Assembly (NCBI GenBank): GCA_027078745.1
Contig: JALWWO010000019.1
Coordinates: 124,001 to 188,000, forward strand
DNA length: 64,000 nucleotides
Origin: Chromatiaceae bacterium
GTDB lineage: Bacteria; Pseudomonadota; Gammaproteobacteria; Chromatiales; Chromatiaceae
Reading direction: 5' to 3'
The notes beneath the pieces were generated by a model. The model made no database searches. It was not told the origin of the DNA and worked only from the letters and a program-made list of their open reading frames with translations. A program made the position numbers and the translations under genes. Below, one piece after another: positions 1-64,000 of the stretch (positions are counted from its first letter, which is position 1; each line of letters starts with the position of its first letter).

Positions 1-347
1 TTCTTCAGCAGGACCAAGGCGGCCTGGGCTGCCCGTCGCTTCGCCTGCAGGGCTGCTAAGGCCGCGCGCGCCTGCTCCACCTTGGCCCGGGTCTGGGCAT
101 CGTCCAGTTGCACGACCACTTGCCCCGCCTCCACCGCATCTCCCTCCCGCACCAGAAAGGCTTGCACCCGTCCCCCGACTTTGGCGGCGACGCGGTAATG
201 ATCCCCTTCAATGCGGCCGTTGGCCTGGATCAAGCCTTCGGGCAGCTGGGGTGTGCCGATGGTGCAGCCGCTTTGCCAGCAGAAACCGCCGATACCCAGC
301 CCCAGGGTGGCGAAGAACCAGGTGAGGAATCGATGGCGGACAGACAT
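1..347 (-). CDS. HlyD-family membrane fusion / efflux adaptor protein, 3' end cut by window
   Basis: The 115 visible N-terminal residues begin MSVRHRFLTWFF, with one membrane segment at about residues 8-25. A biotinyl-lipoyl-like half follows at about 45-80 (RVAAKVGGRVQAFLV, then GDAVEAGQVVVQLDD). From about residue 85 an Ala/Arg/Gln-rich stretch looks like the start of the coiled-coil hairpin. This is the layout of periplasmic adaptors of ABC or MFS exporters (HlyD, EmrA, YbhG type), which link an inner-membrane pump to an outer-membrane channel. The ATG lies 9 bases after the stop of the 2-oxoglutarate dehydrogenase gene on the same strand, so the two may be cotranscribed. The pump partner would lie outside the window, and the substrate cannot be told. 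Confidence 0.8.
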   Translation of the reverse strand, partial: MSVRHRFLTWFFATLGLGIGGFCWQSGCTIGTPQLPEGLIQANGRIEGDHYRVAAKVGGRVQAFLVREGDAVEAGQVVVQLDDAQTRAKVEQARAALAALQAKRRAAQAALVLLK

Positions 348-356
348 GACAGCGCT

Positions 357-3176
357 TCAATCTAGCGAACCGCACAGAGCGGTTTCTATCAACTGGGCCT
401 GTTGTTCGAGATGTACCTGGCGGTAGCCTACGGCGGGAACGGCAGAGTCCGGCCGCCCCACATAGCGGAGCACGCGATCTTTTCCCAACAAGGCTTGCAG
501 CGGGTCTTTGATCTGCTGCCAAGCCCCCTGATTGCGGGGCTCTTCCTGACACCAGATCCATTGCGCTGCTCGGGCATAGGGCCGGAGTGCGGCAGCGCAA
601 GCAGTCTTGGGGAAAGGATAGAGCTGTTCGAGGCGAATCAGGGCCACCCCCTTCAACCCTTGGGCACTCCGAGCCTCCAGGAGCTCGAAATAGATTTTCC
701 CGGTGCAGAGGATCACTCGTTGAACCGCAGCGGGATCTAGATCATCTTCTCCTAACACTGTCTGAAACCCCCCCTGCTCCAGCTCTTCCAAGCGGGAGGT
801 GGCCAGGCGATGGCGCAGCAAGCTTTTAGGGGTCAGCACGATCAGAGGACGACGATAGGGGCGGAGCATCTGACGGCGCAGGAGGTGGAACATTTGGGCA
901 GGCGTGGTGGGCACGCAGACTTGCATGTTTTCCTCCGCGCAGAGCTGGAGAAATCGTTCCAGACGGGCAGAAGAATGCTCCGCACCCTGTCCTTCCAAGC
1001 CATGGGGCAGCAACAGCACTAGACCGCAGTAGAGATCCCATTTGGTGCCGGCGGAGCTGATGAACTGATCGATCACCACCTGGGCCACGTTGGCGAAATC
1101 CCCGAACTGGGCTTCCCAGAGGGTCAGTTCTCGAGGTTCCGCTGTGGCATAGCCGTATTCGAAACCGAGCACTGCTTCTTCAGATAAAAGGGAGTCGATG
1201 GCGGTGAAGGGCGCCTGGTCTGGGCTGAGATGTTGCAAAGGGGTATAGCTCGCGCCCGTCTTCTGGTCGTGCAGGGTGGCGTGTCGGTGAAAGAAGGTGC
1301 CTCGGCTGCAATCCTGTCCGGACAGGCGCACCCCATAGCCGGCATCCACCAGGGTGGCATAGGCGAGAAGTTCGCAGAACCCCCAGTCCGCCATGCGCGT
1401 TCCCTCGGCCATGCGTTCCCGTTCTTCCCAAAGCTTGGCCACTCTCGGATGCAGCTGGAACCCCTCAGGTACTTGCAGCATGCGCCGCGCTAGCGCCTGC
1501 AGTTTTTCCCGAGGCACGCCGGTATTCAGATCTTGATCCCAGGGCTGATTCCGGTAGGGCTGCCAGTTTACTCGATGCTTGCGATCCAATTGGCAGAGCA
1601 CGGGGCGGGCGACCACCACCCCTTGTTCGAGGGCGCGGCGATAGTCTGCCATCATGGCGTTCATCTCTTCCCTACAGATCACACCAGCTGCGATCAGACG
1701 CTCCCCATAAACGACCCGAGGGCTGGGATGGCCCCGGATCCGCTGGTACATCTTGGGCTGGGTTACCGCAGGTTCATCCGCTTCGTTATGACCCAAGCGC
1801 CGATAACAGACCAGATCGACGACCACATCCTTGTGAAACTGATTCCGGTAATCCAGGGCGAGGCGGGTCACGAAGATTGCAGCTTCGGGATCGTCCCCAT
1901 TCACATGGAAGACCGGCGCTTGCACCATCTTGGCCAGGTCAGTGCAGTAGGGGCTGGAACGGGTGTCCAGGGGGTTGCTGGTGGTGAAGCCGATCTGATT
2001 GTTGATGATGAGGTGCAGGGTGCCACCGGTGGAGAAGCCTCGGGTCTGGGAAAGCTGCAGGGTCTCCGCCACCACACCTTGCCCGGCGAAGGCGGAATCC
2101 CCGTGGATGAGCAGGGGCAACACCTGTTCCCCCCGATGATCTCTGCGGCGGCGCTGGCGGGCCCGCACGGAACCTTCGATCACCGGATCGATGATTTCCA
2201 GATGGGAGGGATTGAATCCCAGGGCAAGATGAAGCGCCCCCCCGGGCGTGTCGATGTCTGTGGAAAAACCCAGATGATATTTCACATCGCCGGCCAGGCG
2301 TGCCCAGCGAGGATTCATGCATTCCTCAAATTCCGAGAAGAGAGCTTGGAGCGGCTTTCCCAGAATATTGACGAGCACATTGAGGCGGCCACGATGGGTC
2401 ATGCCTAGAACGATCTCTCGGATGCCCTTGCGCCCCGCTCGCTGGATCAGCTCATCCAGAAGGGGGATCAGGGTTTCTCCCCCCTCTAGAGAGAATCGTT
2501 TTTGGCCCACATAGCGCAGGTGCAAATAGCGCTCGAAGCCTTCCGCCGCGCTGAGCAACTGGAGGAGCCAGCGACGCCCGGCGGCATCCAACTCCGGCTT
2601 TGCCCGATAGCCCTCCAATCGCTTTTGAATCCAGCGCTTTTCTCGGGTGTCCGTGATATGCATGTACTCTGAACCCACGGGACCGCAGTAGATCTCCCGC
2701 ACCAGGTGCAGAATGTCCCGCAGCCGCATCCGATCCGGTGCATAGAGGGAACCCGTGTGAAAAATTTGATCCAGATCTGCTGCATCCAATCGATAATAAG
2801 CGGGATCCAAATCAGGGATCTCGGGAATATCCCGCAGCTGCAAAGGATCCAGCCGAGCAACCCGATGGCCTTGATAGCGGTAGGCATTGATGAGGCGCAG
2901 CACCGCCGCCTGTTTCTCTGCTGCGAGGGGTGCGAGCGAGCCAGCGGAATGCGCCTGCGACCAGCATTTCCCGGCGAGACGGCGAAAGTGTTCCCGAATC
3001 GGCCCGTGGGGGATTTCCCGGGGGCTCGTTTCGTGTAGAGCCTCGAAATGCTCCCGCCAGCTTGGATCAACGCGCTCTGGATCTAAGAGATACGCCTCAT
3101 AAAGGGATTCCAGGAAAGCCCCATTGCCGCTGTACAGGGCAGAAGTTTGTTGGAGCTGCTTTCTGGAAAGACGCAT
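357..3176 (-). CDS. sucA: 2-oxoglutarate dehydrogenase E1 component
   Basis: A protein of 939 residues, the usual length for E1o. This thiamine-diphosphate enzyme decarboxylates 2-oxoglutarate and passes the succinyl group to the E2 lipoyl domain in the citric acid cycle. Visible landmarks are the N-terminal E1o segment (FLESLYEAYLLDPERVDPSW), GMTHRGRLNVL, GFNPSHLEIIDPVIEGSVRA, HGDSAFAGQGVVAETLQLS with IINNQIGFTT, the cofactor-binding HVNGDDPEA, and the C-terminal HGLEGQGAEHSSARLERFL. The ATG at 3176 gives MRLSRKQLQQTS and matches the family start. The frame stays open upstream to 3317, but that extension is unlike E1o and would overlap the divergent small gene at 3246. sucB is not next to it, which is unusual; an HlyD-type gene follows instead. 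Confidence 0.95.
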   Translation of the reverse strand: MRLSRKQLQQTSALYSGNGAFLESLYEAYLLDPERVDPSWREHFEALHETSPREIPHGPIREHFRRLAGKCWSQAHSAGSLAPLAAEKQAAVLRLINAYRYQGHRVARLDPLQLRDIPEIPDLDPAYYRLDAADLDQIFHTGSLYAPDRMRLRDILHLVREIYCGPVGSEYMHITDTREKRWIQKRLEGYRAKPELDAAGRRWLLQLLSAAEGFERYLHLRYVGQKRFSLEGGETLIPLLDELIQRAGRKGIREIVLGMTHRGRLNVLVNILGKPLQALFSEFEECMNPRWARLAGDVKYHLGFSTDIDTPGGALHLALGFNPSHLEIIDPVIEGSVRARQRRRRDHRGEQVLPLLIHGDSAFAGQGVVAETLQLSQTRGFSTGGTLHLIINNQIGFTTSNPLDTRSSPYCTDLAKMVQAPVFHVNGDDPEAAIFVTRLALDYRNQFHKDVVVDLVCYRRLGHNEADEPAVTQPKMYQRIRGHPSPRVVYGERLIAAGVICREEMNAMMADYRRALEQGVVVARPVLCQLDRKHRVNWQPYRNQPWDQDLNTGVPREKLQALARRMLQVPEGFQLHPRVAKLWEERERMAEGTRMADWGFCELLAYATLVDAGYGVRLSGQDCSRGTFFHRHATLHDQKTGASYTPLQHLSPDQAPFTAIDSLLSEEAVLGFEYGYATAEPRELTLWEAQFGDFANVAQVVIDQFISSAGTKWDLYCGLVLLLPHGLEGQGAEHSSARLERFLQLCAEENMQVCVPTTPAQMFHLLRRQMLRPYRRPLIVLTPKSLLRHRLATSRLEELEQGGFQTVLGEDDLDPAAVQRVILCTGKIYFELLEARSAQGLKGVALIRLEQLYPFPKTACAAALRPYARAAQWIWCQEEPRNQGAWQQIKDPLQALLGKDRVLRYVGRPDSAVPAVGYRQVHLEQQAQLIETALCGSLD

Positions 3177-3245
3177 GATGCCAGGTTCCGAATTTTGCGG
3201 TATCGTTCCCAATGAGAAGCGTGGATCGGTATAGCAGCATATCGG

Positions 3246-3500
3246 ATGACTAGCCACACAAAATCGCGGGATCAGCTCCGGCAGAAAATTCACCAGCGTC
3301 GGATCGAGCTGGCCCACATGGAATCAGACCTCGCCTATTTCCAAGCGCGTCTGGAGATCCTCGGAGAACCCAAGACCACCAGCGAGATCGCACAACGCAA
3401 ACTGTTCCGCATTCTCAGCCGCACGATTGGCAATAAAATCGTGGAGATCCGGCGAGAACTGGCCCAGCGCAAGAAAGCCCAACAGCAACGACGGGGTTAA
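3246..3500 (+). CDS. small charged coiled-coil protein, unknown function
   Basis: An 84-residue basic, helix-rich protein with no Cys, no signal peptide and no membrane segment. Its middle (MESDLAYFQARLEILGEP) and C-terminus (EIRRELAQRKKAQQQRRG) have the heptad-like charge pattern of a short coiled coil. It diverges from sucA with about 70 bases between start codons, and its stop overlaps that of the convergent ferredoxin gene by 4 bases. No clear ribosome binding site precedes the ATG at 3246, so a later start is possible. I do not recognise a family. The clean fit between neighbours and codon use like theirs favour a real gene. Confidence 0.6.
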   Translation: MTSHTKSRDQLRQKIHQRRIELAHMESDLAYFQARLEILGEPKTTSEIAQRKLFRILSRTIGNKIVEIRRELAQRKKAQQQRRG

Positions 3501-3814
3501 GAGTCCGGCAGACGCAGTCGGTCCAGGATCTTACCCGCTAGGAGATGGGTTTGCAGGATCTCTTCCAGATCCTCCCGATCCACATAGGTATACCAAACCC
3601 CCTCGGGATAGATGACCAACACAGGGCCTTCCTCACAGCGGCCGAAACAACCGGCGGAATTGATGCGCACTTTCCCGGGCGCTGAAATGCCCAGTTCCTT
3701 GGTTCGCTGCTTCAGATAGGTTCTGGATTCTCTCGCGCCGAACTGCCCACAACAGGGGCTGCCGTCTTCTCGAAGATTGGTGCAGATGAACACATGATGG
3801 CGATAGTAGCTCAT
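3497..3814 (-). CDS. (2Fe-2S) ferredoxin, thioredoxin-like fold
   Basis: A protein of 105 residues resembling the single-domain thioredoxin-like 2Fe-2S ferredoxins related to the NuoE C-terminal domain. The cluster ligands are visible as Cys11 and Cys21 or Cys22 (FICTNLREDGSPCC) and CFGRC at about 56-60 (SAGCFGRCEEGPVLVIYP). The start at 3814 is set by a strong GGAGG 7-8 bases upstream; the frame is open to 3937, but that extension lacks such a site. It is divergent from the GlcF-like Fe-S protein, so the two redox proteins may share the control region of about 50 bases between them. The electron partner is not shown by the sequence. Confidence 0.85.
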   Translation of the reverse strand: MSYYRHHVFICTNLREDGSPCCGQFGARESRTYLKQRTKELGISAPGKVRINSAGCFGRCEEGPVLVIYPEGVWYTYVDREDLEEILQTHLLAGKILDRLRLPDS

Positions 3815-3864
3815 GGGCCCTTCCTCCGTTTTAAGGCGGTCTTCTATCCTACTGCTTGGGGAGC

Positions 3865-5049
3865 ATGTTGACAGTACTTGGAAAAGAGCTGAGCGATGCC
3901 TTGGATCAATGCGTCCGCTGTGGGTTATGTCTGGCATCCTGCCCCAGTTACGGATTGTTGCAGGTAGAAGGCGATTCCCCCCGAGGCCGTCTCGCCTTGA
4001 TTCAAGGAGTTATAGAAGGTCCGCTCTCCCCCTCTAAAACCCTGCGTCGGCATTTGGACAACTGCTTGGGCTGTCGGGCCTGCGAACCGGTCTGCCCTTC
4101 CCTGGTGCCCTTCGGTGAAATCTTGGTGGAAGCCCAGGGTCGGCTGCTGGCAGAGGCGCCGCTGGTCCAACGGCTCGGGCGGCGGTTGCTGATCGGCCTC
4201 TTCAGCCGTCCCGCCGGGCTGCGCCTGCTCCTGGGCAGCCGCGCTGTTCATCGCTTTCTCAAGCTGTCCTGGATATTGCGCCGGTGGGGCGGGCCGCTGC
4301 TGGGCACTTTGGACCGGTTGGCCGATCTGCCCCTGCGCTTGCCCCATCTTCCCGCACCCGATCCCCAACCCCAAATCCACCTGTTCACCGGCTGCATCGG
4401 TCGGGCGGTGCAGGCCGATGCCCTGGAAGCGGCGGTCTTCGTACTGCAGCGCTTGGGCTACAGCATCGCCTATTCCTCGGCGGATCATTGCTGCGGTGCC
4501 CTGCATCGGCACAACGGATTGATCCGGCAAGCGGATCAGCATCTGACCCGCAATGCGCGGGCCTACGAACAGCAAAATTTGGTGGGTTTGGCCAGCGCCT
4601 GCGTGGCCGAACTGCGCCGAGATCCTCGCCTGAATGCCCAGGAACTCTGCCGGTTTCTTGCAGACCTGCCCCAACCGTTGCCCCTGCGGCCCTTTTCGGG
4701 TCGGGTCGCCATCCATGTGCCCTGTTCCCAGCGCAATGCCCTGGCCGACGCGCGGGCGGCTTTCGATCTGTTGTCCCGAATTCCCCAGCTGCACCCCTGG
4801 GCGCTTCCGGAAAACGACCGTTGTTGCGGGGCCGCAGGCACCTATCTGTTGCGGCGACCTCGGCTTTCCCAGAGACTGCTGCAAGCCAAGCTGGATGCCC
4901 TGGCTCGCCGAGCACCGGATATACTGGTGACCACCAATCCGGGCTGCGCCCTGCATCTCGCCGCAGGCATTCGGGCGCAGGGGCTCGCGGTCCCGGTCCT
5001 GCATCCCGTCGAGCTCATCGCCCGCCAGCTCATCACTGAATCTTCCTGA
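3865..5049 (+). CDS. (Fe-S)-binding protein, glycolate oxidase GlcF-like
   Basis: A protein of 394 residues. Two 4Fe-4S motifs sit near the N-terminus (CVRCGLCLASCP and CLGCRACEPVCP), followed by two cysteine-rich CCG domains (FTGCIG with DHCCGALHRHNG; HVPCSQRNAL with DRCCGAAGTYLL) and NPGCALHLAAGI. This is the layout of GlcF, the Fe-S subunit of glycolate oxidase, and related oxidoreductase subunits. The flavoprotein subunits glcD and glcE are not adjacent, so the partner is unknown. The start is uncertain: ATG 3865 has GGGGAG only one base away, while TTG 3856 and TTG 3868 are alternatives. coq7 follows after 16 bases on the same strand and may be cotranscribed. Confidence 0.8.
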   Translation: MLTVLGKELSDALDQCVRCGLCLASCPSYGLLQVEGDSPRGRLALIQGVIEGPLSPSKTLRRHLDNCLGCRACEPVCPSLVPFGEILVEAQGRLLAEAPLVQRLGRRLLIGLFSRPAGLRLLLGSRAVHRFLKLSWILRRWGGPLLGTLDRLADLPLRLPHLPAPDPQPQIHLFTGCIGRAVQADALEAAVFVLQRLGYSIAYSSADHCCGALHRHNGLIRQADQHLTRNARAYEQQNLVGLASACVAELRRDPRLNAQELCRFLADLPQPLPLRPFSGRVAIHVPCSQRNALADARAAFDLLSRIPQLHPWALPENDRCCGAAGTYLLRRPRLSQRLLQAKLDALARRAPDILVTTNPGCALHLAAGIRAQGLAVPVLHPVELIARQLITESS

Positions 5050-5065
5050 ACAATGAGGTTTTCAG

Positions 5066-5710
5066 ATGAACGACCGCAGTTTTTCCCCCAGCGATCATTT
5101 TCTCATCGGCCTGGACAATGCCATTCGCACCCTGTTTGGGCAACCCAAGACGACGGAGCGACCGGACCCGAGCCAGGGCATTCCCGAACCGGAGCTGAAC
5201 GAGCAAGAACGAAGGCTATCGGGACGGCTGATGCGCATCGATCACACGGGGGAAGTTTGCGCCCAGGCCCTCTATCAAGGGCAAGCGCTGTTCGCGCGGA
5301 ATCCAGAGACCGCCGCTCGCCTCGTGCGTTCCGCCCAGGAGGAAAACGATCATCTGGCCTGGTGCCAAAGGCGGATCGAAGCCCTAGGGGATCGCAAGAG
5401 CCTGCTCAATCCCTGCTGGTATCTGGGGGCTTTCGCCATCGGTGCAGCGGCGGGGCTGGCGGGCGATCGTTGGAGCTTAGGTTTTGTGGTGGAGACGGAA
5501 CGGCAGGTGGAAGCCCATCTGGATAGCCATCTGGCTGCGCTGCCGGAACGGGATGAGAAGAGCCGAGCGATTTTGGAACAGATGAAGATCGATGAGATCC
5601 ATCATGCTCAGGTGGCGCAGGAAGCGGGCGCAGCGCCCCTGCCCGCGCCGGTGAAGCTCGCCATGAAGCTGGGCGCGAAACTCATGACTAGCACCGTGTA
5701 TTGGATCTGA
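5066..5710 (+). CDS. coq7: 2-polyprenyl-3-methyl-6-methoxy-1,4-benzoquinone monooxygenase
   Basis: A protein of 214 residues of the Coq7/Cat5 di-iron family, which performs an O2-dependent ring hydroxylation late in ubiquinone biosynthesis. The carboxylate-bridged di-iron ligands are visible in order: the Glu in RIDHTGEV, EENDH, ETERQVEAH and DEIHHAQ. The middle carries the hydrophobic stretch YLGAFAIGAAAGLAGDRW, typical of its membrane-surface attachment. GAGG lies about 8 bases before the ATG. It follows the GlcF-like gene and ends one base from the convergent OsmC gene. Its presence implies aerobic ubiquinone synthesis by the Coq7 route rather than UbiF. Confidence 0.93.
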   Translation: MNDRSFSPSDHFLIGLDNAIRTLFGQPKTTERPDPSQGIPEPELNEQERRLSGRLMRIDHTGEVCAQALYQGQALFARNPETAARLVRSAQEENDHLAWCQRRIEALGDRKSLLNPCWYLGAFAIGAAAGLAGDRWSLGFVVETERQVEAHLDSHLAALPERDEKSRAILEQMKIDEIHHAQVAQEAGAAPLPAPVKLAMKLGAKLMTSTVYWI

Positions 5711-5711
5711 A

Positions 5712-6143
5712 TCATTCCGCCTCGGGGCATTCTTCCTGGATCTCGAAGTCGTGGGTGATTCGCGCGGTAGCGCCCAGCATGATGGAGGCAGAACAGTATT
5801 TTTCCGCGCTGAGGGCGATGGCCCGCTCCACCTGCCGAGGATTCAGGTTTTTACCGCGAAGCACGAAGTGGACATGGATGCGAGTGAAGACCTTGGGATC
5901 TTCTGAGGCCCGCTCTGCAGAGAGTTCCACCACGCAGCTGGTAACCTGCTGGCGGGCTTTGCGGAGGATCAAGAGCACATCGAATTCCGTGCAACCCCCC
6001 ATGCCCAGCAACAGCATTTCCATGGGCCGCACCCCCAGATTTCGGCCCCCCTGTTCCGGCGCGCCATCCATGACGACGGCATGACCACTGCCCGATTCAC
6101 CCACCATGGTCATGGCTTCCAACCAGTGCACCCGCGCTTTCAT
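5712..6143 (-). CDS. OsmC/YhfA family protein
   Basis: A protein of 143 residues of the OsmC superfamily, with the two characteristic cysteines in GMGGCTEFDVL and EKYCSASIML. OsmC and Ohr members are thiol peroxidases. The YhfA branch, which this resembles most (MKARVHWLEAM at the start, GVRPMEMLLLGMGGC), is a conserved protein of less certain role. The ATG at 6143 has AGGAGA about 9 bases upstream; a TTG at 6152 would sit on that site and is rejected. The PilZ gene diverges from it. Confidence 0.88.
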   Translation of the reverse strand: MKARVHWLEAMTMVGESGSGHAVVMDGAPEQGGRNLGVRPMEMLLLGMGGCTEFDVLLILRKARQQVTSCVVELSAERASEDPKVFTRIHVHFVLRGKNLNPRQVERAIALSAEKYCSASIMLGATARITHDFEIQEECPEAE

Positions 6144-6166
6144 GGTTCGCAATCTCCTGGTTTAGA

Positions 6167-6640
6167 ATGCAATCCGCTTCATCGATGAGACTGAGCACTT
6201 CAGTGGAGGAGCCCCCCTTGAAGGATCCGCATCAACCTGCGGAGGAGCGCCGTTCTTTCCCCCGACTCGCCAAAGCGGTCTCCCTCCGCGTGGCCAAACT
6301 CGCCTATCCTCTACCGAAAAAGGGTAGCTTAGGTACCCTGAAGGATATCAACGCACAAGGCTTATGCTGTCGGATTCCTCGATGTTATCAGCCAGGCACG
6401 CCCCTGAGTTTGGAAATTGATCTCAAGGGCTGGCACCGCTACAAGCGAGGCCTGTTATCCGTCCTGCAGGACCATCCCGCCAAGACGCCTTTGACTGCCA
6501 TTGCTCAGGTGATCTGGTGCAGATCGGTTTCCCGTGGAAAAGCCTATGAAATCGGCGTGCGCTTCACCGACATTCATGAAGATGACCGCCTAGCTCTCAT
6601 GCGCTATCTGGAAAAAAGCCTCAAAAGCCTCAGGCGTTGA
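6167..6640 (+). CDS. PilZ domain protein, predicted c-di-GMP receptor
   Basis: A protein of 157 residues, mostly one PilZ domain. The c-di-GMP-binding arginine motif is seen at about 27-32 (ERRSFPRL). The downstream strand motif is DINAQGLC, with Asn where many members have Ser. The rest (PLSLEIDL, IAQVIWCRSV, EIGVRFTDI) matches the PilZ beta barrel. No signal peptide or membrane segment is seen. Start choice is open between ATG 6167 and ATG 6185. No cyclase or phosphodiesterase is nearby, so the process it controls is unknown. Confidence 0.85.
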   Translation: MQSASSMRLSTSVEEPPLKDPHQPAEERRSFPRLAKAVSLRVAKLAYPLPKKGSLGTLKDINAQGLCCRIPRCYQPGTPLSLEIDLKGWHRYKRGLLSVLQDHPAKTPLTAIAQVIWCRSVSRGKAYEIGVRFTDIHEDDRLALMRYLEKSLKSLRR

Positions 6641-6729
6641 GCGCGCCTCCCTAGAAGATCAGGAGCGCCAGGGAAAAAGCCCCCCCCTGCCCAGCTCAGG
6701 TAGCGGGCAGCGAGGATCTACCTGTTGCC

Positions 6730-7455
6730 TTAGTAGGGATAACCAGGCGGGGGGCCATAACCTGGGGGCGGTCCATAGCCGGGCGGAGGCCCATAGCCCG
6801 GGGGCGGTCCATAGGGGGGGTGCCCATAGCCCCGCCCACTATAGCCGCCTTGAGGACGACCATAGCTTCCCCCATAGCCCCCGCTGGGGCCGGAGCCATA
6901 GCCGCCTGGACTGGAACCGCCCCGTCCAGGGCCAGAGCCATAGCCGCCCCCCGGATTGGAACCGCCCCGTCCAGGGCCAGAGCCATAGCCGCCCCCCGGA
7001 TTGGAACCGCCCCGTCCAGGGCCAGAGCCATAGCCGCCGCCTGGATTGGAACCGCCCTGTCCAGGGCCGGAACCATAGCCGCCCCCTGGATTGGAACCGC
7101 CCTGTCCAGGGCCGGAACCATAGCCGCCGCCTGGACTGGAACCGCCCTGTCCAGGGCCAGAGCCATAGCCGCCCCCCGGATTGGAACCGCTGCCGGGCTG
7201 GTTCGGCTGGCGTGCGATGGGTGCTCGGGGATAATGATCGGAATGACTCGGAGGATGGCTGCTTTGGTTTCCTCCGCCAAAGGAACCGCCGGAATAGGGG
7301 GGGGCATAGCTACCGGTTGGTGTGCCCCAACCGTTGGCGGGCTGTGCGCCCCAGGGAGAGAAAGAGCCGCCGCCAAACCCGCTGGCTTGCACAGGGCTCA
7401 GGGCAAGGTTCAGAGTGAGACAGGCGCTTGCTGTCATAAGATTGAGCGTTTTCAT
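6730..7455 (-). CDS. secreted Gly/Pro/Tyr-rich protein with tandem 15-residue repeats
   Basis: A protein of 241 residues with an N-terminal signal peptide (MKTLNLMTASACLTLNLALSPVQA). About seven near-identical 15-residue repeats of the form SNPGGGYGSGPGQGG follow, then a degenerate copy. The C-terminus repeats YGPPPG about four times and ends in GYPY. Composition is almost wholly Gly, Pro, Ser and Tyr with no charged core, suggesting a flexible exported surface or matrix protein. I do not recognise a family. The 45-base DNA repeats leave several other frames open on both strands, but only this frame has a signal peptide. Copy number probably varies between strains. Confidence 0.7.
   Translation of the reverse strand: MKTLNLMTASACLTLNLALSPVQASGFGGGSFSPWGAQPANGWGTPTGSYAPPYSGGSFGGGNQSSHPPSHSDHYPRAPIARQPNQPGSGSNPGGGYGSGPGQGGSSPGGGYGSGPGQGGSNPGGGYGSGPGQGGSNPGGGYGSGPGRGGSNPGGGYGSGPGRGGSNPGGGYGSGPGRGGSSPGGYGSGPSGGYGGSYGRPQGGYSGRGYGHPPYGPPPGYGPPPGYGPPPGYGPPPGYPY
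6890..7195. repeat. 45-bp tandem repeat array inside the Gly-rich protein gene
   Basis: About seven head-to-tail copies of a 45-base unit, each encoding one 15-residue Gly-rich repeat; boundaries are approximate. Copies differ by a few bases, mainly cgt/tgt and ggcc/ggaa variants at Arg/Gln and silent positions, and adjacent copies are most alike. This pattern suggests expansion by slippage or recombination. Confidence 0.8.
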
Positions 7456-7651
7456 AACGATTTCCGCACTAGCCTGACCCGACCTGCGGTCGAGGAAACC
7501 GGTGCGGCCTCTGTTCGCTTCCGTGAGAAATGGCTACCGATAACAGACGCCTTCATAATACAGGAGCTTGAGGTCAGAGACCACTTTGAATTATCCCGGC
7601 ACCTGCGGAAGCACTGTGGTTTCCTAGAACAATGTCCGATTCTTTTTTCGG

Positions 7652-8056
7652 GTGTCTAAATGGATTATCCTTGGAAGAAAAGATAGCTTCTTTTCAACCA
7701 AGATTTGGACTCTGAGAACAGGAAGCGTTGCGCTTTCTGCCGGGCGCGCCGAAGATCTTTCGTTGATTCAGCGATCCCTTGATTCAAACCGACTTTTTCA
7801 ACGCCTTCGACCGCTGATCGGTCGAACCTGCTGGTATGCGGACCGCCCCTGCCGCTTGGTGGAAATCCTAGCGGAGGAAGGCTGGCTCGTGCTGGAGGTG
7901 GAAGAAAGCTTGCCCCCGATCCAAAGGGATCTCTACGGCCGGCCTAGCTTTCGAGCGCCGGAAATCCTGCATGTTCCTATCCTGAACCAAGATGGGACAA
8001 ACTACAGCGAGGAACTACTCACCCTCCTCGCAGCATTGCATCCGAAGAAGGGCTGA
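7652..8056 (+). CDS. conserved-looking hypothetical protein upstream of an S24/S26-type gene
   Basis: Up to 134 residues from a GTG at 7652. The part that looks like a folded protein starts at about residue 38 (IQRSLDSNRLFQRLRPLIG) and runs through CRLVEILAEEGWLVLEVEE to the C-terminus. A TTG at 7763 in the same frame could therefore be the true start, giving about 97 residues. There is no signal peptide, membrane segment or metal motif. It ends 10 bases before the S24/S26-type gene on the same strand, so the two are probably cotranscribed. No function is assigned. Confidence 0.5.
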   Translation: MSKWIILGRKDSFFSTKIWTLRTGSVALSAGRAEDLSLIQRSLDSNRLFQRLRPLIGRTCWYADRPCRLVEILAEEGWLVLEVEESLPPIQRDLYGRPSFRAPEILHVPILNQDGTNYSEELLTLLAALHPKKG

Positions 8057-8066
8057 TCGCACAACC

Positions 8067-8537
8067 ATGTCTTCGCACCGCACTCGATCCATTCCTCACG
8101 CGGATCCGGTACAGCTCGCTCGGTGGGTTTTATCAGAAGGAGAAGTGTTGGGATTGCAAGTAAAGGGATGCAGCATGCAGCCTTTTATCCCACCGAGCGT
8201 TCGGATTTATGTGCAACAAGGTGTACCTCGATGGGGAGATGCGATCCTCTATCTAAGTCCAGAGGGTCGCTTAGTCGTCCATCGGGTAGTGGGGAAAGCC
8301 AGCTTTCTTCTGCAGTCCGATTCAGCTCGCTGGTTCCGAGTACGGGGAGATCGCCTCCGGGCCCCTTTAGAATGGGTGTCCTCAGATCAGGTGCTGGGTC
8401 GGGTCATTCGGGTGCAAAATCAGGACTGCAACCGCTTCGTCTACCGGTTGTCCATCTGGTTCTGGATCAGCGTTCGTCCGCTCTTGCGCCCTCTGAGGGC
8501 AGGATTTGCTCGATGCCAGCGGCTTCTAAAACGGTGA
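8067..8537 (+). CDS. S24/S26 family peptidase-like protein (signal peptidase I fold)
   Basis: A protein of 156 residues. The S24/S26 serine motif is at about 34-42 (KGCSMQPFIP, nucleophile Ser36). VVHRVVG at about 70-76 resembles the His box of Sec11/SipW-type signal peptidases rather than the Lys box of bacterial LepB, and VRGDRL and QVLGRVIRV match the rest of the fold. A hydrophobic segment near the C-terminus (YRLSIWFWISVRPLL) may anchor it. It follows a hypothetical gene by 10 bases, and its end overlaps xthA by 25 bases if xthA starts at 8513. Such proteins can process secreted peptides, but no substrate is visible here. Confidence 0.65.
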   Translation: MSSHRTRSIPHADPVQLARWVLSEGEVLGLQVKGCSMQPFIPPSVRIYVQQGVPRWGDAILYLSPEGRLVVHRVVGKASFLLQSDSARWFRVRGDRLRAPLEWVSSDQVLGRVIRVQNQDCNRFVYRLSIWFWISVRPLLRPLRAGFARCQRLLKR

Positions 8538-9343
8538 AGATCGTTTCCTTCAATGTCAACGGGATCCGGGCGAGGCTGCACCAGCTCGCCGCCCTGAAAG
8601 CCCAGCTCGATCCTCAGATTATCGGCATTCAGGAATCCAAAGTGGCAGACGAGGCCTTCCCCCGGGAAGCCGTCGAAGCCCTGGGCTATCAAGTCCAGGT
8701 CCACGGGCAAAAAGGGCATTATGGCGTAGCGCTGCTCAGCCGAGAACCCCCCTCAGCCGTGGTGCGGGGCCTGCCCGGCGATGGGCCGGATGCCCAAAGG
8801 CGCGCGATCCTCGGTCGCTTTTCCCTGGCCGACGGGCAGCCCCTCCATGTGCTAAACGCTTATTTCCCCCAGGGGGAAAACCGCAACCATCCGGTAAAAT
8901 TCCCCCAGAAACAGCAGTTCTACCAGCGCCTAACCGCCTATCTGCGAGCACATTTTTCCCCGAAGGATCTGCTAGTGGTCATGGGAGACATGAATGTCGC
9001 ACCCCAAGATCGAGATGTGGGGATCGGTGCGGAGAATGCGAAGCGCTGGCTGCGCGCGGGAAAATGTGCCTTTCTTCCCGAAGAACGGACTTGGCTGAAG
9101 GCCCTCATGGATTTCGGTTTGGTGGACGCTTATCGCTATCTACATCCCGAAGCAGATCGCTTCAGCTGGTTCGACTACCGAAGTCGGGGCTTCGAACAAG
9201 AACCCAAGCGGGGGTTACGCATCGATCTGATTCTCATCAGCGCCCCTCTGGTGGCGCGATTAGTTGATGCAGGGATTGCAGAAAACCTTCGGGGGATGCA
9301 AAAACCTTCTGATCACTGCCCCGTTTGGATCCGTCTGCGCTAG
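8513..9343 (+). CDS. xthA: exodeoxyribonuclease III
   Basis: A protein of 276 residues (ExoIII usually 255-280) of the endonuclease/exonuclease/phosphatase fold. It acts on abasic sites and 3' ends in base excision repair. Visible motifs are SFNVNGIRAR, the metal-binding QESK, GHYGVALLS, NAYFPQG, GDMNVAP, RIDLILIS and the C-terminal SDHCPVW. ATG 8513 has GGCAGGA about 8 bases upstream. GTG 8534 gives the more typical MKIVSFNVNG start but lacks a visible site. The overlap with the preceding gene suggests cotranscription. Confidence 0.93.
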   Translation: MPAASKTVKIVSFNVNGIRARLHQLAALKAQLDPQIIGIQESKVADEAFPREAVEALGYQVQVHGQKGHYGVALLSREPPSAVVRGLPGDGPDAQRRAILGRFSLADGQPLHVLNAYFPQGENRNHPVKFPQKQQFYQRLTAYLRAHFSPKDLLVVMGDMNVAPQDRDVGIGAENAKRWLRAGKCAFLPEERTWLKALMDFGLVDAYRYLHPEADRFSWFDYRSRGFEQEPKRGLRIDLILISAPLVARLVDAGIAENLRGMQKPSDHCPVWIRLR

Positions 9344-9371
9344 CCCTGCCTTGGGCTGCTTGGGAAAAAGC

Positions 9372-9854
9372 TTAACCCTCCGCGTTTCGGATTTCTTGCT
9401 CCAGAATATCCAAGGTCTTGAGAAGGGTTTCGGAAGCACCGATCAGTTCATCCAGGTGCTCCCGGGCTTGAACTTTGCGCGCCTGGGGAGATTCTTTGTG
9501 CCAGAGTCTGGAGAGCCCCTTTTTCTCCTCCTTGTGAATGGTCTGGTAGATGCGTTCATAGATCGCGTGGAGTACTTTATGAGGGGTAGCGATCGCCTGG
9601 TAGGCATCCAGGTGCCCTAGTAGCTTCTGGCCTTCCCCGTAGTACCATTTCCCAAAAGTGCAGTCCGTGTGCCGAACAGGCACTTTGTTTTCTTCGATCT
9701 CCACGCCGGAAATGATGGCCTGCGCATAGGAACGCCAGCGCATATGGGCACTCTTCGCCGCCCGAATCTGGGCGAGCACGGCGTCCCTATCCACACCTTT
9801 AGGAAGGGTTCTATGGATCTGCATGGGGCTATTCTCTGCAATGGTGGTAATCAT
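9372..9854 (-). CDS. stand-alone CZB-domain zinc-binding protein, copy 1
   Basis: A protein of 160 residues, first of three paralogues. The CZB (chemoreceptor zinc-binding) domain is seen through the His in KSAHMRWR, the core VRHTDCTFGKWYYGEG with its Cys, HKVLHAIYERIY and the His in REHLDELIG. These are the expected three His and one Cys for zinc. In known proteins CZB is attached to chemoreceptors or diguanylate cyclases (DgcZ, TlpD), where zinc or hypochlorous acid changes signalling. Here there is no output domain. The ATG at 9854 has AGGA 6 bases upstream; the frame is open to 9905. A promoter-like pair at 9917-9946 matches the one before copy 3. Confidence 0.82.
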   Translation of the reverse strand: MITTIAENSPMQIHRTLPKGVDRDAVLAQIRAAKSAHMRWRSYAQAIISGVEIEENKVPVRHTDCTFGKWYYGEGQKLLGHLDAYQAIATPHKVLHAIYERIYQTIHKEEKKGLSRLWHKESPQARKVQAREHLDELIGASETLLKTLDILEQEIRNAEG

Positions 9855-9916
9855 AGGAAATCCTAGTAGGTTATTTCGCTGCGCCCCAGGAATGGGCAGA
9901 CACAACGACCCTACAG

Positions 9917-9946
9917 AGCATAGCCCAAAAAAATTACTTATGTAAA
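9917..9946 (-). promoter_or_regulatory. sigma-70-type promoter for CZB copy 1
   Basis: On the minus strand TTTACA (9946-9941), an 18-base spacer and TATGCT (9922-9917), about 60 bases before the copy 1 start. The same block (agagcatag, then an A-run, then ctta/ttatg) recurs upstream of copy 3, so it was duplicated with the gene and kept. Confidence 0.5.
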
Positions 9947-9992
9947 GAGAAGAATTAATTACGGTATCGACCGACTTCAGCCCCTGTCAAGC

Positions 9993-10025
9993 ACCTGTCC
10001 CGTCCCGTCGCGGGACGGGACAGGT
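9993..10025 (-). terminator. perfect 15-bp inverted repeat after CZB copy 2, probable terminator
   Basis: Left arm 9993-10007, 3-base loop, right arm 10011-10025; all 15 pairs match and are G+C rich (cctgtcccgtcccg). It begins 2 bases after the stop of copy 2. No T-run follows on the minus strand, so it may be an RNA-end stabiliser or an imperfect intrinsic terminator for the copy 3-copy 2 transcript. Confidence 0.5.
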
Positions 10026-10027
10026 AC

Positions 10028-10486
10028 TCACAGAGCCGTATCCCGGATCTCCTGTTCCAGCATTTCCATGGCCTTGAGCAAGGTGTCGGAAACGCCGATC
10101 AGTTCTTCCAGGTGCTCCCGGGCCTGTGCATACTTCTCGGTCTCCAAGGTCTTCTTGGAACGCAACAGCTTGTGCAATGCGCCCTGTCCATTGCCCTGCA
10201 GGATCTGATAGATGCGCTCATAGACGGCGTGGAGCATCTCATGGGGCGCAGCGATGGCATCATAGGAAGCCAGATGGCCCAGGATCACTTGGCCGCGACC
10301 GTAATACCATTTTCCAAAGCTGCAATCCATGTGCTTGACCGGTAGCTTATCGCCGCTGATCTCCACGCCGGAAATCATGGCCTGCGCATAGGCGCGCCAG
10401 CGCATATGGGCGCTCTTCGCCGCCCGAATCTGGGCGAGCACGGCGGATTTGTTGATGGTTTGGGGCAGGGTCTTCACGTTGGGCAT
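10028..10486 (-). CDS. stand-alone CZB-domain zinc-binding protein, copy 2
   Basis: A protein of 152 residues, closest to copy 3. Shared blocks are AVLAQIRAAKSAHMRWRAYA, VKHMDCSFGKWYYGRG, HEMLHAVYERIYQ and REHLEELIG; the expected zinc ligands (three His, one Cys) are present. No signal peptide, membrane segment or output domain is seen, so it is a soluble single-domain protein. AGGAG stands 8 bases before the ATG. It lies 43 bases after the stop of copy 3 with no conserved promoter between, so copies 3 and 2 probably form one transcript ended at the hairpin at 9993-10025. Confidence 0.82.
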   Translation of the reverse strand: MPNVKTLPQTINKSAVLAQIRAAKSAHMRWRAYAQAMISGVEISGDKLPVKHMDCSFGKWYYGRGQVILGHLASYDAIAAPHEMLHAVYERIYQILQGNGQGALHKLLRSKKTLETEKYAQAREHLEELIGVSDTLLKAMEMLEQEIRDTAL

Positions 10487-10529
10487 AGCTATCTCCTCTG
10501 CGCGATGGGGGTTAACAGCTTCCTTGCGA

Positions 10530-10988
10530 TCATTCAGACTCCCGCACTTCTTGCTCCAGCATTTCCAACGCCTTGATCAAGGTGTCGGAAACGCCGATCA
10601 ACTCTTCCAGATGTTCCCGCGCCTGGGCTGCTCGCTTGCGCGCCAGGGTCTCTTTGCTCGTCCAGAGTCGAGAAAGCCCTTGCTTTTCTTCTGCACCCTG
10701 CAGGATCTGATAGATGCGCTCATAGATGGCGTGCAACATTTCGTGAGGGGCAGCGATCCCCTCATAGGCGTCCAGATGACCGAGCAACACCTGCCCTTTG
10801 CCGTAATACCATCGTCCGAAACTGCAATCCGTGTGTTTGATGGGCAGTTTGCCGTCATCGATTTCCACCCCGGAGACAATGGCTTGGGCATAGGCACGCC
10901 AGCGCATATGGGCGCTCTTCGCCGCCCGAATCTGGGCGAGTACAGCAGGTTTATTGGTGCTTAGGGGAAGGGCTTTGACAGGCTGCAT
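10530..10988 (-). CDS. stand-alone CZB-domain zinc-binding protein, copy 3
   Basis: A protein of 152 residues with the same layout as its two neighbours: KSAHMRWRAYA, IKHTDCSFGRWYYGKG, HEMLHAIYERIYQ and REHLEELIG, and thus all four expected zinc ligands. It has a short unrelated N-terminus (MQPVKALPLSTNK). GAGAGGA precedes the ATG by about 10 bases. It is first of the probable copy 3-copy 2 transcript. A promoter pair lies at 11076-11103, and a triple 34-bp repeat lies further upstream, between it and hemE. Confidence 0.82.
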   Translation of the reverse strand: MQPVKALPLSTNKPAVLAQIRAAKSAHMRWRAYAQAIVSGVEIDDGKLPIKHTDCSFGRWYYGKGQVLLGHLDAYEGIAAPHEMLHAIYERIYQILQGAEEKQGLSRLWTSKETLARKRAAQAREHLEELIGVSDTLIKALEMLEQEVRESE

Positions 10989-11075
10989 GGTTTTTCTATC
11001 CTCTCAGGTAGTCAGCCTCGGGAAAGGCCGATGATGGATTGTTATTCGGCTTAGCCATGAGAAGCCTCACCCCAG

Positions 11076-11103
11076 AGCATAGACTAAAAAATTCTTTATG
11101 CAA
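11076..11103 (-). promoter_or_regulatory. sigma-70-type promoter for CZB copies 3 and 2
   Basis: On the minus strand TTGCAT (11103-11098), a 16-base spacer and TATGCT (11081-11076). The leader to the start codon would be about 80 bases. The -10 and its flanks match the block upstream of copy 1. Confidence 0.5.
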
Positions 11104-11134
11104 TAGAAAAAAAAACGGATTATTTTAATCAATT

Positions 11135-11236
11135 ATTCACAATAAATCGCAGCGCAGAAACCCTCGACATTCACAATAAATCGCAGCGCAGAAACCCTCG
11201 ACATTCACAATAAACCGCAGCGCAGAAACCCTCGAC
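11135..11236. repeat. three head-to-tail 34-bp repeats
   Basis: Units 11135-11168, 11169-11202 and 11203-11236 each begin attcacaataaa and end aaaccctcgac. The first two are identical; the third differs by one base (t to c at unit position 13). There are no spacers. The array sits between the end of hemE and the promoter of the CZB genes and could be a regulator-binding array or a recent slippage product. Confidence 0.9.
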
Positions 11237-11259
11237 TCTGGTCTAGGGTAATTGACGAA

Positions 11260-12330
11260 CTACGCACTGCATTCGTGATAAGCGGGGCTGAGTTCGTGGA
11301 CTGCTTCCACCAGCACGGCTGCATGATCCGGCGGGGTATCCGGATGAATGCCATGTCCCAGATTGAACACATGACCGCTGCCGGTGCCATAGCTTTCCAA
11401 CACGGCGGCGACCTCCGCCCGGATGCGTTCCGGAGAGGCATAGAGCACGCAGGGATCTAAATTGCCCTGAAGCGCCACACGTCCCTTCGTCTGTGCGCGG
11501 GCATCCCCCAGATCCATGGTCCAATCCACGCCCAGGGCATCGCAACCCGTGGTTGCCATCCGAGAGAGCCATTGCCCTCCTCCCTTGGTGAAGAGGATCA
11601 CCGGCACCCGGATACCCTGTACCCCCCGAATCAACCCCGCGATCACCTGCCTCATATAGGCGAGGGAAAATTGTTCGTAATCCTGAGGCCGGAGCACGCC
11701 GCCCCAGGTGTCGAAGAGCATCAGAGCTTGGGCGCCACTCTCCACCTGGGCATTGAGATAGGCGGTTACTGCCTTCGCCAGTTTGTCCAGGAGCTGATGG
11801 AGCAGGGCCGGTCGGTCGAACAATAGGGTTTTGATGCGGGCGAACTGCTTTGCGCTGCCCCCTTCCACCATGTAGGTGGCGAGGGTCCAGGGGCTGCCGG
11901 AAAAACCGATGAGGGGCACCCGTCCAGCCAATTCCCGCCGGATGAGGGCCACCGCATCCATCACATAGCCCAGGTCTGCCATATCGGGCACGGCTAAGGC
12001 ACGGATTGCCCGCTCCGTGCGCACAGGTCGTTCGAAAGCAGGCCCCTCCCCCTCTGTGAAATACAGCCCCAAGCCCATGGCATCCGGTACCGTGAGGATA
12101 TCGGAGAAGAGGATGGCCGCATCCAGGGGAAAGCGCTCCAAAGGTTGCAGGGTGACTTCACAGGCCAATTCCGGCGTGCGGCACAGATTGAGAAAGCTGC
12201 CCGCCCGCTGCCGTGTTGCCCGATATTCGGGAAGATAGCGTCCCGCCTGACGCATCATCCAAACAGGGGTATAGGGCACGGGTTGGCGCAGCAGAGCCCG
12301 CAAGAAAATATCGTTTTTCAAGTCGGTCAC
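11260..12330 (-). CDS. hemE: uroporphyrinogen decarboxylase
   Basis: A protein of 356 residues (family about 355) that removes four carboxyl groups from uroporphyrinogen III to give coproporphyrinogen III in haem synthesis. Signature regions are [19 protein letters not shown] near the N-terminus, [17 protein letters not shown] with the catalytic Asp, [34 protein letters not shown] and the C-terminal [12 protein letters not shown]. The start is GTG at 12330, fixed by homology ([16 protein letters not shown]). No Shine-Dalgarno sequence is seen and a promoter-like pair lies very close, so the leader may be only about 10 bases. It diverges from the symporter gene. Confidence 0.96.
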
Positions 12331-12347
12331 AGGAGATCCAGAGAATT

Positions 12348-12377
12348 ATTATCCAAGCATTGGATGATCAGTGTACA
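12348..12377 (-). promoter_or_regulatory. probable hemE promoter
   Basis: On the minus strand TGTACA (12377-12372), an 18-base spacer and GATAAT (12353-12348). Transcription would begin about 10 bases before the GTG start of hemE. Confidence 0.4.
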
Positions 12378-12397
12378 GCGGAAGGGAACGGCTGATC

Positions 12398-12403
12398 TAT
12401 ACT
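12398..12403 (+). promoter_or_regulatory. -10 element for the symporter gene
   Basis: TATACT on the plus strand, 32 bases before the ATG of the AGCS symporter gene. No good -35 hexamer is seen at 16-18 bases, so this is a weak call. Confidence 0.3.
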
Positions 12404-12435
12404 GAGCATTCCACTGGCACCGAGGGAAGAGATCG

Positions 12436-13770
12436 ATGGACCCTATCCACCATTTTGTGCAACAGATCAATGCCTTAGCTTGGGGCCCACCCATGCTGAT
12501 TCTGATCCTAGGCACTGGCTGCTTTCTCATGCTCGGGTTGCGCGGGTTTCCCCTGCGGCGGCTGGGCTACGGCTTTCGGATGCTGTGGGCAGGGCGCAAG
12601 GCAGCGGGAGCAGGGGATATCACACCCTTTCACGCCCTCATGACCTCGCTTTCCGCCACCGTGGGCACGGGGAACATTGCGGGGGTAGCGACGGCCATCG
12701 CCTTAGGGGGCCCTGGCGCCCTGTTCTGGATGTGGTGCACTGCCCTGGTGGGCATGGCCACCAAGTATGCGGAAGCGGTGTTGGCGGTGCGGTATCGGGA
12801 ACAGGACGCCCTGGGCAATCATGTGGGCGGGCCCATGTACTACATCAAGAACGGGTTGGGCCGCCGTTGGGCCTGGTTGGGGGGCCTGTTCGCCTTCTTC
12901 GGGGTGGTGGCAGGTTTCGGCATCGGCAACCTGGTGCAGGCGAATTCCGTGGCCCATGTGCTGAACGAGAACTTCCAGATTCCCGCCTGGGTGGTGGGGC
13001 TGAGCATGGCCGTTCTCGCCGCGGGGGTGCTCTTGGGCGGCATCCGCCGGATCGCGACGGTGGCGGGCAAGCTGGTGCCTTTCATGGCGCTGTCCTATCT
13101 CGCCATCGGTCTGATCGTGCTCGCCATGAATCTGGAACGCTTAGGTCCGGCCCTGCAGCAGATCTTCACCGGCGCGTTCACGGGAGAGGCGGCGGGGGGC
13201 GGCTTCGCCGGTGCCACGGTCTGGGCAGCCATCCGCTTCGGGGTAGCGCGGGGGGTGTTTTCCAATGAAGCGGGGCTGGGCAGCGCACCCATCGCCCATG
13301 CGGCGGCCCAAACGGATGATCCGGTGCGGCAAGGCACGGTGGCCATGCTGGGCACCTTCATCGATACCTTGGTGGTCTGTACCCTCACAGGCCTGGTCAT
13401 CGTCGCCTCAGGGGAATGGGTGAGCGGTGCGAGCGGTGCAGCCCTGTCCGCCAGCGCCTTTGAGCAATCCTTGCCCGGCTTCGGCGGGGTGCTGGTGGCC
13501 CTGGCCCTGAGTTTGTTCGCCTTCACCACCCTGTTGGGCTGGAGCGTCTACGGGGAACGGTGTACGGAATATCTGTTCGGCGTGCGGGCCATCATCCCTT
13601 TCCGCTGGGCCTGGATCGCGGCGGTTCCCCTGGGTGCCCTGGCTAAGCTGGATTTCGTCTGGCTCCTCGCCGATACGCTGAATGCGCTCATGGCCCTGCC
13701 CAATCTCATCGCCCTGTTGCTCCTGAGTCCGGTGGTCTTTCGGATCACGCGGGCATCTTGCCAGCGCTGA
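12436..13770 (+). CDS. sodium:alanine (AGCS family) symporter
   Basis: A protein of 444 residues with about 10-11 hydrophobic segments, matching the alanine or glycine:cation symporter family (AgcS, AlsT, DagA), which imports small neutral amino acids with Na+. Landmarks are ALMTSLSATVGTGNIAGVAT, the family signature early in the protein, GGPMYYIKNGLG, the Gly-rich GVFSNEAGLGSAPIAHAAA and FAFTTLLGWSVYGERC. It is divergent from hemE. The next gene, ppk2, starts 65 bases downstream. The exact substrate (Ala, Gly or another) cannot be told from sequence. Confidence 0.93.
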   Translation: MDPIHHFVQQINALAWGPPMLILILGTGCFLMLGLRGFPLRRLGYGFRMLWAGRKAAGAGDITPFHALMTSLSATVGTGNIAGVATAIALGGPGALFWMWCTALVGMATKYAEAVLAVRYREQDALGNHVGGPMYYIKNGLGRRWAWLGGLFAFFGVVAGFGIGNLVQANSVAHVLNENFQIPAWVVGLSMAVLAAGVLLGGIRRIATVAGKLVPFMALSYLAIGLIVLAMNLERLGPALQQIFTGAFTGEAAGGGFAGATVWAAIRFGVARGVFSNEAGLGSAPIAHAAAQTDDPVRQGTVAMLGTFIDTLVVCTLTGLVIVASGEWVSGASGAALSASAFEQSLPGFGGVLVALALSLFAFTTLLGWSVYGERCTEYLFGVRAIIPFRWAWIAAVPLGALAKLDFVWLLADTLNALMALPNLIALLLLSPVVFRITRASCQR

Positions 13771-13835
13771 GCACGCTGCGCCCTGCGTGCTACAATTCAG
13801 CCGTTCATCTATCGGTGCAGAACAGAGGGAAGATC

Positions 13836-14750
13836 ATGTCGGATCGGATACAGAATCCGGAGTACATTGAGTTTCAGGGGGAGCCGGTCAAGCTGGACAA
13901 GCTCTTGCAGGATTATCAAGCGGTGCGGGATGAGCTCGCTCGGGTCAAGCGGGAGAATCGCAAAGCGGTGGTGCGCCGCCGTCAGGAAAAGAGCCTGAAA
14001 CCCTTCCAAGCGGAACTGATCTGCCTCCAGAAATATCTGGAAGAGACCAATACCCGCATGATCATTCTCTTTGAAGGTCGGGATGCGGCAGGCAAGGGGG
14101 GTACCATCCGGCGAGTTACCCGCTACATGAATGAAAAGCACTATCGGATCGTCGCCTTAGGCAAGCCCACGGAAGAGCAGAAAACTCAGTGGTTCTTTCA
14201 GCGCTATGTGACGCACTTTCCCCGAGGGGGGGAAATTGTGCTCTTCGACCGCAGTTGGTACAACCGCGCCATTGTGGAACCCATCTTCGGATTCTGCACC
14301 CCGGAGGAATATGAAAACTTCATGCACGGCGTGGTGGGGTTTGAAAAGGATTTAGTGCGCCAGGGTACGATTCTGCTCAAGCTTTATTTCAGCGTCACCA
14401 AGGAAGAACAGGCCCGCCGATTCGAACGCCGCAAAAACGACCCCCTGCGGCGTTGGAAACTCTCAGAAATCGATGTGCAAGCCCAGGATCGCTGGGACGA
14501 GTTCACCCACCAAAAGCACGAAATGTTGCGCCGCACCCACACGGCACAGGCCCCTTGGACCATCATTCGCTCCGATGACAAACATCGGGCTCGGCTCAAC
14601 GCGATCCGGGTGATTCTCAACTCCGTGCCCTACAAGCGGGAGAATCTGGAACTGAACTATGTGCCCGATCCGGATATCGTCATCTCCGGTGCCCGAGAGC
14701 TGGAGATCATGAACGCCCAGATGGTGCGGGAAGGCAAGTTCACCGGCTGA
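13836..14750 (+). CDS. ppk2: polyphosphate kinase 2
   Basis: A protein of 304 residues, the size of a single-domain PPK2, which transfers phosphate between polyphosphate and nucleotides. The Walker A motif is at about 79-89 (FEGRDAAGKGGTIRR). The lid/Walker B region includes LFDRSWYNRAIVEPIFGFC. KLYFSVTKEEQARRFERR and DPLRRWKLSEID also match class I PPK2. The ATG at 13836 follows GAGGGA at about 7 bases; the frame is open to 13758. glgX starts 23 bases after it, so PPK2 heads a storage cluster and is probably cotranscribed with the glycogen genes. Direction (polyP to NTP or the reverse) is not visible. Confidence 0.93.
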   Translation: MSDRIQNPEYIEFQGEPVKLDKLLQDYQAVRDELARVKRENRKAVVRRRQEKSLKPFQAELICLQKYLEETNTRMIILFEGRDAAGKGGTIRRVTRYMNEKHYRIVALGKPTEEQKTQWFFQRYVTHFPRGGEIVLFDRSWYNRAIVEPIFGFCTPEEYENFMHGVVGFEKDLVRQGTILLKLYFSVTKEEQARRFERRKNDPLRRWKLSEIDVQAQDRWDEFTHQKHEMLRRTHTAQAPWTIIRSDDKHRARLNAIRVILNSVPYKRENLELNYVPDPDIVISGARELEIMNAQMVREGKFTG

Positions 14751-14773
14751 GAGACCGTGCGGGATGAGAAGCC

Positions 14774-16864
14774 ATGCAGGCCTGCGCTAAGCCCTATACC
14801 ACGCGGCCGGGCCATCGCCATCCCCCGGGGGCTACGGTCGAAAAGGGGGGCGTGAATTTCTCCGTCTACAGCCGACACGCCACGGGGGCGGCGCTCCTGC
14901 TCTACGAGTCCTCAGAGAGCGCGGAACCCTTCCAGATCATCCGCTTGGACCCAGCGATCAACCACACTTTTTTTTCCTGGCATGTGTTCGTGGAGTCCCT
15001 GCCCCCAGGCGTGCACTATAGCTGGCGCATGGAGGGCCCCTTTGATCCCCAGGGGCAGGGCTGGCGCTTCGATCCTCGGGTGGAACTGGTCGACCCCTGG
15101 GCGCGGGCAGTGAACCGCTGTCATTGGGATCGATGGCGGCGGCTGCGGGAGGGGGTACGACCCCACGATTCCCTTCGGGGGGTGGTGGTGCAGGATGATT
15201 ATGACTGGGAAGGAGATACCCCCCTAGAGATTCCTCCGGAAGACATGGTGATCTATGAATTGCATGTAGGGGGGTTCACCCGCCATCCCTCCGCCAAGGT
15301 GCAGCACCCAGGCACCTTTCAAGGCATCATCGAGAAGATTCCCTACCTGCAGTCCCTAGGCATTACCCATGTGGAGCTCATGCCCATCATGGCTTTCGAT
15401 GAGCAGGATGTGCCCGAACCGGTCTGGGAAGCGGGGTTGCGCAATTATTGGGGCTACAGCACTCACAGCTTTTTTTCGCCCCATCCGGGCTACTGCATTT
15501 CTCCTCAGGCGGGTACCCACCGCAGGGAATTCCGGGATCTCGTCAAGGCCCTCCATCGGGCGGGCATCGGTGTGATCCTGGATGTGGTCTTCAATCACAC
15601 CGCCGAGGGGGGTGCGGACGGGCCCGTATTGAATTTCAAAGGGTTCGGCAACGAAACCTTCTACATGCTCGACCCGCTGGACAAGCGCCGCTACCTGGAC
15701 TTCACCGGCTGTGGCAACACAATCAATGCCAACCATCCCTTTGTGGCGCGGTTTATCCTCGACTGTCTCAAATACTGGGTGCAATCCATGCACGTGGATG
15801 GGTTCCGGTTCGATCTGGCCAGCGCCCTGGCTCGGGATGAAGTGGGCCGGCCCATGGCGAACCCGCCGGTGCTCTGGGGCATCGAACTGTCGGATGTGCT
15901 GGGCCGCACCGAGATCATCGCAGAAGCTTGGGATGCGGCCGGGCTCTATCAGGTGGGCACCTTCCCGGGCTATCGCTGGATGGAATGGAACGGACGCTAT
16001 CGGGACGGGGTGCGGCGCTTCGTGCGGGGGGACGGGGGCATGATCGGAGAGATCGCCAGCCGCATGACCGGCAGCAGCGATCTCTATCAGGCCAATCAGC
16101 GCTTGCCCATCAACAGCGTGAATTTTGTTACCTGCCACGATGGATTTACCCTCTGGGATCTGGTGAGCTATAACCGGAAGCACAATCAGGAAAACCAGGA
16201 GAACAATCGGGACGGCGTAGAGGAAAATTTCAGCTGGAACTGTGGGGTGGAGGGGGAGACCGAGGACGAAGCCATCTTGACCCTTCGCCATCGCCAAGCT
16301 CGCAATCTGCTGAGCATTCTCTTCCTCAGCCAGGGCGTGCCCATGCTTTTGGCGGGGGATGAGGTCTTGCGGACGCAGGGGGGCAACAACAACGCCTGGT
16401 GTCAGGACAACCCTAAGGGCTGGTTAGATTGGACGCTGGTGGAGAAAAATGCGGCGATGCTCCGCTTTGTGCGGGCGCTCATCCAGCTGAGAAAGCGCCA
16501 CCCGAGCTTGCGCCGCCGGCGCTTTCTCAGCGGAAAGCCCCAGGGGAATAGCGATCTGCCCGATATCACTTGGTATGGTGCGGATGGCAGGGAACCGGAT
16601 TGGCACGATGGAGAGGTCCGTTGCCTCGCCTTCATGCTGGCAGCATTGGGCGAAGGAGAAAGCCATCTGGGCGTGTTGCTGAACATGGGGGATCAAGCAC
16701 GCTCGTTTGTCCTGCCGAATCTGCCCCAGGGGCGTTGGTATCTCGCCATCGACACGGGCCGCCCCTCGCCGGAAGACATTTGGCCACCAGCAGAACAACT
16801 GCCCGTGCAACAGTCCAGCCTTTCCCTGATCCCCCATAGTCTGGTGGTGCTGGAAGGTCGGTGA
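14774..16864 (+). CDS. glgX: glycogen debranching enzyme (GH13_11 isoamylase type)
   Basis: A protein of 696 residues that cleaves alpha-1,6 branches of glycogen after phosphorylase action. An N-terminal CBM48-like domain (about 18-120; GGVNFSVYSRHATGAALLLY) precedes the GH13 barrel. Conserved boxes are DVVFNHTAEG (about 270), DGFRFDLASAL with the nucleophile Asp (about 341), EIIAEAWD with the acid Glu (about 379) and NFVTCHDGFTLWDLVSY (about 451). LLAGDEVLRTQGGNNNAWCQ is typical of GlgX and TreX. It lies between ppk2 and the DUF4912-like gene, whose start region touches its stop. Confidence 0.95.
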   Translation: MQACAKPYTTRPGHRHPPGATVEKGGVNFSVYSRHATGAALLLYESSESAEPFQIIRLDPAINHTFFSWHVFVESLPPGVHYSWRMEGPFDPQGQGWRFDPRVELVDPWARAVNRCHWDRWRRLREGVRPHDSLRGVVVQDDYDWEGDTPLEIPPEDMVIYELHVGGFTRHPSAKVQHPGTFQGIIEKIPYLQSLGITHVELMPIMAFDEQDVPEPVWEAGLRNYWGYSTHSFFSPHPGYCISPQAGTHRREFRDLVKALHRAGIGVILDVVFNHTAEGGADGPVLNFKGFGNETFYMLDPLDKRRYLDFTGCGNTINANHPFVARFILDCLKYWVQSMHVDGFRFDLASALARDEVGRPMANPPVLWGIELSDVLGRTEIIAEAWDAAGLYQVGTFPGYRWMEWNGRYRDGVRRFVRGDGGMIGEIASRMTGSSDLYQANQRLPINSVNFVTCHDGFTLWDLVSYNRKHNQENQENNRDGVEENFSWNCGVEGETEDEAILTLRHRQARNLLSILFLSQGVPMLLAGDEVLRTQGGNNNAWCQDNPKGWLDWTLVEKNAAMLRFVRALIQLRKRHPSLRRRRFLSGKPQGNSDLPDITWYGADGREPDWHDGEVRCLAFMLAALGEGESHLGVLLNMGDQARSFVLPNLPQGRWYLAIDTGRPSPEDIWPPAEQLPVQQSSLSLIPHSLVVLEGR

Positions 16865-16866
16865 GG

Positions 16867-17454
16867 ATGGAAGAAACGAAGCTGCGCACCCTTGTCGCCG
16901 CCCTCGAGCGGGAATTTATCCTGAAGCCTGACCGCCCTCGGGCGGTGCTCTTTGAGCAAGGGCCCCGCCGCTTGCAGGCCCAGTGGATTCTTCCCGAAGA
17001 GCAAGCAGCGAAAGATCCGCTCCAACTGTGCCTGCTGCGCTTGGATCGTCCTCAGTCCCCTTTGGCAACCCGAACCTTGCAGGGTTTGCAAGGGGTCGAG
17101 CCATTTCCAGTGGAAGATCTTTCCTGCCGGTATCAGGTGGAGTTGGGGATAGTTCGAGCGGGGCGCTGGCAATCCCTGGCTAGGTCCAACGCGATCTGGC
17201 TTCCCCCACCCCAAGCAAAACCCCAGTTCCCTCGGGCGCAAACGACCCTGCGACCGGCGGCGGGCGGGGATGGTTGCCTGCTGCCGGCCGCTGCCCTGAC
17301 CGCCGAGCCGATGCCGCCGCCGGAGATTCCGACCGGAGAAGAACCCCCGCGCTTTCCATCGCCCTGCACAGATCTGATCCTGACAGACGAGGAGCCGCCG
17401 GAACATTTGCCTCGCTTTCCGTTCTTCGAGCCCAACGGCATCTCCAGCTCGTGA
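16867..17454 (+). CDS. DUF4912-like protein coupled to the GH57 gene
   Basis: About 195 residues. The N-terminal two thirds (RAVLFEQGPRRLQAQWILP; then CRYQVELGIVRAGRWQSLAR with SNAIWLPPP) resembles by eye the DUF4912 domain, in which a Trp-bearing strand is followed by a Tyr/Gly-rich strand ending in LARSN. The C-terminal third is Pro-rich and probably disordered. DUF4912 genes often accompany GH57 branching enzymes, and here the next gene begins in the GTGA overlap. ATG 16867 has GGAAGG 9 bases upstream; GTG 16861, overlapping the glgX stop, is an alternative. A role in alpha-glucan metabolism is inferred from context only. Confidence 0.6.
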   Translation: MEETKLRTLVAALEREFILKPDRPRAVLFEQGPRRLQAQWILPEEQAAKDPLQLCLLRLDRPQSPLATRTLQGLQGVEPFPVEDLSCRYQVELGIVRAGRWQSLARSNAIWLPPPQAKPQFPRAQTTLRPAAGGDGCLLPAAALTAEPMPPPEIPTGEEPPRFPSPCTDLILTDEEPPEHLPRFPFFEPNGISSS

Positions 17455-19013
17455 AGACTCAAGGACAGCTCGCCCTGGTGCTCCATGCCCATCTGCCCTA
17501 TGTGCGGCATCCCGAGCACCCCCATTTCCTGGAAGAGCACTGGTTCTTCTCTGCCCTGCTGGAATGCTATCTGCCCCTGGTGCAGGTGTTGCGACGCCAC
17601 GTCCAAGGCCCTGCGCGGCTGACCCTCTCCCTTTCCCCGACCCTCCTCAGCCTCTGGCAAGATCCCCTGTTGCAAAGGCGCTTCGCCGCCCATCTGGATC
17701 GCTTGGATCAGCTTTGCCAAAAGGAAATGCAGCAACATCGGGGGGTGCGCAGTCACCTGGCCACCTGGTACCGCAATCGGTTTCAGGCCCTGGGCGAGTT
17801 TTATTTCCAAACCTTGGGAGGGGATCTGATCCAAGCTTTCGTGCAGTTGCAGGAACAAGGGGTAGTGCAGCTCATGACCACCGCCGCCACCCATGGCTAT
17901 CTGCCCCTGCTGCGCAACCATCCTCCCATGGTGCGGGCCCAGCTCCGGATCGGGCGGCAGGTCTTTCAGGCCCTCACCGGCCAACCGCCGCGGGGGCTGT
18001 GGTTGCCGGAATGCGGGTACTTCCCGGGTTTGGAATCGGAGATTCGGGGAGCAGGCTACGCCTATAGCCTGTTGGAAACCCACGGCATTCAGCAGGCCCA
18101 GCCCAGACCCCCTTGGGACGTGTATGCGCCCATTCTCTGGGACGGCATCGCCCTGTTTGGCCGAGATCCCTTCTCCGCCCGGGCGGTCTGGAGCCGAGAA
18201 ACCGGCTATCCGGCCAATCCTTGGTATCGGGAATATCATCGGGATCTGGGTTGGGAAAGCAGGGAAGATCTGAAGGATTACCTGCCCGAAGGCGTGGCGG
18301 CCGCACCCACTGGGATCAAATACCATCGGGTGACCGGTGCCTCCGAGCCCAAAGCCTTTTATGAACCGGGCACGGCTCGCCGACAAGCCCGCTGGGATGC
18401 TCGGCACTTCCTCCGGCAGCAGCGCGAACTGGCTGCCCGCTTCCCCCCGGGGGCTCGCCCGCCACTGATCGTCGCCCCCTATGATGCGGAGCTGTTCGGC
18501 CACTGGTGGTTTGAAGGTCCGGTCTTTCTGGATGCCCTGCTGACCTTGGCCCAGGAGTCCGGCGTGCAGCTGGTCACGCTGGAAGATCATCTGGATACCT
18601 ATGGACCGGCCAGCCGTTGCCAACCCGCCATGTCCAGCTGGGGAGAAGGGGGGGATCATCGCCGATGGCTGCGGCCGGAGACTGGCTGGGTGTATCTTGC
18701 GCTGGATCAGGCGGCGGAAACCCTGGAATCCCTGCTGCCGGTCTTTGGCCCGGGTCGAGGCACTGCCCGGGAACAACGTATCCTGCGCCAGGCAGCCCGC
18801 ACCTTGCTGCTCGCCCAGAGTTCGGATTGGACTTTTCATCTGGGCCGAGAAGCGGGCGACTATGCGAGCCAGCGCCTACGGTCGCTGTTCGCCCGCTTCG
18901 CCTTTCTCACCCAAGCCCTGCGGGAAGGCTGGGACCCGGGCGAACGCCTCGATGCGTTGGAACAGCTGGACGCCCTGTTTCCTCAACTGGATCTCCGGCA
19001 TTTCGCCGCCTGA
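17451..19013 (+). CDS. GH57 (DUF1957-type) 1,4-alpha-glucan branching enzyme family protein
   Basis: A protein of 520 residues of glycoside hydrolase family 57. The N-terminus reads LALVLHAHLPYVRHPEHP, the first GH57 motif. The nucleophile motif is LPECGYFPGLE (Glu at about 186) and the acid motif APYDAELFGHWWFEGP (Asp at about 344). SSDWTFHLGREAGDYASQR near the C-terminus matches the DUF1957 helical domain. Members form alpha-1,6 branches in glycogen; some homologues have other alpha-glucan activities. The GTG start at 17451 overlaps the stop of the DUF4912-like gene (GTGA), which implies translational coupling. A frame extension upstream to 17274 lies in that gene and is rejected. No glgA, glgB or glgC is in the window. 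Confidence 0.9.
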   Translation: MKTQGQLALVLHAHLPYVRHPEHPHFLEEHWFFSALLECYLPLVQVLRRHVQGPARLTLSLSPTLLSLWQDPLLQRRFAAHLDRLDQLCQKEMQQHRGVRSHLATWYRNRFQALGEFYFQTLGGDLIQAFVQLQEQGVVQLMTTAATHGYLPLLRNHPPMVRAQLRIGRQVFQALTGQPPRGLWLPECGYFPGLESEIRGAGYAYSLLETHGIQQAQPRPPWDVYAPILWDGIALFGRDPFSARAVWSRETGYPANPWYREYHRDLGWESREDLKDYLPEGVAAAPTGIKYHRVTGASEPKAFYEPGTARRQARWDARHFLRQQRELAARFPPGARPPLIVAPYDAELFGHWWFEGPVFLDALLTLAQESGVQLVTLEDHLDTYGPASRCQPAMSSWGEGGDHRRWLRPETGWVYLALDQAAETLESLLPVFGPGRGTAREQRILRQAARTLLLAQSSDWTFHLGREAGDYASQRLRSLFARFAFLTQALREGWDPGERLDALEQLDALFPQLDLRHFAA

Positions 19014-19031
19014 ACCGGGGCGTTGTCGCGG

Positions 19032-20441
19032 ATGGCGCTCGCCGTCAAAGAACTGCCCTATCATCCGGATACCGCCGCCCGATTCGGTGTCCTCGCCGGA
19101 CAACCCTGGAGCGCCTGGTTGGACAGCGGTCATCCTTGGGCCGGAGGGCGTTGGGATATCTTGGTCTGTGCTCCCCGCCGAACCCTAGTCACTCGGGGCC
19201 TCTACACGGAAATCCGAGAGGGTAGCCGGTGCCTCCGTTCTCGGGAAGATCCCCTGAAGCTGCTTCAGGAGAGCCTGGGCCCCATGCAACCCAGCCATCC
19301 CCCGTTTCCCTTCCTCGGCGGCGGTTTGGGCTGGCTCGCCTATGATCTGGGGCGCCGCTTTGAACGGCTGCCCTGCACCGCGCGGGATCGCCAGCATCTG
19401 CCGGAAATGGCGGTGGGCATCTATGATTGGGCGCTGCTGGTGGATCACGAGCAACAGCAGACTTGGCTAGTGGGACAAGCGGAACGCTCTCCGGCGGCAA
19501 GAGATCAGCTATTGCGCATCGCACAGCGCTCGGTTCCCCCGCGATCTGGGCAATTCCGCGTCTGGGGGTCGGTGCAGTCCAACCTGTCAGATGCAGACTA
19601 TGCAGACCGGTTTCAGCGGATCCAGGCCTATATTCGCGCAGGGGATTGCTATCAGGTGAACTTGACCCGGCGGTTTTCCGTGCGAGCCCAGGGCGATCCC
19701 TGGGTCGTCTATCTGGCCCTGCGCCAGCGCAATCCCGCCCCCTTCGCCGGCTTTCTCCACACGCCCCCGCTGTGCCTTCTCAGCGCCTCCCCGGAACGCT
19801 TTCTCCGGGTGCGAGATGGTCGGGTGGACACCTGGCCCATCAAGGGCACCCGTCCCCGCTCTCGGGATCCCGTTCAGGATCGAATCCTGCGCGATCAGCT
19901 GGCGAACAGTCCCAAGGATCTGGCGGAGAACCTCATGATCCTGGATCTCTTGCGCAACGATCTGGGCCGCACCTGCGCCATCGGGAGCGTGCGGGTGCCC
20001 CAGCGCTTCGCAGTCCAATCCTTCGCGGATGTGCATCATCTGGTGAGCCAGGTTTGCGGGCGGCTCCGGCCGGATCAGCATCCCTTGGACGTGCTGCGGG
20101 GCTGCTTCCCCGGGGGTTCCATCACCGGCGCCCCGAAGATTCGGGCCATGGAAATCATCGAGGACTTAGAAGGAGAGCGGCGCAGCCTCTACTGCGGCAG
20201 CCTGGGCTACTGGGGATTTGATGGCAGCATGGACACGAATATTCTCATCCGCACCCTGGTCTATGCTCGGGGGCAGCTTAGCTATTGGGCGGGCGGGGGC
20301 ATCGTGGCAGATTCGGATTGCGCTGAGGAAGCGGCGGAGCTCGCCCTCAAGGCGCGCGCCCTGGGGGAAGTGGTCGAAGGCTTCCGTCAGGATCCAGCCC
20401 GATCCTCTGGCACGGGAGCGTTGCCAGGGCGGTCGTCTTAA
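19032..20441 (+). CDS. pabB: aminodeoxychorismate synthase component I
   Basis: A protein of 469 residues of the anthranilate synthase component I / PabB family. It turns chorismate into 4-amino-4-deoxychorismate for folate synthesis, with a glutamine amidotransferase (PabA) supplying ammonia. The PIKGTRPRSRDP motif, with Lys where TrpE has Ala, argues for PabB. Also seen are LAENLMILDLLRNDLGRTC, PGGSITGAPKIRAMEIIEDL and YCGSLGYWGFDGSMDTNILI. ATG 19032 is chosen; TTG 19023 is possible. It begins 18 bases after the GH57 gene and may be cotranscribed with it. pabA is not in the window. Confidence 0.92.
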   Translation: MALAVKELPYHPDTAARFGVLAGQPWSAWLDSGHPWAGGRWDILVCAPRRTLVTRGLYTEIREGSRCLRSREDPLKLLQESLGPMQPSHPPFPFLGGGLGWLAYDLGRRFERLPCTARDRQHLPEMAVGIYDWALLVDHEQQQTWLVGQAERSPAARDQLLRIAQRSVPPRSGQFRVWGSVQSNLSDADYADRFQRIQAYIRAGDCYQVNLTRRFSVRAQGDPWVVYLALRQRNPAPFAGFLHTPPLCLLSASPERFLRVRDGRVDTWPIKGTRPRSRDPVQDRILRDQLANSPKDLAENLMILDLLRNDLGRTCAIGSVRVPQRFAVQSFADVHHLVSQVCGRLRPDQHPLDVLRGCFPGGSITGAPKIRAMEIIEDLEGERRSLYCGSLGYWGFDGSMDTNILIRTLVYARGQLSYWAGGGIVADSDCAEEAAELALKARALGEVVEGFRQDPARSSGTGALPGRSS

Positions 20442-20573
20442 AAAAAACCCAAAGATAGGGTAATCTGATAAGATTAAGTAGCGGCAAGTAGCTTCCCCTC
20501 AGGTGCTCTTCTGCCAAGCCTTTCTTTCCGCACGAGAGATTCCCTCACGCAGTCCCCAAAGGAGTCGGTACCC

Positions 20574-21008
20574 ATGATCTCATTTGAAACCCTGCACGCG
20601 CAAAACCATAAGATCACAGAACTTTCCAATGTCTTCCGCTACCTCATCGCAGACCGGGCCATGTGCGACACCCAGGTCGCCTGCGATCTCTTCTTCGATA
20701 TCGCTAAGATTGTGAAGGAACACATCGAGATCGTGGATCGGGAGCTTTGCGGTCCCCTGGTTTCCCACGAGGAACAATCCATCAAGAACACGGCAAACCG
20801 CTTTCTCTCCGGTTCCATGGAGATCAAGCGCATCTTCTCCGCCTATCTCAAGGATTACTGTTCGGAAAAGCGCCGGGCCCTGCGGATCAAGGATCACGAG
20901 ACGTTCGTGAAGGACACCAATCAAATGTTCGATCTCATCTTAGACCGCATCCAGCGGGAGACCGAACATCTGTACCCCCTGATCCGCAAGATGAAGAAGA
21001 CGGCCTAA
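20574..21008 (+). CDS. hemerythrin-like (HHE) protein
   Basis: A protein of 144 mostly helical residues. The spacing of His12, His50 (KEHIEIVDREL), His65 and a C-terminal ETEHLYPLI fits a four-helix hemerythrin/HHE cation-binding domain, in which His and carboxylates hold a di-iron centre. There is no signal peptide or membrane segment. Members bind O2 or sense or repair iron and nitrosative damage; the role here is not shown. A strong AAAGGAG precedes the ATG, and a 132-base gap separates it from pabB, so it probably has its own promoter. A terminator hairpin follows at 21026-21049. Confidence 0.7.
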   Translation: MISFETLHAQNHKITELSNVFRYLIADRAMCDTQVACDLFFDIAKIVKEHIEIVDRELCGPLVSHEEQSIKNTANRFLSGSMEIKRIFSAYLKDYCSEKRRALRIKDHETFVKDTNQMFDLILDRIQRETEHLYPLIRKMKKTA

Positions 21009-21025
21009 ACCCTCAGAGCGGGACA

Positions 21026-21049
21026 AAAGGGCGAATCCCTTCGCCCTTT
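21026..21049. terminator. bidirectional hairpin terminator
   Basis: A perfect 10-bp stem (aaagggcgaa / ttcgcccttt) with a 4-base loop. It lies between the convergent hemerythrin-like and pntB genes, 18 bases after one stop and 3 bases before the other. A-tracts and T-tracts flank the stem on each strand, so it can serve both directions. Confidence 0.8.
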
Positions 21050-21051
21050 AT

Positions 21052-22446
21052 TCAATGTCCGGTGCCTTTGAGAGCAGCCACGATGCCTTCGATGGTCTCC
21101 TTGGCATCCCCGAAGACTAGGGAAGTGTTCTCCTGATAGAACAACAGGTTGTCCACGCCGGAATAGCCGGGGCGCATGGAGCGCTTGAGGAAGTAGACCT
21201 GTTTGGCCTTCCCCGCCTCTAGGATGGGCATTCCGTAGATGGGGCTGGAAGGATCTTCCTTCGCTGCTGGATTCACCACATCGTTGGCACCCACCACCAG
21301 GGCCACATCCGCCATGGCGAAGGACGGGTTGATCTCGTCCATCTCGTAGACCCGATCGTAGGGAATATCTGCCTCCGCCAAGAGCACATTCATGTGGCCA
21401 GGCATCCGGCCCGCCACCGGATGAATGGCGAACTTCACCGTCACACCCCGCGCTTCCAAGAGATCCATCATTTCCTTGAGGGCGTGTTGCGCCTGGGCCA
21501 CCGCCATGCCATAGCCCGGGACGATGATGACCAAGTTTGCATCCTCGATCCAATAGACCACATCTTCCACGGAAGCCGAGCGGATCCCCCGTTCCGCCGC
21601 TTGCGCGCCGGCGCTCTCTCCCCCCTCGCTGCCGAAGCCCCCGAAGACCACGTTGAGAATAGAGCGGTTCATGGCGCGGCACATGATGTAGGACAAAATG
21701 GCACCGGAGAAGCCCACCAGCGCTCCCACGATGATGAGCAGAGGATTGCCCAGGGTGAAGCCGGTAGCGGCGGCCGCCCAACCGGAATAGCTGTTGAGCA
21801 TGGAGATGATGACCGGCATGTCCGCACCGCCGATGGGAATGATGAGGGTGATGCCCAGCAGCAGGGCGAGCAAGGTCATGAGCACCAGGGACCAAGAGCT
21901 ACCGCTGAGGGCAAAGTGCACCCCCAGGGCGAGGGTGATCAACGCGATGAGCGCGTTGAGCACATGTTGCCCGGAGAACCGGACCGGCTTGCCGCTGATC
22001 AGCCCCTGCAGCTTGCCGAAGGCGATGACCGAACCCGTAAAGGTGATGGCTCCGATGATGATGCCTGCGGAAAGCTCGCCCATGAGCACGGCATTCAGGG
22101 TGTTTTCCGCCGAACGATTCAGGAAGGTGCCCATGGCCACCAGCACCGCCGCCAGGCCCACGAAGCTGTGCAGGGCCGCCACGAGCTGCGGCATGGCGGT
22201 CATCTGAATGCGCAGGGCGATGAAAATGCCGATGAGGGCACCCCCCAGCACCCCGGTTAGAATCCATCCGTAGTTTTGTACTTCCGAGCCTAAGAGGGTG
22301 GCACCGATGGCGAGGGCCATTCCCACCATGCCGAAGAAATTTCCCCGTCGCGCGCTGGCAGGATGGGTCAGGCCTTTGAGGGCGAGGATGAAGAGAATGG
22401 CGGAGATCAGATAGCTCAACGCCTGCGCGTTCGCCGAAAGTTCCAT
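21052..22446 (-). CDS. pntB: NAD(P) transhydrogenase subunit beta
   Basis: A protein of 464 residues. The N-terminal half holds about 8-9 membrane segments forming part of the proton channel. The C-terminal third is the NADP(H)-binding domain III, with IIVPGYGMAVAQAQHAL, HPVAGRMPGHMNVLLAEA, VVGANDVVNPAAKEDPSSPI and KAKQVYFLKRSMRPGYSG. Together with the alpha subunits it couples proton entry to hydride transfer from NADH to NADP+. ATG 22446 has AAGGAG 8 bases upstream; a GTG at 22455 would sit on that site. It is last in the pntAA-pntAB-pntB operon. Confidence 0.97.
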   Translation of the reverse strand: MELSANAQALSYLISAILFILALKGLTHPASARRGNFFGMVGMALAIGATLLGSEVQNYGWILTGVLGGALIGIFIALRIQMTAMPQLVAALHSFVGLAAVLVAMGTFLNRSAENTLNAVLMGELSAGIIIGAITFTGSVIAFGKLQGLISGKPVRFSGQHVLNALIALITLALGVHFALSGSSWSLVLMTLLALLLGITLIIPIGGADMPVIISMLNSYSGWAAAATGFTLGNPLLIIVGALVGFSGAILSYIMCRAMNRSILNVVFGGFGSEGGESAGAQAAERGIRSASVEDVVYWIEDANLVIIVPGYGMAVAQAQHALKEMMDLLEARGVTVKFAIHPVAGRMPGHMNVLLAEADIPYDRVYEMDEINPSFAMADVALVVGANDVVNPAAKEDPSSPIYGMPILEAGKAKQVYFLKRSMRPGYSGVDNLLFYQENTSLVFGDAKETIEGIVAALKGTGH

Positions 22447-22458
22447 GAATCGCACTCC

Positions 22459-22743
22459 TTAACGCTGTTTCCGGAACATGGACAACATGCGGTGGGTGAC
22501 CAGAAAGCCGCCGAACACATTGATGGAAGCCAGCAGCACAGCGAAGAAGCCCATGATCTCAGCCGCAGTGCTGGCGGATTCCAGACCGGTCACTAACAGG
22601 GCGCCCACGATGACGATGCCGGAAATCGCATTGGTCAGGGCGACTAAGGGCGTGTGCAGGGAGGGGGTAACGCCCCAGACCACGTAATAGCCGATGAAGC
22701 AGGCCAGCACGAACACATAGAGGGCAACCAGGGTTTCAGACAT
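22459..22743 (-). CDS. pntAB: NAD(P) transhydrogenase subunit alpha part 2 (membrane part)
   Basis: A protein of 94 residues with three membrane helices ([52 protein letters not shown]). The [14 protein letters not shown] tail is typical of the membrane part of PntA. In this split form, unlike E. coli, the NAD-binding domain is a separate gene. It starts 35 bases after pntAA and ends 12 bases before pntB, and AGGAG precedes its ATG. Confidence 0.95.
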
Positions 22744-22778
22744 GGATGGACACTCCTACGAATGAGAGAAAGGGAAAG

Positions 22779-23870
22779 CTAGGAACCGACGCGCATGGCC
22801 TTGGTGATCTCATCCTGATCCAGCGCCTTGAGCACAGGGCCGGCTTCGCTGGGCTCCACCAGGATTTTCAGGAGTTGGAAGAGGTTGTTGGCGTAGAAAG
22901 CGCTGGCATCCGAAGGCATCTTGGCGGGAAAATTCGTATAGCCCACTAGGATCACCCCTTCTTTGACTACCACTTGATCCGGTTCCGTTAACGGACAGTT
23001 GCCCCCGTTGGCGGCGGCCAGATCCACAATGACCGAGCCCGGGCGCATCCGCCGCACCACTGCTTCTGTGATGAGCACCGGCGCAGGGCGGCAGGGAATC
23101 TGGGCGGTGGCGATGAGGATATGAGCCTGGGCCAGCACTTCGGCCAGCGCCGCTTGCTGCTTCGCCTGGGCGGCTTCGGAAAGCTCCTTCGCATAGCCCC
23201 CTTCCCCGGTGCCGTTCTCCCCAATATCCAATTGGATCGCCTTGGCCCCCAAGGATTCGATCTGCTCTCGGGTTTCCGGGCGCACATCATAGGCGGAGAC
23301 CTCAGCACCCAGCCGGCGGGCGGTGGCGATGGCCTGAAGACCAGCGACTCCCGCCCCCAGCACGATCAGCCGCGCGGGCTTCGCAGAGCCGGCGGAGGTC
23401 ATCATCATGGGGAAGAAGCGGCCGTAATGGGCAGCGGCTTCGATGACCGCCCGATAGCCCGCGATATTGCTTTGGGAGGAAAGCACATCCATGGATTGAG
23501 CCCGAGAGATTCGAGGAATTCGCTCCACCGCCAGCACCTGAATATTTTTGTTCCGCAGGGCAGCGATGCCCGCATCCTCGCCGCAGCTCTCGATGGGACC
23601 GATGTACAGGCTGTTCGGCCGCATGGCTTGGATCTCTTCCTTCGTGGGCCGGCGGACCTTGAGGAGCAGATCCGATAGGAACACCTGATCCCGACCCACC
23701 AGCTTCGCGCCGGCGGCGGCGTAGTCCGCATCGAGATAATGGGCCGCTGCACCTGCCCCCGCTTCAACCTGCACCTGGAAGCCCAAGCCCAAGAGCTTCT
23801 TCACGATTTCCGGCGTGGTGGCAACCCGGGTTTCTCCGGGACGCGTTTCTCTAGGAATACCGATTTTCAT
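22779..23870 (-). CDS. pntAA: NAD(P) transhydrogenase subunit alpha part 1 (NAD-binding)
   Basis: A protein of 363 residues, soluble domain I of the transhydrogenase, homologous to alanine dehydrogenase. Landmarks are the N-terminus MKIGIPRETRPGETRVATTP, RISRAQSMDVLSSQSNIAGY, the dinucleotide-binding LIVLGAGVAGLQAIATARRLG, and ITEAVVRRMRPGSVIVDLA with AANGGNCPLT. It is first of the operon with pntAB and pntB. No strong ribosome binding site is seen at the ATG. A TTGGAC/GATAAT pair upstream may be its promoter. Confidence 0.96.
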   Translation of the reverse strand: MKIGIPRETRPGETRVATTPEIVKKLLGLGFQVQVEAGAGAAAHYLDADYAAAGAKLVGRDQVFLSDLLLKVRRPTKEEIQAMRPNSLYIGPIESCGEDAGIAALRNKNIQVLAVERIPRISRAQSMDVLSSQSNIAGYRAVIEAAAHYGRFFPMMMTSAGSAKPARLIVLGAGVAGLQAIATARRLGAEVSAYDVRPETREQIESLGAKAIQLDIGENGTGEGGYAKELSEAAQAKQQAALAEVLAQAHILIATAQIPCRPAPVLITEAVVRRMRPGSVIVDLAAANGGNCPLTEPDQVVVKEGVILVGYTNFPAKMPSDASAFYANNLFQLLKILVEPSEAGPVLKALDQDEITKAMRVGS

Positions 23871-23900
23871 GATGCTTTGATCCCTGTGGAAATGATTTGC

Positions 23901-23931
23901 ATTATCCGCGTTTCGGGGAAACCCCGTCCAA
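23901..23931 (-). promoter_or_regulatory. possible pnt operon promoter
   Basis: On the minus strand TTGGAC (23931-23926), a long 19-base spacer and GATAAT (23906-23901), about 30 bases before the pntAA start codon. Confidence 0.3.
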
Positions 23932-24003
23932 TCTCGATGGACCGGACAGGGGGGGCAAGGGTTGGAACCAGCCTGCTGCCGAACTGGGATAAAGCGATCG
24001 AAC

Positions 24004-24022
24004 GGGAACCCATCGGGTTTCC
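24004..24022 (-). terminator. hairpin after bamD
   Basis: gggaaccc, a 3-base loop and gggtttcc form an 8-bp stem with one G-T pair, followed by a second small dyad (ccgga/tccgg) closer to bamD. It lies 34 bases past the bamD stop in the 185-base gap before pntAA. It lacks a T-run, so terminator function is only suggested. Confidence 0.3.
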
Positions 24023-24055
24023 GGACTTCCGGAGAGCCGGACCCTTTGAGGCACC

Positions 24056-24874
24056 CTAGTTCTTATCCAGTTCAAGATAATCCCAGATCTTCCGGCTGAG
24101 GCTGACTTCCCCGGGGGCAGGGGTATCGGGTAGGAAGCGTCCTGCTTGCTCGTTGATCTCCAGCACCCGCTGGGCATCGGCGGCGAGATCTTCCTCGCCC
24201 AACCGATGATAGGCATCGATCATGGCTTCCAAGGCCCGTTTCACAGCGCTGGTGCGCTGATAGTGCTGGATCACATAGTTGCACCGATTCACCGCTGCTA
24301 AATAGGCCCCCCGCTTGATATAGTAGTGTGCGACCTGCACTTCATGTCGGGCTAAATTGTTCCGCAAGTAGAGCATCCGTTGGCGAGCATCCGGTGCATA
24401 CTTGCTGTCGGGAAAGCGCCGGATCAGTTCGCTGAAATCCTGGAAGGCATCCAGGGCCGAACCTGGATCCCGTTGGGCGGGATCCGTGGGAATGTAGCGG
24501 TCGAGGAAGCCCAGGCTCCGGTTATAGTTCACGATGCCTTTGAGATAATAGGCATAATCCACATAGGGATTCTGGGGATAGAGCTGGATGAAGCGCTCAG
24601 CCGCAGCGATGGCAGATTCCGGTTCATCCGCCTTGTAATAGGCATAGGCCACATCCAATTGGGCCTGCATGGCATAGCGGCCGAAGGGATAGCGGGCTTC
24701 CAACTTCTCATAGTAATCGATGGCGGTTTTATAATTACCGCTGTCCAGTTCCTCAGCGGCAGCGCGATAGAGCTGGGCAACGCTCCAACTCTTAGTGAGG
24801 TCCTCTTGCTCTTCGAGCCAGGAACAGCTGGTGAGTGCGAGGAGCAAGGGAAGCAGGCAAACCAATCGAACCAT
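24056..24874 (-). CDS. bamD: outer membrane protein assembly factor BamD
   Basis: A protein of 272 residues, a lipoprotein with signal peptide MVRLVCLLPLLLALTSC (lipobox LTSC, acyl-Cys at about 17). About five TPR-like helical repeats follow (ELDSGNYKTAIDYYEKLEARYPFGRY; YPQNPYVDYAYYLKG; LIRRFPDSKYAPDARQRM; AHYYIKRGAYLAAVNRCNYV). BamD is the essential partner of BamA in folding outer-membrane proteins. Divergence from rluD and then pgeF is the classical gammaproteobacterial order. A TATACT -10 for this gene may lie at 24913-24908, inside the start region of rluD. Confidence 0.95.
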   Translation of the reverse strand: MVRLVCLLPLLLALTSCSWLEEQEDLTKSWSVAQLYRAAAEELDSGNYKTAIDYYEKLEARYPFGRYAMQAQLDVAYAYYKADEPESAIAAAERFIQLYPQNPYVDYAYYLKGIVNYNRSLGFLDRYIPTDPAQRDPGSALDAFQDFSELIRRFPDSKYAPDARQRMLYLRNNLARHEVQVAHYYIKRGAYLAAVNRCNYVIQHYQRTSAVKRALEAMIDAYHRLGEEDLAADAQRVLEINEQAGRFLPDTPAPGEVSLSRKIWDYLELDKN

Positions 24875-24903
24875 CGTGAGCGGCCAAAATAGGTAAAAAA
24901 CTC

Positions 24904-25911
24904 GTGCAGTATAGCGCACCTGAACCCCGCTCCCCACAAGCCCAGAACCCTGCGGCATCGGATCGAGGGTGGGAGATCCGCATTCCTTCGAGCTGGGCGG
25001 GACATCGGTTGGATCAGGCGTTAGCAGGGCTGTTGCCTCAGTTTTCCCGCACGAACCTGCAACGCTGGATCGATGCGGGGCGCGTGCGCTGCAACGGGGC
25101 TGCCTGTCGGCGGCGGGATCGGCTGCGGGGGGGGGAATCCGTGTGGATCGAACCCCAGATGGAGCCGGTGGGCACCTGTCAGCCTCAGGCGATCCCCCTG
25201 GATCTAGTCTTCGAGGACGAAGAATTGCTGGTGGTGAACAAGCCGGCGGGCCTGGTGGTGCATCCTGGTTCCGGCAATCCGGACGGCACCTTGCAAAACG
25301 CCCTGCTCCACCATGCACCAGAACTGGATCGGCTGCCCCGCAGCGGCATCGTCCACCGATTGGACAAGGACACCAGCGGATTGCTCGTGGTGGCCAAAAC
25401 TCCCTTCGCCCATCGGGCGTTGGTGGCGCAATTGCAGCGCCGCCAGGTGCATCGGGAGTATCGGGCTTTGGTGCGGGGCGTGCTGTTGGGCGGTGGCACC
25501 CTGGATGCGCCCATCGGCCGGCATCCCCGGCACCGCACCCGCATGGCAGTGGTTCCGAACGGGCGGCCCGCCCTCACCCATTATCGGGTGCTCGAACGCT
25601 TTTCCGCCCATTCCCTGCTCCAAGTGCGCTTGGAGACCGGGCGCACCCATCAAATCCGCGTGCATCTGGCCCATCTTCGCTATCCCTTAGTGGGAGATCC
25701 CTGCTACGGGGGCCGCCCGAGACCGCCGAAATCCCTTACGCCCGAGCTGGCTGCAGCGCTGCAAGCTTTTCCTCGGCAGGCCCTCCATGCCCTGCGCCTG
25801 GGCCTGATCCATCCCCGCACCCAGCAGCCCATGCAATGGGAGGTGCCGCTAGCGGCGGATTTCGCCGAACTGTTGGGATTGCTGCGGAGGACAGCCCGTG
25901 GAATGGATTGA
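24904..25911 (+). CDS. rluD: 23S rRNA pseudouridine synthase, RluD type
   Basis: A protein of 335 residues. An S4 RNA-binding domain (HRLDQALAGLLPQFSRTNLQ) precedes the RluA-family catalytic domain with the catalytic Asp in GIVHRLDKDTSGLLVVAKT, plus VNKPAGLVVHPGSG, REYRALVRG and LETGRTHQIRVHLAHL. RluD modifies uridines 1911, 1915 and 1917 of helix 69 in E. coli. The order bamD, rluD, pgeF supports this paralogue over RluC. The start is uncertain: GTG 24904 leaves a roughly 20-residue tail before the S4 domain and overlaps a possible bamD promoter. Its end overlaps pgeF by 14 bases. Confidence 0.93.
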   Translation: MQYSAPEPRSPQAQNPAASDRGWEIRIPSSWAGHRLDQALAGLLPQFSRTNLQRWIDAGRVRCNGAACRRRDRLRGGESVWIEPQMEPVGTCQPQAIPLDLVFEDEELLVVNKPAGLVVHPGSGNPDGTLQNALLHHAPELDRLPRSGIVHRLDKDTSGLLVVAKTPFAHRALVAQLQRRQVHREYRALVRGVLLGGGTLDAPIGRHPRHRTRMAVVPNGRPALTHYRVLERFSAHSLLQVRLETGRTHQIRVHLAHLRYPLVGDPCYGGRPRPPKSLTPELAAALQAFPRQALHALRLGLIHPRTQQPMQWEVPLAADFAELLGLLRRTARGMD

Positions 25912-26638
25912 ACCGGACTGGCCTGCCCCGAGGGGAGTGCGGGCCTATAGCACGACCCGACAGGGGGGGCTGAGCTGCGGCCCTTATGCCAGCTTGAATC
26001 TGGGGGATCGCGTGGGCGATCAGCCCGAAGCGGTGCGCCAGAATCGGGCGCGGTTGCGCCGATGCCTGGAACTGCCCGGGGAACCCCATTGGCTTCGGCA
26101 AGTCCACGGTTGCACAGTGGCCCAGATCGGTACAGATGCTCCGGGCTGTGCGGCGGATGCAGTCTTGGCGGAATCGGTCGGTCAGGTGTGTGCGGTGCTC
26201 ACGGCGGATTGCCTGCCCCTGCTGCTCACCGATGCCCAGGGGCACCAGGTGGCCGCCGTCCACGGAGGTTGGCGGGGTCTGGCCAATGGGGTGATCGAAG
26301 CTACCCTCGCGCGTTTTCGAGCACCGCCCCAGGAATTGCTCTGCTGGCTAGGTCCCGCCATCGGTCCCCAAGCCTTCGAAGTGGGGGAAGCGGTGCGAAC
26401 GGCGTTTCTCGAAGCAATGGGCCCGCCCGCAGAAAAGGCCTTTCAGTACCGAGCGCCCGGGCGATGGCTTGGGGATCTCTATCAGCTGGCGCGATTGCGA
26501 TTGCGGGCTGCGGGTGTGCAGCAGATCTATGGCGGAGGGTTTTGCACCTTTCAGGATCGCCGCCGGTTCTTTTCCTATCGGCGGGATGGGATCACCGGAC
26601 GCATGGCAACCCTGATTTGGAGAGATCGGTCGGACTGA
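25898..26638 (+). CDS. pgeF: polyphenol oxidase / peptidoglycan editing factor family protein (YfiH)
   Basis: A protein of 246 residues of the YfiH/LACC1 family. Its members act as purine nucleoside-processing enzymes; in E. coli PgeF prevents mis-incorporation of L-Ser into peptidoglycan. The metal ligands are visible as His in WLRQVHGCTV, Cys in LTADCLPLLLTD and His in AAVHGGWRGL. YGGGFCTFQDRRRFFSYRRD is the conserved C-terminal block. The GTG start has GGAGG 7 bases upstream inside the end of rluD, so the two are cotranscribed and probably coupled. Confidence 0.93.
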   Translation: MEWIEPDWPAPRGVRAYSTTRQGGLSCGPYASLNLGDRVGDQPEAVRQNRARLRRCLELPGEPHWLRQVHGCTVAQIGTDAPGCAADAVLAESVGQVCAVLTADCLPLLLTDAQGHQVAAVHGGWRGLANGVIEATLARFRAPPQELLCWLGPAIGPQAFEVGEAVRTAFLEAMGPPAEKAFQYRAPGRWLGDLYQLARLRLRAAGVQQIYGGGFCTFQDRRRFFSYRRDGITGRMATLIWRDRSD

Positions 26639-26857
26639 CCGTTCTGAACCGAACCCAAGGGAAACATCTGAATGCCAAGAGATTGGGGAACCGAGACCTG
26701 AGCATTCCAGACGACCTGTTGTCCCTAGACTGCCTGATACACGGTTGCGCGCCGCAAGGCCTACTAGCATTAGGGTTTTCTCCAAGCCTTCGATTCGCGC
26801 TATGATGCTTCTGCTGTACGCAGGTCTGCCCTCCACAGTTCCCTGACAGAGAATCCT

Positions 26858-28954
26858 ATGAGCACGCTCAGAGTACGCCTTCTCCTGCCCCTGCTGTTTT
26901 TCCTAGCCAGTGGTTGTGCAGCGGCCAAGCCGCAGACGGTGGAAATCAGTGAACTCAAACCCTTGCCCCGTCAGGTAAAGACCACCTTGGTCATCAATCG
27001 GGTATTGGAAAACCTGCACTATCGCAAGGTGCGCTTGGACGATGATTTTGCAGAACAGATTCTCACCCATTACCTCGAAACCTTGGATCCTAACCGGCTC
27101 TTCTTTTTGCAATCCGATATCGACCGCTTCCGGTATCGCGCCCATGAATTGGATGACGATCTGCGCCGAGGCCGGGTGGATCTGGGCTTCGAGATCTTCC
27201 GCACTTATCGGGAACGGGTGGAGGAGCGGGTGGACTATGCCTTGCGGCTGCTGAAAAAGGGTTTTGATTTCAGCAAGGACGAAACCTATCGCTTTGATCG
27301 GGAAGATGCACCCTGGGCAAAGGATGCAGCAGAACTCGATGAGATCTGGCGGAAACGGGTGAAGAACGATTGGCTGTCCCTGCGCCTTGCTCATAAAACC
27401 GATGGGGAGATCCGCGACCTCTTGAAAAAGCGCTATGAGGGCATCGCCCGCCGAGTGCGTCAGTTTGATAGCGACGATGTGTACCAGGTCTTCATCAACG
27501 CCTACACGGAGAGCTTAGAGCCCCACACCGGTTACATGTCGCCGAGCACCTCGGAGAACTTCGACATCAGCATGCGCCTGTCCCTGGAGGGCATCGGGGC
27601 CGTGCTGCGCACCGAGGGGGAATACACAGTGATCCAGCGCACCATCCCCGGGGGTCCTGCCCGCCAGAGCGGTCAAATTCACAGCGGAGACCGCATCGTC
27701 GGGGTGGCGCAGGGCGCGGATGGTCCCATGGAAGATGTGGTGGGCTGGCGGCTGCAAGATGTGGTGGACAAGATCCGCGGCCCCAAGGGTTCGGTGGTGC
27801 GGCTGCTCATCCTGCCCAAGGCAGCGGGTTCCGACCCAGTGACCCGAGAGGTGCTCTTGGTGCGCAAGGAAATCAAGCTGGAGGATCAGGCGGCTAAGCG
27901 CTATGTGCTGGACGATCTGCCCCAGTTCCCCGGGGTGCGCATCGGGGTCATCGAGATCCCCGCTTTCTATCGGGATTTTCGGGCGGAGGCCCTGGGCAAA
28001 CGGGATTTCCGCAGCACCACCCGAGATGTGCGCCGTCTCATCCAGCAGCTCAAAAAAGAGAAGATCGATGGCTTGCTCATCGATCTGCGGGGCAATGGGG
28101 GCGGCTCCCTAGCGGAGGCAACCGCGCTGACCGGCCTGTTCATCGATCGGGGGCCCGTGGTGCAAGTGAAAGATGCCTTCGGCAAGCGAGAGATAGAAGA
28201 GGATCCAGAACCCGGGGTAGTGTACGAGGGTCCCTTGGCCGTTCTCGTGGATCGCAACAGCGCTTCTGCTTCGGAGATCTTCGCCGGTGCCCTTCAGGAC
28301 TATGGGCGAGCCCTCATCATCGGGGAACCCACCTTTGGCAAGGGCACCGTACAAACCCTCCTCCGCTTGAACCGCTATGTGCCCGGCTATGGGGAAGATC
28401 TGGGCCGGATGCGCTTGACCATGGCGGAGTTCTTCCGAGTCAGCGGGGGCAGCACCCAGTTGCGCGGCGTCACGCCGGACATTCTCTTTCCCACCGCCCT
28501 GATGGACAACGAGCATGGGGAACGGTCCTTGGATAATCCCCTGCCTTGGAGTGCCGTCACACCGGCCCGTTTTACCCCTTGGCCCGAACGCTACGATCTC
28601 GACTGGTTGCGGGCTCGTTCTCGGGCACGGATCGCAAAAGATCCAGGTTTCCAAATGCTGATCCAGCGGGAGCAGCTGTTGCGAGAATTGGAAGAACAGA
28701 CGGTCGTTTCCCTGCAAGAAGACCGGCGGAAAATTGAAGCCCGGCGGCGGGAAAAGATTCTCAAGGAAGCGCGGGACGACTATCTGCGGGATCTAGGGAT
28801 TATCCCCGTGGATGAGGAAAGCGAGGATGTGGACGAAGAAGCCCTGAAAAAGCAACAAGATGCCATCGACCGCATTCAGGTGCGGGAGGCTGCCAATATC
28901 CTGGCGGACGCTCTGACACAGCGTCGTTCCCAGGTTCGAGCGGCTCAGCCCTGA
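26858..28954 (+). CDS. prc: carboxy-terminal processing protease Prc (tail-specific protease)
   Basis: A protein of 698 residues of peptidase family S41, close to E. coli Prc (682). It begins with a lipoprotein-type signal (LLPLLFFLASGC). The large N-terminal helical domain has LETLDPNRLFFLQSDIDRF. A PDZ domain spans about 240-330 (LEGIGAVLRTEGEYTVIQ; GGPARQSGQIHSGDRIVGV). The Ser-Lys dyad is VDRNSASASEIFAGAL (Ser about 467) and GEPTFGKGTVQTL (Lys about 494). The DUF3340-type C-terminus is rich in charged helices. Prc degrades periplasmic substrates and trims penicillin-binding proteins. A 219-base gap precedes it, with TATGAT at 26801-26806 as a possible -10. Confidence 0.95.
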   Translation: MSTLRVRLLLPLLFFLASGCAAAKPQTVEISELKPLPRQVKTTLVINRVLENLHYRKVRLDDDFAEQILTHYLETLDPNRLFFLQSDIDRFRYRAHELDDDLRRGRVDLGFEIFRTYRERVEERVDYALRLLKKGFDFSKDETYRFDREDAPWAKDAAELDEIWRKRVKNDWLSLRLAHKTDGEIRDLLKKRYEGIARRVRQFDSDDVYQVFINAYTESLEPHTGYMSPSTSENFDISMRLSLEGIGAVLRTEGEYTVIQRTIPGGPARQSGQIHSGDRIVGVAQGADGPMEDVVGWRLQDVVDKIRGPKGSVVRLLILPKAAGSDPVTREVLLVRKEIKLEDQAAKRYVLDDLPQFPGVRIGVIEIPAFYRDFRAEALGKRDFRSTTRDVRRLIQQLKKEKIDGLLIDLRGNGGGSLAEATALTGLFIDRGPVVQVKDAFGKREIEEDPEPGVVYEGPLAVLVDRNSASASEIFAGALQDYGRALIIGEPTFGKGTVQTLLRLNRYVPGYGEDLGRMRLTMAEFFRVSGGSTQLRGVTPDILFPTALMDNEHGERSLDNPLPWSAVTPARFTPWPERYDLDWLRARSRARIAKDPGFQMLIQREQLLRELEEQTVVSLQEDRRKIEARRREKILKEARDDYLRDLGIIPVDEESEDVDEEALKKQQDAIDRIQVREAANILADALTQRRSQVRAAQP

Positions 28955-28970
28955 GGGATTTGCGCACTGC

Positions 28971-30566
28971 TTGGCCGCTGTGATTCCCGACCGTTCTGCA
29001 CTGGATGCCCGCATCGAACGCCTTCTTCGGCAGGCATCTGCTGCAGTCTTGCGGGCGGAGCAAATCGGGTTGGAAAAGGAAGCTCTGCGGGTTACCCCAG
29101 AGGGAACCATCGCCCAAACCCCGCATCCCCCCGCCCTGGGGGCTGCGCTGACTCATCCCTATCTCACGACGGATTTTTCCGAAGCTTTGCTGGAATGCAT
29201 CAGTCCTCCTCTGCCCAGCCCGGGGGAGGTTCTCCGCTTTTTGGAGGAACTGCATCAGTTCAGTTATCTGCATCTGGGGGAAGAACTGCTCTGGTGCGCC
29301 AGCATGCCCTGCCGCCTGCCTCCGCATCTGCCCATTCCCCTGGCTCAGTACGGTACTTCCAACCTTGCCCGCATGAAGACCGTCTACCGGCGAGGACTGG
29401 CCAACCGCTACGGCCGCACCATGCAGGCGATTGCCGGCCTGCACTACAATTTTTCCTACGGTGAACCCTTCTGGGAGGCCTATCAGGCGGTTTTGGAAGA
29501 TCGAGGAGATCGCCAAAGCTTCCGGTCAGAAAGCTATTTGGGTTTGGTGCGCAATCTCCAGCGCTACGGTTGGCTCATCCCCTATCTGTTCGGCGCTTCT
29601 CCTGCCGTGGATCGATCCTTCGCCCGATCGCCTACCGATTTGCAAGCCTGGGATCGGGACAGTCTGTGCTATCCCTTCGCCACCTCCCTGCGCCTCGGGG
29701 ACATCGGCTATCAGAATCGCCAGACCGAGGGCACGGGGATGAAAGCCTGCTATGACAGCCTGGATGCCTATGTGCGCAGCCTGACTTGGGCCATCGAGAC
29801 CCCTTGTCCCCACTATGAAAGGATCGGCATCAAAGTAGGCGATCGTTATGAACAGCTCAATGCCAATGTGTTGCAGATCGAAAACGAGTACTACAGCACA
29901 GTCCGTCCCAAACAACCCCCTCGGGATACTTTGGAAAAACCCACGATAGCTTTGCGCCGCCGAGGGGTGGGCTATATAGAACTGCGTTCTCTGGATCTGA
30001 ATCCCTTTGAACCCCTGGGCATCGATTCGGATCAGCTCGCTTTCTTGGCCGTTTTCACGCGATTTTGCCTGCTGGCGGAGAGCCCGATCATCCGCCCCCG
30101 AGAGCGGCGCGCCATCGATGAAAATCAGGTGCGGACTGCTCATCAGGGGCGGATGCCAAACCTGCGGTTGGATACGGGGGAACAGGCCGTCCCGCTCCGA
30201 GATTGGGCCTTGTATCTGATCGACGCCATGAAGCCCATCGGGGAACTATTGGACGGGAGCAGCGAGGGCATCCATCAGCAGAGCCTGGCCGCGCAGCGAG
30301 AACGGGTGCTAGAACCGGACCGCACCCCATCCGCTCGGATCCTAGCGGAAATGCGTGCGAACGGAGAAAGCTTTGTCGCCTTTGCCCACCGTCTTTCCGA
30401 AGACCATCGAGCCCGTTTTCAAAGCCAACCCCTGGCCCCCGAACGCTTGGCCTTTTTCCAACACCTGGCGGAAGACTCCCATCGAAAACAACAGGCGATC
30501 GAGGGTTCCGACCGCCTGCCCTTCGATGCCTTTCTCGCAGCCTATTTCGCCCAGGGCCTGGACTGA
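28971..30566 (+). CDS. gshA: glutamate-cysteine ligase
   Basis: A protein of about 531 residues of the gammaproteobacterial GshA type (E. coli 518). It joins Glu and Cys as the first step of glutathione synthesis. Recognised blocks are IGLEKEALRVTPEG, YLTTDFSEALLECISPP, MKTVYRRGLANRYGRTMQAI with AGLHYNFSY, GIKVGDRYEQLNANVLQIENEYY (shown in part) and YIELRSLDLNPFEPLGI. The start may be TTG 28971 or GTG 28980; neither has a well-placed ribosome binding site. It lies 16 bases after prc and 13 bases before pyk on the same strand. gshB is not in the window. Confidence 0.93.
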   Translation: MAAVIPDRSALDARIERLLRQASAAVLRAEQIGLEKEALRVTPEGTIAQTPHPPALGAALTHPYLTTDFSEALLECISPPLPSPGEVLRFLEELHQFSYLHLGEELLWCASMPCRLPPHLPIPLAQYGTSNLARMKTVYRRGLANRYGRTMQAIAGLHYNFSYGEPFWEAYQAVLEDRGDRQSFRSESYLGLVRNLQRYGWLIPYLFGASPAVDRSFARSPTDLQAWDRDSLCYPFATSLRLGDIGYQNRQTEGTGMKACYDSLDAYVRSLTWAIETPCPHYERIGIKVGDRYEQLNANVLQIENEYYSTVRPKQPPRDTLEKPTIALRRRGVGYIELRSLDLNPFEPLGIDSDQLAFLAVFTRFCLLAESPIIRPRERRAIDENQVRTAHQGRMPNLRLDTGEQAVPLRDWALYLIDAMKPIGELLDGSSEGIHQQSLAAQRERVLEPDRTPSARILAEMRANGESFVAFAHRLSEDHRARFQSQPLAPERLAFFQHLAEDSHRKQQAIEGSDRLPFDAFLAAYFAQGLD

Positions 30567-30579
30567 AAAGGAATACCCC

Positions 30580-32022
30580 ATGCCGAATCGAGCCAAAACC
30601 CGCAAGACCAAGATCGTCGCTACCATCGGCCCCGCCTGCGATGATCAGAAAACCCTGGAAGCCATGATGCGCGCCGGCATGAACGTCGCCCGCCTGAACC
30701 TCTCCCACGGGACTTTTGAAGAACACGGGGCACGGGTCCAGCGCATCCGATCCGCCGCCGAGGCCGTCGGCGTGCAGGTCGCCATCATGATCGACACCCG
30801 AGGCATCGAAATCCGCACCGGTCGCATTGCCGGGGGTTCTGTAACCCTTGTCTCCGGTGAACCCTTCACCCTGTACACGGATGGCCGCACCGGCAACGCC
30901 CAGGGGGTTTCTGTGTCCTATCAGCGCCTGGCCATGGAAGTGAACCCGGGGGATACCATCCTGCTAGACGATGGTGCCATGGAACTCACAGTGAAATCCC
31001 TGGAGGAACGGGCGGTGCACTGCCAAGTGGTGGTGGGGGGCGTTCTCAAGGAAAACAAAGGGGTCAACCTCCCCGACACCCAACTTTCCGTGGTCACCAT
31101 CGACCCGCAGTTTCGGGAAGATGTGGTGCGGGAAATGGATTTTGCTGCGGAAAACGATGTGGACTATATCGCTGCTTCCTTCGTGCAGAGCGCCGACGAC
31201 ATCAACGCCATGCGGGAAATGCTGCTGGAACGGGAGGTGGAGATTCCCATCATCGCCAAGATCGAGAATCGGGCGGGGGTGAACAACTTGGAAGGCATCG
31301 TAGCGGCGGCGGATGGCATCATGGTGGCGCGGGGAGATCTGGGAGTGGAACTGCCTTTGGCAGAGGTGCCCGGGATGCAGAAGAAGATCATCCGCACCAC
31401 GGTGAGCAACGGCAAGCCGGTCATCACTGCCACCCAGATGCTGGCTTCCATGGAAGTAAATCCCAAACCCACCCGCGCCGAGGCGAGCGATGTGGCCAAT
31501 GCCATCCTGGACGGCAGTTCCGCCGTGATGCTTTCCGGCGAAACCGCCGCTGGTCAATATCCGGTGGAATCCGTGCGCATGTTGTCGGAACTGGCGGTGC
31601 GGGCGGAAGCCTCCCTTAAGGAATACGGCTATCTCCAACGGGTACTGCCCAGCTCCGCCAATGTAGTGACCGAGGCGGTGAGCCAAGCTTCTGTGCGCAT
31701 GGCGAGTCAGCTAGGGGCAAGCGCCATCATCAGCCTCACGGAAACCGGCTTTACCTCTCGCCTGATCTCCAAGCACCGCCCGGAATGCCCCATCCTCGCG
31801 GTTACAGAATCCTATAAGGTCGTCCGCCGCCTCTGCATGAACTGGGGCGTGCTGCCGGTGCGCTATGAAGGGGAACCCAAGGACGAAGATAAGATCCGCT
31901 ATGCCTTCACCTATGCGAAGGAAGCGGGCATCGTGCGCACCGGAGATATCGTGGTGGCCACCTCCGGACACACCCACACCGCCGGGGGCACGGACATGAT
32001 CCGGGTGCTGACGGTGGATTGA
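30580..32022 (+). CDS. pyk: pyruvate kinase
   Basis: A protein of 480 residues that transfers phosphate from phosphoenolpyruvate to ADP. Family blocks are TKIVATIGPAC, ARLNLSHGTFEEH, the catalytic PIIAKIENRAGVNNLEGI (Lys and Glu), DGIMVARGDLGVELPL (metal-binding Asp), KPVITATQMLASM and AILDGSSAVMLSGETAAGQYP. The usual DTKGPEIR block reads DTRGIEIRTG, an uncommon change. AAGGA stands 9 bases before the ATG at 30580; the frame is open upstream into gshA and that part is rejected. tatD follows after 2 bases. Confidence 0.94.
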   Translation: MPNRAKTRKTKIVATIGPACDDQKTLEAMMRAGMNVARLNLSHGTFEEHGARVQRIRSAAEAVGVQVAIMIDTRGIEIRTGRIAGGSVTLVSGEPFTLYTDGRTGNAQGVSVSYQRLAMEVNPGDTILLDDGAMELTVKSLEERAVHCQVVVGGVLKENKGVNLPDTQLSVVTIDPQFREDVVREMDFAAENDVDYIAASFVQSADDINAMREMLLEREVEIPIIAKIENRAGVNNLEGIVAAADGIMVARGDLGVELPLAEVPGMQKKIIRTTVSNGKPVITATQMLASMEVNPKPTRAEASDVANAILDGSSAVMLSGETAAGQYPVESVRMLSELAVRAEASLKEYGYLQRVLPSSANVVTEAVSQASVRMASQLGASAIISLTETGFTSRLISKHRPECPILAVTESYKVVRRLCMNWGVLPVRYEGEPKDEDKIRYAFTYAKEAGIVRTGDIVVATSGHTHTAGGTDMIRVLTVD

Positions 32023-32024
32023 TC

Positions 32025-32795
32025 ATGTTCATCGATTCCCATTGCCATCTCGACCGCGTTGACCTGAAACCCTACGGCGGGGACTTCTCCCGCTTCATGG
32101 GGGAGACCCGAGCGAGCGGCTTAGATCATCTGCTCTGCGTGGCCATCGATCTGGAAAGCTATCCCAAGATGCGGGCGCTGGTGGACCCCTATCCCTGGGT
32201 GTTCGTCTCCATCGGCCTGCATCCCAACGAATCCGGCGAAGTGGATGCGGATGAGCTGGCCGTCCGAGCACAGGCGGATGCGCGCATCCTCGCCATCGGG
32301 GAGACGGGCTTGGATTATTACCGCTGTGAAGAATCCGACCGCCCCCGACAGCGGGAACAGTTTCGCCGGCAGATCGCCGCCGCCCGGCAGGCGAACAAGC
32401 CCCTGATCGTGCACACGAGAGCCGCCCGAGAAGATACCCTGCGCATCCTGCGGGAAGAAGGGGCGGAACAGGGCGTGCTGCACTGCTTTACGGAAACTTG
32501 GGAGATGGCCCGGCAAGGGTTGGATCTCGGCTTCTACCTCAGCTTTTCCGGCATCCTCAGCTTCCGCAACGCGGCGGAACTTCGAGAGGTCGCCAAGCGG
32601 GTGCCCTTAGATCGCCTGCTCATCGAGACCGATAGCCCCTATCTCGCGCCGGTGCCCTATCGGGGCAAGCCCAACGAACCCAAATATGTGCGCCAGGTGG
32701 CGGAATGCCTGGCGGCGCTGCGGGGTTTATCCTTGGAAGCCCTGGCAGAGATCACCCGAGAAAATTTCTTCCGGCTGTTCCCGCGCCCAGCCTAG
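32025..32795 (+). CDS. tatD: TatD family metal-dependent hydrolase
   Basis: A protein of 256 residues of the TatD DNase / amidohydrolase fold. Metal ligands are seen in FIDSHCHLDR (HxH), AIGETGLDYYR, LIVHTRAARED, HCFTETWEMA and ETDSPYLAPVPYRGKPNEP. TatD and YcfH-type enzymes act as 3'-5' nucleases or D-aminoacyl-tRNA deacylases; which one cannot be told. The ATG at 32025 is 2 bases past the pyk stop. Its end overlaps the convergent 170-residue gene by 4 bases. Confidence 0.92.
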   Translation: MFIDSHCHLDRVDLKPYGGDFSRFMGETRASGLDHLLCVAIDLESYPKMRALVDPYPWVFVSIGLHPNESGEVDADELAVRAQADARILAIGETGLDYYRCEESDRPRQREQFRRQIAAARQANKPLIVHTRAAREDTLRILREEGAEQGVLHCFTETWEMARQGLDLGFYLSFSGILSFRNAAELREVAKRVPLDRLLIETDSPYLAPVPYRGKPNEPKYVRQVAECLAALRGLSLEALAEITRENFFRLFPRPA

Positions 32796-33304
32796 GCACG
32801 CAGCCGCCGGAGCAGGGTGCGCCATTTGGGCACCCGCCAATAATCCCGCCGGTTCATGCGCATCCAGCAGAGATCCCGCCCGAAACGTTCCACCCCAGGG
32901 GGCCAGATCTCCACCGGTGGATGCACACCGAACCAACGCCGATAGCTGTGCAGGGTTTTGGAATACCAGTCGGAGAACTTGCGCCGCTCTTCGGGTCCGC
33001 CGGCGGTGGGCTGATGGTGTAGGGGATGGGGCAACAGGGCGGTGAAAGGCCCCCAATAGTCCTGGGTGTAGAGCAGATGGAGATGCCAGGCCTGATCCAC
33101 CTGATCCGAAGGGGTGACCGGATGACCGGCGACCATGGCGAGAAAGACAAACCGCCGGTATTCTTCCATCACCGCCAGGGCGAAGTCCTGAGACCAATCG
33201 TTTTCCCGCGCCAATCGCTGGCTGAAGGGCAACACCGCATCCGGCTGATCTAGGGGATGGGCTTGAATGCGCGCCCAGAGCTGTCGTTGGGCTTCGGATT
33301 GCAT
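32792..33304 (-). CDS. glycine-rich-domain-like (GRDP) protein
   Basis: A protein of 170 residues resembling the conserved core of the glycine-rich domain-containing protein-like family: LAMVAGHPVTPSDQVDQAWH, LHLLYTQDYWGPF, HHQPTAGGPEE, FSDWYSKTLHSYRRWFG. Function is unknown. Bacterial members are, to my knowledge, often found near TIGR04222 membrane proteins, and one lies here at 34560-35564, separated by a restriction-nuclease-like gene. There is no signal peptide or membrane segment. It is rich in Trp, His and Arg and soluble by composition. Confidence 0.6.
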   Translation of the reverse strand: MQSEAQRQLWARIQAHPLDQPDAVLPFSQRLARENDWSQDFALAVMEEYRRFVFLAMVAGHPVTPSDQVDQAWHLHLLYTQDYWGPFTALLPHPLHHQPTAGGPEERRKFSDWYSKTLHSYRRWFGVHPPVEIWPPGVERFGRDLCWMRMNRRDYWRVPKWRTLLRRLRA

Positions 33305-33334
33305 TGGGATCGATTGCAGAACGGATCTCGTTCT

Positions 33335-34498
33335 TTATTGTACGAGATTGACCTTTACTTTCTTTCTGACTGCAGGCGAGGCCACTTCCAACCCAAGATC
33401 GATGATCCTTTGTATAGACCTTCGGCTATAATTCGTGCCCATCCACCAGCCTTTTACAATTTCAACGGAATATTCTCTCGCTAAATCTGGGCGATCCGGA
33501 TAAAGCGCTGCTTTCTTCTGAGCTAAATACCTGCGTTTCTTGCCATGCTTGCGGGCTGCGAACCGCTCTAAAAAGCCAATATCCTCCTTTGCGAGGAATC
33601 GGAATACCGCGATCATCACTTCTCGCGCAGATCCGGCTTCTTGCATGACCTCGCCCAGCTGGAAGCGGAAAGAATCGCCCGCTTTCCTAGAAACCCTTTG
33701 GTTGTGGGGGTGAAGAGCTTGCGTTCGGTGCTCCGATTCAGCCGGTTCCACCCCCTTCGCGATCTCCTCGAGAAACTGACTGCAACGGTCTAAATCCGGT
33801 TTATAGCCACAGCGTTCTTCCACTTTCTCGGCAAGAAGATCTAATAACAGGGAATCCTGTTCCTCCAGCAGGGCGCGCCACGCTTTTGGAAAGGTCGCAT
33901 GAATCTCCCGATCTCGGGATAGGCTCTTGTAATCGGAACGGGCCGCGCTCAGCGCATCCCCTGTGCAAACGCGATCGTAGGCGAGATACCGACGAAACCG
34001 CTTTCCCGCTTCCTCTGCAGTTCTTTCCAATAAGTCCAGTTTGTACACTCGGCGTTCCTCATAGGCGCCCTGTTCTCCCGGGAGATAAAAACTCCATTCT
34101 TGCCCGTCGGTGAGAATGGCCATCGGCACGCCGAGATGAAATGCATAGGCGAAAAGTTGCCGATCGGCGCCCTCCGATGCACCGACCTTTTTCACCTCGA
34201 TGAAGATCACCGGCTTGTTGGCAGGATGACACAAGGCGAAATCGACCCTACGGCCTTCGACGGAAAATTCAGGAAAGACGATCGTTGGATCAAAGACTGG
34301 CCAGCCGAGCGCTTGAAGGGTAGGTAATACAATCCCCTGAGAAACCAAAGCTTCCGAGATAAATACGCCTTTCCTTAATCTGGATTTTACGTGTTCTATG
34401 TGGCGCTCAATCGACATCTGAGTTTCCTTTTCCATCCAGCCCGCCAGCCGGGTGCCTTGTGTCAGATGGGCAAAGTCTACGCCCGACGAATTCGACAT
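33335..34498 (-). CDS. restriction endonuclease-like protein, type I HsdR N-terminal type
   Basis: A protein of up to 387 residues. The N-terminal region (about 55-115) carries a PD-(D/E)XK-like nuclease core: PTLQALGWPVFDPTIVFPEF, RRVDFALC (Asp), then KPVIFIEVKKVG (E-x-K), as in HsdR N-terminal and type I restriction-related proteins. The central part is helical. The C-terminus (YSRRSIQRIIDLGLEVAS) may bind DNA. No helicase motifs or methylase and specificity genes are present, so it is not a full type I system. The start is ATG 34498 (AGG 6 bases away) or ATG 34417 (AAGGAA 7 bases away). The gene is more A+T rich than its neighbours and separates two genes that usually pair, which suggests insertion. 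Confidence 0.65.
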   Translation of the reverse strand: MSNSSGVDFAHLTQGTRLAGWMEKETQMSIERHIEHVKSRLRKGVFISEALVSQGIVLPTLQALGWPVFDPTIVFPEFSVEGRRVDFALCHPANKPVIFIEVKKVGASEGADRQLFAYAFHLGVPMAILTDGQEWSFYLPGEQGAYEERRVYKLDLLERTAEEAGKRFRRYLAYDRVCTGDALSAARSDYKSLSRDREIHATFPKAWRALLEEQDSLLLDLLAEKVEERCGYKPDLDRCSQFLEEIAKGVEPAESEHRTQALHPHNQRVSRKAGDSFRFQLGEVMQEAGSAREVMIAVFRFLAKEDIGFLERFAARKHGKKRRYLAQKKAALYPDRPDLAREYSVEIVKGWWMGTNYSRRSIQRIIDLGLEVASPAVRKKVKVNLVQ

Positions 34499-34559
34499 GA
34501 ACTAACCTAGCACAACTTTTCCCCACTAAAGAAAGGAATTTCGGCAGCATTTCCCGCCC

Positions 34560-35564
34560 CTATCCCCCACAACCGCCGCAGCCTCCGCAGCCGCCACAAC
34601 CCCCATCACCGCCATCGCCACTATCTCCCCCATCATCGATCCACCAGAGGGAAGAGGTAAGCCCTTCGGGAATGCGCACTAATTGTTCCAGATCACTCAG
34701 CATGCCCACCCCATAGGCCGCTAATCCGAATAAGGCCACCTGCTCCAGTCTATTATCCCGTTCTCGGCCGATCTGATCGGCGTATTCCCTCATCCATTGC
34801 TTGCCTCGGGCACTGGGTCGCTCCCGTGCTAATTTACGGAGCAATTGATAGGTCATAAAAGCCATGAGCAATAGGCTCAGGATGAGAAAGCCCACCGGTC
34901 TACCTGCCAGAACGCCCGCGATCAATCGCAGAATACCGATGAGGAATAAGAGACCGAAGGCGAATTGCAACAGCTTTTTTGCAAACACCTGTTGATTGGG
35001 TTTCTCCAACAGTCCATGCCGAAACAATCGCATCTGCAAGCGATCCAGATCGCCCCCGAGGACCTCGGTTTTCATCTGATGCCGGAATTGGGCGGGGTTT
35101 TTGATGGGATGAACCGCTTGCAAGGCATTGTAGAGACGGCGTTCCAGTTTGGGCCGATCCCGGGCGGGCCGATCCTCCCGAATCAGGGTTCGTTCCACCC
35201 CGTTCACCCGCAGGGCGCCTTGATCCACCAAGCTGGCTAAGGCAGTGTCCAGCACCCGATCAGGACCGCCGGCGAGATAGGCGAGGGCATAGGGATCTTT
35301 GGGAACGCTGCGGACAGATCGCTGCCGGGAGCTGCCGTCCAACCAGCGCGCCCCCAGGGCACCGGCGGCCAGCAGGCCCCACAGGGTCCAGTACCAGCCC
35401 AGAAAGGCTGCCGCATTGAGGGCTAGGGGATTGCCCCCCACCTCCGCTAGGGTGTCGGGCCGGTCATCCGCTGCCTGTAGGGGAGCGTTCAGCAGACACA
35501 GCAGCACGAGGGAACCGAGTGGGGCGCAGCCCAGCTGCCCTATTTTCTGGGTGGTTTTTCCCAT
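34560..35564 (-). CDS. TIGR04222-type membrane protein with Gly-Cys tail
   Basis: A protein of 334 residues. It has a signal peptide (LGSLVLLCLLNAPLQA), a first membrane segment at about 52-70 (AAFLGWYWTLWGLLAAGALG) and a conserved cytosolic block YALAYLAGGPDRVLDTALAS with LVDQGALRV. Two further segments follow at about 200-235 (FAFGLLFLIGILRLIAG; VGFLILSLLLMAFMTYQLL). The extreme C-terminus is a Gly/Cys repeat with four Cys in GGC triplets after an Asp-rich stretch. This matches the TIGR04222 family, of unknown role, whose members often end in such a tail; the tail could bind metal or be modified. It diverges from ccmA with 34 bases between start codons. Confidence 0.7.
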   Translation of the reverse strand: MGKTTQKIGQLGCAPLGSLVLLCLLNAPLQAADDRPDTLAEVGGNPLALNAAAFLGWYWTLWGLLAAGALGARWLDGSSRQRSVRSVPKDPYALAYLAGGPDRVLDTALASLVDQGALRVNGVERTLIREDRPARDRPKLERRLYNALQAVHPIKNPAQFRHQMKTEVLGGDLDRLQMRLFRHGLLEKPNQQVFAKKLLQFAFGLLFLIGILRLIAGVLAGRPVGFLILSLLLMAFMTYQLLRKLARERPSARGKQWMREYADQIGRERDNRLEQVALFGLAAYGVGMLSDLEQLVRIPEGLTSSLWWIDDGGDSGDGGDGGCGGCGGCGGCGG

Positions 35565-35598
35565 GGTAATATGCCTTTCTTTTCAGGGCGCTAGCGAT

Positions 35599-36216
35599 AT
35601 GCTGGAAGTCAAGCACCTGAGTTGCCGCAGGGGCGACCGCCGCTTGTTCTCGGATCTTTCCTTTCAACTGCCATCCGGCACCTTGCTTCATGTGCAGGGG
35701 GCGAACGGCAGCGGCAAGACCACCTTGTTGCGGGCGCTCTGCGGGCTCTTGCAGCCGGAATCCGGGGAAATCCTGTGGCAAGGTGAGAACATCCGCCACC
35801 TCAAGGAAGATTTTCACCGAGATGCTTTGTATTTCGGTCATCTCAACGGCATCAAGGGCGATCTCACAGGCCTCGAAAACCTGCGGATCGCGGCGACCTT
35901 GGCCGGAGAACGGCCACCGGAAGCGGTCCTCTGGGAAGTCCTGGAACAGATGGGTCTGCTGGGCTTCGAGGATCTGCCCACTCGGATGCTCTCCCAAGGC
36001 CAGAAGAAGCGGGTTGCGCTGGCGCGGCTGCTGCTCAGCAAAGCGCCCCTCTGGATCTTAGATGAGCCCTTCACCGCATTGGACGTAGCCGCCGTGGAAC
36101 AACTTCAGCAGCGCATCGCCCATCAGATCGTTCGAGGGGGCCTGGTGATCCTCACCACCCATCAGGAAGTGCCCTTGACCGCCGGACAAATTCAACGCCT
36201 GAACCTCGGATCATAA
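35599..36216 (+). CDS. ccmA: haem exporter ATP-binding protein CcmA
   Basis: A protein of 205 residues, the ATPase of the CcmAB(CD) complex that releases holo-CcmE during System I cytochrome c maturation. Walker A (VQGANGSGKTTLLRAL), signature (LSQGQKKRVALAR) and Walker B (LWILDEPFTALD) are intact, and the switch His is in LTTHQEVPL. The ATG at 35599 begins MLEVKHLSCRRG; the frame is open upstream but that part overlaps the divergent TIGR04222 gene. It is first of the ccmABCDEFGHI run, with ccmB starting 3 bases after its stop. Confidence 0.95.
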   Translation: MLEVKHLSCRRGDRRLFSDLSFQLPSGTLLHVQGANGSGKTTLLRALCGLLQPESGEILWQGENIRHLKEDFHRDALYFGHLNGIKGDLTGLENLRIAATLAGERPPEAVLWEVLEQMGLLGFEDLPTRMLSQGQKKRVALARLLLSKAPLWILDEPFTALDVAAVEQLQQRIAHQIVRGGLVILTTHQEVPLTAGQIQRLNLGS

Positions 36217-36219
36217 CGC

Positions 36220-36891
36220 ATGTGGCCGGTCTTTCTCTGTATCTTGGGGCGGGATATTCGCCTCGCCTTGCGGCGGCGCACGGACGTGCTCACCACCCTG
36301 TTCTTCTTCCTCATCGTGGTCAGCCTGTTTCCCCTGGGGGTGGGCACGGAGCAACAAACCCTCCGCTTGCTGGGGCCCGGGGTGGTCTGGGTCGCCGCGC
36401 TCCTCGCGTCCATGCTGGCCCTGGAACGCCTGTTCGCGGCGGATTATGCAGACGGCACCTTAGAACAGATGCTCCTGACGCCCCAGCCCCTGTTTCTGGT
36501 GGTCTTGGCCAAGGTCGCCGCTCATTGGGTGCTCACTGGACTGCCCTTAGTCCTCATCGCGCCCCTAGTGGGTTTGCAATACCATCTCTCGGAGACGGCG
36601 CAGTTTGTCATGGTGCTTTCCCTGCTCCTGGGCACGCCGGTCTTGAGCCTGATCGGTGCCATCGGTGCCGCCCTGACCCTAGGCTTGCGGGGCGGGGGCA
36701 TCCTGCTGTCCCTCCTGATTCTGCCCCTGTATATTCCCGTCCTCGTCTACGGGGCCGGCGCGGTGAGCGTGAGCGATCTGGGTTTTTCCCACACCCAACC
36801 CTATTTCTCCCTGCTGGGTGCCTTTTTTCTCCTGGCCCTGTTCCTCTCTCCTCTGGCCGCAGCGGCAGCCTTGCGGATCTCTACGGAATAG
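36220..36891 (+). CDS. ccmB: haem exporter permease CcmB
   Basis: A protein of 223 residues with six hydrophobic segments (TTLFFFLIVVSLFPLGVG; VVWVAALLASMLALERLF; VLTGLPLVLIAPLVGL; FVMVLSLLLGTPVLSLIG; GILLSLLILPLYIPVLVYG; FFLLALFLSPLAAAAAL). The N-terminal LGRDIRLALRRRTDVLTT and FAADYADGTLEQMLL are CcmB signatures. It is the membrane half-transporter of CcmA. The 66-base gap before ccmC is the longest in this operon. Confidence 0.95.
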   Translation: MWPVFLCILGRDIRLALRRRTDVLTTLFFFLIVVSLFPLGVGTEQQTLRLLGPGVVWVAALLASMLALERLFAADYADGTLEQMLLTPQPLFLVVLAKVAAHWVLTGLPLVLIAPLVGLQYHLSETAQFVMVLSLLLGTPVLSLIGAIGAALTLGLRGGGILLSLLILPLYIPVLVYGAGAVSVSDLGFSHTQPYFSLLGAFFLLALFLSPLAAAAALRISTE

Positions 36892-36957
36892 CCCTGGATT
36901 CGGTGCGATCTGGTACCCTTAGCACCCCACTGCTGAATCGCCGAGTACCCTGATTCT

Positions 36958-37704
36958 ATGAAGCTCTTTCGATTCTCCTCCCCGGCTACCTTTTATCCCC
37001 TGGCAGGACGGCTGATCCCTTGGTTCTGGGGGCTGGCCCTTTTGCTGATCGCGCTGGGCTTGTACTGGAGTTTCTTTGAAACGCCGGATCAGTTGGGGGG
37101 CACCAATCCCCAGAAGGCCTATTACCGCATCATCTTCATCCATGTGCCTGCAGCCTGGATGTCCATGTGGCTCTATCTGGTGCTGGTGTTCTGGTCAGCG
37201 GTGGGTTTGATCTTTAACACCCGCCTTTCCTTCATGATGGCCCATGCCACCGCTCCTACCGGCGCGATCTTCACCCTCATCGCCCTGTTGACCGGTTCTT
37301 TCTGGGGTCGGCCGAGCTGGGGCACCTGGTGGGATTGGGATCCTCGCTTGACTTCGGAACTGGTGTTGTTCTTCCTCTATGTGGGCTATGGTGCCCTGCA
37401 TGCCGCCATCGATGAACCGAGAAGGGGAGATCGGGCTTGTGCCCTGCTGGCCATCGTGGGTTTGGTCATGGTGCCCATCATCTTCTGGTCCATCAATTGC
37501 CCCGATCCCAATCAGTGCGCCGCCCTGCATCAGCGCTCTTCCTTGGATCGGATCGAGGAAAACATTCTGTTCGCCATGTTGACCATGACCCTGGGCTTCT
37601 GGATGTATTCCTTCGCCACCATCTTCATGCGGGTCCGTTCCCTGATCCTTCTCCGAGAAGCGGAATCCACCTGGGTGCGGGAAATGCTGGAGCGAATGAA
37701 ATGA
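36958..37704 (+). CDS. ccmC: haem handling protein CcmC
   Basis: A protein of 248 residues with six membrane helices and the periplasmic tryptophan-rich haem-binding motif WGTWWDWDPRLTSELVLFFL (about 120-139). Flanking histidines are in FIHVPAAWMSM and MMAHATAPTG. It places haem on CcmE together with CcmD. No good ribosome binding site is visible at the ATG. The stop overlaps the start of ccmD (ATGA). Confidence 0.95.
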   Translation: MKLFRFSSPATFYPLAGRLIPWFWGLALLLIALGLYWSFFETPDQLGGTNPQKAYYRIIFIHVPAAWMSMWLYLVLVFWSAVGLIFNTRLSFMMAHATAPTGAIFTLIALLTGSFWGRPSWGTWWDWDPRLTSELVLFFLYVGYGALHAAIDEPRRGDRACALLAIVGLVMVPIIFWSINCPDPNQCAALHQRSSLDRIEENILFAMLTMTLGFWMYSFATIFMRVRSLILLREAESTWVREMLERMK

Positions 37705-37871
37705 GCGCGTTTTTTTCCCAAGGCGGTTATGCCTTCTATGTATGGACTGCCTACGGCCTGACCTGCTTGCTCCTGTGCGCGGAGGTCATTCAGCTGCGGC
37801 ATCAGCATCGAACTATTTTGGCGCGCTTGCGTCGATGGATGCGAATGAACCTTCGAGGAAAAGATCAGTGA
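37701..37871 (+). CDS. ccmD: haem exporter protein CcmD
   Basis: A protein of 56 residues with one membrane helix (YAFYVWTAYGLTCLLLCAEV) followed by a basic, Arg-rich tail, the standard CcmD layout. It stabilises the CcmABC complex and helps release holo-CcmE. The ATG overlaps the ccmC stop and its TGA overlaps the GTG of ccmE. Confidence 0.9.
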   Translation: MSAFFSQGGYAFYVWTAYGLTCLLLCAEVIQLRHQHRTILARLRRWMRMNLRGKDQ

Positions 37872-38332
37872 AAGCCAGACAGAAACGCTTGTTGTTCGTC
37901 GCCTTCGGTATCCTGGGGGTCGGAGTCGCCGCTCTCTTAGCCATCAATGCCCTGCGCAGCAATATCGCTTATTTCTTCAGCCCCTCCCAGGTCGTCGCCC
38001 AGGAAGCGCCGGCCAATGCGGTCTATCGCCTGGGGGGCCTGGTGGTGAAGGACAGTTTGCAACGCCAGCCGGATGGCCTCACTGTTACCTTCGATGTGAC
38101 CGACCAGGTGGAAACTGTGCGGGTGCGCTACACAGGCATTTTGCCGGATCTCTTCGGCGAGGGGCAGGGAGTGGTGACCAAGGGCCGCATGGGGCCCGAT
38201 GGGGTCTTTGTGGCGGAAGAGGTCTTGGCCAAGCATGATGAGGCCTACATGCCGCCGGAAGTGGCGGACAGCCTCAAGACCGCCCACGCGAAAGGCGTTT
38301 CCCAAGCGGCCGAGGGAGCAAAACAGCCATGA
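37868..38332 (+). CDS. ccmE: cytochrome c maturation haem chaperone CcmE
   Basis: A protein of 154 residues. It has an N-terminal membrane anchor (LLFVAFGILGVGVAALLAI) and a periplasmic OB-fold domain (YRLGGLVVKDSL; VRVRYTGILPDLFGEGQGVV). The haem-binding His is in LAKHDEAYMPPEV (about 122). The GTG start at 37868 overlaps the ccmD stop and follows GAGG at about 9 bases; ATG 37835 in the same frame has no ribosome site. The stop overlaps ccmF (ATGA). Confidence 0.95.
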   Translation: MKARQKRLLFVAFGILGVGVAALLAINALRSNIAYFFSPSQVVAQEAPANAVYRLGGLVVKDSLQRQPDGLTVTFDVTDQVETVRVRYTGILPDLFGEGQGVVTKGRMGPDGVFVAEEVLAKHDEAYMPPEVADSLKTAHAKGVSQAAEGAKQP

Positions 38333-40299
38333 TCCCAGAACTCGGCCATTTTTCCCTGGTGCTAGCCCTGGCCCTGGCCCTGATCCAAGCGACTGTGCCC
38401 CTCATCGGATCCTTTATCCAGCGGGTCCCCTGGATGCGCCAAGCCCGCGCCCTGGCTTGGGGGCAATTGCTCTTCAGTCTCATCGCTATGGGCTGTCTGC
38501 TCCAGGCCTTTCTGACCGATGATTTTTCCGTGGTCTATGTGGCCACCAATTCCAATTCCCTGCTGCCCGAGATTTACAAAGTGTCCGCCCTCTGGGGGGC
38601 CCATGAAGGTTCCCTGCTGCTCTGGGCAACCCTGCTGGCGGCCTGGGGGGCGGCGGTGGCCACCTTCAGCCGCAATCTGCCCCTGCCCGTGGTGGCGCGG
38701 GTGCTGTCGGTCATGGGCATGGTGGGCATCGGCTTTTTGCTGTTCATGCTGCTGACCTCGAACCCTTTTGAGCGCATCTTTCCCATGCCTCGGGAAGGGC
38801 GGGATCTGAACCCCCTGCTCCAGGATCCAGGCCTAGCCCTGCATCCGCCCATGCTGTACATGGGCTATGTGGGCTTTTCCGTGGCCTTCGCCTTTGCCAT
38901 CGCCGCCCTCATCGGGGGCAAGCTGGATGCGGCCTGGGCCCGTTGGTCTCGACCCTGGACCACCGTAGCTTGGATCTTTCTGACCCTGGGCATCGTGCTG
39001 GGCAGCTGGTGGGCCTATTACGAACTGGGCTGGGGGGGCTGGTGGTTCTGGGATCCGGTGGAAAACGCTTCCTTCATGCCCTGGCTGGCGGGCACTGCTC
39101 TCGTGCATTCCCTAGCAGTCACGGAAAAGCGGGGTGCTTTTAAGAGCTGGACGGTGCTCTTGGCCCTGTTCGCTTTCTCCCTGAGCCTGTTGGGTACTTT
39201 CTTAGTGCGCTCCGGCGTGCTCACTTCCGTCCACGCCTTCGCCACCGATCCCGCCCGAGGCACGTTTATTTTGGTCTTCCTCTGCGTGGTCATCGGGGGC
39301 TCCCTGGCCCTTTACGCTTGGCGAGCGCCGGCGGTTTCCGGTGGGGGACGCTTCGAATTGCTCTCCCGAGAGAGCGTTTTGCTCGCCAACAATCTGCTGC
39401 TCAGCCTGTTCACTGCCTTGGTGCTCTTCGGCACATTAGCCCCCCTGATCTATGAGGCCATGGGCTGGGGAAAGATCTCCGTGGGCTTCCCTTGGTTCAA
39501 CACCATGTTTGTGGCCACCATGCCCTTCTTAGCCTTCCTGCTGGGCGTCGGCCCCTTGACCCGATGGAAGCAGGACGAGGGGGAACGCCTGGTCAAGTTG
39601 CTCTGGCCTGCCTTTCTCGGAGCCAGCATCGCAGCGGTTTTCGGTGGAATCTTCACCCCCCTGGAGAGCGAGCATTGGTTCCTCATCCCTTTGGGCTTGG
39701 GCCTGGCTGTCTGGATTTTGATCGCCCATATGCTAGCCATCTGGGATCGCCTCAAGCATAAGTCCGGTCTGGGCGCCCTGTTCCGCGATTTTGCCGGCGG
39801 CGGGCGCAGCTTCTACGGCATGGTGATCGCCCATCTGGGGGTGGCTGTCTTCATCGTGGGGGTTACGCTGGTCTCCCATTTCGGGATCGAACGGGATGTG
39901 CGCATGTCCCCCGGCGATGTGCAGGAGGAATCCGGCTATCAATTCCACTTCCTGGGAGTGGAGAATCACCGAGGGCCGAACTATATGGCCGCGCGCGGTC
40001 ATTTTCAGGTGACCCGAGATGGGGAACTGGTGGCGGAGCTCTGGCCGGAGAAGCGCAGTTACTTCACCTCTGCCAAGCCTATGACGGAAGCCGCTATCGA
40101 CTGGGGTTTTCTTCGAGATCTCTATGTTTCCCTGGGGGAACCCGTGGGGGATGGGGATTGGGCGGTGCGCCTCTACTACAAACCCTTCGTGCGCTGGATC
40201 TGGCTTGGCGGCTTGCTCATGGCTTTGGGCGGCTTGATCACCCTGACGGATCGGCGCTATCGCGTGCTGGCAAAATCGGCGGGAAAGCGGACTACCTGA
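38329..40299 (+). CDS. ccmF: haem lyase subunit CcmF
   Basis: A protein of 656 residues with about 14-15 membrane helices. It is the core of the CcmFGHI haem ligase that joins haem to apocytochrome CxxCH motifs. The haem-handling WWD region reads GWGGWWFWDPVENASFMPWL (about 233-252). Other CcmF blocks are LLPEIYKVSALWGAHEGSLL, NPLLQDPGLALHPPMLYMGY, EKRGAFKSWTVLLALFAFSL and TFLVRSGVLTSVHAFATDP. The ATG overlaps the ccmE stop. ccmG begins one base after its stop. Confidence 0.96.
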   Translation: MIPELGHFSLVLALALALIQATVPLIGSFIQRVPWMRQARALAWGQLLFSLIAMGCLLQAFLTDDFSVVYVATNSNSLLPEIYKVSALWGAHEGSLLLWATLLAAWGAAVATFSRNLPLPVVARVLSVMGMVGIGFLLFMLLTSNPFERIFPMPREGRDLNPLLQDPGLALHPPMLYMGYVGFSVAFAFAIAALIGGKLDAAWARWSRPWTTVAWIFLTLGIVLGSWWAYYELGWGGWWFWDPVENASFMPWLAGTALVHSLAVTEKRGAFKSWTVLLALFAFSLSLLGTFLVRSGVLTSVHAFATDPARGTFILVFLCVVIGGSLALYAWRAPAVSGGGRFELLSRESVLLANNLLLSLFTALVLFGTLAPLIYEAMGWGKISVGFPWFNTMFVATMPFLAFLLGVGPLTRWKQDEGERLVKLLWPAFLGASIAAVFGGIFTPLESEHWFLIPLGLGLAVWILIAHMLAIWDRLKHKSGLGALFRDFAGGGRSFYGMVIAHLGVAVFIVGVTLVSHFGIERDVRMSPGDVQEESGYQFHFLGVENHRGPNYMAARGHFQVTRDGELVAELWPEKRSYFTSAKPMTEAAIDWGFLRDLYVSLGEPVGDGDWAVRLYYKPFVRWIWLGGLLMALGGLITLTDRRYRVLAKSAGKRTT

Positions 40300-40300
40300 G

Positions 40301-40855
40301 ATGAAAACCTCCCTGAGATTCCTCTTACCCCTGGGGCTATTTATCGGGCTCGCCGCCCTGCTGTTCTACGGCCTGAAGCTGGATCCCCGCAAGGTGCCCT
40401 CTCCCTTGGTGGGCAAACCCGTGCCCCAGTTCGTGCTGCCTACCTTGGAAGATCCCGACCGCACCGTTTCCGATGCAGATCTTCGGGGCAAGGTCTCTTT
40501 GGTGAACGTTTGGGCCTCCTGGTGTGTGTCCTGCCGCGCGGAACATGCCCAGCTCATGCGGCTGTCCCGCACCCTGAAAGAGGTGCAGATCTTCGGCTTG
40601 AACTGGAAGGATCGGGCGGAAGATGCCCTGCGGATGCTCCGCTTGTCGGGCAATCCCTATGTGGTCAATGCCTATGATCCGGAAAATCAGGTGGGCATCG
40701 ATTGGGGGGTGTACGGCGCGCCGGAAACTTTCCTAGTAGATCAGCGGGGCATCATCTGCTACAAGCAGATCGGGCCCATCGGGCCGGACACCTGGGAACA
40801 GGAACTCGCCCCCTGGATCGATCTGAAGACAAGAACTTGCCGGGAACCAAACTGA
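40301..40855 (+). CDS. ccmG: periplasmic thiol:disulfide oxidoreductase CcmG/DsbE
   Basis: A protein of 184 residues. An N-terminal anchor (LLPLGLFIGLAALLFYGL) precedes a thioredoxin-fold domain with the redox motif WASWCVSCRAEH (about 70-81). The CcmG-specific NVWASWC and GVYGAPETFLVD (cis-Pro loop) are present. It keeps apocytochrome or CcmH cysteines reduced before haem ligation. Its TGA overlaps the ATG of ccmH by one base (TGATG). Confidence 0.95.
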   Translation: MKTSLRFLLPLGLFIGLAALLFYGLKLDPRKVPSPLVGKPVPQFVLPTLEDPDRTVSDADLRGKVSLVNVWASWCVSCRAEHAQLMRLSRTLKEVQIFGLNWKDRAEDALRMLRLSGNPYVVNAYDPENQVGIDWGVYGAPETFLVDQRGIICYKQIGPIGPDTWEQELAPWIDLKTRTCREPN

Positions 40856-41328
40856 TGCGCTTATACCTGTTGGGACTGCTCGCCCTGTTCTCTTCCGTCA
40901 CGGCTGCCTACACCCTGGAGCAATTCCAGTTCGACGACCCTAAGCAGACCCTGCAGTTCCAAAAGCTCATCGAGGAATTGCGCTGCCTGGTCTGCCAGAA
41001 CGAATCCTTAGCGAGTTCCCAAGCGGATCTGGCGCAGGATCTCCGCGCAGAAGTCTACGAGATGATGCAATCGGGAAAATCTCGGGAGGAGATCGTGGAT
41101 TTCCTGGTGGCCCGCTACGGGGACTTCGTGCTCTATGATCCCCCCCTGAAGCCCGCTACTTATCCCCTGTGGTTCGGTCCCTTGCTCCTGGGGATTCTCG
41201 GATTGCTGATCTGGGTGCGGGTGATCCGTAGCAAGAAAAGGGCGGCGGATCGGGAGCTTTCGGAAGCGGAAAGGCAGCGGTTGCAAGAATTGCTCCAGGA
41301 TGCAGACGGGGATGGGAAGCAAGCATGA
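40855..41328 (+). CDS. ccmH: cytochrome c maturation protein CcmH
   Basis: A protein of 157 residues with a signal peptide (YLLGLLALFSSVTA) and the conserved redox motif LRCLVCQNESLASSQADLA (about 42). One C-terminal membrane helix (WFGPLLLGILGLLIWVRVI) is followed by a charged tail. Unlike E. coli, where CcmH is fused to the TPR domain, that part is the separate ccmI gene, which overlaps by ATGA. Confidence 0.95.
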   Translation: MRLYLLGLLALFSSVTAAYTLEQFQFDDPKQTLQFQKLIEELRCLVCQNESLASSQADLAQDLRAEVYEMMQSGKSREEIVDFLVARYGDFVLYDPPLKPATYPLWFGPLLLGILGLLIWVRVIRSKKRAADRELSEAERQRLQELLQDADGDGKQA

Positions 41329-42602
41329 CCATTTTTTGGATACTCGCGGCGGGATTCACGGGGATTGCAGTGCTGTTCGCCGTCGTTCCCTTGCTCAGCA
41401 AACCCAAGGACTCCGCAGGACTGGATCAAGATCAGCTCAATCTGCGGATCTTCCAGCAGCAGTTGCGGGAATTGGATGAGGATCTGGCAGCGGGCAATCT
41501 GGATCGGACCCAGTACAAAGCGGCTCGCAGAGATCTGGAGCGAGAATTATTGTATGACCTGGATCATCCGGAAGAGGCTCGTGCTGCTTCCCGTGGGATT
41601 GCGCCGGTGCTCGCCCTGTCTCTCGCCTTGGCCCTCCCCGCCTTCGCCTTCGGGCTGTACAGCTATTTGGGCGATCCTCAGATTATCCCCCGCTTGGCCA
41701 CCGCCACACAGGATGTTCCCGACCACAGCGGCGCGGGCATAACGGGTCGGCCCCTGCCCTCCTTGGAAGAGCTGGTCCAGCGGCTTGCGGAGCGAATGGA
41801 ACAACATCCGGACAATCTGGAAGGCTGGCTCATGCTGGGCCGTTCCTACTTCGCTTTGAATCAACCCAAGAAAGCGTTGGCCGCCCTAGAACGGGCCTAT
41901 GCCTTGGATGCCCATCATCCGGCTGTGCTCTTGGCCTATGCCCAAGCCCTGGCCGCCAATGCGGGCGGGGATTTTTCCGGTCGCCCGGAGACACTCCTCG
42001 ATCAGGTGTTGGCCCGAGAGCCGAACAATCAGACCGCCCGTTGGCTCAAGGGGGTAGCTGCCTATCAGGCGGGAGACTTCCCTGAAGCAGTGAAGCGTTG
42101 GGAAACCCTGCGGGCGGAACTGCAAGCCAATCATCAGGATACCGGGGAATTGGAAACCATGATCGCAGCAGCCCGCCGGAAAGCCGGGTTGTCGCCGGAA
42201 TCGGAAACCCGCGCCGATCCGGTATCCAAGCCCTCTGCCTCAGGAACCGATGACAGGGTGCAACTGGAAGTGCGGGTCAGTTTGGATGAGGCTCTTTGGA
42301 AACAAGCGGATGTAAACGACCGCTTGTTCATCTATGCGAAAGCGGCTTCCGGCCCGCCCATGCCCTTGGCGGTGAAGCAGCTCAAGGTGGGGGATCTGCC
42401 CGCCACCGTGGTCTTGGATGACAGCCTGGCCCTGATGCCTGCCCTGCGCCTCTCCCAGTTCTCCCAAGTCATCCTGGGCGCCCGCATCGCCAAGAGCGGC
42501 CAAGCCACGCCCCAACCCGGAGATCTGGAAGGGGAGGTGGGGCCGCTGGCGGTGCCCCGATCGGAACCTGTCGAACTGGTCATCGATCGGGTTCGCCCTT
42601 GA
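41325..42602 (+). CDS. ccmI: cytochrome c biogenesis factor CcmI
   Basis: A protein of 425 residues. Two membrane helices at the N-terminus (FWILAAGFTGIAVLFAVVPL; VLALSLALALPAFAFGLYSY) flank a CcmI-type segment (NLRIFQQQLRELDEDLAAGN). TPR repeats cover about 145-270 (NLEGWLMLGRSYFALNQPKK; RAYALDAHHPAVLLAYAQAL), and a C-terminal beta-rich domain (VQLEVRVSLDE; LFIYAKAASGPPMPLAV) closes the protein. It binds apocytochrome c tails for the ligase. The stop overlaps gmhA (TTGA). Confidence 0.93.
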   Translation: MTIFWILAAGFTGIAVLFAVVPLLSKPKDSAGLDQDQLNLRIFQQQLRELDEDLAAGNLDRTQYKAARRDLERELLYDLDHPEEARAASRGIAPVLALSLALALPAFAFGLYSYLGDPQIIPRLATATQDVPDHSGAGITGRPLPSLEELVQRLAERMEQHPDNLEGWLMLGRSYFALNQPKKALAALERAYALDAHHPAVLLAYAQALAANAGGDFSGRPETLLDQVLAREPNNQTARWLKGVAAYQAGDFPEAVKRWETLRAELQANHQDTGELETMIAAARRKAGLSPESETRADPVSKPSASGTDDRVQLEVRVSLDEALWKQADVNDRLFIYAKAASGPPMPLAVKQLKVGDLPATVVLDDSLALMPALRLSQFSQVILGARIAKSGQATPQPGDLEGEVGPLAVPRSEPVELVIDRVRP

Positions 42603-43165
42603 GGTCCATCGCCCAGATCCTCGACGAACATATTCGGATCGCGGCGGCCCTTCGCCCCCAGCTCCCCCAGATTCAGGGGATGGCCGAGCGCATGATCCAT
42701 TGCCTCCAGCAGGGAGGGCGGATCTATTGGTTGGGCAACGGGGGCAGCGCAGCGGATGCCCAGCATCTCGCCGCCGAGCTCGTGGGCCGTTTCGCGCGCT
42801 GGCGGCCGGGTCTGGCTTCTATCGCGCTGACTACAGATACTTCCGCCCTCACTGCGATCAGCAATGATCTGGGCTTCGAACAGGTCTTCGCCCGTCAGGT
42901 GGAAGCCCTGTGCCGTCCGCCGGATCTGGTCATCGGCATCAGCACCTCGGGGAACAGTCCCAACGTGATCCGCGCCCTGGAAACCGCTCGGCACAAGGCG
43001 CTGCAAACCCTGGGGCTGAGCGGACGGGATGGAGGTCGATTGCAAGCGCTGGCGGATCTGTGCTTAGTCGTGCCCGCAGAGGACACGGCCCGCATTCAGG
43101 AGATGCACATCCTCATCGGCCATATGCTCTGTGAACTGGTGGAAACCCGATTGGCGGAGGGATAA
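42599..43165 (+). CDS. gmhA: phosphoheptose isomerase (SIS domain)
   Basis: A protein of 188 residues with one SIS domain. It converts sedoheptulose 7-phosphate to D-glycero-D-manno-heptose 7-phosphate for the LPS core. Blocks are RIYWLGNGGSAADAQHLAAE, RPGLASIALTTDTSALTAI, NDLGFEQVFARQVEAL, GISTSGNSPNVIRAL and RIQEMHILIGHMLCELVE with the active-site His. The close homologue DiaA, a DnaA-binding protein, is the alternative. A TTG start overlaps the ccmI stop (TTGA), implying coupling. Position inside a ccm operon is unusual. Confidence 0.85.
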   Translation: MRSIAQILDEHIRIAAALRPQLPQIQGMAERMIHCLQQGGRIYWLGNGGSAADAQHLAAELVGRFARWRPGLASIALTTDTSALTAISNDLGFEQVFARQVEALCRPPDLVIGISTSGNSPNVIRALETARHKALQTLGLSGRDGGRLQALADLCLVVPAEDTARIQEMHILIGHMLCELVETRLAEG

Positions 43166-43167
43166 GC

Positions 43168-44973
43168 ATGTGCGGCATCTGTGGGGAAATTCGGTTCGAC
43201 GGCGCACCGGCAGATCTGGGAGCCATTCACCGCATGATGAGCGCTTTGGAACGGCGGGGACCGGATCACGGGGGCAGCTGGAGCGATGGGCAGTTAGGCT
43301 TGGGGCATCGGCGGTTGGCCATTCTGGATCTCTCCGTTCGCGCCAATCAACCCATGGTGGATTCCGCCCTGGGCCTGAGCCTGGTGTTCAACGGTACCAT
43401 CTACAACTACCGCGACTTGCGGAAGACCCTGCAAGCCAAGGGCTATCAATTTTTCTCTGAAGGGGATACCGAGGTCATCCTCAAGGCCTGGCATGCCTGG
43501 GGCACGGACTGCGTGAGCCGTCTGCACGGCATGTTCGCCTTTGCTCTCTGGGATGCGACACAGAAAATCTGCTTTCTCGCCCGGGATCGGTTCGGGATCA
43601 AGCCCTTGTACTGGACCAGGACCCAAAACTATTTCCGCTTCGCTTCCAACACCCAAGCCCTGCTGCGGGCGGGCGGGGTGGATCGAAGCTTGGATCCCAT
43701 CGCCCTGCACCATCTGTTCACGCTCCACGGGGTGGTGCCCGCGCCCAGAACCATTTTGCAGGGCATTCGCAAGCTGCCTCCCGCCCATTGGCTGCGCATC
43801 GACGCTCACGGGCAGACTACCGAGCAAGCCTATTGGCAACTGGAAGCTAAGCGTCCGGAAACGCCTCTGACCGAAGGGGAATGGATCGAGGCCATTGAAG
43901 CAGAATTGCGGGCGGCGGTGCGGCGGCGCAACGAGGTGGCGGATGTACCCGTAGGGATATTGCTCTCCGGCGGGTTGGATTCCAGCCTGCTGGTGGCCCT
44001 GCTGGCGGAATCGGGGGTGCGCGATCTGCGGACCTTTTCCGTGGGCTTTGAGGACACGCCGGAGGAACGGGGTAGCGAGTTCGAATATTCAGATCAGGTG
44101 GTGGCGCACTATGGCACCCGCCATCAGAAGATTCCCATTCCCAACGAGGAGGTGTTGGCTCGCCTGCCCGAAGCGGTGGATGCCATGGCAGAACCCATGT
44201 TCGGCCAAGATGCGGTGGCGTTCTACCTGTTGGGGGAGCGGGTGGCTCGGGAAGTCAAGGTGGTTCAGTCCGGCCAGGGAGCGGATGAAGTGTTCGGGGG
44301 CTACTTCTGGTATCCCCGCATCCAGGCGGAAACTCAGGGCAGCTGGCTGGAGCGCTTTCGCAAGCACTATTTCGACCGAGATCAAGAAGAATATTTGGAA
44401 CTGGTCAGCGCGCCTTATCGGGGACCGGATCACACCAGCCATTTGATCGAACGATTGTTACATCAGCCCGGGGCGGACAGCCTGATGGATGCGGTGCTGC
44501 GCATGGATGTGACCACCCTCATCGTGGATGATCCCGTGAAGCGGGTGGACAACATGACCATGGCTTGGGGGCTAGAAGCGCGAGTGCCCTTCCTCGATCA
44601 AGCATTGGTGCGCCTAGCCGCCCGCTGTCCGCCAGAACTCAAGCTGCGGGATGGCGGCAAGTATCCCCTCAAACGGATCGCCCAGGCCCTGTTGCCTCCG
44701 AGCATCATCCACCGGCCCAAGGGTTATTTCCCCGTGCCCGCCCTGAAATATGTGCGGGGTCCTTTTCTCAGCATGATGCGGGAAATCCTGCATTCCCAAG
44801 CCTGTCGGGAACGGGGCCTCTATAACCGCGCCTATGTGGATCGATTGCTCGCAGCGCCGGACCAGCACCATACTCGCATTCTGGGCAACAAGCTCTGGCA
44901 TCTGGCTCTGCTGGAACTCTGGCTGCAACGACTGGATGCCCTGAGCAGCACCGAGCGCGGAATGGGGCCGTGA
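43168..44973 (+). CDS. asparagine synthase-like amidotransferase, N-acetylglutaminylglutamine (NAGGN) type
   Basis: A protein of 601 residues. It has an N-terminal class II glutamine amidotransferase domain (Cys2 in MCGICGEIRFDG; RRGPDHGG; LVFNGTIYNYRDL) and a C-terminal asparagine synthetase domain with the ATP PP-loop GILLSGGLDSSLLVALL (about 268-284) and VVQSGQGADEVFGGYFWYPR. The wording of the N-terminus, the GGYFWYPR stretch, MTMAWGLEARVPFLDQ and RDGGKYPLKRIA agree best with the TIGR03104 group, which amidates N-acetylglutaminylglutamine to the osmoprotectant NAGGN. Usual partners (NAGG synthetase, M42-type peptidase) are not adjacent. Ordinary AsnB is the alternative. Its TGA overlaps the GTG of lapB. 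Confidence 0.75.
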   Translation: MCGICGEIRFDGAPADLGAIHRMMSALERRGPDHGGSWSDGQLGLGHRRLAILDLSVRANQPMVDSALGLSLVFNGTIYNYRDLRKTLQAKGYQFFSEGDTEVILKAWHAWGTDCVSRLHGMFAFALWDATQKICFLARDRFGIKPLYWTRTQNYFRFASNTQALLRAGGVDRSLDPIALHHLFTLHGVVPAPRTILQGIRKLPPAHWLRIDAHGQTTEQAYWQLEAKRPETPLTEGEWIEAIEAELRAAVRRRNEVADVPVGILLSGGLDSSLLVALLAESGVRDLRTFSVGFEDTPEERGSEFEYSDQVVAHYGTRHQKIPIPNEEVLARLPEAVDAMAEPMFGQDAVAFYLLGERVAREVKVVQSGQGADEVFGGYFWYPRIQAETQGSWLERFRKHYFDRDQEEYLELVSAPYRGPDHTSHLIERLLHQPGADSLMDAVLRMDVTTLIVDDPVKRVDNMTMAWGLEARVPFLDQALVRLAARCPPELKLRDGGKYPLKRIAQALLPPSIIHRPKGYFPVPALKYVRGPFLSMMREILHSQACRERGLYNRAYVDRLLAAPDQHHTRILGNKLWHLALLELWLQRLDALSSTERGMGP

Positions 44974-46136
44974 TCGAATGGCTGTTTTTCCTGCTTCCCC
45001 TGGCGGCGGCTTCCGGCTGGTGGGCAGCGAAGCGGAGCGCGGAACGCGCGGCTAAGACTTCCGGACCGGATCCTGCCTATTTTCATGGGCTCAACTATCT
45101 GCTGGACGAACAGCCGGATAAGGCCATCGAGGTCTTTCTCCAGCTCGCCGACGACGGGGAGACCGCAGAAATTCAACTCGCCCTCGGCGGTCTATTCCGG
45201 CGTCGGGGGGAAGTGGATCGGGCGATTCGCATGCATCAGGGTCTGATCGCGCAGTCCCGCCTGGCCCCCTCCCTGCGCGCCCTCGCCCTCTACGAACTTG
45301 GACAAGATTATTTGCAAGCGGGACTTCTGGACCGCGCGGAAGCCCTCTTCCAAGAACTGGTTACCCTGGAGGCCTACAGTGCTAGGGCCTTGGAAGGCTT
45401 GCTCACCATCTATCAGCAGGAACGGGAATGGGAGCAGTGCATCGCGGTAGCCCGGAAGCTCCAGGCATGCACGGGAAAACCCATGGGAGCGGAGATCGCC
45501 CACTATCATTGTGAGCTAGCGGAAGCAGCCTGGCGCAGGGGCGATGAGGCAGCCGGAGAAAAGGCCCTGGCCGATGCTCTATCCTCGGATCCCCACTGCA
45601 CAAGAGCGCTCCTACTGCAAGTGCATCGTTCTCTCAAACAGCATCAACCCCAGACGGCCTTGGCACTGTTGCGCCGAGAGGATGCGGACGCCCTGGGTTT
45701 TCTGAGTGAGATCCTGCCGGCTCTGGCCGCTTGCTACGGAGGGCGACCGGCAGAAGAATGGATAGCTGCCCTCCGACAGCTCGATGACGGTTCGGGCAAC
45801 ACCGCGCTGCGGTTATATCTGGGCGAGGCCCTGAAGAGGGCGGCAGGTCCCGAGGCGGCCGCTGATCTGTTGATGGCTCACCTTCATCGCTATGCGGATC
45901 TGGTCGTTATGGAACCGCTGCTCCGCCTCGCCGAGCAAGAAACCCAGGAACCTCGGTTGCGGCAATATCTGCGCACCCTCGCCCGAGCGATCCACCATGT
46001 GCAAGCGCAACAGCCCCGCTATCGCTGCGAGCATTGCGGATTCCAAGGCCATCATCTCCATTGGCAGTGCCCAGGCTGTCGGCATTGGGGTAGTATGCGA
46101 CCCCCCAGCCCCCCGAAGATGGACGCTTCTGCATGA
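44970..46136 (+). CDS. lapB: lipopolysaccharide assembly protein LapB (YciM)
   Basis: A protein of 388 residues. An N-terminal membrane anchor ([20 protein letters not shown]) is followed by about nine TPR-like units from about 37 ([40 protein letters not shown]). A C-terminal rubredoxin-like zinc ribbon has [18 protein letters not shown] at about 352-369. LapB brings LpxC to FtsH and so limits LPS synthesis. The GTG start overlaps the previous stop, and its stop overlaps pyrF (ATGA). The lapB-pyrF pair also occurs in E. coli (yciM-pyrF). Confidence 0.93.
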
Positions 46137-46828
46137 GTGCCAATCCTCGCCTCCTCATCGCCCTGGATTTTCCGAGCGCAACCCAAGCCCTCGCTTTGGC
46201 AGCGCAGCTGGATCCAAACCGCTGCCGGCTCAAGGTGGGCAAGGAACTCTTCACCCGCGCCGGGCCCGCCTTGATCGAGCGCTTGCAGGGTGCGGGCTTC
46301 CAAATCTTTCTGGATCTGAAATTCCATGACATCCCCAACACGGTGGCAGCCGCCTGCCGCGCGGCGGCGGATCTGGGGGTTTGGATGCTGAATGTGCACG
46401 CTTCCGGCGGTCCTGCCATGCTGGAAGCAGCGCGGGAAGCCTTGGCCGCCTATGCCCAGCCCCCGAAACTCATCGCCGTCACCCTGCTCACCAGTTTGAG
46501 CGCTTCGGATCTGCGAGCCATCGGCTGTTCGGGCGATCCCCTGGAACGGGTGCTCTTGCTGGCAAAGCTGGCTCAGGAAGCGGGTTTGGATGGTATCGTC
46601 TGTTCCCCTCGGGAAGCCGCCGAGGTGCGGGCGGCTTTGGGCAGGGATTTCCTGCTGGTCACCCCGGGGGTGCGTCCTCGGGGGGCGGATTTGGGAGATC
46701 AAAAGCGGGTGATGACCCCGGCGGAAGCCCTGGCCGCCGGCGCGGATTATCTGGTCATCGGGCGCCCTATCACCGCTGCGCCGGATCCTCTGGCCGCTCT
46801 GAATACGATTGAGGAAACCCTATCATGA
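46133..46828 (+). CDS. pyrF: orotidine 5'-phosphate decarboxylase
   Basis: A protein of 231 residues that makes UMP in the last step of pyrimidine synthesis. Visible are [32 protein letters not shown], the catalytic [13 protein letters not shown] (Asp-Lys-Asp tetrad), VHASGG, VTPGVRP and [13 protein letters not shown]. It overlaps lapB upstream and galU downstream by ATGA, so it is read as part of the long operon. Confidence 0.96.
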
Positions 46829-47703
46829 ACAGAAAACCCATCCGAAAGGCAGTCTTTCCGGTGGCCGGACTGGGCACCCGCTTTCTCCCCGCCACCAAGG
46901 CAAGCCCTAAGGAAATGCTGCCCATCGTGGATAAGCCCTTGATCCAATATGCGGCGGAAGAGGCTGAGGAAGCGGGACTTCGGCAACTGATCTTCATCAC
47001 CGGACGCGCCAAGCGGTCCATCGAAGATCATTTCGATAAGGCCTATGAGCTGGAGATGGCATTACAGCGCAGCGGCAAGGAAAAACTGCTGGAAATCGTG
47101 CAGAACATCTTGCCCCCGGAAGTGAGCTGTATCTACATCCGGCAAGCGGAAGCCCTGGGATTGGGGCATGCGGTGCGCTGCGCCCAACCCGCCGTGGGAG
47201 AAGAAGCCTTCGCGGTGCTGTTGGCGGACGATCTCATCCGAGGCACTTCAAAAGGGGCCATCGCCCAGCTTTCCGCGCTGTACGAACGCTTCGGGTGCAG
47301 CGTGCTCTGTGTGGAAGAAGTACCGCCTGAAGAAACCCATCGCTATGGCATCGTGCAGACGAAACCCGGTCCTCAGGGCACCCTGCGGGTGGTCTCCATC
47401 GTGGAAAAACCCGCGCCGGAAACTGCCCCCTCCAATCTCGCCGTGATCGGTCGCTATCTGCTCAGCCCTCGGATCTTCGCGAAGCTGGATCAGACTCCCA
47501 GGGGAGCCAACGGGGAAATCCAGCTCACGGATGCCATCTCCGCATTGCTCCAAGAAGAGTTGGTCCTCGCCCATCCCCTTCAGGGCAAGCGCTATGATTG
47601 CGGCAGCAAGCTGGGTTATCTGAAAGCCCAGGTGGAATATGGCTTAGCCCATGGGGAGCTGAGAGAGGCGTTCCGGCAATATCTGCGCACGCAACGCTTC
47701 TAG
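46825..47703 (+). CDS. galU: UTP-glucose-1-phosphate uridylyltransferase
   Basis: A protein of 292 residues that makes UDP-glucose, the donor for surface polysaccharide. Motifs are [20 protein letters not shown] (nucleotide-binding loop), [59 protein letters not shown] and [13 protein letters not shown]. It is last in the 35.6-47.7 kb operon and meets the giant glycosyltransferase gene head-on, with stop codons overlapping by 4 bases. Confidence 0.95.
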
Positions 47704-50700
47704 AGCCCTAGCGAGGAGAAGATCTCCAGCAAACGGCGACGAGCGGTTTCTGAGGAAAACCGAGTGCGCACGTTTTCCAAGCCCGCCTGAGAAAGCCGAT
47801 TCCAGAGGTCGGCATCTTCATAGAGCCGCAGGATCTCCCGCGCAAAGGCATCTCCAGATTCGGCGATCAGCACGTTTTCCCCATGGCGCAGGAACATGCC
47901 CTCCACCGCAGCGGGGGTGGCTACCACCGGCAGCCCATAGCTCATGCTCTGGTTTACCTTGCCCTTGACCCCGGCCCCATACCGAAGGGGCGCGATGGAA
48001 ATTCGGCAGCCTTCCAGATAGGGTTGCAGATCCTCCACATAGCCCAGCATGTTCAGGCCCGCCCGCTGGCCGTATGCCCGCAGATCCGCAGGCATCTTGC
48101 TGCCGATGATCTGGGCTTGCACTTCGGGAAGCTGAGCGCGCACCTGGGGCCAGATCTCTTCCGCGAAGAACTGCACCGCATCCACATTGGGAGGGTGCTG
48201 GAACCCCCCCACGAACAGCAGATCCTTCCGCGATGCAAAGGGCTTCACCGGTTCCACCGGATCGTGCACATTGCTCAGCACCTGAACCCGGGCTTTCGGG
48301 CATTCTCGCGCGAGTAGATCCCGTTCCACTTCGCTGACCACCAAAGTGAGATCGCTTCGCGCGATCACGGTCATTTCCTCTTCATAGGCCTGCTTCGCCA
48401 ACTGCCGCGTCTTGGCGCTGCCGTCCAGGGCCGCTTGCCGCCGCAGGCGGAGGAAGTGCAAATCGATGGTATCGAACAGGATGTAGACTTGGGGCGCGAT
48501 GCGCCGGATCAGGTCCACATATTGAATGGCGATATAGTGCCTGCAGAGGACCACCGCATCATATTGGGCGAGTTGCTCCCGCAGATACTGAGTGACTGAG
48601 GTAATGTAGGGCGCATAGAGCACCTCGATGCCCTGTTGCTGTAGCGCCCTCACATAGGGTTCCCGATATTCCAGATTGTCCGCGACAAAGCTGACTTTCA
48701 CTTCCATTTGCCGGAGCAATTGGAGCAATCGCCAAGTGCGCAGGGACCCGGAATCCTGATCCGGCGTGAGCATACAGGCTTCGATCCACAGAATCCGGCA
48801 GCGTGCGTTCCGATCTCGGGCCCGTTCTGGCTGCACCCCGTTTTCCTCATGCTGCGCCAGTCGGGCTGCCCATTTCTCTAGAAATCGCTGGCGATTCCGC
48901 TGTTGATAGGCCTTGATGCCCGTGCTCTCGTCCGTGCCGTGGGAGATTCCCTCTAGATGCACGATGGCGGCCTGGGGCTGATAGAGCACCCGATCGCCCT
49001 GCTCCTGGAGCTGAAAGCACAGATCTGTGTCCTCGTAATAGGCGGGGGAGAACCGTTCATCGAAGCCCCCCAGCTCAAGAAACCGTTGGCGGGGGATCAG
49101 CAAGCAGGCACCGGAACAATAGTCCACTTCCCGCACATAGTTGAAACGCGGATGGTTTGGATCTTCGCCCCGGCCGAAGTTCCAAGCGCTGCCATCCCGC
49201 CAGACGATGCCCCCCGCTTCCTGTAGGGTACCGTTGGGAAATAGGAGCTTGGCCCCCACGGCGCCCACATGGGGCCGCGATCGAAAGGCGGATAAGAGGG
49301 CCTCCAACCAGCCTGGCTGCACCAGGGTATCGTTGTTCAAGAAGACCAGAAATTCCCCGTTCGCCAGTTCTGCGGCGCGGTTGCAGGTTTTCAGGAAACC
49401 TAAGTTTTCTTCGTTTCGATGGATCCGCAAGTTTTCCACAGAAGCCAGGGCGGCTTGCGCCGGCTCTCCGGGGAAGGCATCGTCCATGAGGAGGATTTCC
49501 AAGGGGATGTCCGGCGTGTGCTGAGCGATGCTTTCCAGACAAGCAAAGGTGACACCGTGCTGGCCGTAGGTGGGGAGGAGAATGCTCACCTGGGGTTTCG
49601 CTGCGCGGGGCAGCTTCAGGGGATGGCAGCGCTGCTTTTGGGCAAGCTCCTCTTGGGAAAGCACGAGGGGCGGCGGGGTGGACTGTGCGGTTCTCGCCCG
49701 TCGGCGGGCTTGCCAAGCTTGGGCCAGGGCAGGCATCCCCCCTTCTTGCAAAAGCCTTCTCGCCCGCTGGACGCGGTGGGGGAGCTGCCTGCCGAATGCC
49801 TGCGCGCTTCGAAGCGCATCACGGCTCTGTTGGGTGAGCAGGCGCAGGGGATAAGTGAGCTTCCAAAACTGGCTTTCCTCGAATTCCCGCACCTGGGCCC
49901 GCAGGGCGGCCACCGTCCGTTCCAGGTGTTGCACATGGCGGTGATGGGCGAGATCGTAATCGCGCAGGGATTGCTTGAGTTCCGCCACTTCTTCGGACAA
50001 GCGGTCCCGTTGCTGGCCCCCTTCCCGAAGCTGCCGCCCCTGATCGGCGATTAAGTCTTCCAACTGGGCGATCTGGGCTTCCCGCGCTGCGACCTGTGCC
50101 CGCAAATCTGCGATCTGCTGTGCTTGCTGTTCCGACCGTTTCACCAGCGCCCGCACCGAGCGAGGCAGCTGTTCCGCCGCTTCCCATCGCCCTTGCTCCA
50201 AGGCGGCGGAAATCAGGGTTTCCAAAGGCGGTGGGGGCGGTCGCCGAGCTTCCGGAAACCGGCATCGATCTTCCGATAGATCGGGCGGTGCAGTGTCGGG
50301 GGGATGCGAGGTTAAACCTTCTAAATATTGCTGAAAGTAGCGTTCAGGTAGATCGGGATCGGGCAATACCGGCTGGCGATCTTCGGCGGGGGAAAAGCCA
50401 GCGGGCAAAGCGAGGAAGCGCAGGTTCCAGGTTTCCGCATCCGTGTCCAAGGGCAGGAGCTGGGCTTGAGGATAATCCGATAATCGTTCCGGAAAGGCCC
50501 CCAGCTCGGTAGCAACGATGGGCAAACCGGTGCGCTTGGCTGCGGAGAGGGTATAGGAATAGGTTTCCGGCACCGAGGCCGGGAAGAAAAAGGCATCGGG
50601 TCGTTCCTGTTGGATAAGGGCTGCCAGGGCTTCCGGCGCATATTCTCCGGTGCAGGAAAGATAGGGCTGGAGGTCCTTGGGAATGGGTGCGCCGCAGGTG

Positions 50701-52256
50701 CCCAAAATCCGAAAGTGCAGGGGATGATTTCGGGCGCGGGCTTCTCGGGCACATGCGAAGAGGGTTTTCAGCCCCTTGTGGAAATCCGTGTGCCCCAAGA
50801 TGGCGATCTTGCGATCGTCCGGGGAAAGGATCGCTGGTTCCCAAGGCTCGGGATGGGGCAGCACGGAAACGGGCAGATCGGGAAAAAAGCGGTGCAAGCG
50901 GTCGGCTACATCCCGACTGGGAGCAATCAGGCGCTCCGCTCTGCCGAGGAAACGGGCAAACCGCTGCCGCCAGGTCTGAATGTCCCAGTGCCAAGGATGG
51001 GGGCGTTCTGCCAAACAGGCTTGGCAAACCAAAGCATCCGGCTCTTTGCAATAGGTGCCCTGGGTTCCCCCCAGATGGTATTGCGGGCACAGGGGAAAAT
51101 AATCGTGGAAGGTGCACCAGAAGGGAACCCCCAGGATCTCGGGGAGATCCAGGATATTCGAGGGAAATCCCTGTATGTGATGGTAATGGATGCGCGCGAG
51201 ACCCAGGCTTCGGAGCACGGAGATCAGGGCTTCCGATTCCTCGTGCAGATCGAAATAGAGGGCGAAGACTTCGTCTGGATGCGCCCAGTGCAGCCGGTGG
51301 ATGCGGTCCCCCAAAGGTTGGAGCACCAGGGGTTCGAGGGCATTCCCCAACAATCGGACGAGGACATCCAGATGCTGCTGCACGCCTCCGCCCCAACCGT
51401 GGCTGATGAAGAGCACCCTGGGTTTTGGGGACTGACCCAGTCGGGCGAGATCGACGGTGCGCTTCAACTTGCGGGCGGGATCGCGTGCGAAAAAATCCTG
51501 CACGGACTGGGCGTACTCAGGATAGCGCGCATCGATGATCGTTTGGGCCCGTTCGATCCGCGATTGTCGCGCGGTACCGAAGGAAACCGCGCCTTCGTGA
51601 TAGACGAAGGTATCCCCGCAGAGCACGTGGCGATAGCCCAACGCCTTGGCCCGCTGGCAGAAATCCACCTCTTCCCCATAGCCCACGCCGAAGGTTTCCG
51701 CATCGAATGGTCCTACCGCCTGCAAACAATTCCGGCGGACATAGAGACAGAACCCCACGCCAGTGGGAATCTCAAACTGCAATCCAGCACCATATTGTCG
51801 AAACAGGGCATCCAATCGGGCGAGATCTGCTGGCGGGGGATTCTCCACCCCGATCTTGGGATAGCTGCACAGGGTGGCCCGATTGGAAAAGGGCGTGACT
51901 GTGCAGATGCCCGGCTCTGCCAGGGCACAGACCCGCAGCCGATCCAACCAATCCCCATGGACTTCCGTATCACTGTTGAGCAAAACCAGGTCCCGTTCCG
52001 GATGCAGTTGGATCCCCTCGTTGATGGAACGGACAAAGCCCTGATTCTCGGAGTGTTCGATAAGCGTGATGCGGGGATCTCGGCGAGCGAATGCTCGAAT
52101 AAACTGGCGCAGCTGAGGGTCTGGGGTGCAATCGTTGATAAGGATCAATTCCCAAGGGGTGCGTTGGGGATGCTTCAGCAGAGCATGGAGGCATCGTTGG
52201 GTTTGCCGCAAACCGCGATAGAGGGGAACGATGATGTCGACGATGGAATCCTGCAT
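47700..52256 (-). CDS. giant glycosyltransferase with two GT2 and two GT4-like domains
   Basis: A protein of 1518 residues in four catalytic parts. About 6-215: GT2 ([48 protein letters not shown]). About 277-640: GT4-like ([55 protein letters not shown]). About 700-795: long coiled coil ([20 protein letters not shown]). About 888-1125: second GT2 ([53 protein letters not shown]). About 1150-1515: second GT4-like domain ([59 protein letters not shown]). There is no signal peptide or membrane segment. It probably builds a surface glycan such as O-antigen or a protein glycan; donor and acceptor are not visible. Confidence 0.88.
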
Positions 52257-52352
52257 GAAAGCTCTGCATCCTTTACACCGTTGAGAAGAAAAGGAATTCT
52301 ATACAGGTTTAGCAGTGTTGACAGCGGTTGCACGGGAGGAAACGGATTGACC

Positions 52353-53198
52353 ATGGGGGGCAAGTGGTTTCTCAATGGGGTTTGGATCTGGGGATGCATA
52401 TGCGTCGTTATTCTCGGCCACAGCTTTCAGGGACGAGCTGCGGAGGACCCGTTTCGAGGGGTTTGGCAGAGTCAGGATGTGCATCAGTTGACCGCTTGGG
52501 GACAGCGCTATGAATCCGGCGTGGGCGTGGGTCGGGATCTCCAAAAGGCCCTTCGCCTCTACTGCAAGGCCGCGCGTCTGGGCCATGGAGAAGCGCAATA
52601 CCGCTTGGGGCAGCTCTATCTCTTCGGGCGTGGGGTGAAAAAGGATCTGGCGCAGGCAGCAGCTTGGCTCTTTCGGGCGTACAAGGCAAAGCACCGGAAG
52701 GCGGCGACTTTGTTAAAGGTGCTCAAGGTGCAAAAGGTCCCCACGCAACCCGCCCGTTGCTCCTTGGGTAATTCGGAACAACCCAAGCTGCGCACCCATC
52801 CGGCAACCGGTGTGATTGCCCAGCTGGTGCGGAAGCTCGCCCCGCGCTATCGGCTCGATCCCAATCTGGTGCTGGCAGTGATCGAAGCGGAATCCAACTT
52901 CAATCCCCAGGCGAGATCTCCGAAAAATGCTAAAGGCCTGATGCAGCTCATTCCGGCCACCGCCAAGCGCTTTGGAGTCAACGATGTGTGGGATCCGGAA
53001 CAGAACCTGCGGGGCGGCATGGCCTATCTGCGCTGGCTGCTGGATCATTTCGAGGGCAATATCGCCCTCGCCTTAGCCGCCTACAATGCGGGGGAACAGG
53101 CGGTCAAACGGCACGGGGGTGTGCCCCCGTACAAGGAGACTCAAGCCTATGTGCAGCGAATTCTGCGGCGGCTTGGCCTCCAGGGAAAGACTGGTTAG
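52353..53198 (+). CDS. lytic transglycosylase with N-terminal Sel1 repeats
   Basis: A protein of 281 residues. It has a signal peptide (WFLNGVWIWGCICVVILGHS), two Sel1-like repeats at about 60-125 (ALRLYCKAARLGHGEAQYRL; LAQAAAWLFRAYKAKHRKAA) and a C-terminal SLT domain at about 155-275. The catalytic Glu is in AVIEAESNFNPQA (about 179), followed by KGLMQLIPATAKRFGV and LALAAYNAGEQAVKRHGG. It cleaves peptidoglycan in the periplasm. The start is ATG 52353; TTG 52347 has better spacing from GGGAGG. The frame is open far upstream, antisense to the glycosyltransferase, and that part is rejected. It diverges from the glycosyltransferase by 96 bases. Confidence 0.88.
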   Translation: MGGKWFLNGVWIWGCICVVILGHSFQGRAAEDPFRGVWQSQDVHQLTAWGQRYESGVGVGRDLQKALRLYCKAARLGHGEAQYRLGQLYLFGRGVKKDLAQAAAWLFRAYKAKHRKAATLLKVLKVQKVPTQPARCSLGNSEQPKLRTHPATGVIAQLVRKLAPRYRLDPNLVLAVIEAESNFNPQARSPKNAKGLMQLIPATAKRFGVNDVWDPEQNLRGGMAYLRWLLDHFEGNIALALAAYNAGEQAVKRHGGVPPYKETQAYVQRILRRLGLQGKTG

Positions 53199-53232
53199 GA
53201 GAATCCTGAATGTTGATGACGGAGGCATGAGG

Positions 53233-53952
53233 ATGAACGATCCGGATCTTCAAGAAAAGGTGGCGGTGGTGACCGGTGCTACGGGCAATCTGGGGCGCGC
53301 CCTCTGTCGGGCCTTGCTGGACCGGGGGGCCAAGGTTGCCCTGATCGCGCGAGACAATAGGGCTCTGGAAGCGCTGCAAGAAGCACTGGGGGCGCAGGAC
53401 CGCACCGCCGGCTTTGCCATCGATTTGGGGGAAGCCAATGCGGTGCAGAACGGTATGGATCGGATCGTAGAACGGTTTGGAGGCATTCATATCTTGGTCA
53501 ACGCCGTCGGTGGGTTCCGCATGGGACCGCCCCTTCACGAAACCGCCGTGGAAGATTGGGATCAGATGATGGCGATCAACGCTCGTTCGGTCTTCATGAG
53601 TTGCAAGGCTGCCATTCCGCACATGCTGGCGGCGGGGGGTGGGCAGATTGTGAATATTTCCGCTCGGGCGGCAAGACAGGGCAAGGGGCGTATGGGCCCC
53701 TATTGCGCTTCCAAGGCGGCAGTCATCGCTCTGACCGAGAGCTTGGCCGAAGAACATCGGGACACAGGCATTCGGGTGAACTGCATTCTCCCGGGCACCC
53801 TCGATACGCCCCAAAATCGAGCAGCTCTGCCTGATGCAGATTATCGCTGTTGGGTTTCTCCCGAAGCTCTGTCCGATGTGGTGTTGTTCTTGATCTCGGA
53901 AGCAGCCCGGGCCATTCAGGGCGCATCGATTCCCGTCTATGGGCGCAGCTAA
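53233..53952 (+). CDS. short-chain dehydrogenase/reductase
   Basis: A protein of 239 residues of the classical SDR type. The nucleotide-binding motif is VVTGATGNLGRALCRALLDR near the N-terminus, with VNAVGG, the catalytic Ser region IVNISARAARQG and the YCASKAAVIALTESLA Tyr-x3-Lys motif. The substrate is unknown; FabG-like or other carbonyl reduction is possible. ATG 53233 has GGAGG 7 bases upstream. It follows the lytic transglycosylase by 34 bases and overlaps the stop of the convergent hypothetical gene by 4 bases. Confidence 0.9.
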   Translation: MNDPDLQEKVAVVTGATGNLGRALCRALLDRGAKVALIARDNRALEALQEALGAQDRTAGFAIDLGEANAVQNGMDRIVERFGGIHILVNAVGGFRMGPPLHETAVEDWDQMMAINARSVFMSCKAAIPHMLAAGGGQIVNISARAARQGKGRMGPYCASKAAVIALTESLAEEHRDTGIRVNCILPGTLDTPQNRAALPDADYRCWVSPEALSDVVLFLISEAARAIQGASIPVYGRS

Positions 53953-54602
53953 TAGGGCGCAGTGCTCCCCCGTGCGAGGAGGATTTCATAGACCGCCGAC
54001 TCGATGACGCGCATGTCTGTGAGGGGATAGGGCGTGATGTGGAGTCGGTGCAGGCGCTGTTGATAGTTCATGCAATAGGCATGATGGAAGCCGAGAAATC
54101 CTTCTTCTCCTTTGAGCCGCTGGATGTCTTGCACATAGTCCGCATAGTTCGCCGTCTGCATCATGTGATAAGGCGTCGGGGACCGGCCCAGCCGGAAATG
54201 TTCGATGGCGGTGTCCCAAGTGGGATAGCGATGGGGATTGGCAAAGTGCAGGACTTGAGAAGCAGCTACCAGGGATTGTAGACAGTTCGCCACCGCTTCC
54301 ACGATGGCCAAGGAAAAATCCCGGTTTTCCGCTCGGGCACGGTCAAAGGCGTCCACCGCTGCGGGCAATTTTTCTTCTTCGATCTGCAAGCTATGGGGCA
54401 ACCACCCGTGGGCGAAGGTGGCGAGCAGCAAAAAAGTGTCGAGCACCTCGGTATCCGTAGATTGGGCGGTGCGCAGCAGGCGGGGATAGAGGCGAATTCG
54501 GCTCGCTTCCTTGGAGTGCACTGCGAAGTCATTGAACCGCACCAAGTCCACCGCTTGATCGAGAACGCTTAGCGTCAAATTGGTCTCGGTGGCCGCGCTC
54601 AT
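53949..54602 (-). CDS. unknown protein coupled to an S24-like gene
   Basis: A protein of 217 mainly helical residues, with no signal peptide, membrane segment or Cys cluster. The middle contains VLHFANPHRYPTWDTAIEHF. This local pattern recalls helical DNA-repair-like folds with a YPxWD segment, but I cannot name a family. Its ATG overlaps the stop of the S24-like gene (ATGA), so the two are made together and may act together. It ends head-on against the SDR gene. No function is assigned. Confidence 0.65.
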   Translation of the reverse strand: MSAATETNLTLSVLDQAVDLVRFNDFAVHSKEASRIRLYPRLLRTAQSTDTEVLDTFLLLATFAHGWLPHSLQIEEEKLPAAVDAFDRARAENRDFSLAIVEAVANCLQSLVAASQVLHFANPHRYPTWDTAIEHFRLGRSPTPYHMMQTANYADYVQDIQRLKGEEGFLGFHHAYCMNYQQRLHRLHITPYPLTDMRVIESAVYEILLARGSTAPY

Positions 54603-54937
54603 CTGCGATAGGTGTAGTGCTTGATCTTGCGGCGGAGGTTTCTCTGAACGATGATGCCCAATACCTTCCAGTCCAATCCAGTGAGATCGATTTCTGGGTA
54701 GAGTGCGTTGAGGGCGACCAGCCGTTCCCGACCGTCCGCATCTCGACGATATTGCCGGAACCAGCGCACCCCCTCGACCTCTGCGAATACGAACATGCCA
54801 TCCTGGCAAGTGGCATTGGGCTCAATGATCACGATGCAGCGGTCTGGGAACTCTGGTTCCATCTCATTGCCCAACACCTGCAAAGCATAGGGCTCCCGCA
54901 TACTGCATCCGCCCAGGTTCGGATTGAGATCGTCCAT
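54599..54937 (-). CDS. S24-like protein lacking the catalytic serine
   Basis: A protein of 112 residues built on the LexA/UmuD C-terminal fold: YALQVLGNEMEPEFPDRCIV, FVFAEVEGVRWFRQY, RLVALNALYPEIDL, VLGIIVQRN. The motif that normally reads GxSMxP is GNEMEP here, with Glu for Ser, and the place of the catalytic Lys reads VRWFR by eye alignment. Self-cleavage is therefore unlikely. There is no helix-turn-helix domain in front. GAGG is 6 bases before the ATG at 54937. It is first of a two-gene unit with the unknown gene at 53949-54602. It could be a sensor, a decoy or a protein-interaction module. Confidence 0.75.
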   Translation of the reverse strand: MDDLNPNLGGCSMREPYALQVLGNEMEPEFPDRCIVIIEPNATCQDGMFVFAEVEGVRWFRQYRRDADGRERLVALNALYPEIDLTGLDWKVLGIIVQRNLRRKIKHYTYRR

Positions 54938-54964
54938 CGGCTTCCTCACAGAACGGAATTAGGC

Positions 54965-55057
54965 ATGACCGTGATCGCCTTTGCTCGCAATCTGTTCTTC
55001 GGCGGGCGCTATCTGAACCTGGATGACTGGATCGCCCGTTTTCTGCGGCGGGCCTGA
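54965..55057 (+). CDS. possible 30-residue protein or remnant
   Basis: A short frame of 30 residues, MTVIAFARNLFF to the C-terminal WIARFLRRA, basic and amphipathic. It lies in the gap between the S24-like gene and the rhodanese gene and opposes both. No ribosome binding site or known family is seen. It could be a leftover gene end. Confidence 0.15.
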   Translation: MTVIAFARNLFFGGRYLNLDDWIARFLRRA

Positions 55058-55062
55058 TCCCC

Positions 55063-55533
55063 TCATTCGTCCTTTGGACGCATCTGTTCCGGTCGGATCT
55101 GGGGGGTGAAATAGACATCTGCTTCCTCCAGATCCACCGCATTGCCCGCCCCATCTTCCAGGGGTTGCTCATAGTCCTTCCAACCCCGCAAGCCGGTCTG
55201 AAGGGAAACTACGTTAGTGTAGCCCAGCACTTGCAGGGAATGGGCAGCCAGTACACTCCGGTATCCAGAGCGGCACACTACCACGATTTCCCGCTCTCGG
55301 GCCCGCACCAGTTCCGGAATAGTCTCCTCATAATCCCATTCACAGGCGGATTCCAAAATGCCCCGAGGCACGTTGATGGAACCCGCGATATGCATGGCGG
55401 CAAATTCCTGCGGTTCCCGCACATCTAGGATCAGCAGATCCGGATTTTCCCGCAACCGCGCCTCCAGATCCCAGGGCATGATTTCCCGCACATCGGAAAG
55501 GCAACTCCGCACTAAATCGATAAAACGCTTCAT
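55063..55533 (-). CDS. rhodanese-like domain protein
   Basis: A protein of 156 residues with one rhodanese domain. LLILDVREPQEFAAMHIAGS is the N-terminal signature. The active-site loop is VVVCRSGYRSVLAA with the persulfide-forming Cys (about 96), and VVSLQTGLRGWKDYEQPL closes the domain. A C-terminal tail of about 30 acidic residues follows. Single-domain rhodaneses move sulfane sulfur; the target is unknown. GAAGAG precedes the ATG by 3 bases. It diverges from gltA across 193 bases. Confidence 0.9.
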   Translation of the reverse strand: MKRFIDLVRSCLSDVREIMPWDLEARLRENPDLLILDVREPQEFAAMHIAGSINVPRGILESACEWDYEETIPELVRAREREIVVVCRSGYRSVLAAHSLQVLGYTNVVSLQTGLRGWKDYEQPLEDGAGNAVDLEEADVYFTPQIRPEQMRPKDE

Positions 55534-55726
55534 AACTCTTCAGGCGATCCCCCGAAGGGATTCGGTAGGAACAACCCGCCTCCCGCATGGTTGAACAAAA
55601 GATAAGGGCGATCCGAGTGGATGAAAGCCCTCAATTCCCCGCATCTTCGGGAAAACCCTCATGCAAAGGCTGCTGGGAATCGTGTATTTTGCAGCGCCAT
55701 GAGGATCAGCCTACAGGAGAATCCAT

Positions 55727-57025
55727 GTGTCTCAGAAAACCATGATACTCACCGATCCAGATACGGGGCGTTCTCTCGAACTGCCGGTCCGCGAGAGCAC
55801 CATCGGCCCGCCTGCCCTAGAAGTGAGCAGTCTTTATCGGGAATTCGGTATCTTCACCTATGATCCCGGGTTTCTGTCCACGGCGAGCTGCACCAGCCGG
55901 ATCACCTACATCGATGGGGAGCAGGGCATTCTGCGCTATCGGGGGTATCCCATCGAAGAATTGGCTGCCAAGACCAGTTTTTTAGAAGTGGCCTATCTGC
56001 TGCTCTATGGCGATCTGCCCTCGGAAACCCAGCTCACGACTTTCGAGGATTCCATCAGCCGCCACAGCATGATCAATGAATCCCTCAAGCGCTTCTTCGA
56101 TGGGTTTCACTATGATGCCCATCCCATGGCCATGCTCATCGGGGTGGTGGGCAGTTTGTCCGCCTTTTACCACGATCACTTCGAGTCCCACGAAAATATT
56201 ACCCAGGAACAGCGGGAGTTAGTCGCCCATCGGCTCATCGCGAAAATGCCCACCATCGCCGCTGCTGCCTATAAACATAATCTGGGCGAACCCTTTATCT
56301 ATCCCCGCCGCGATCTGCGCTATGTGGCGAACTTCCTCAACATGATGTTCGCTACTCCCTGCGAGCGCTACCGCATCAGCCCCCTGGCGGAGCGGGCCAT
56401 GAACCTGCTCTTCATCCTGCACGCGGATCACGAGCAGAACGCAAGCACCTCCACCGTGCGCTTAGCGGCCAGCTCCGGCGCCAATCCCTATGCCTGCATT
56501 GCGGCGGGCATCACTTCCCTTTGGGGGCCTGCGCATGGTGGGGCCAACGAAGAAGTGCTCAAGATGCTGGGCGAGATTGGCACCGTCGATCGGATCGATC
56601 AATATATTGCCAAAGTGAAGGATAAGAGCTTCCGGCTCGCGGGTTTCGGCCATCGGGTGTACAAGAACTATGATCCCCGCGCCAAGATCATTCGAGACGT
56701 CTGCCATCGAGTGCTCGAAGAACTCGCCGATGGCAGCAATCCCCAATTCGAACTCGCCCTGCGGTTGGAGGAAATCGCTCTGAAGGATGAATACTTCCTG
56801 GAACGGAAGCTCTATCCCAACGTGGACTTCTATTCCGGCATCATCTACCGAGCCCTGGGCATCCCCATCAATATGTTCACCGCCATGTTCGCCATCGCCC
56901 GCACCGTGGGTTGGGTGGCCCATTGGATAGAACTGACCACAGACCCAGAATACCGCATCGGCCGTCCCAGACAACGCTATGTGGGGGAACCCCTGCGGCA
57001 GATCCGACCCATCCGGCAGCGCTGA
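55727..57025 (+). CDS. gltA: citrate synthase
   Basis: A protein of 432 residues, the size of the hexameric NADH-sensitive type II enzyme. It condenses oxaloacetate and acetyl-CoA. Catalytic regions are seen in [53 protein letters not shown] and [18 protein letters not shown] (catalytic Asp). The GTG start at 55727 follows AGGAGA at 6 bases; an ATG two bases earlier is out of frame. It has its own upstream region and no operon partner. Confidence 0.97.
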
Positions 57026-57064
57026 AGCGTGAGGACAAACGGGTAGAATTCGCAGGGATGCGAA

Positions 57065-57102
57065 TGGACAGGATCGACCATATTGGACAGGATCGACCAT
57101 AT
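57065..57102. repeat. two head-to-tail 19-bp repeats upstream of a DUF1566 gene
   Basis: Units 57065-57083 and 57084-57102 are identical (tggacaggatcgaccatat). They stand 43 bases before the ATG of the first DUF1566 gene and are followed by an A+T-rich stretch (tataaaaa), where a promoter would be expected. Confidence 0.85.
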
Positions 57103-57144
57103 TATAAAAATTCCCCACTCCCCCTAATTCGTCGGGACAAATCC

Positions 57145-58149
57145 ATGAAATACGGGAACCACCAGTCCAATCTCATCATCCACCCCGCCAAGATGATTCC
57201 GCTTCTATCGTCTGTGCTGCTTTCAGGCCCAGGGATCGGCGCGGAAATTTGCAATGGCATCTCATCAAAAACTATTGATGCCAGTATGTCTCTGAACGCT
57301 GGGGACACTTGTACCGCCACGCAAACCATCACCCTCGATTCCGGCGTTACGGTTCCCGACAATATTTCACTATATGCGCCGGTCGTGCGCTTTTTCAGCC
57401 CGGTTTACCTACAGGGGAACTTGCATATAGCGCAGAGTGACCCGGCGACGACCCCATCACCGCTCAACGATACGGGTATCACCTGGTGTGCTGACGATTC
57501 AGACAACGACTTGTCTTGTCCTGTAACTGGTTATCCCGGGCAGGACGCTGAGTATGGGCGTGATGTAACCCACAACGACGATTCCGACGGCCATGCCGGT
57601 TTCAGCTTCACGAAGCTCGATGCGGAGGGCAATCCCCTGCCCGCCAGCGCTACCAGTTGGTCTTGTGTGAAGGACAATGTGACGGGATTGATCTGGGAGG
57701 TGAAGACCGACGACGGCGGCTTGCATGACAAGGATGATCTTTACAACTGGTACAGCACCTATCCCAACACCAACGGCGGCGGTATGGGCTATGCGGATGA
57801 TGATGGCGCGATTTGTTATGGCTATGATCCCAATGATCCGGCTACCTATTGCAATACCCAAGCCTATGTGATACGGGTCAATCAAGCGGGCTGGTGCGGC
57901 TATCATGACTGGCGCATGCCCACCATAGAAGAACTGCGCTCCCTGGTGGATTATTCTCTGCCTTCTCCTGGGCCAACGATCGATACGGACTTTTTCCCCA
58001 ACCAAGTGAATTCGCAGATGTGGTCATCGTCGCCGGATGCCAGCCATCCGCTCGGCGTGTGGCTTCTCGATTTCGGCTATGGAGGAAACTGGGCGGGCGG
58101 TAAGGACATGTCCCAGTTTTTTGTTCGTGTCGTGCGCGGCGGAAAGTGA
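57145..58149 (+). CDS. secreted DUF1566 domain protein, copy 1
   Basis: A protein of about 334 residues. It has an N-terminal export signal (KMIPLLSSVLLSGPGIGAEI), a short beta-rich region of the kind that binds or lies on surfaces (ATQTITLDSGVTVPDNISLY), then a DUF1566 (Lcl-like) domain at about 170-334: DNVTGLIWEVKTDDGGLHD, YHDWRMPTIEELRSLVDYS, QMWSSSPDASHPLGVWLLDF, VRVVRGGK. The domain has a C-type-lectin-like pattern. The ATG at 57145 is chosen because the upstream frame runs into gltA. The gene is more A+T rich than its neighbours. It is followed by a second, shorter member. Confidence 0.75.
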   Translation: MKYGNHQSNLIIHPAKMIPLLSSVLLSGPGIGAEICNGISSKTIDASMSLNAGDTCTATQTITLDSGVTVPDNISLYAPVVRFFSPVYLQGNLHIAQSDPATTPSPLNDTGITWCADDSDNDLSCPVTGYPGQDAEYGRDVTHNDDSDGHAGFSFTKLDAEGNPLPASATSWSCVKDNVTGLIWEVKTDDGGLHDKDDLYNWYSTYPNTNGGGMGYADDDGAICYGYDPNDPATYCNTQAYVIRVNQAGWCGYHDWRMPTIEELRSLVDYSLPSPGPTIDTDFFPNQVNSQMWSSSPDASHPLGVWLLDFGYGGNWAGGKDMSQFFVRVVRGGK

Positions 58150-58279
58150 CAGGGCATTTGTTATTTATTTTCCTTTTTAAGAAAATATCATACAGCAATC
58201 CCGATAGGGTGTGATGCAAACCATTTGTTGTACTCAAAAATCAAGTTTGACCACTGCCGGCTCATCTGAGGAACCTATC

Positions 58280-58813
58280 ATGAACCGATTTGACTTTAGA
58301 CCCTTTATCTTGTGGGTAGCTTTATTTCTAGTATCCGTTGGTGCGGCCCGGGCAGCGCAATATTGTAGTTCCCATATCCCCCGGTCCACGCCGGATGCCG
58401 ATTTTGTGGATCACGGGGATGGCACCGTCACCCATAAGGAAACCGGTTTGATGTGGAGCAAATGTCTGCTAGGTCTAAGTGGCGATGACTGCGAATTCAT
58501 CACCGATGATAATATTCACTATACCTGGCAAGAAGCCTTGGAAGCAGCGGAAGCTTCTACTTTAGCCGGTTACAACGACTGGCGCTTGCCCAATATCAAG
58601 GAACTGGCTTCTATCGTGGAACTGGCCTGTTATGCTCCTACGATCAATCTCACCATTTTTCCCAATAACCCAACTGTGTATGTGTGGTCGTCGTCGCCGG
58701 GTGCCAACAACTATCCGCGCTACGCGTGGGTTCTCTCTTTCTACTTGGGGATGAGCGACATGTACGGTAGGCACGAGGGCAATCATGTTCGGTTAGTGCG
58801 CGGCGGACAGTGA
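58280..58813 (+). CDS. secreted DUF1566 domain protein, copy 2
   Basis: A protein of 177 residues with a clear signal peptide (FILWVALFLVSVGAARAA) and one DUF1566 domain: DHGDGTVTHKETGLMWSKC, YNDWRLPNIKELASIVELAC, VYVWSSSPGANN and HVRLVRGGQ. It lacks the extra N-terminal region of copy 1. GAGG lies about 9 bases before the ATG. Four or more Cys in the mature part (YCSSHIP, SKCLLG, DDCEF, LACYAP) could form disulfides. Base composition is again lower in G+C than flanking genes. The two copies share the WSSSP and VR-VRGG ends, so they are duplicates that diverged. Confidence 0.75.
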   Translation: MNRFDFRPFILWVALFLVSVGAARAAQYCSSHIPRSTPDADFVDHGDGTVTHKETGLMWSKCLLGLSGDDCEFITDDNIHYTWQEALEAAEASTLAGYNDWRLPNIKELASIVELACYAPTINLTIFPNNPTVYVWSSSPGANNYPRYAWVLSFYLGMSDMYGRHEGNHVRLVRGGQ

Positions 58814-59038
58814 CTTTGTTGTTTGTACCGATCAAGGCCCTAATCCGTTCTACCAAACCGCCAACGCCCCCGATCACCCAATCCGCAACCGGCTGCACCG
58901 ACAGCCCAAACCTGCCCGCCTGGATCCGAAACTACGGGCGATGATCCTTCAGCATTCCCCGCTAGGCATTCCGGTGCCGCAGTCAACCTGAGATGGGTTA
59001 GAATGCCCCGTTCAAAAACCGATTCCAGAGCCTAGCCT

Positions 59039-60949
59039 ATGTTGCAAACGATCCGCGAGCGCGCCCAAGGTTGGATCGCCTGGGCGATTGTCATCCTCAT
59101 CAGCATCCCCTTCGCCCTCTGGGGCATTCAATCCTATCTGGGCGTTGGTTCGGAACCCGTGGTCGCCCAGGTCAACGGCGTAGAAATCACCCAGCGGGCC
59201 TTGGATCAGCGCTATCAGGAAACCCGGATGCGGTTGCGGGAACGACTGGGCAGCGCCTACCGGCCGGAACTGTTCGATGAGCAGACCATGCGGGCCCAGG
59301 TCTTAGAGCAGATGATCGAGGAAACTTTGATCCTCCAGGTGGCCCAGGACCTGGGCTTGCGGGCTTCGGATCAGGAATTGCGCCTGGCGATCCTCCTGAA
59401 TCCTGCCTTCCAAAAGGAGGGCCGGTTCGACAAGGCGACCTATCAGCGGATGCTGGCGTTGCAGGGCACTTCGGAGGCCCAGTACGAGGACAGTTTGCGG
59501 CGGCGCATCCTGGGCACCCAGCTCCAGCGGGCCATCGAAGCCAGCGCCTTCGTCACGGAGAGCGAGCTGGCGGAAGCGGTGCGCTTGGAAAAACAGCAAC
59601 GGCAAGTGCAGCTCATCCGGCTGCCCAAGGCGCAGTTCCTTTCCGATACCCCCATCCCCGATGCAGAGATCCAAGCCTATTATGAAGCCCATGCGGATCG
59701 CTTCCGGTCGCCGGAGCGGGTAAAGCTCCAATATCTGCTGCTGAATGCGGAGACCATGGATCTGGCAAAGCCGCCTGCGGAAGAGGAACTGCGCCAGCGC
59801 TATGAGGCGGAAAAGGATCGGTTTCGGAAACCGGAACAGCGCCAAGCGCGGCATATCCTGATCGCCCTGGACCCCAAATCGGATGCCCAGACCGAAGCCC
59901 AGGCCAAGGCGAAGATCGAAGCCGTTCGGGAACGCCTGGTCGGGGGAGAGGACTTTGCCGAGGTCGCCAAAGAAGTTTCCGAAGATCCAGGTTCCGCCCC
60001 CCAGGGGGGGGATCTGGGCTGGTTCGGGCGCGGGCTGATGGACCCCGCCTTCGAGCAGGCCGCCTTTCAATTGAAAAAGGGCGAGATCAGCGCGCCGGTG
60101 CGCAGTCCATTCGGCTATCACCTGATCCAAGTCACGGGGATCCAGCCGGAGACCGTCCAGCCCTTTGAACAGGTGAAGGACAAGCTCCGGGGGGAGATCG
60201 CCAAGGAGCAGGGAGAAGGGCGGTTCTTCGACTGGGCGGAACGCCTGGCCAACCTGGCCTACGAGCATCCGGACAGCTTGGAACCGGCGGCGGAAGCCCT
60301 GGGCTTGCAGATTCAGGAAAGCGATTGGCTCGACCGGCAAGGGGGCGAGGGCATCTTGGCGAATCCCAAGGTCTTGGCGGCGGCGTTCAGCGCGGAAGTG
60401 CTGGAAGAAGGGCTGAACAGCGAGCTGATCGAGCCGGAACCCGGGGCCTTGCAAGCCATCGTCCTGCGGGTGGTGGCCCATGAGCCCGCCCGCGCTAAAC
60501 CGCTGGAAACCGTGCGGGATACCATCATCGATCAGCTCCGAGATCAGGCCGCCCGCACTGCTGCGAAGGCGGAAGCGGATGCTTTGTTGGAGAAGCTGAA
60601 GAAAGGGGAACCGATCGAAGGCTATGCGGTGCAAGACCTGGGCACCATCGGCCGCGATGCGTTCCAGGTGCCGGAAGCCGTGCGCAAGCTCGCCTTCTCC
60701 CTGCCCCGCCCGAAGGACGATCAGCCGAGCTTGGGCAGCACCAGCTTGGAAAACGGGGATGGGGCGGTGGTTCGGGTGAAGCAAGTGATCGATGGGAAGC
60801 TCGCCGACCTGAAGGCACCGGAGCGGGATGCCCTGAAGCGCCGCCTGGTGCGGGCGCTCGGGCAGGGCTACTATGATCGCTTCCTGGAGGATCTCAAGGC
60901 CCGGGCGGACATCGAGCGCAAGCCCTTGGAGACGGCGAGCGATTTCTAG
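59039..60949 (+). CDS. ppiD: periplasmic folding chaperone / peptidyl-prolyl isomerase PpiD
   Basis: A protein of 636 residues (E. coli 623). One N-terminal membrane anchor (GWIAWAIVILISIPFALWGI) is followed by a SurA-like chaperone region (VAQVNGVEITQRALDQRY; LNPAFQKEGRFDKATYQRML). A parvulin domain spans about 265-370 (QARHILIALDPKSDAQTEAQ; DLGWFGRGLMDPAFEQAAF; SPFGYHLIQVTGI). A C-terminal SurA-like half completes the protein. It assists proteins leaving the SecYEG channel. A 225-base gap upstream holds no recognised gene. It ends 6 bases from the convergent fabI. Confidence 0.95.
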   Translation: MLQTIRERAQGWIAWAIVILISIPFALWGIQSYLGVGSEPVVAQVNGVEITQRALDQRYQETRMRLRERLGSAYRPELFDEQTMRAQVLEQMIEETLILQVAQDLGLRASDQELRLAILLNPAFQKEGRFDKATYQRMLALQGTSEAQYEDSLRRRILGTQLQRAIEASAFVTESELAEAVRLEKQQRQVQLIRLPKAQFLSDTPIPDAEIQAYYEAHADRFRSPERVKLQYLLLNAETMDLAKPPAEEELRQRYEAEKDRFRKPEQRQARHILIALDPKSDAQTEAQAKAKIEAVRERLVGGEDFAEVAKEVSEDPGSAPQGGDLGWFGRGLMDPAFEQAAFQLKKGEISAPVRSPFGYHLIQVTGIQPETVQPFEQVKDKLRGEIAKEQGEGRFFDWAERLANLAYEHPDSLEPAAEALGLQIQESDWLDRQGGEGILANPKVLAAAFSAEVLEEGLNSELIEPEPGALQAIVLRVVAHEPARAKPLETVRDTIIDQLRDQAARTAAKAEADALLEKLKKGEPIEGYAVQDLGTIGRDAFQVPEAVRKLAFSLPRPKDDQPSLGSTSLENGDGAVVRVKQVIDGKLADLKAPERDALKRRLVRALGQGYYDRFLEDLKARADIERKPLETASDF

Positions 60950-60955
60950 CGAGGC

Positions 60956-61726
60956 TTAGGCCAGAATGTGATAGCCGGTGTCCACATAGAGGATTTCGCC
61001 GGTGATGCCCGAAGCTAGGGGAGAGCAGAGGAAGGCCGCCGCGTTGCCCACCTCCTCGATGGTTACATTGCGCCGCAGGGGGGTCTTCTGCTCCACCTCC
61101 TTGAGCATGGTGCGGAAGTCCGCGATGCCCGAGGCGGCGAGGGTGCGGATGGGGCCGGCGGAGATCGCGTTGACGCGGGTGCCTTCAGGCCCCAGGGAGG
61201 CGGCGAGATAGCGCACATTGGCTTCTAAACTCGCCTTGGCCAGGCCCATCACATTGTAGTTGGGCACCGCCCGTTCCGCGCCCAGATAGCTCAGGGTCAG
61301 CAGGGCACCTTGTCGGCCCTGCATCAAGGATCGGCCCGCCTTTGCCAGGGCGGCGAAGCTGTAGGAACTGATGTCGTGGGCGATGGCGAAGCCCTGCCGG
61401 TTGATGGCATCGATATAGCTGCCCTCCAACTGATCCCGAGGCGCAAAGCCGATGGAATGGACGATGCCGTCCAGCCCATCCCATCGATCCGCCAGGGCTT
61501 GGAAACAGGCTTCGATCTGGGCATCGCTGGACACATCCAGGGGCAACACCAGATCGGAGGCACATTGGGCCGCCAGCTTGACGACCCGATCTCGGAGCTT
61601 TTCCCCCTGATAGGTGAACGCAAGCCGCGCCCCTTCTCGATGCATGGCCTGGGCGATGCCCCAGGCGATGGAACGGTTGCTGGCCACGCCGGTGATCAAA
61701 ATCTGCTTATCCTGTAAAAATCCCAT
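60956..61726 (-). CDS. fabI: enoyl-[acyl-carrier-protein] reductase (NADH)
   Basis: A protein of 256 residues (E. coli 262) that reduces the trans-2 double bond in the last step of fatty acid elongation. Visible are the N-terminal [37 protein letters not shown], the catalytic Tyr and Lys in [31 protein letters not shown] and the C-terminal [20 protein letters not shown] is 8 bases before the ATG. The divergent binding-protein gene starts only 16 bases away. Confidence 0.95.
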
Positions 61727-61742
61727 CGTATTTAGGTCCTAG

Positions 61743-64000
61743 ATGAAGGTGAATGGCTGGAAGCGGACGGGGCACACGGCCCCGCACCTGAGGCGCAACC
61801 TTAGCGAAAGTCACTGGCCAGGGAAACCTTGGGGCCGGATCGGATGGCTGCTCGCTGGCTGCTGGGCGCTGCTCCTCAGTGGCTGCGGGGGAGAACCCTG
61901 GAACAATCCCTATCCTCGGGAAGAAGCCGCCGCCAACGTGCTGTACAGCTCCTTTTCCGAACGGCCCAAGCATCTGGACCCCGCCCGGTCCTACAGCGCC
62001 AACGAGTACGCCTTTTTGGCCCAGATCTATGAACCCCCCCTGCAATATCATTTCCTGCTGCGTCCCTATCAGCTGGTGCCCCTGACCGCCCAAGCTGTGC
62101 CGGTGCCCCAGTATTTCGACGCAGCGGGGCAGCCCCTGTCTCCGGATGCCCCGCCAGAACAGATCGCCTATTCCGAATATCGCATTCAGATCCAGCCGGG
62201 TATCCGCTATCAGCCGCATCCCGCCTTCGCCAAGGATGCTTCCGGCGCCTATCGCTATCACGAATTGACCGAAGGGGATCTGCGGAAGATTCGGGTGCTG
62301 TCGGACTTTCCCGAGCTGGGCACCCGAGTCTTGACCGCTGAGGATTATGTCTATCAGATCAAGCGCTTGGCGGTGCCCTGGCTCCATTCCCCCATCGCGG
62401 GGGTGCTGCGGGAACATCTCGTGGGCTTCGCAGCGCTGAGCGAGCGCATCGCCCGAGCAGCCCCCGAAGCCCGGGCGGACGGCTCCCGCCCCTTTTTCGA
62501 TCTCCGCACCCTGGATTTCCCCGGGGCGCGGGTGCTGGATGAGCAAACTTATGTCATCCGCATTCGGGGCAAGTATCCCCAATTCCTCTACTGGCTCGCT
62601 ATGCCCTTCTTCGCTCCCATCCCCTGGGAGGCGGAGCGCTTCTATCAGCAGCCCGGCATGAAGCAACGCAATCTGCAACTGGACTGGTATCCGGTGGGCA
62701 CGGGTCCCTTCTGGCTCACGGAGAACAATCCCAATTTGCGCATGGTGCTCAGCCGCAACCCGTACTTCCATGGGGAAACCTATCCCCAAGAGGGAATGCC
62801 CGAAGATCAGGCGGCGGGGTTGCTGGCAGATGCGGGCAAGCCCCTGCCCTTTTTAGATCGGGCGGTCTACTCCTTGGAGAAGGAAAGCATTCCCTACTGG
62901 AACAAGTTTCTCCAGGGTTGGTATGACAGTTCGGGCATCGCGTCCGATGCCTTCGACCAGGCCATTCGGTTCAACGCCCAAGGCGAAGCGGGCCTGAGCG
63001 AATCCATGCGGGCCAAGGGCATGGGCCTGCTCACCGCGGTGCAGACTTCCATTTTCTACCTGGGCTTCAACATGCGGGATCCGGTGGTGGGCGGGAACAG
63101 CCGGCGGAGCCGACTGCTGCGGCGGGCCATTTCCATCGCCCTGGATTATGAGGAATACATTTCTATCTTCCTCAACGGTCGGGGCATTCCCGCCCAAGGA
63201 CCCATCCCGCCGGGCATCTTCGGCTATCGGGACGGAAAGGCGGGCATCAATCCCTATGTGTACCGCTGGAAGGACGGGCGACCCCAGCGCCGGAGCCTGG
63301 CGGAAGCGCGGGCCTTGCTCGCGGAGGCGGGCTATCCCGAGGGGCGAGACCCCGCCACCGGCGCGGCCCTCAACCTTTATTACGAGGCCGTGGCCAGCGG
63401 ACCGGACGACAAAGCGCGTTTGAACTGGATGCGCAAGCAGTTCAAAAAGCTGGGCATTCAACTGGTCGTGCGCACCACCGATTACAATCGGTTCCAGGAG
63501 AAGATCCGGCGGGGTACGGGGCAGTTATTCACCTGGGGTTGGAATGCGGACTATCCCGACCCGGAAAACTTCCTGTTCCTGCTCTACGGGCCCAACAGCA
63601 AGGTAGACGGGGGCGGGGAAAATGCAGCGAACTACGACAATCCCCAGTTCAACGCCCTGTTCGAGCGCATGAAAAACTTGGACAATGGGCCAGAACGCCA
63701 GAAGCTGTTGGATGAAATGGTGGAGATTGTCCGCCGAGATGCCCCCTGGGTCTGGGGCTTCTATCCCAAGGCCTTCAGCCTCCATCATGCTTGGCTCCAC
63801 AATCTGAAACCCAATCTCATGGCGAACAACACCTTGAAATATCGCCGCATCGATCCTCAGTTGCGGGCGGCACAGCGGCGGGCTTGGAATCAACCCATTC
63901 TCTGGCCTTTGGGCTTGATCGCCGCCGCTTTCCTGCTGCTCAGCCTGCCCGCGGTCTTCGCCTACCGGCGGCGGGAACGGCAGATCGGGTTGCAGCAGCC
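61743..64000 (+). CDS. peptide-type ABC transporter substrate-binding protein, 3' end cut by window
   Basis: 752 residues are visible and the frame is still open at the window end. After a long basic leader comes a lipoprotein signal (LLAGCWALLLSGCG, Cys about 49), then a family 5 binding domain: FSERPKHLDPARSYSANEYA, LTAEDYVYQIKRL, WYPVGTGPFWLTENNPN, FYLGFNMRDPVVGGNS, LLRRAISIALDYEEY and WGWNADYPDPENFLFLLYGP. Near the end a membrane helix (PLGLIAAAFLLLSLPAVFAY) and a basic RRRER tail suggest a second, C-terminal anchor. The size and YejA/OppA-like wording suggest oligopeptide uptake with permease genes just beyond the window. The ATG at 61743 is the only in-frame ATG upstream of the lipobox. 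Confidence 0.88.
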   Translation, partial: MKVNGWKRTGHTAPHLRRNLSESHWPGKPWGRIGWLLAGCWALLLSGCGGEPWNNPYPREEAAANVLYSSFSERPKHLDPARSYSANEYAFLAQIYEPPLQYHFLLRPYQLVPLTAQAVPVPQYFDAAGQPLSPDAPPEQIAYSEYRIQIQPGIRYQPHPAFAKDASGAYRYHELTEGDLRKIRVLSDFPELGTRVLTAEDYVYQIKRLAVPWLHSPIAGVLREHLVGFAALSERIARAAPEARADGSRPFFDLRTLDFPGARVLDEQTYVIRIRGKYPQFLYWLAMPFFAPIPWEAERFYQQPGMKQRNLQLDWYPVGTGPFWLTENNPNLRMVLSRNPYFHGETYPQEGMPEDQAAGLLADAGKPLPFLDRAVYSLEKESIPYWNKFLQGWYDSSGIASDAFDQAIRFNAQGEAGLSESMRAKGMGLLTAVQTSIFYLGFNMRDPVVGGNSRRSRLLRRAISIALDYEEYISIFLNGRGIPAQGPIPPGIFGYRDGKAGINPYVYRWKDGRPQRRSLAEARALLAEAGYPEGRDPATGAALNLYYEAVASGPDDKARLNWMRKQFKKLGIQLVVRTTDYNRFQEKIRRGTGQLFTWGWNADYPDPENFLFLLYGPNSKVDGGGENAANYDNPQFNALFERMKNLDNGPERQKLLDEMVEIVRRDAPWVWGFYPKAFSLHHAWLHNLKPNLMANNTLKYRRIDPQLRAAQRRAWNQPILWPLGLIAAAFLLLSLPAVFAYRRRERQIGLQQ

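Follow-up and report, generated by a model that had tools for sequence, protein, structure and literature searches.

The window, by which we mean the whole 64-kb stretch of DNA analysed, carries a gene for a 1518-residue protein (P0001) in which two pairs of glycosyltransferase (GT) units flank a predicted coiled coil. The gene, its parts and its immediate neighbours are laid out as follows:

47700..52256, minus strand: whole gene (protein P0001), GT2-GT4-coil-motif-GT2-GT4, 1518 codons (open reading frame, Pfam, motif)
51432..52256, minus strand: GT2-1, residues 1-275; D42, N94-x-D96, E195-E196 and H220 retained (Pfam, conservation, fold match)
50322..51431, minus strand: GT4-1, residues 276-645, GT-B fold; E564 retained, A572 at the second EX7E position (Pfam, conservation, fold match)
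49878..50162, minus strand: predicted coiled coil, residues 699-793 (predicted helices, periodicity)
49842..49877, minus strand: coil-end motif, residues 794-805, with WKLTYPLR at 798-805 (motif profile)
49677..49850, minus strand: basic stretch that may dock on the membrane, residues 803-860, modelled with low confidence (charge, model)
48837..49604, minus strand: GT2-2, residues 885-1140; D925-D926, N974-N975-D976, E1075-D1076 and H1100 retained (Pfam, phmmer, conservation)
47703..48809, minus strand: GT4-2, residues 1150-1518, GT-B fold; a 14-residue segment replaces EX7E (Pfam, conservation, fold match)
46825..47703, plus strand: galU, convergent neighbour overlapping the end of the P0001 gene by 4 bases (neighbouring open reading frame)
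52353..53198, plus strand: SLT transglycosylase with Sel1 repeats, divergent neighbour (domain match)

The P0001 gene is a single uninterrupted frame with an ATG start, and its Pfam GT2 and GT4 matches bear out the initial annotation, which had described a four-domain glycosyltransferase of this length in the order GT2-GT4-coil-GT2-GT4. The strand, left unstated there, is minus. Because two other genomes have the identical four-unit set (relatives L001, 1546 residues, and L055, 1793 residues), the gene is not the product of a frame error; codon-position GC, similar across both halves of the gene and the neighbouring genes, shows no sign of one either, and a fusion of separate genes by such an error can be ruled out. 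The end-to-end position of galU was also annotated correctly, but the partnership argued from it did not stand: the two genes are convergent and form no operon, and galU, which encodes a housekeeping enzyme, is a weak candidate for a functional partner. Like galU, gmhA and lapB lie near the P0001 gene. An 862-residue plus-strand frame (50610-53198) running across the gene is mostly an antisense shadow, in which only 52353-53198 is a recognisable gene (SLT-Sel1). A promoter and terminator scan gave no matches above chance level.

Three Pfam profiles scored above the whole-protein cut-off in P0001, each with two stretches: GT2 PF00535 (best 891-1007), GT4 PF13692 (best 1344-1481) and PF13439 (best 290-468); the cut-offs were applied to the whole protein, and a stretch needed only an E-value of 1 to be counted. 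Within GT2-1, D42, N94, D96, E195 and E196 are each conserved in 27/27 relatives, and the fold matches that of GalNAc-T2 (6nqt; Z 20.6, rmsd 3.6, 235 aligned residues). GT2-2 was assigned by profile and phmmer, the fold comparison covering GT2-1; its N974, N975 and D976 are conserved in 30/30 relatives and E1075 and D1076 in 29 of the 30. Judged from sequence, both are GT2 units, each with a GT-A fold or profile, the first Asp, the DXD/NXD motif and the acidic base. Their likeness to GalNAc-T folds or sequences is a similarity at the level of fold only.

Both GT4 units show the GT-B fold and Pfam GT4 profile of their class, with fold matches to 6kih for GT4-1 (Z 22.8, rmsd 3.6, 325 aligned) and GT4-2 (Z 31.8, rmsd 3.0, 345 aligned). 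Taken alone, GT4-1 scores 24.9 bits with PF13692, under the cut-off of 27, so its assignment rests also on PF13439, relatives and fold. The initial annotation had named the loss of catalytic residues in two or more domains as evidence against its reading; the GT2 units are intact, whereas canonical EX7E is absent from both GT4 units, GT4-1 retaining only the first Glu and GT4-2 neither. These losses would fit a partly dead fusion, in which one or both GT4 units are non-catalytic and serve as scaffold or for sugar binding. We consider this improbable: the first Glu of GT4-1 is retained in 24/25 relatives, G1427, A1428, K1431 and K1433 of GT4-2 are each invariant (31/31), and the GT-B folds match solved GT4 enzymes. 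Because relatives mostly have the same residue states, the EX7E substitutes look like family variants, not decay, and GT4-1 and GT4-2 are, as far as their sequences tell, GT4-fold relatives and putative enzymes without the textbook active site.

The coiled coil of about 95 residues that had been annotated between the GT pairs was recovered as a prediction, with helices at residues 699-742 and 747-793. Hydrophobic periodicity of 3.5 residues over 699-793 was equalled by 60 of 5000 shuffles, compared with 913 to 4124 of 5000 for five control stretches; the single helices are weaker (784/5000 and 368/5000). The connector at 788-863 has a pLDDT below 50 over much of its length. At the C-terminal end of the coil we found a signature, S-x-x-W-[RK]-x-T-x-P-L-R (S-x-x-W-K-L-T-x-P-L-R in P0001), followed by a basic stretch. 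The 15 residues from PLR onward have a net charge of at least +2 in all 39 carriers of testable length, with a median hydrophobic-moment percentile of 0.91. This signature is what is new in our analysis. None of six motif strings occurs in the papers searched, and a motif-profile search of the PDB returned nothing significant (best E 0.62).

A 40-residue motif profile matched 59 of the 369 genomes of the class; among the carriers are glycosyltransferases, methyltransferases and PIG-L deacetylases. Outside the training set, 13/25 motif loci lie near wzm and wzt, as against 0/14 control slices taken from 11 of the motif-carrying genomes (Fisher p 0.0009). Around the motif-bearing multi-GT relatives with flanks, the two genes were found in one of six cases (L055; not L001, L057, L058, L060 or L065). 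Under a laxer profile the module is also carried by L062, which lacks a wzm-wzt pair, and by two N-terminal-half proteins, those of L009 and L011, both of which have a pair. By type of half, proximity to wzm and wzt amounted to 13/27 for N-terminal-type loci, many of a single family, and 4/28 for C-terminal-type loci. P0001 itself was the only motif-profile match found in its own genome, with 20 of 30 first-look candidates scored. Its gene does not lie beside wzm-wzt as in WbdD/WbbB-type systems: wzm is absent from the window, and of the wzm-wzt pairs found the closest is on this contig at a distance of about 134 kb. The stretches of the genome that were read contain at least three such pairs, and the genome's own Wzt_C match scores 22.8 bits, under the cut-off of 30.4. 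WecA-family and Wzy_C/WaaL-type proteins are also encoded in this genome.

We then compared P0001 with known systems. WbdD, the E. coli O9/O9a terminator and coiled-coil ruler, has a P0001-like long coil with a C-terminal S-x-S-W-R-x-T and basic stretch, though without the P-L-R part present in P0001; according to two studies (PMC3482155, PMC11231755), its C-terminal region brings the polymerase WbdA to the membrane. Motif profile A3 matched the coil end of O9 WbdD modestly (best domain 17.8 bits, E 0.00057; whole sequence E 0.00016; E-values relative to 6,095 locus ORFs plus 7 named proteins). Two of the six E. coli proteins tried matched A3, the other being a plasmid multi-GT protein adjoining wzm-wzt (23.5 bits). 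No match was obtained in WbdA, in the only E. coli GT99 (WbbB-type) protein tried (L188, on a larger piece), in a methyltransferase-domain protein beside wzm-wzt (L187) or in its neighbouring GT4; neither L188 nor L187 carries the coil-end motif. A wzt-like DNA search had given hits in 374 of 5,426 E. coli genomes, and proteins were taken from four of the ten matches listed.

WbdD differs from P0001 in being a methyltransferase and kinase without GT units, its polymerase being a separate protein, whereas P0001 holds four GT units in one chain and no known capping domain. WbbB (Raoultella terrigena/Klebsiella O12) is described as a single chain with two polymerising GT units at the C-terminal end, joined through a helical spacer to an N-terminal unit (PMC9587256), but its N-terminal unit is a GT99 Kdo transferase and that of P0001 a GT2-GT4 pair. 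ORF6-O7 of Klebsiella O7 likewise has an N-terminal module, a coil and a C-terminal GT pair, and differs in combining a methyltransferase-kinase with two GT2 units (PMC11231755). The L187 protein resembles it, at a guess. An extended coiled coil between units, as in WbdD/WbbB-type proteins, is predicted in P0001. Domain searches found none of the terminator domains (methyltransferase, kinase, Kdo transferase GT99), and because P0001 has no known terminator domain we do not class it with the WbdD/WbbB type, although it may work like one. A literature search for four-GT proteins surfaced, in the excerpts returned, only heparan/chondroitin sulfate or giant-virus work.

P0001 might instead be a sequential, non-processive enzyme whose four units contribute one sugar each to a fixed oligosaccharide, be it the LPS outer core or the repeat unit of a Wzx/Wzy system, with the coil serving only for dimerisation or spacing. 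The orphan state of its gene, the missing capping domain, the Wzy_C/WaaL-type proteins of the genome and the nearby gmhA, lapB and galU all fit such an enzyme, yet the coil-end signature is common to WbdD and tracks Wzm/Wzt loci, and we regard this alternative as unlikely, albeit the strongest of the rivals. Protein glycosylation is a far more distant prospect. GT2-GT4 pairs are used for it elsewhere, in two-domain flagellin glycosyltransferases, and the GT2 units resemble GalNAc-T, by fold only; however, some P0001 relatives adjoin Wzm/Wzt, and no flagellin was found in the 97% complete genome by a search whose control was positive in 4/14 named genomes. With no flagellin found in that search, glycosylation of flagellin by P0001 was rejected, and we judge any other protein target very improbable.

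We favour, as probable, the view that P0001 works much as WbdD and WbbB do, assembling on a coil scaffold a surface glycan that is exported by an ABC transporter. The initial annotation had suggested processive multi-sugar assembly in which the coil acts as a spacer or ruler; the signature, common to WbdD and linked to Wzm/Wzt loci, makes multi-sugar assembly of this kind the best-supported explanation and supports it in part, with processivity and the ruler function putative. Counting against it are the absence of wzm from the window, the single wzm-wzt neighbourhood among the six multi-GT relatives, the missing capping domain and the variable place of the N-terminal-type pair. P0001 would be cytoplasmic and peripherally membrane-bound, its two GT2-GT4 pairs adding the sugars of a chain of the ABC-transporter-dependent (Wzm/Wzt) type and kept up to about 14 nm apart by the coil. 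The motif and basic stretch at the C-terminal end of the coil may dock on the membrane beside the C-terminal pair, which would extend the lipid-linked chain there. The N-terminal pair, placed at the opposite end of the coil, might act only on chains that are long enough to extend to it, adding side or cap sugars, so that the coil would serve as a ruler; alternatively, it may be the source of a second set of linkages.

More tentatively, and with somewhat less than even confidence, we propose that the coil, S-x-S-W-[RK]-x-T-x-P-[LMV]-R and a basic amphipathic helix form an undescribed portable docking module, through which glycan enzymes of several kinds (glycosyltransferases, methyltransferases and PIG-L deacetylases) would come together on the membrane next to Wzm/Wzt exporters. 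WbdD would be its single characterised carrier and P0001 its extreme form, with two full GT2-GT4 pairs flanking one module and the N-terminal pair at the terminator site of known systems, possibly capping with sugars and not with methyl, phosphate or Kdo. With a signature for coil-ruler ends in ABC-exported glycan assembly, such proteins could be located and sorted across genomes, and point changes in several classes of enzyme could serve to test membrane docking and the control of length. Since the motif is common to a proven E. coli chain-length controller, the earlier guess of a ruler also becomes testable. A four-unit single-chain enzyme would serve as a compact tool for glycan synthesis.

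The relatives show the parts of P0001 in several arrangements. In L055, wzm and wzt are followed by the four-unit relative; in L009, the N- and C-terminal halves are separate genes within one wzm-wzt locus. The place of the N-terminal-type pair is not fixed, because it is located at the C-terminal end in L061, L042 and L043. In a tree, the C-terminal halves of P0001, L001 and L002 cluster at 100/100; the N-terminal halves form no resolved grouping, so a single origin of the four-unit fusion is a candidate reading only. Stand-alone GT2-GT4 proteins of Competibacteraceae and of the window genome's family share about 30-55% identity with single P0001 domains and differ in having the halves in separate genes; in six loci (L003, L004, L005, L007, L008 and L014) the gene for the N-terminal half is directly followed by a separate small gene for coil and motif, a third gene.

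P0001 (window positions 47700-52256, minus strand) is a single uninterrupted open reading frame of 1518 codons. As the initial annotation had proposed, two GT2-like and two GT4-like units lie in this one chain: GT2 and GT4 stretches each occur twice by Pfam, although the weaker copies reach only E 1 and PF13692 falls below the cut-off on the first GT4 unit taken singly. AlphaFold was run separately on the N-terminal half (with GT2-1 and GT4-1) and the C-terminal half (with GT2-2 and GT4-2), with 12 and 4 aligned sequences and mean pLDDT values of 76.6 and 71.7, respectively. In these models, the GT4 units aligned to solved GT4-type structures (Z 22.8 for the first, 31.8 for the second) and the first GT2 unit to GalNAc-T2 (Z 20.6); the second GT2 unit is assigned by sequence, the structure comparison having hardly probed its fold. 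The proposed coil of about 95 residues between the units was also borne out, by predicted helices at 699-742 and 747-793 and by a 3.5-residue hydrophobic periodicity over 699-793 matched by 60 of 5000 shuffles (913 to 4124 for five control stretches; 784 and 368 for the single coil helices). No transmembrane segment was found in P0001 (peak 19-residue hydropathy mean 1.16). P0001 is a real, well-built predicted four-unit enzyme.

We compared the catalytic residues across alignments of 27 (GT2-1), 25 (GT4-1), 30 (GT2-2) and 31 (GT4-2) sequences. Both GT2 units retain the first Asp, the N-x-D and the acidic pair, whereas both GT4 units depart from EX7E. GT4-1 has E564, conserved in 24 of 25 sequences, and A572 at the second position, a site variable among relatives. 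In GT4-2, G1427 and A1428, at or adjoining the first position, are invariant (31/31), as are K1431 and K1433; the second position is Q1436, for which the four commonest residues in relatives are Q (18), T (5), L (4) and E (2). The loss of catalytic residues in two or more domains had been named as evidence against the enzyme; literally, two units lack EX7E, but so do most relatives. Because the relatives mostly share these departures, we read the GT4 units as having a putative variant active site.

Relatives came from 14 loci of named genomes and from overlapping sets of 55, 369 and 96 genomes. The N-terminal half occurs as a separate protein of ~650-830 aa and the C-terminal half as one of ~700 aa. 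All four units share a chain in P0001, L001 (Luminiphilus, 1546 aa) and L055, whose 1793 aa include an additional N-terminal methyltransferase. Other loci combine the N-terminal pair, a coil and another kind of GT2-GT4 pair (L060) or a GT2 (L059, L026); a GT4-like unit, a coil and the C-terminal pair (L057, L058); or a methyltransferase, a coil and the N-terminal pair (L061). The glycosyltransferase pairs are thus modules that can flank a coil before or after it.

The coil ends in a motif, S-x-x-W-[RK]-x-T-x-P-L-R, and this signature is a more general finding than P0001 itself. The pattern W[RK]x[TMS]xP[LIVMA]R, searched in frames of at least 150 aa from the loci collected by then (763,567 residues), gave 20 distinct sites and none after one shuffle per frame. 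One site (L056), in a frame that is short and unrelated, appears to be a chance match. A predicted coil directly precedes 17 of the other 19, the exceptions being L012 and L002, which is truncated by its contig start. At six loci (L003, L004, L005, L007, L008 and L014; four Competibacteraceae, two 'Proteobacteria bacterium') the motif closes the C-terminal end of a small coil protein that has its own gene (e.g. L003:7898-8452) directly 3' of an N-terminal-half glycosyltransferase gene. At L006 no such gene was found before the contig stops 540 bases further. By eye, the N-terminal region of the six small proteins looks conserved.

A 40-position profile of the motif (A3, 18 rows) matched in 59 of 369 class genomes (E 0.01 or better) and in 45 of 397 phylum genomes (1e-5). 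The class search returned 30 loci, five of them training proteins. By Pfam, in overlapping families and in a tally per family, not per locus, the 25 non-training loci carry GT2 (PF00535, 7), GT4 (PF13692, 7), SAM methyltransferase (5), RgpF (3), FkbM (2), PIG-L (2) and WbsX (1). A predicted coil precedes the motif in 19 of the 25, and in 10 no more than 27 residues separate it from the C-terminus, many frames being cut by the fetched stretch. The 15 residues starting at PLR have a net charge of at least +2 in all 39 carriers long enough to score (5 others were too short), one charge being the Arg of PLR itself; ranked among all windows of their own proteins, these stretches reached median percentiles of 0.91 (hydrophobic moment) and 0.93 (charge). 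At L011, a GT2 (9559-10725) and a PIG-L enzyme (11606-12604) both end in coil and motif, which suggests a possible heteromeric assembly.

Genes for the Wzm/Wzt ABC exporter were both present near 13 of the 25 non-training loci (flanks of up to 9 kb per side, several shortened by contig ends), compared with 0 of 14 slices from 11 of the same genomes (Fisher p 0.0009); some of the genomes belong to one genus or family, leaving the loci incompletely independent, and the slices are arbitrary places that do not represent other glycan loci. As a partial control, a pair lay near 1 of 17 loci of motif-free C-terminal-half proteins (L078-L094). Against a Wzm/Wzt link, however, only 1 of 6 motif-bearing multi-glycosyltransferase relatives with flanks has the pair nearby (L055). 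It lies near 13 of 27 N-terminal-type loci versus 4 of 28 C-terminal-type loci.

Among known systems, A3 matched E. coli O9 WbdD (L185:10169-12601, 810 aa) at its coil end, residues 677-701 (17.8 bits; domain E 0.00057 against 6,095 frames plus seven named proteins). The WbdD coil end reads S-R-S-W-R-M-T-K and is followed by a basic stretch, as in P0001, but lacks the P-L-R part. The match is modest, yet at the expected place. The C-terminal region of WbdD is reported to bring the polymerase WbdA to the membrane (PMC3482155, PMC11231755). An E. coli plasmid multi-glycosyltransferase adjoining wzm-wzt (L186) also matched (23.5 bits); an E. coli GT99 WbbB-type protein, WbdA, and a methyltransferase-domain protein and a GT4 from L187 did not. 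WbbB is described in PMC9587256 as a terminator, a spacer and two polymerising glycosyltransferases within a single chain. P0001 is a new form among coil-scaffolded glycan assembly proteins. The L185 WbdD, from plasmid pABWA45_4, has three repeat copies at 51-residue spacing in its coil, and its 810 aa compare with 708 aa for O9a WbdD in PMC3482155; the repeats may be a natural lengthening of the ruler.

By analogy with these coil systems, P0001 would dock through residues 790-860, with its C-terminal pair acting near the membrane and its N-terminal pair held at most 14 nm from there, the length of 95 residues in a single helix, which the model interrupts at 743-746. The N-terminal pair might cap, decorate or co-polymerise; the N-terminal-type pair at the C-terminal end in L061, L042 and L043 leaves none of these roles preferred.

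In its own genome, P0001 was the sole A3 match found. The adjoining galU, annotated as end to end with it, runs toward P0001, whose last 4 bases it overlaps; a divergent SLT-Sel1 gene lies upstream, and ccm/nrf genes, gmhA, lapB, pyrF and an N-acetylglutaminylglutamine amidotransferase gene (TIGR03104, 43168-44973, flanked by gmhA and lapB) lie farther away. The window yielded no wzm; its third quarter holds one ABC-ATPase matching Wzt (7.7e-16). The genome has at least three wzm-wzt pairs, three WecA-family matches and two Wzy_C/WaaL-type matches, all candidate partners of P0001. Two pairs lie ~17 kb apart on contig C8 (L066:4421-6022 and L067:10784-12421), one followed by a stand-alone paralogue of the C-terminal half. 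On contig C18, a 702-codon GDP-mannose 4,6-dehydratase frame (L075:6339-8444) carries its domain as two separate segments and matches LAGLIDADG weakly, as if an intein sat in gmd. An Lcl_C-domain frame and an Lsa25-like frame occupy window positions 56911-58813, within a stretch of lower GC (0.52-0.54).
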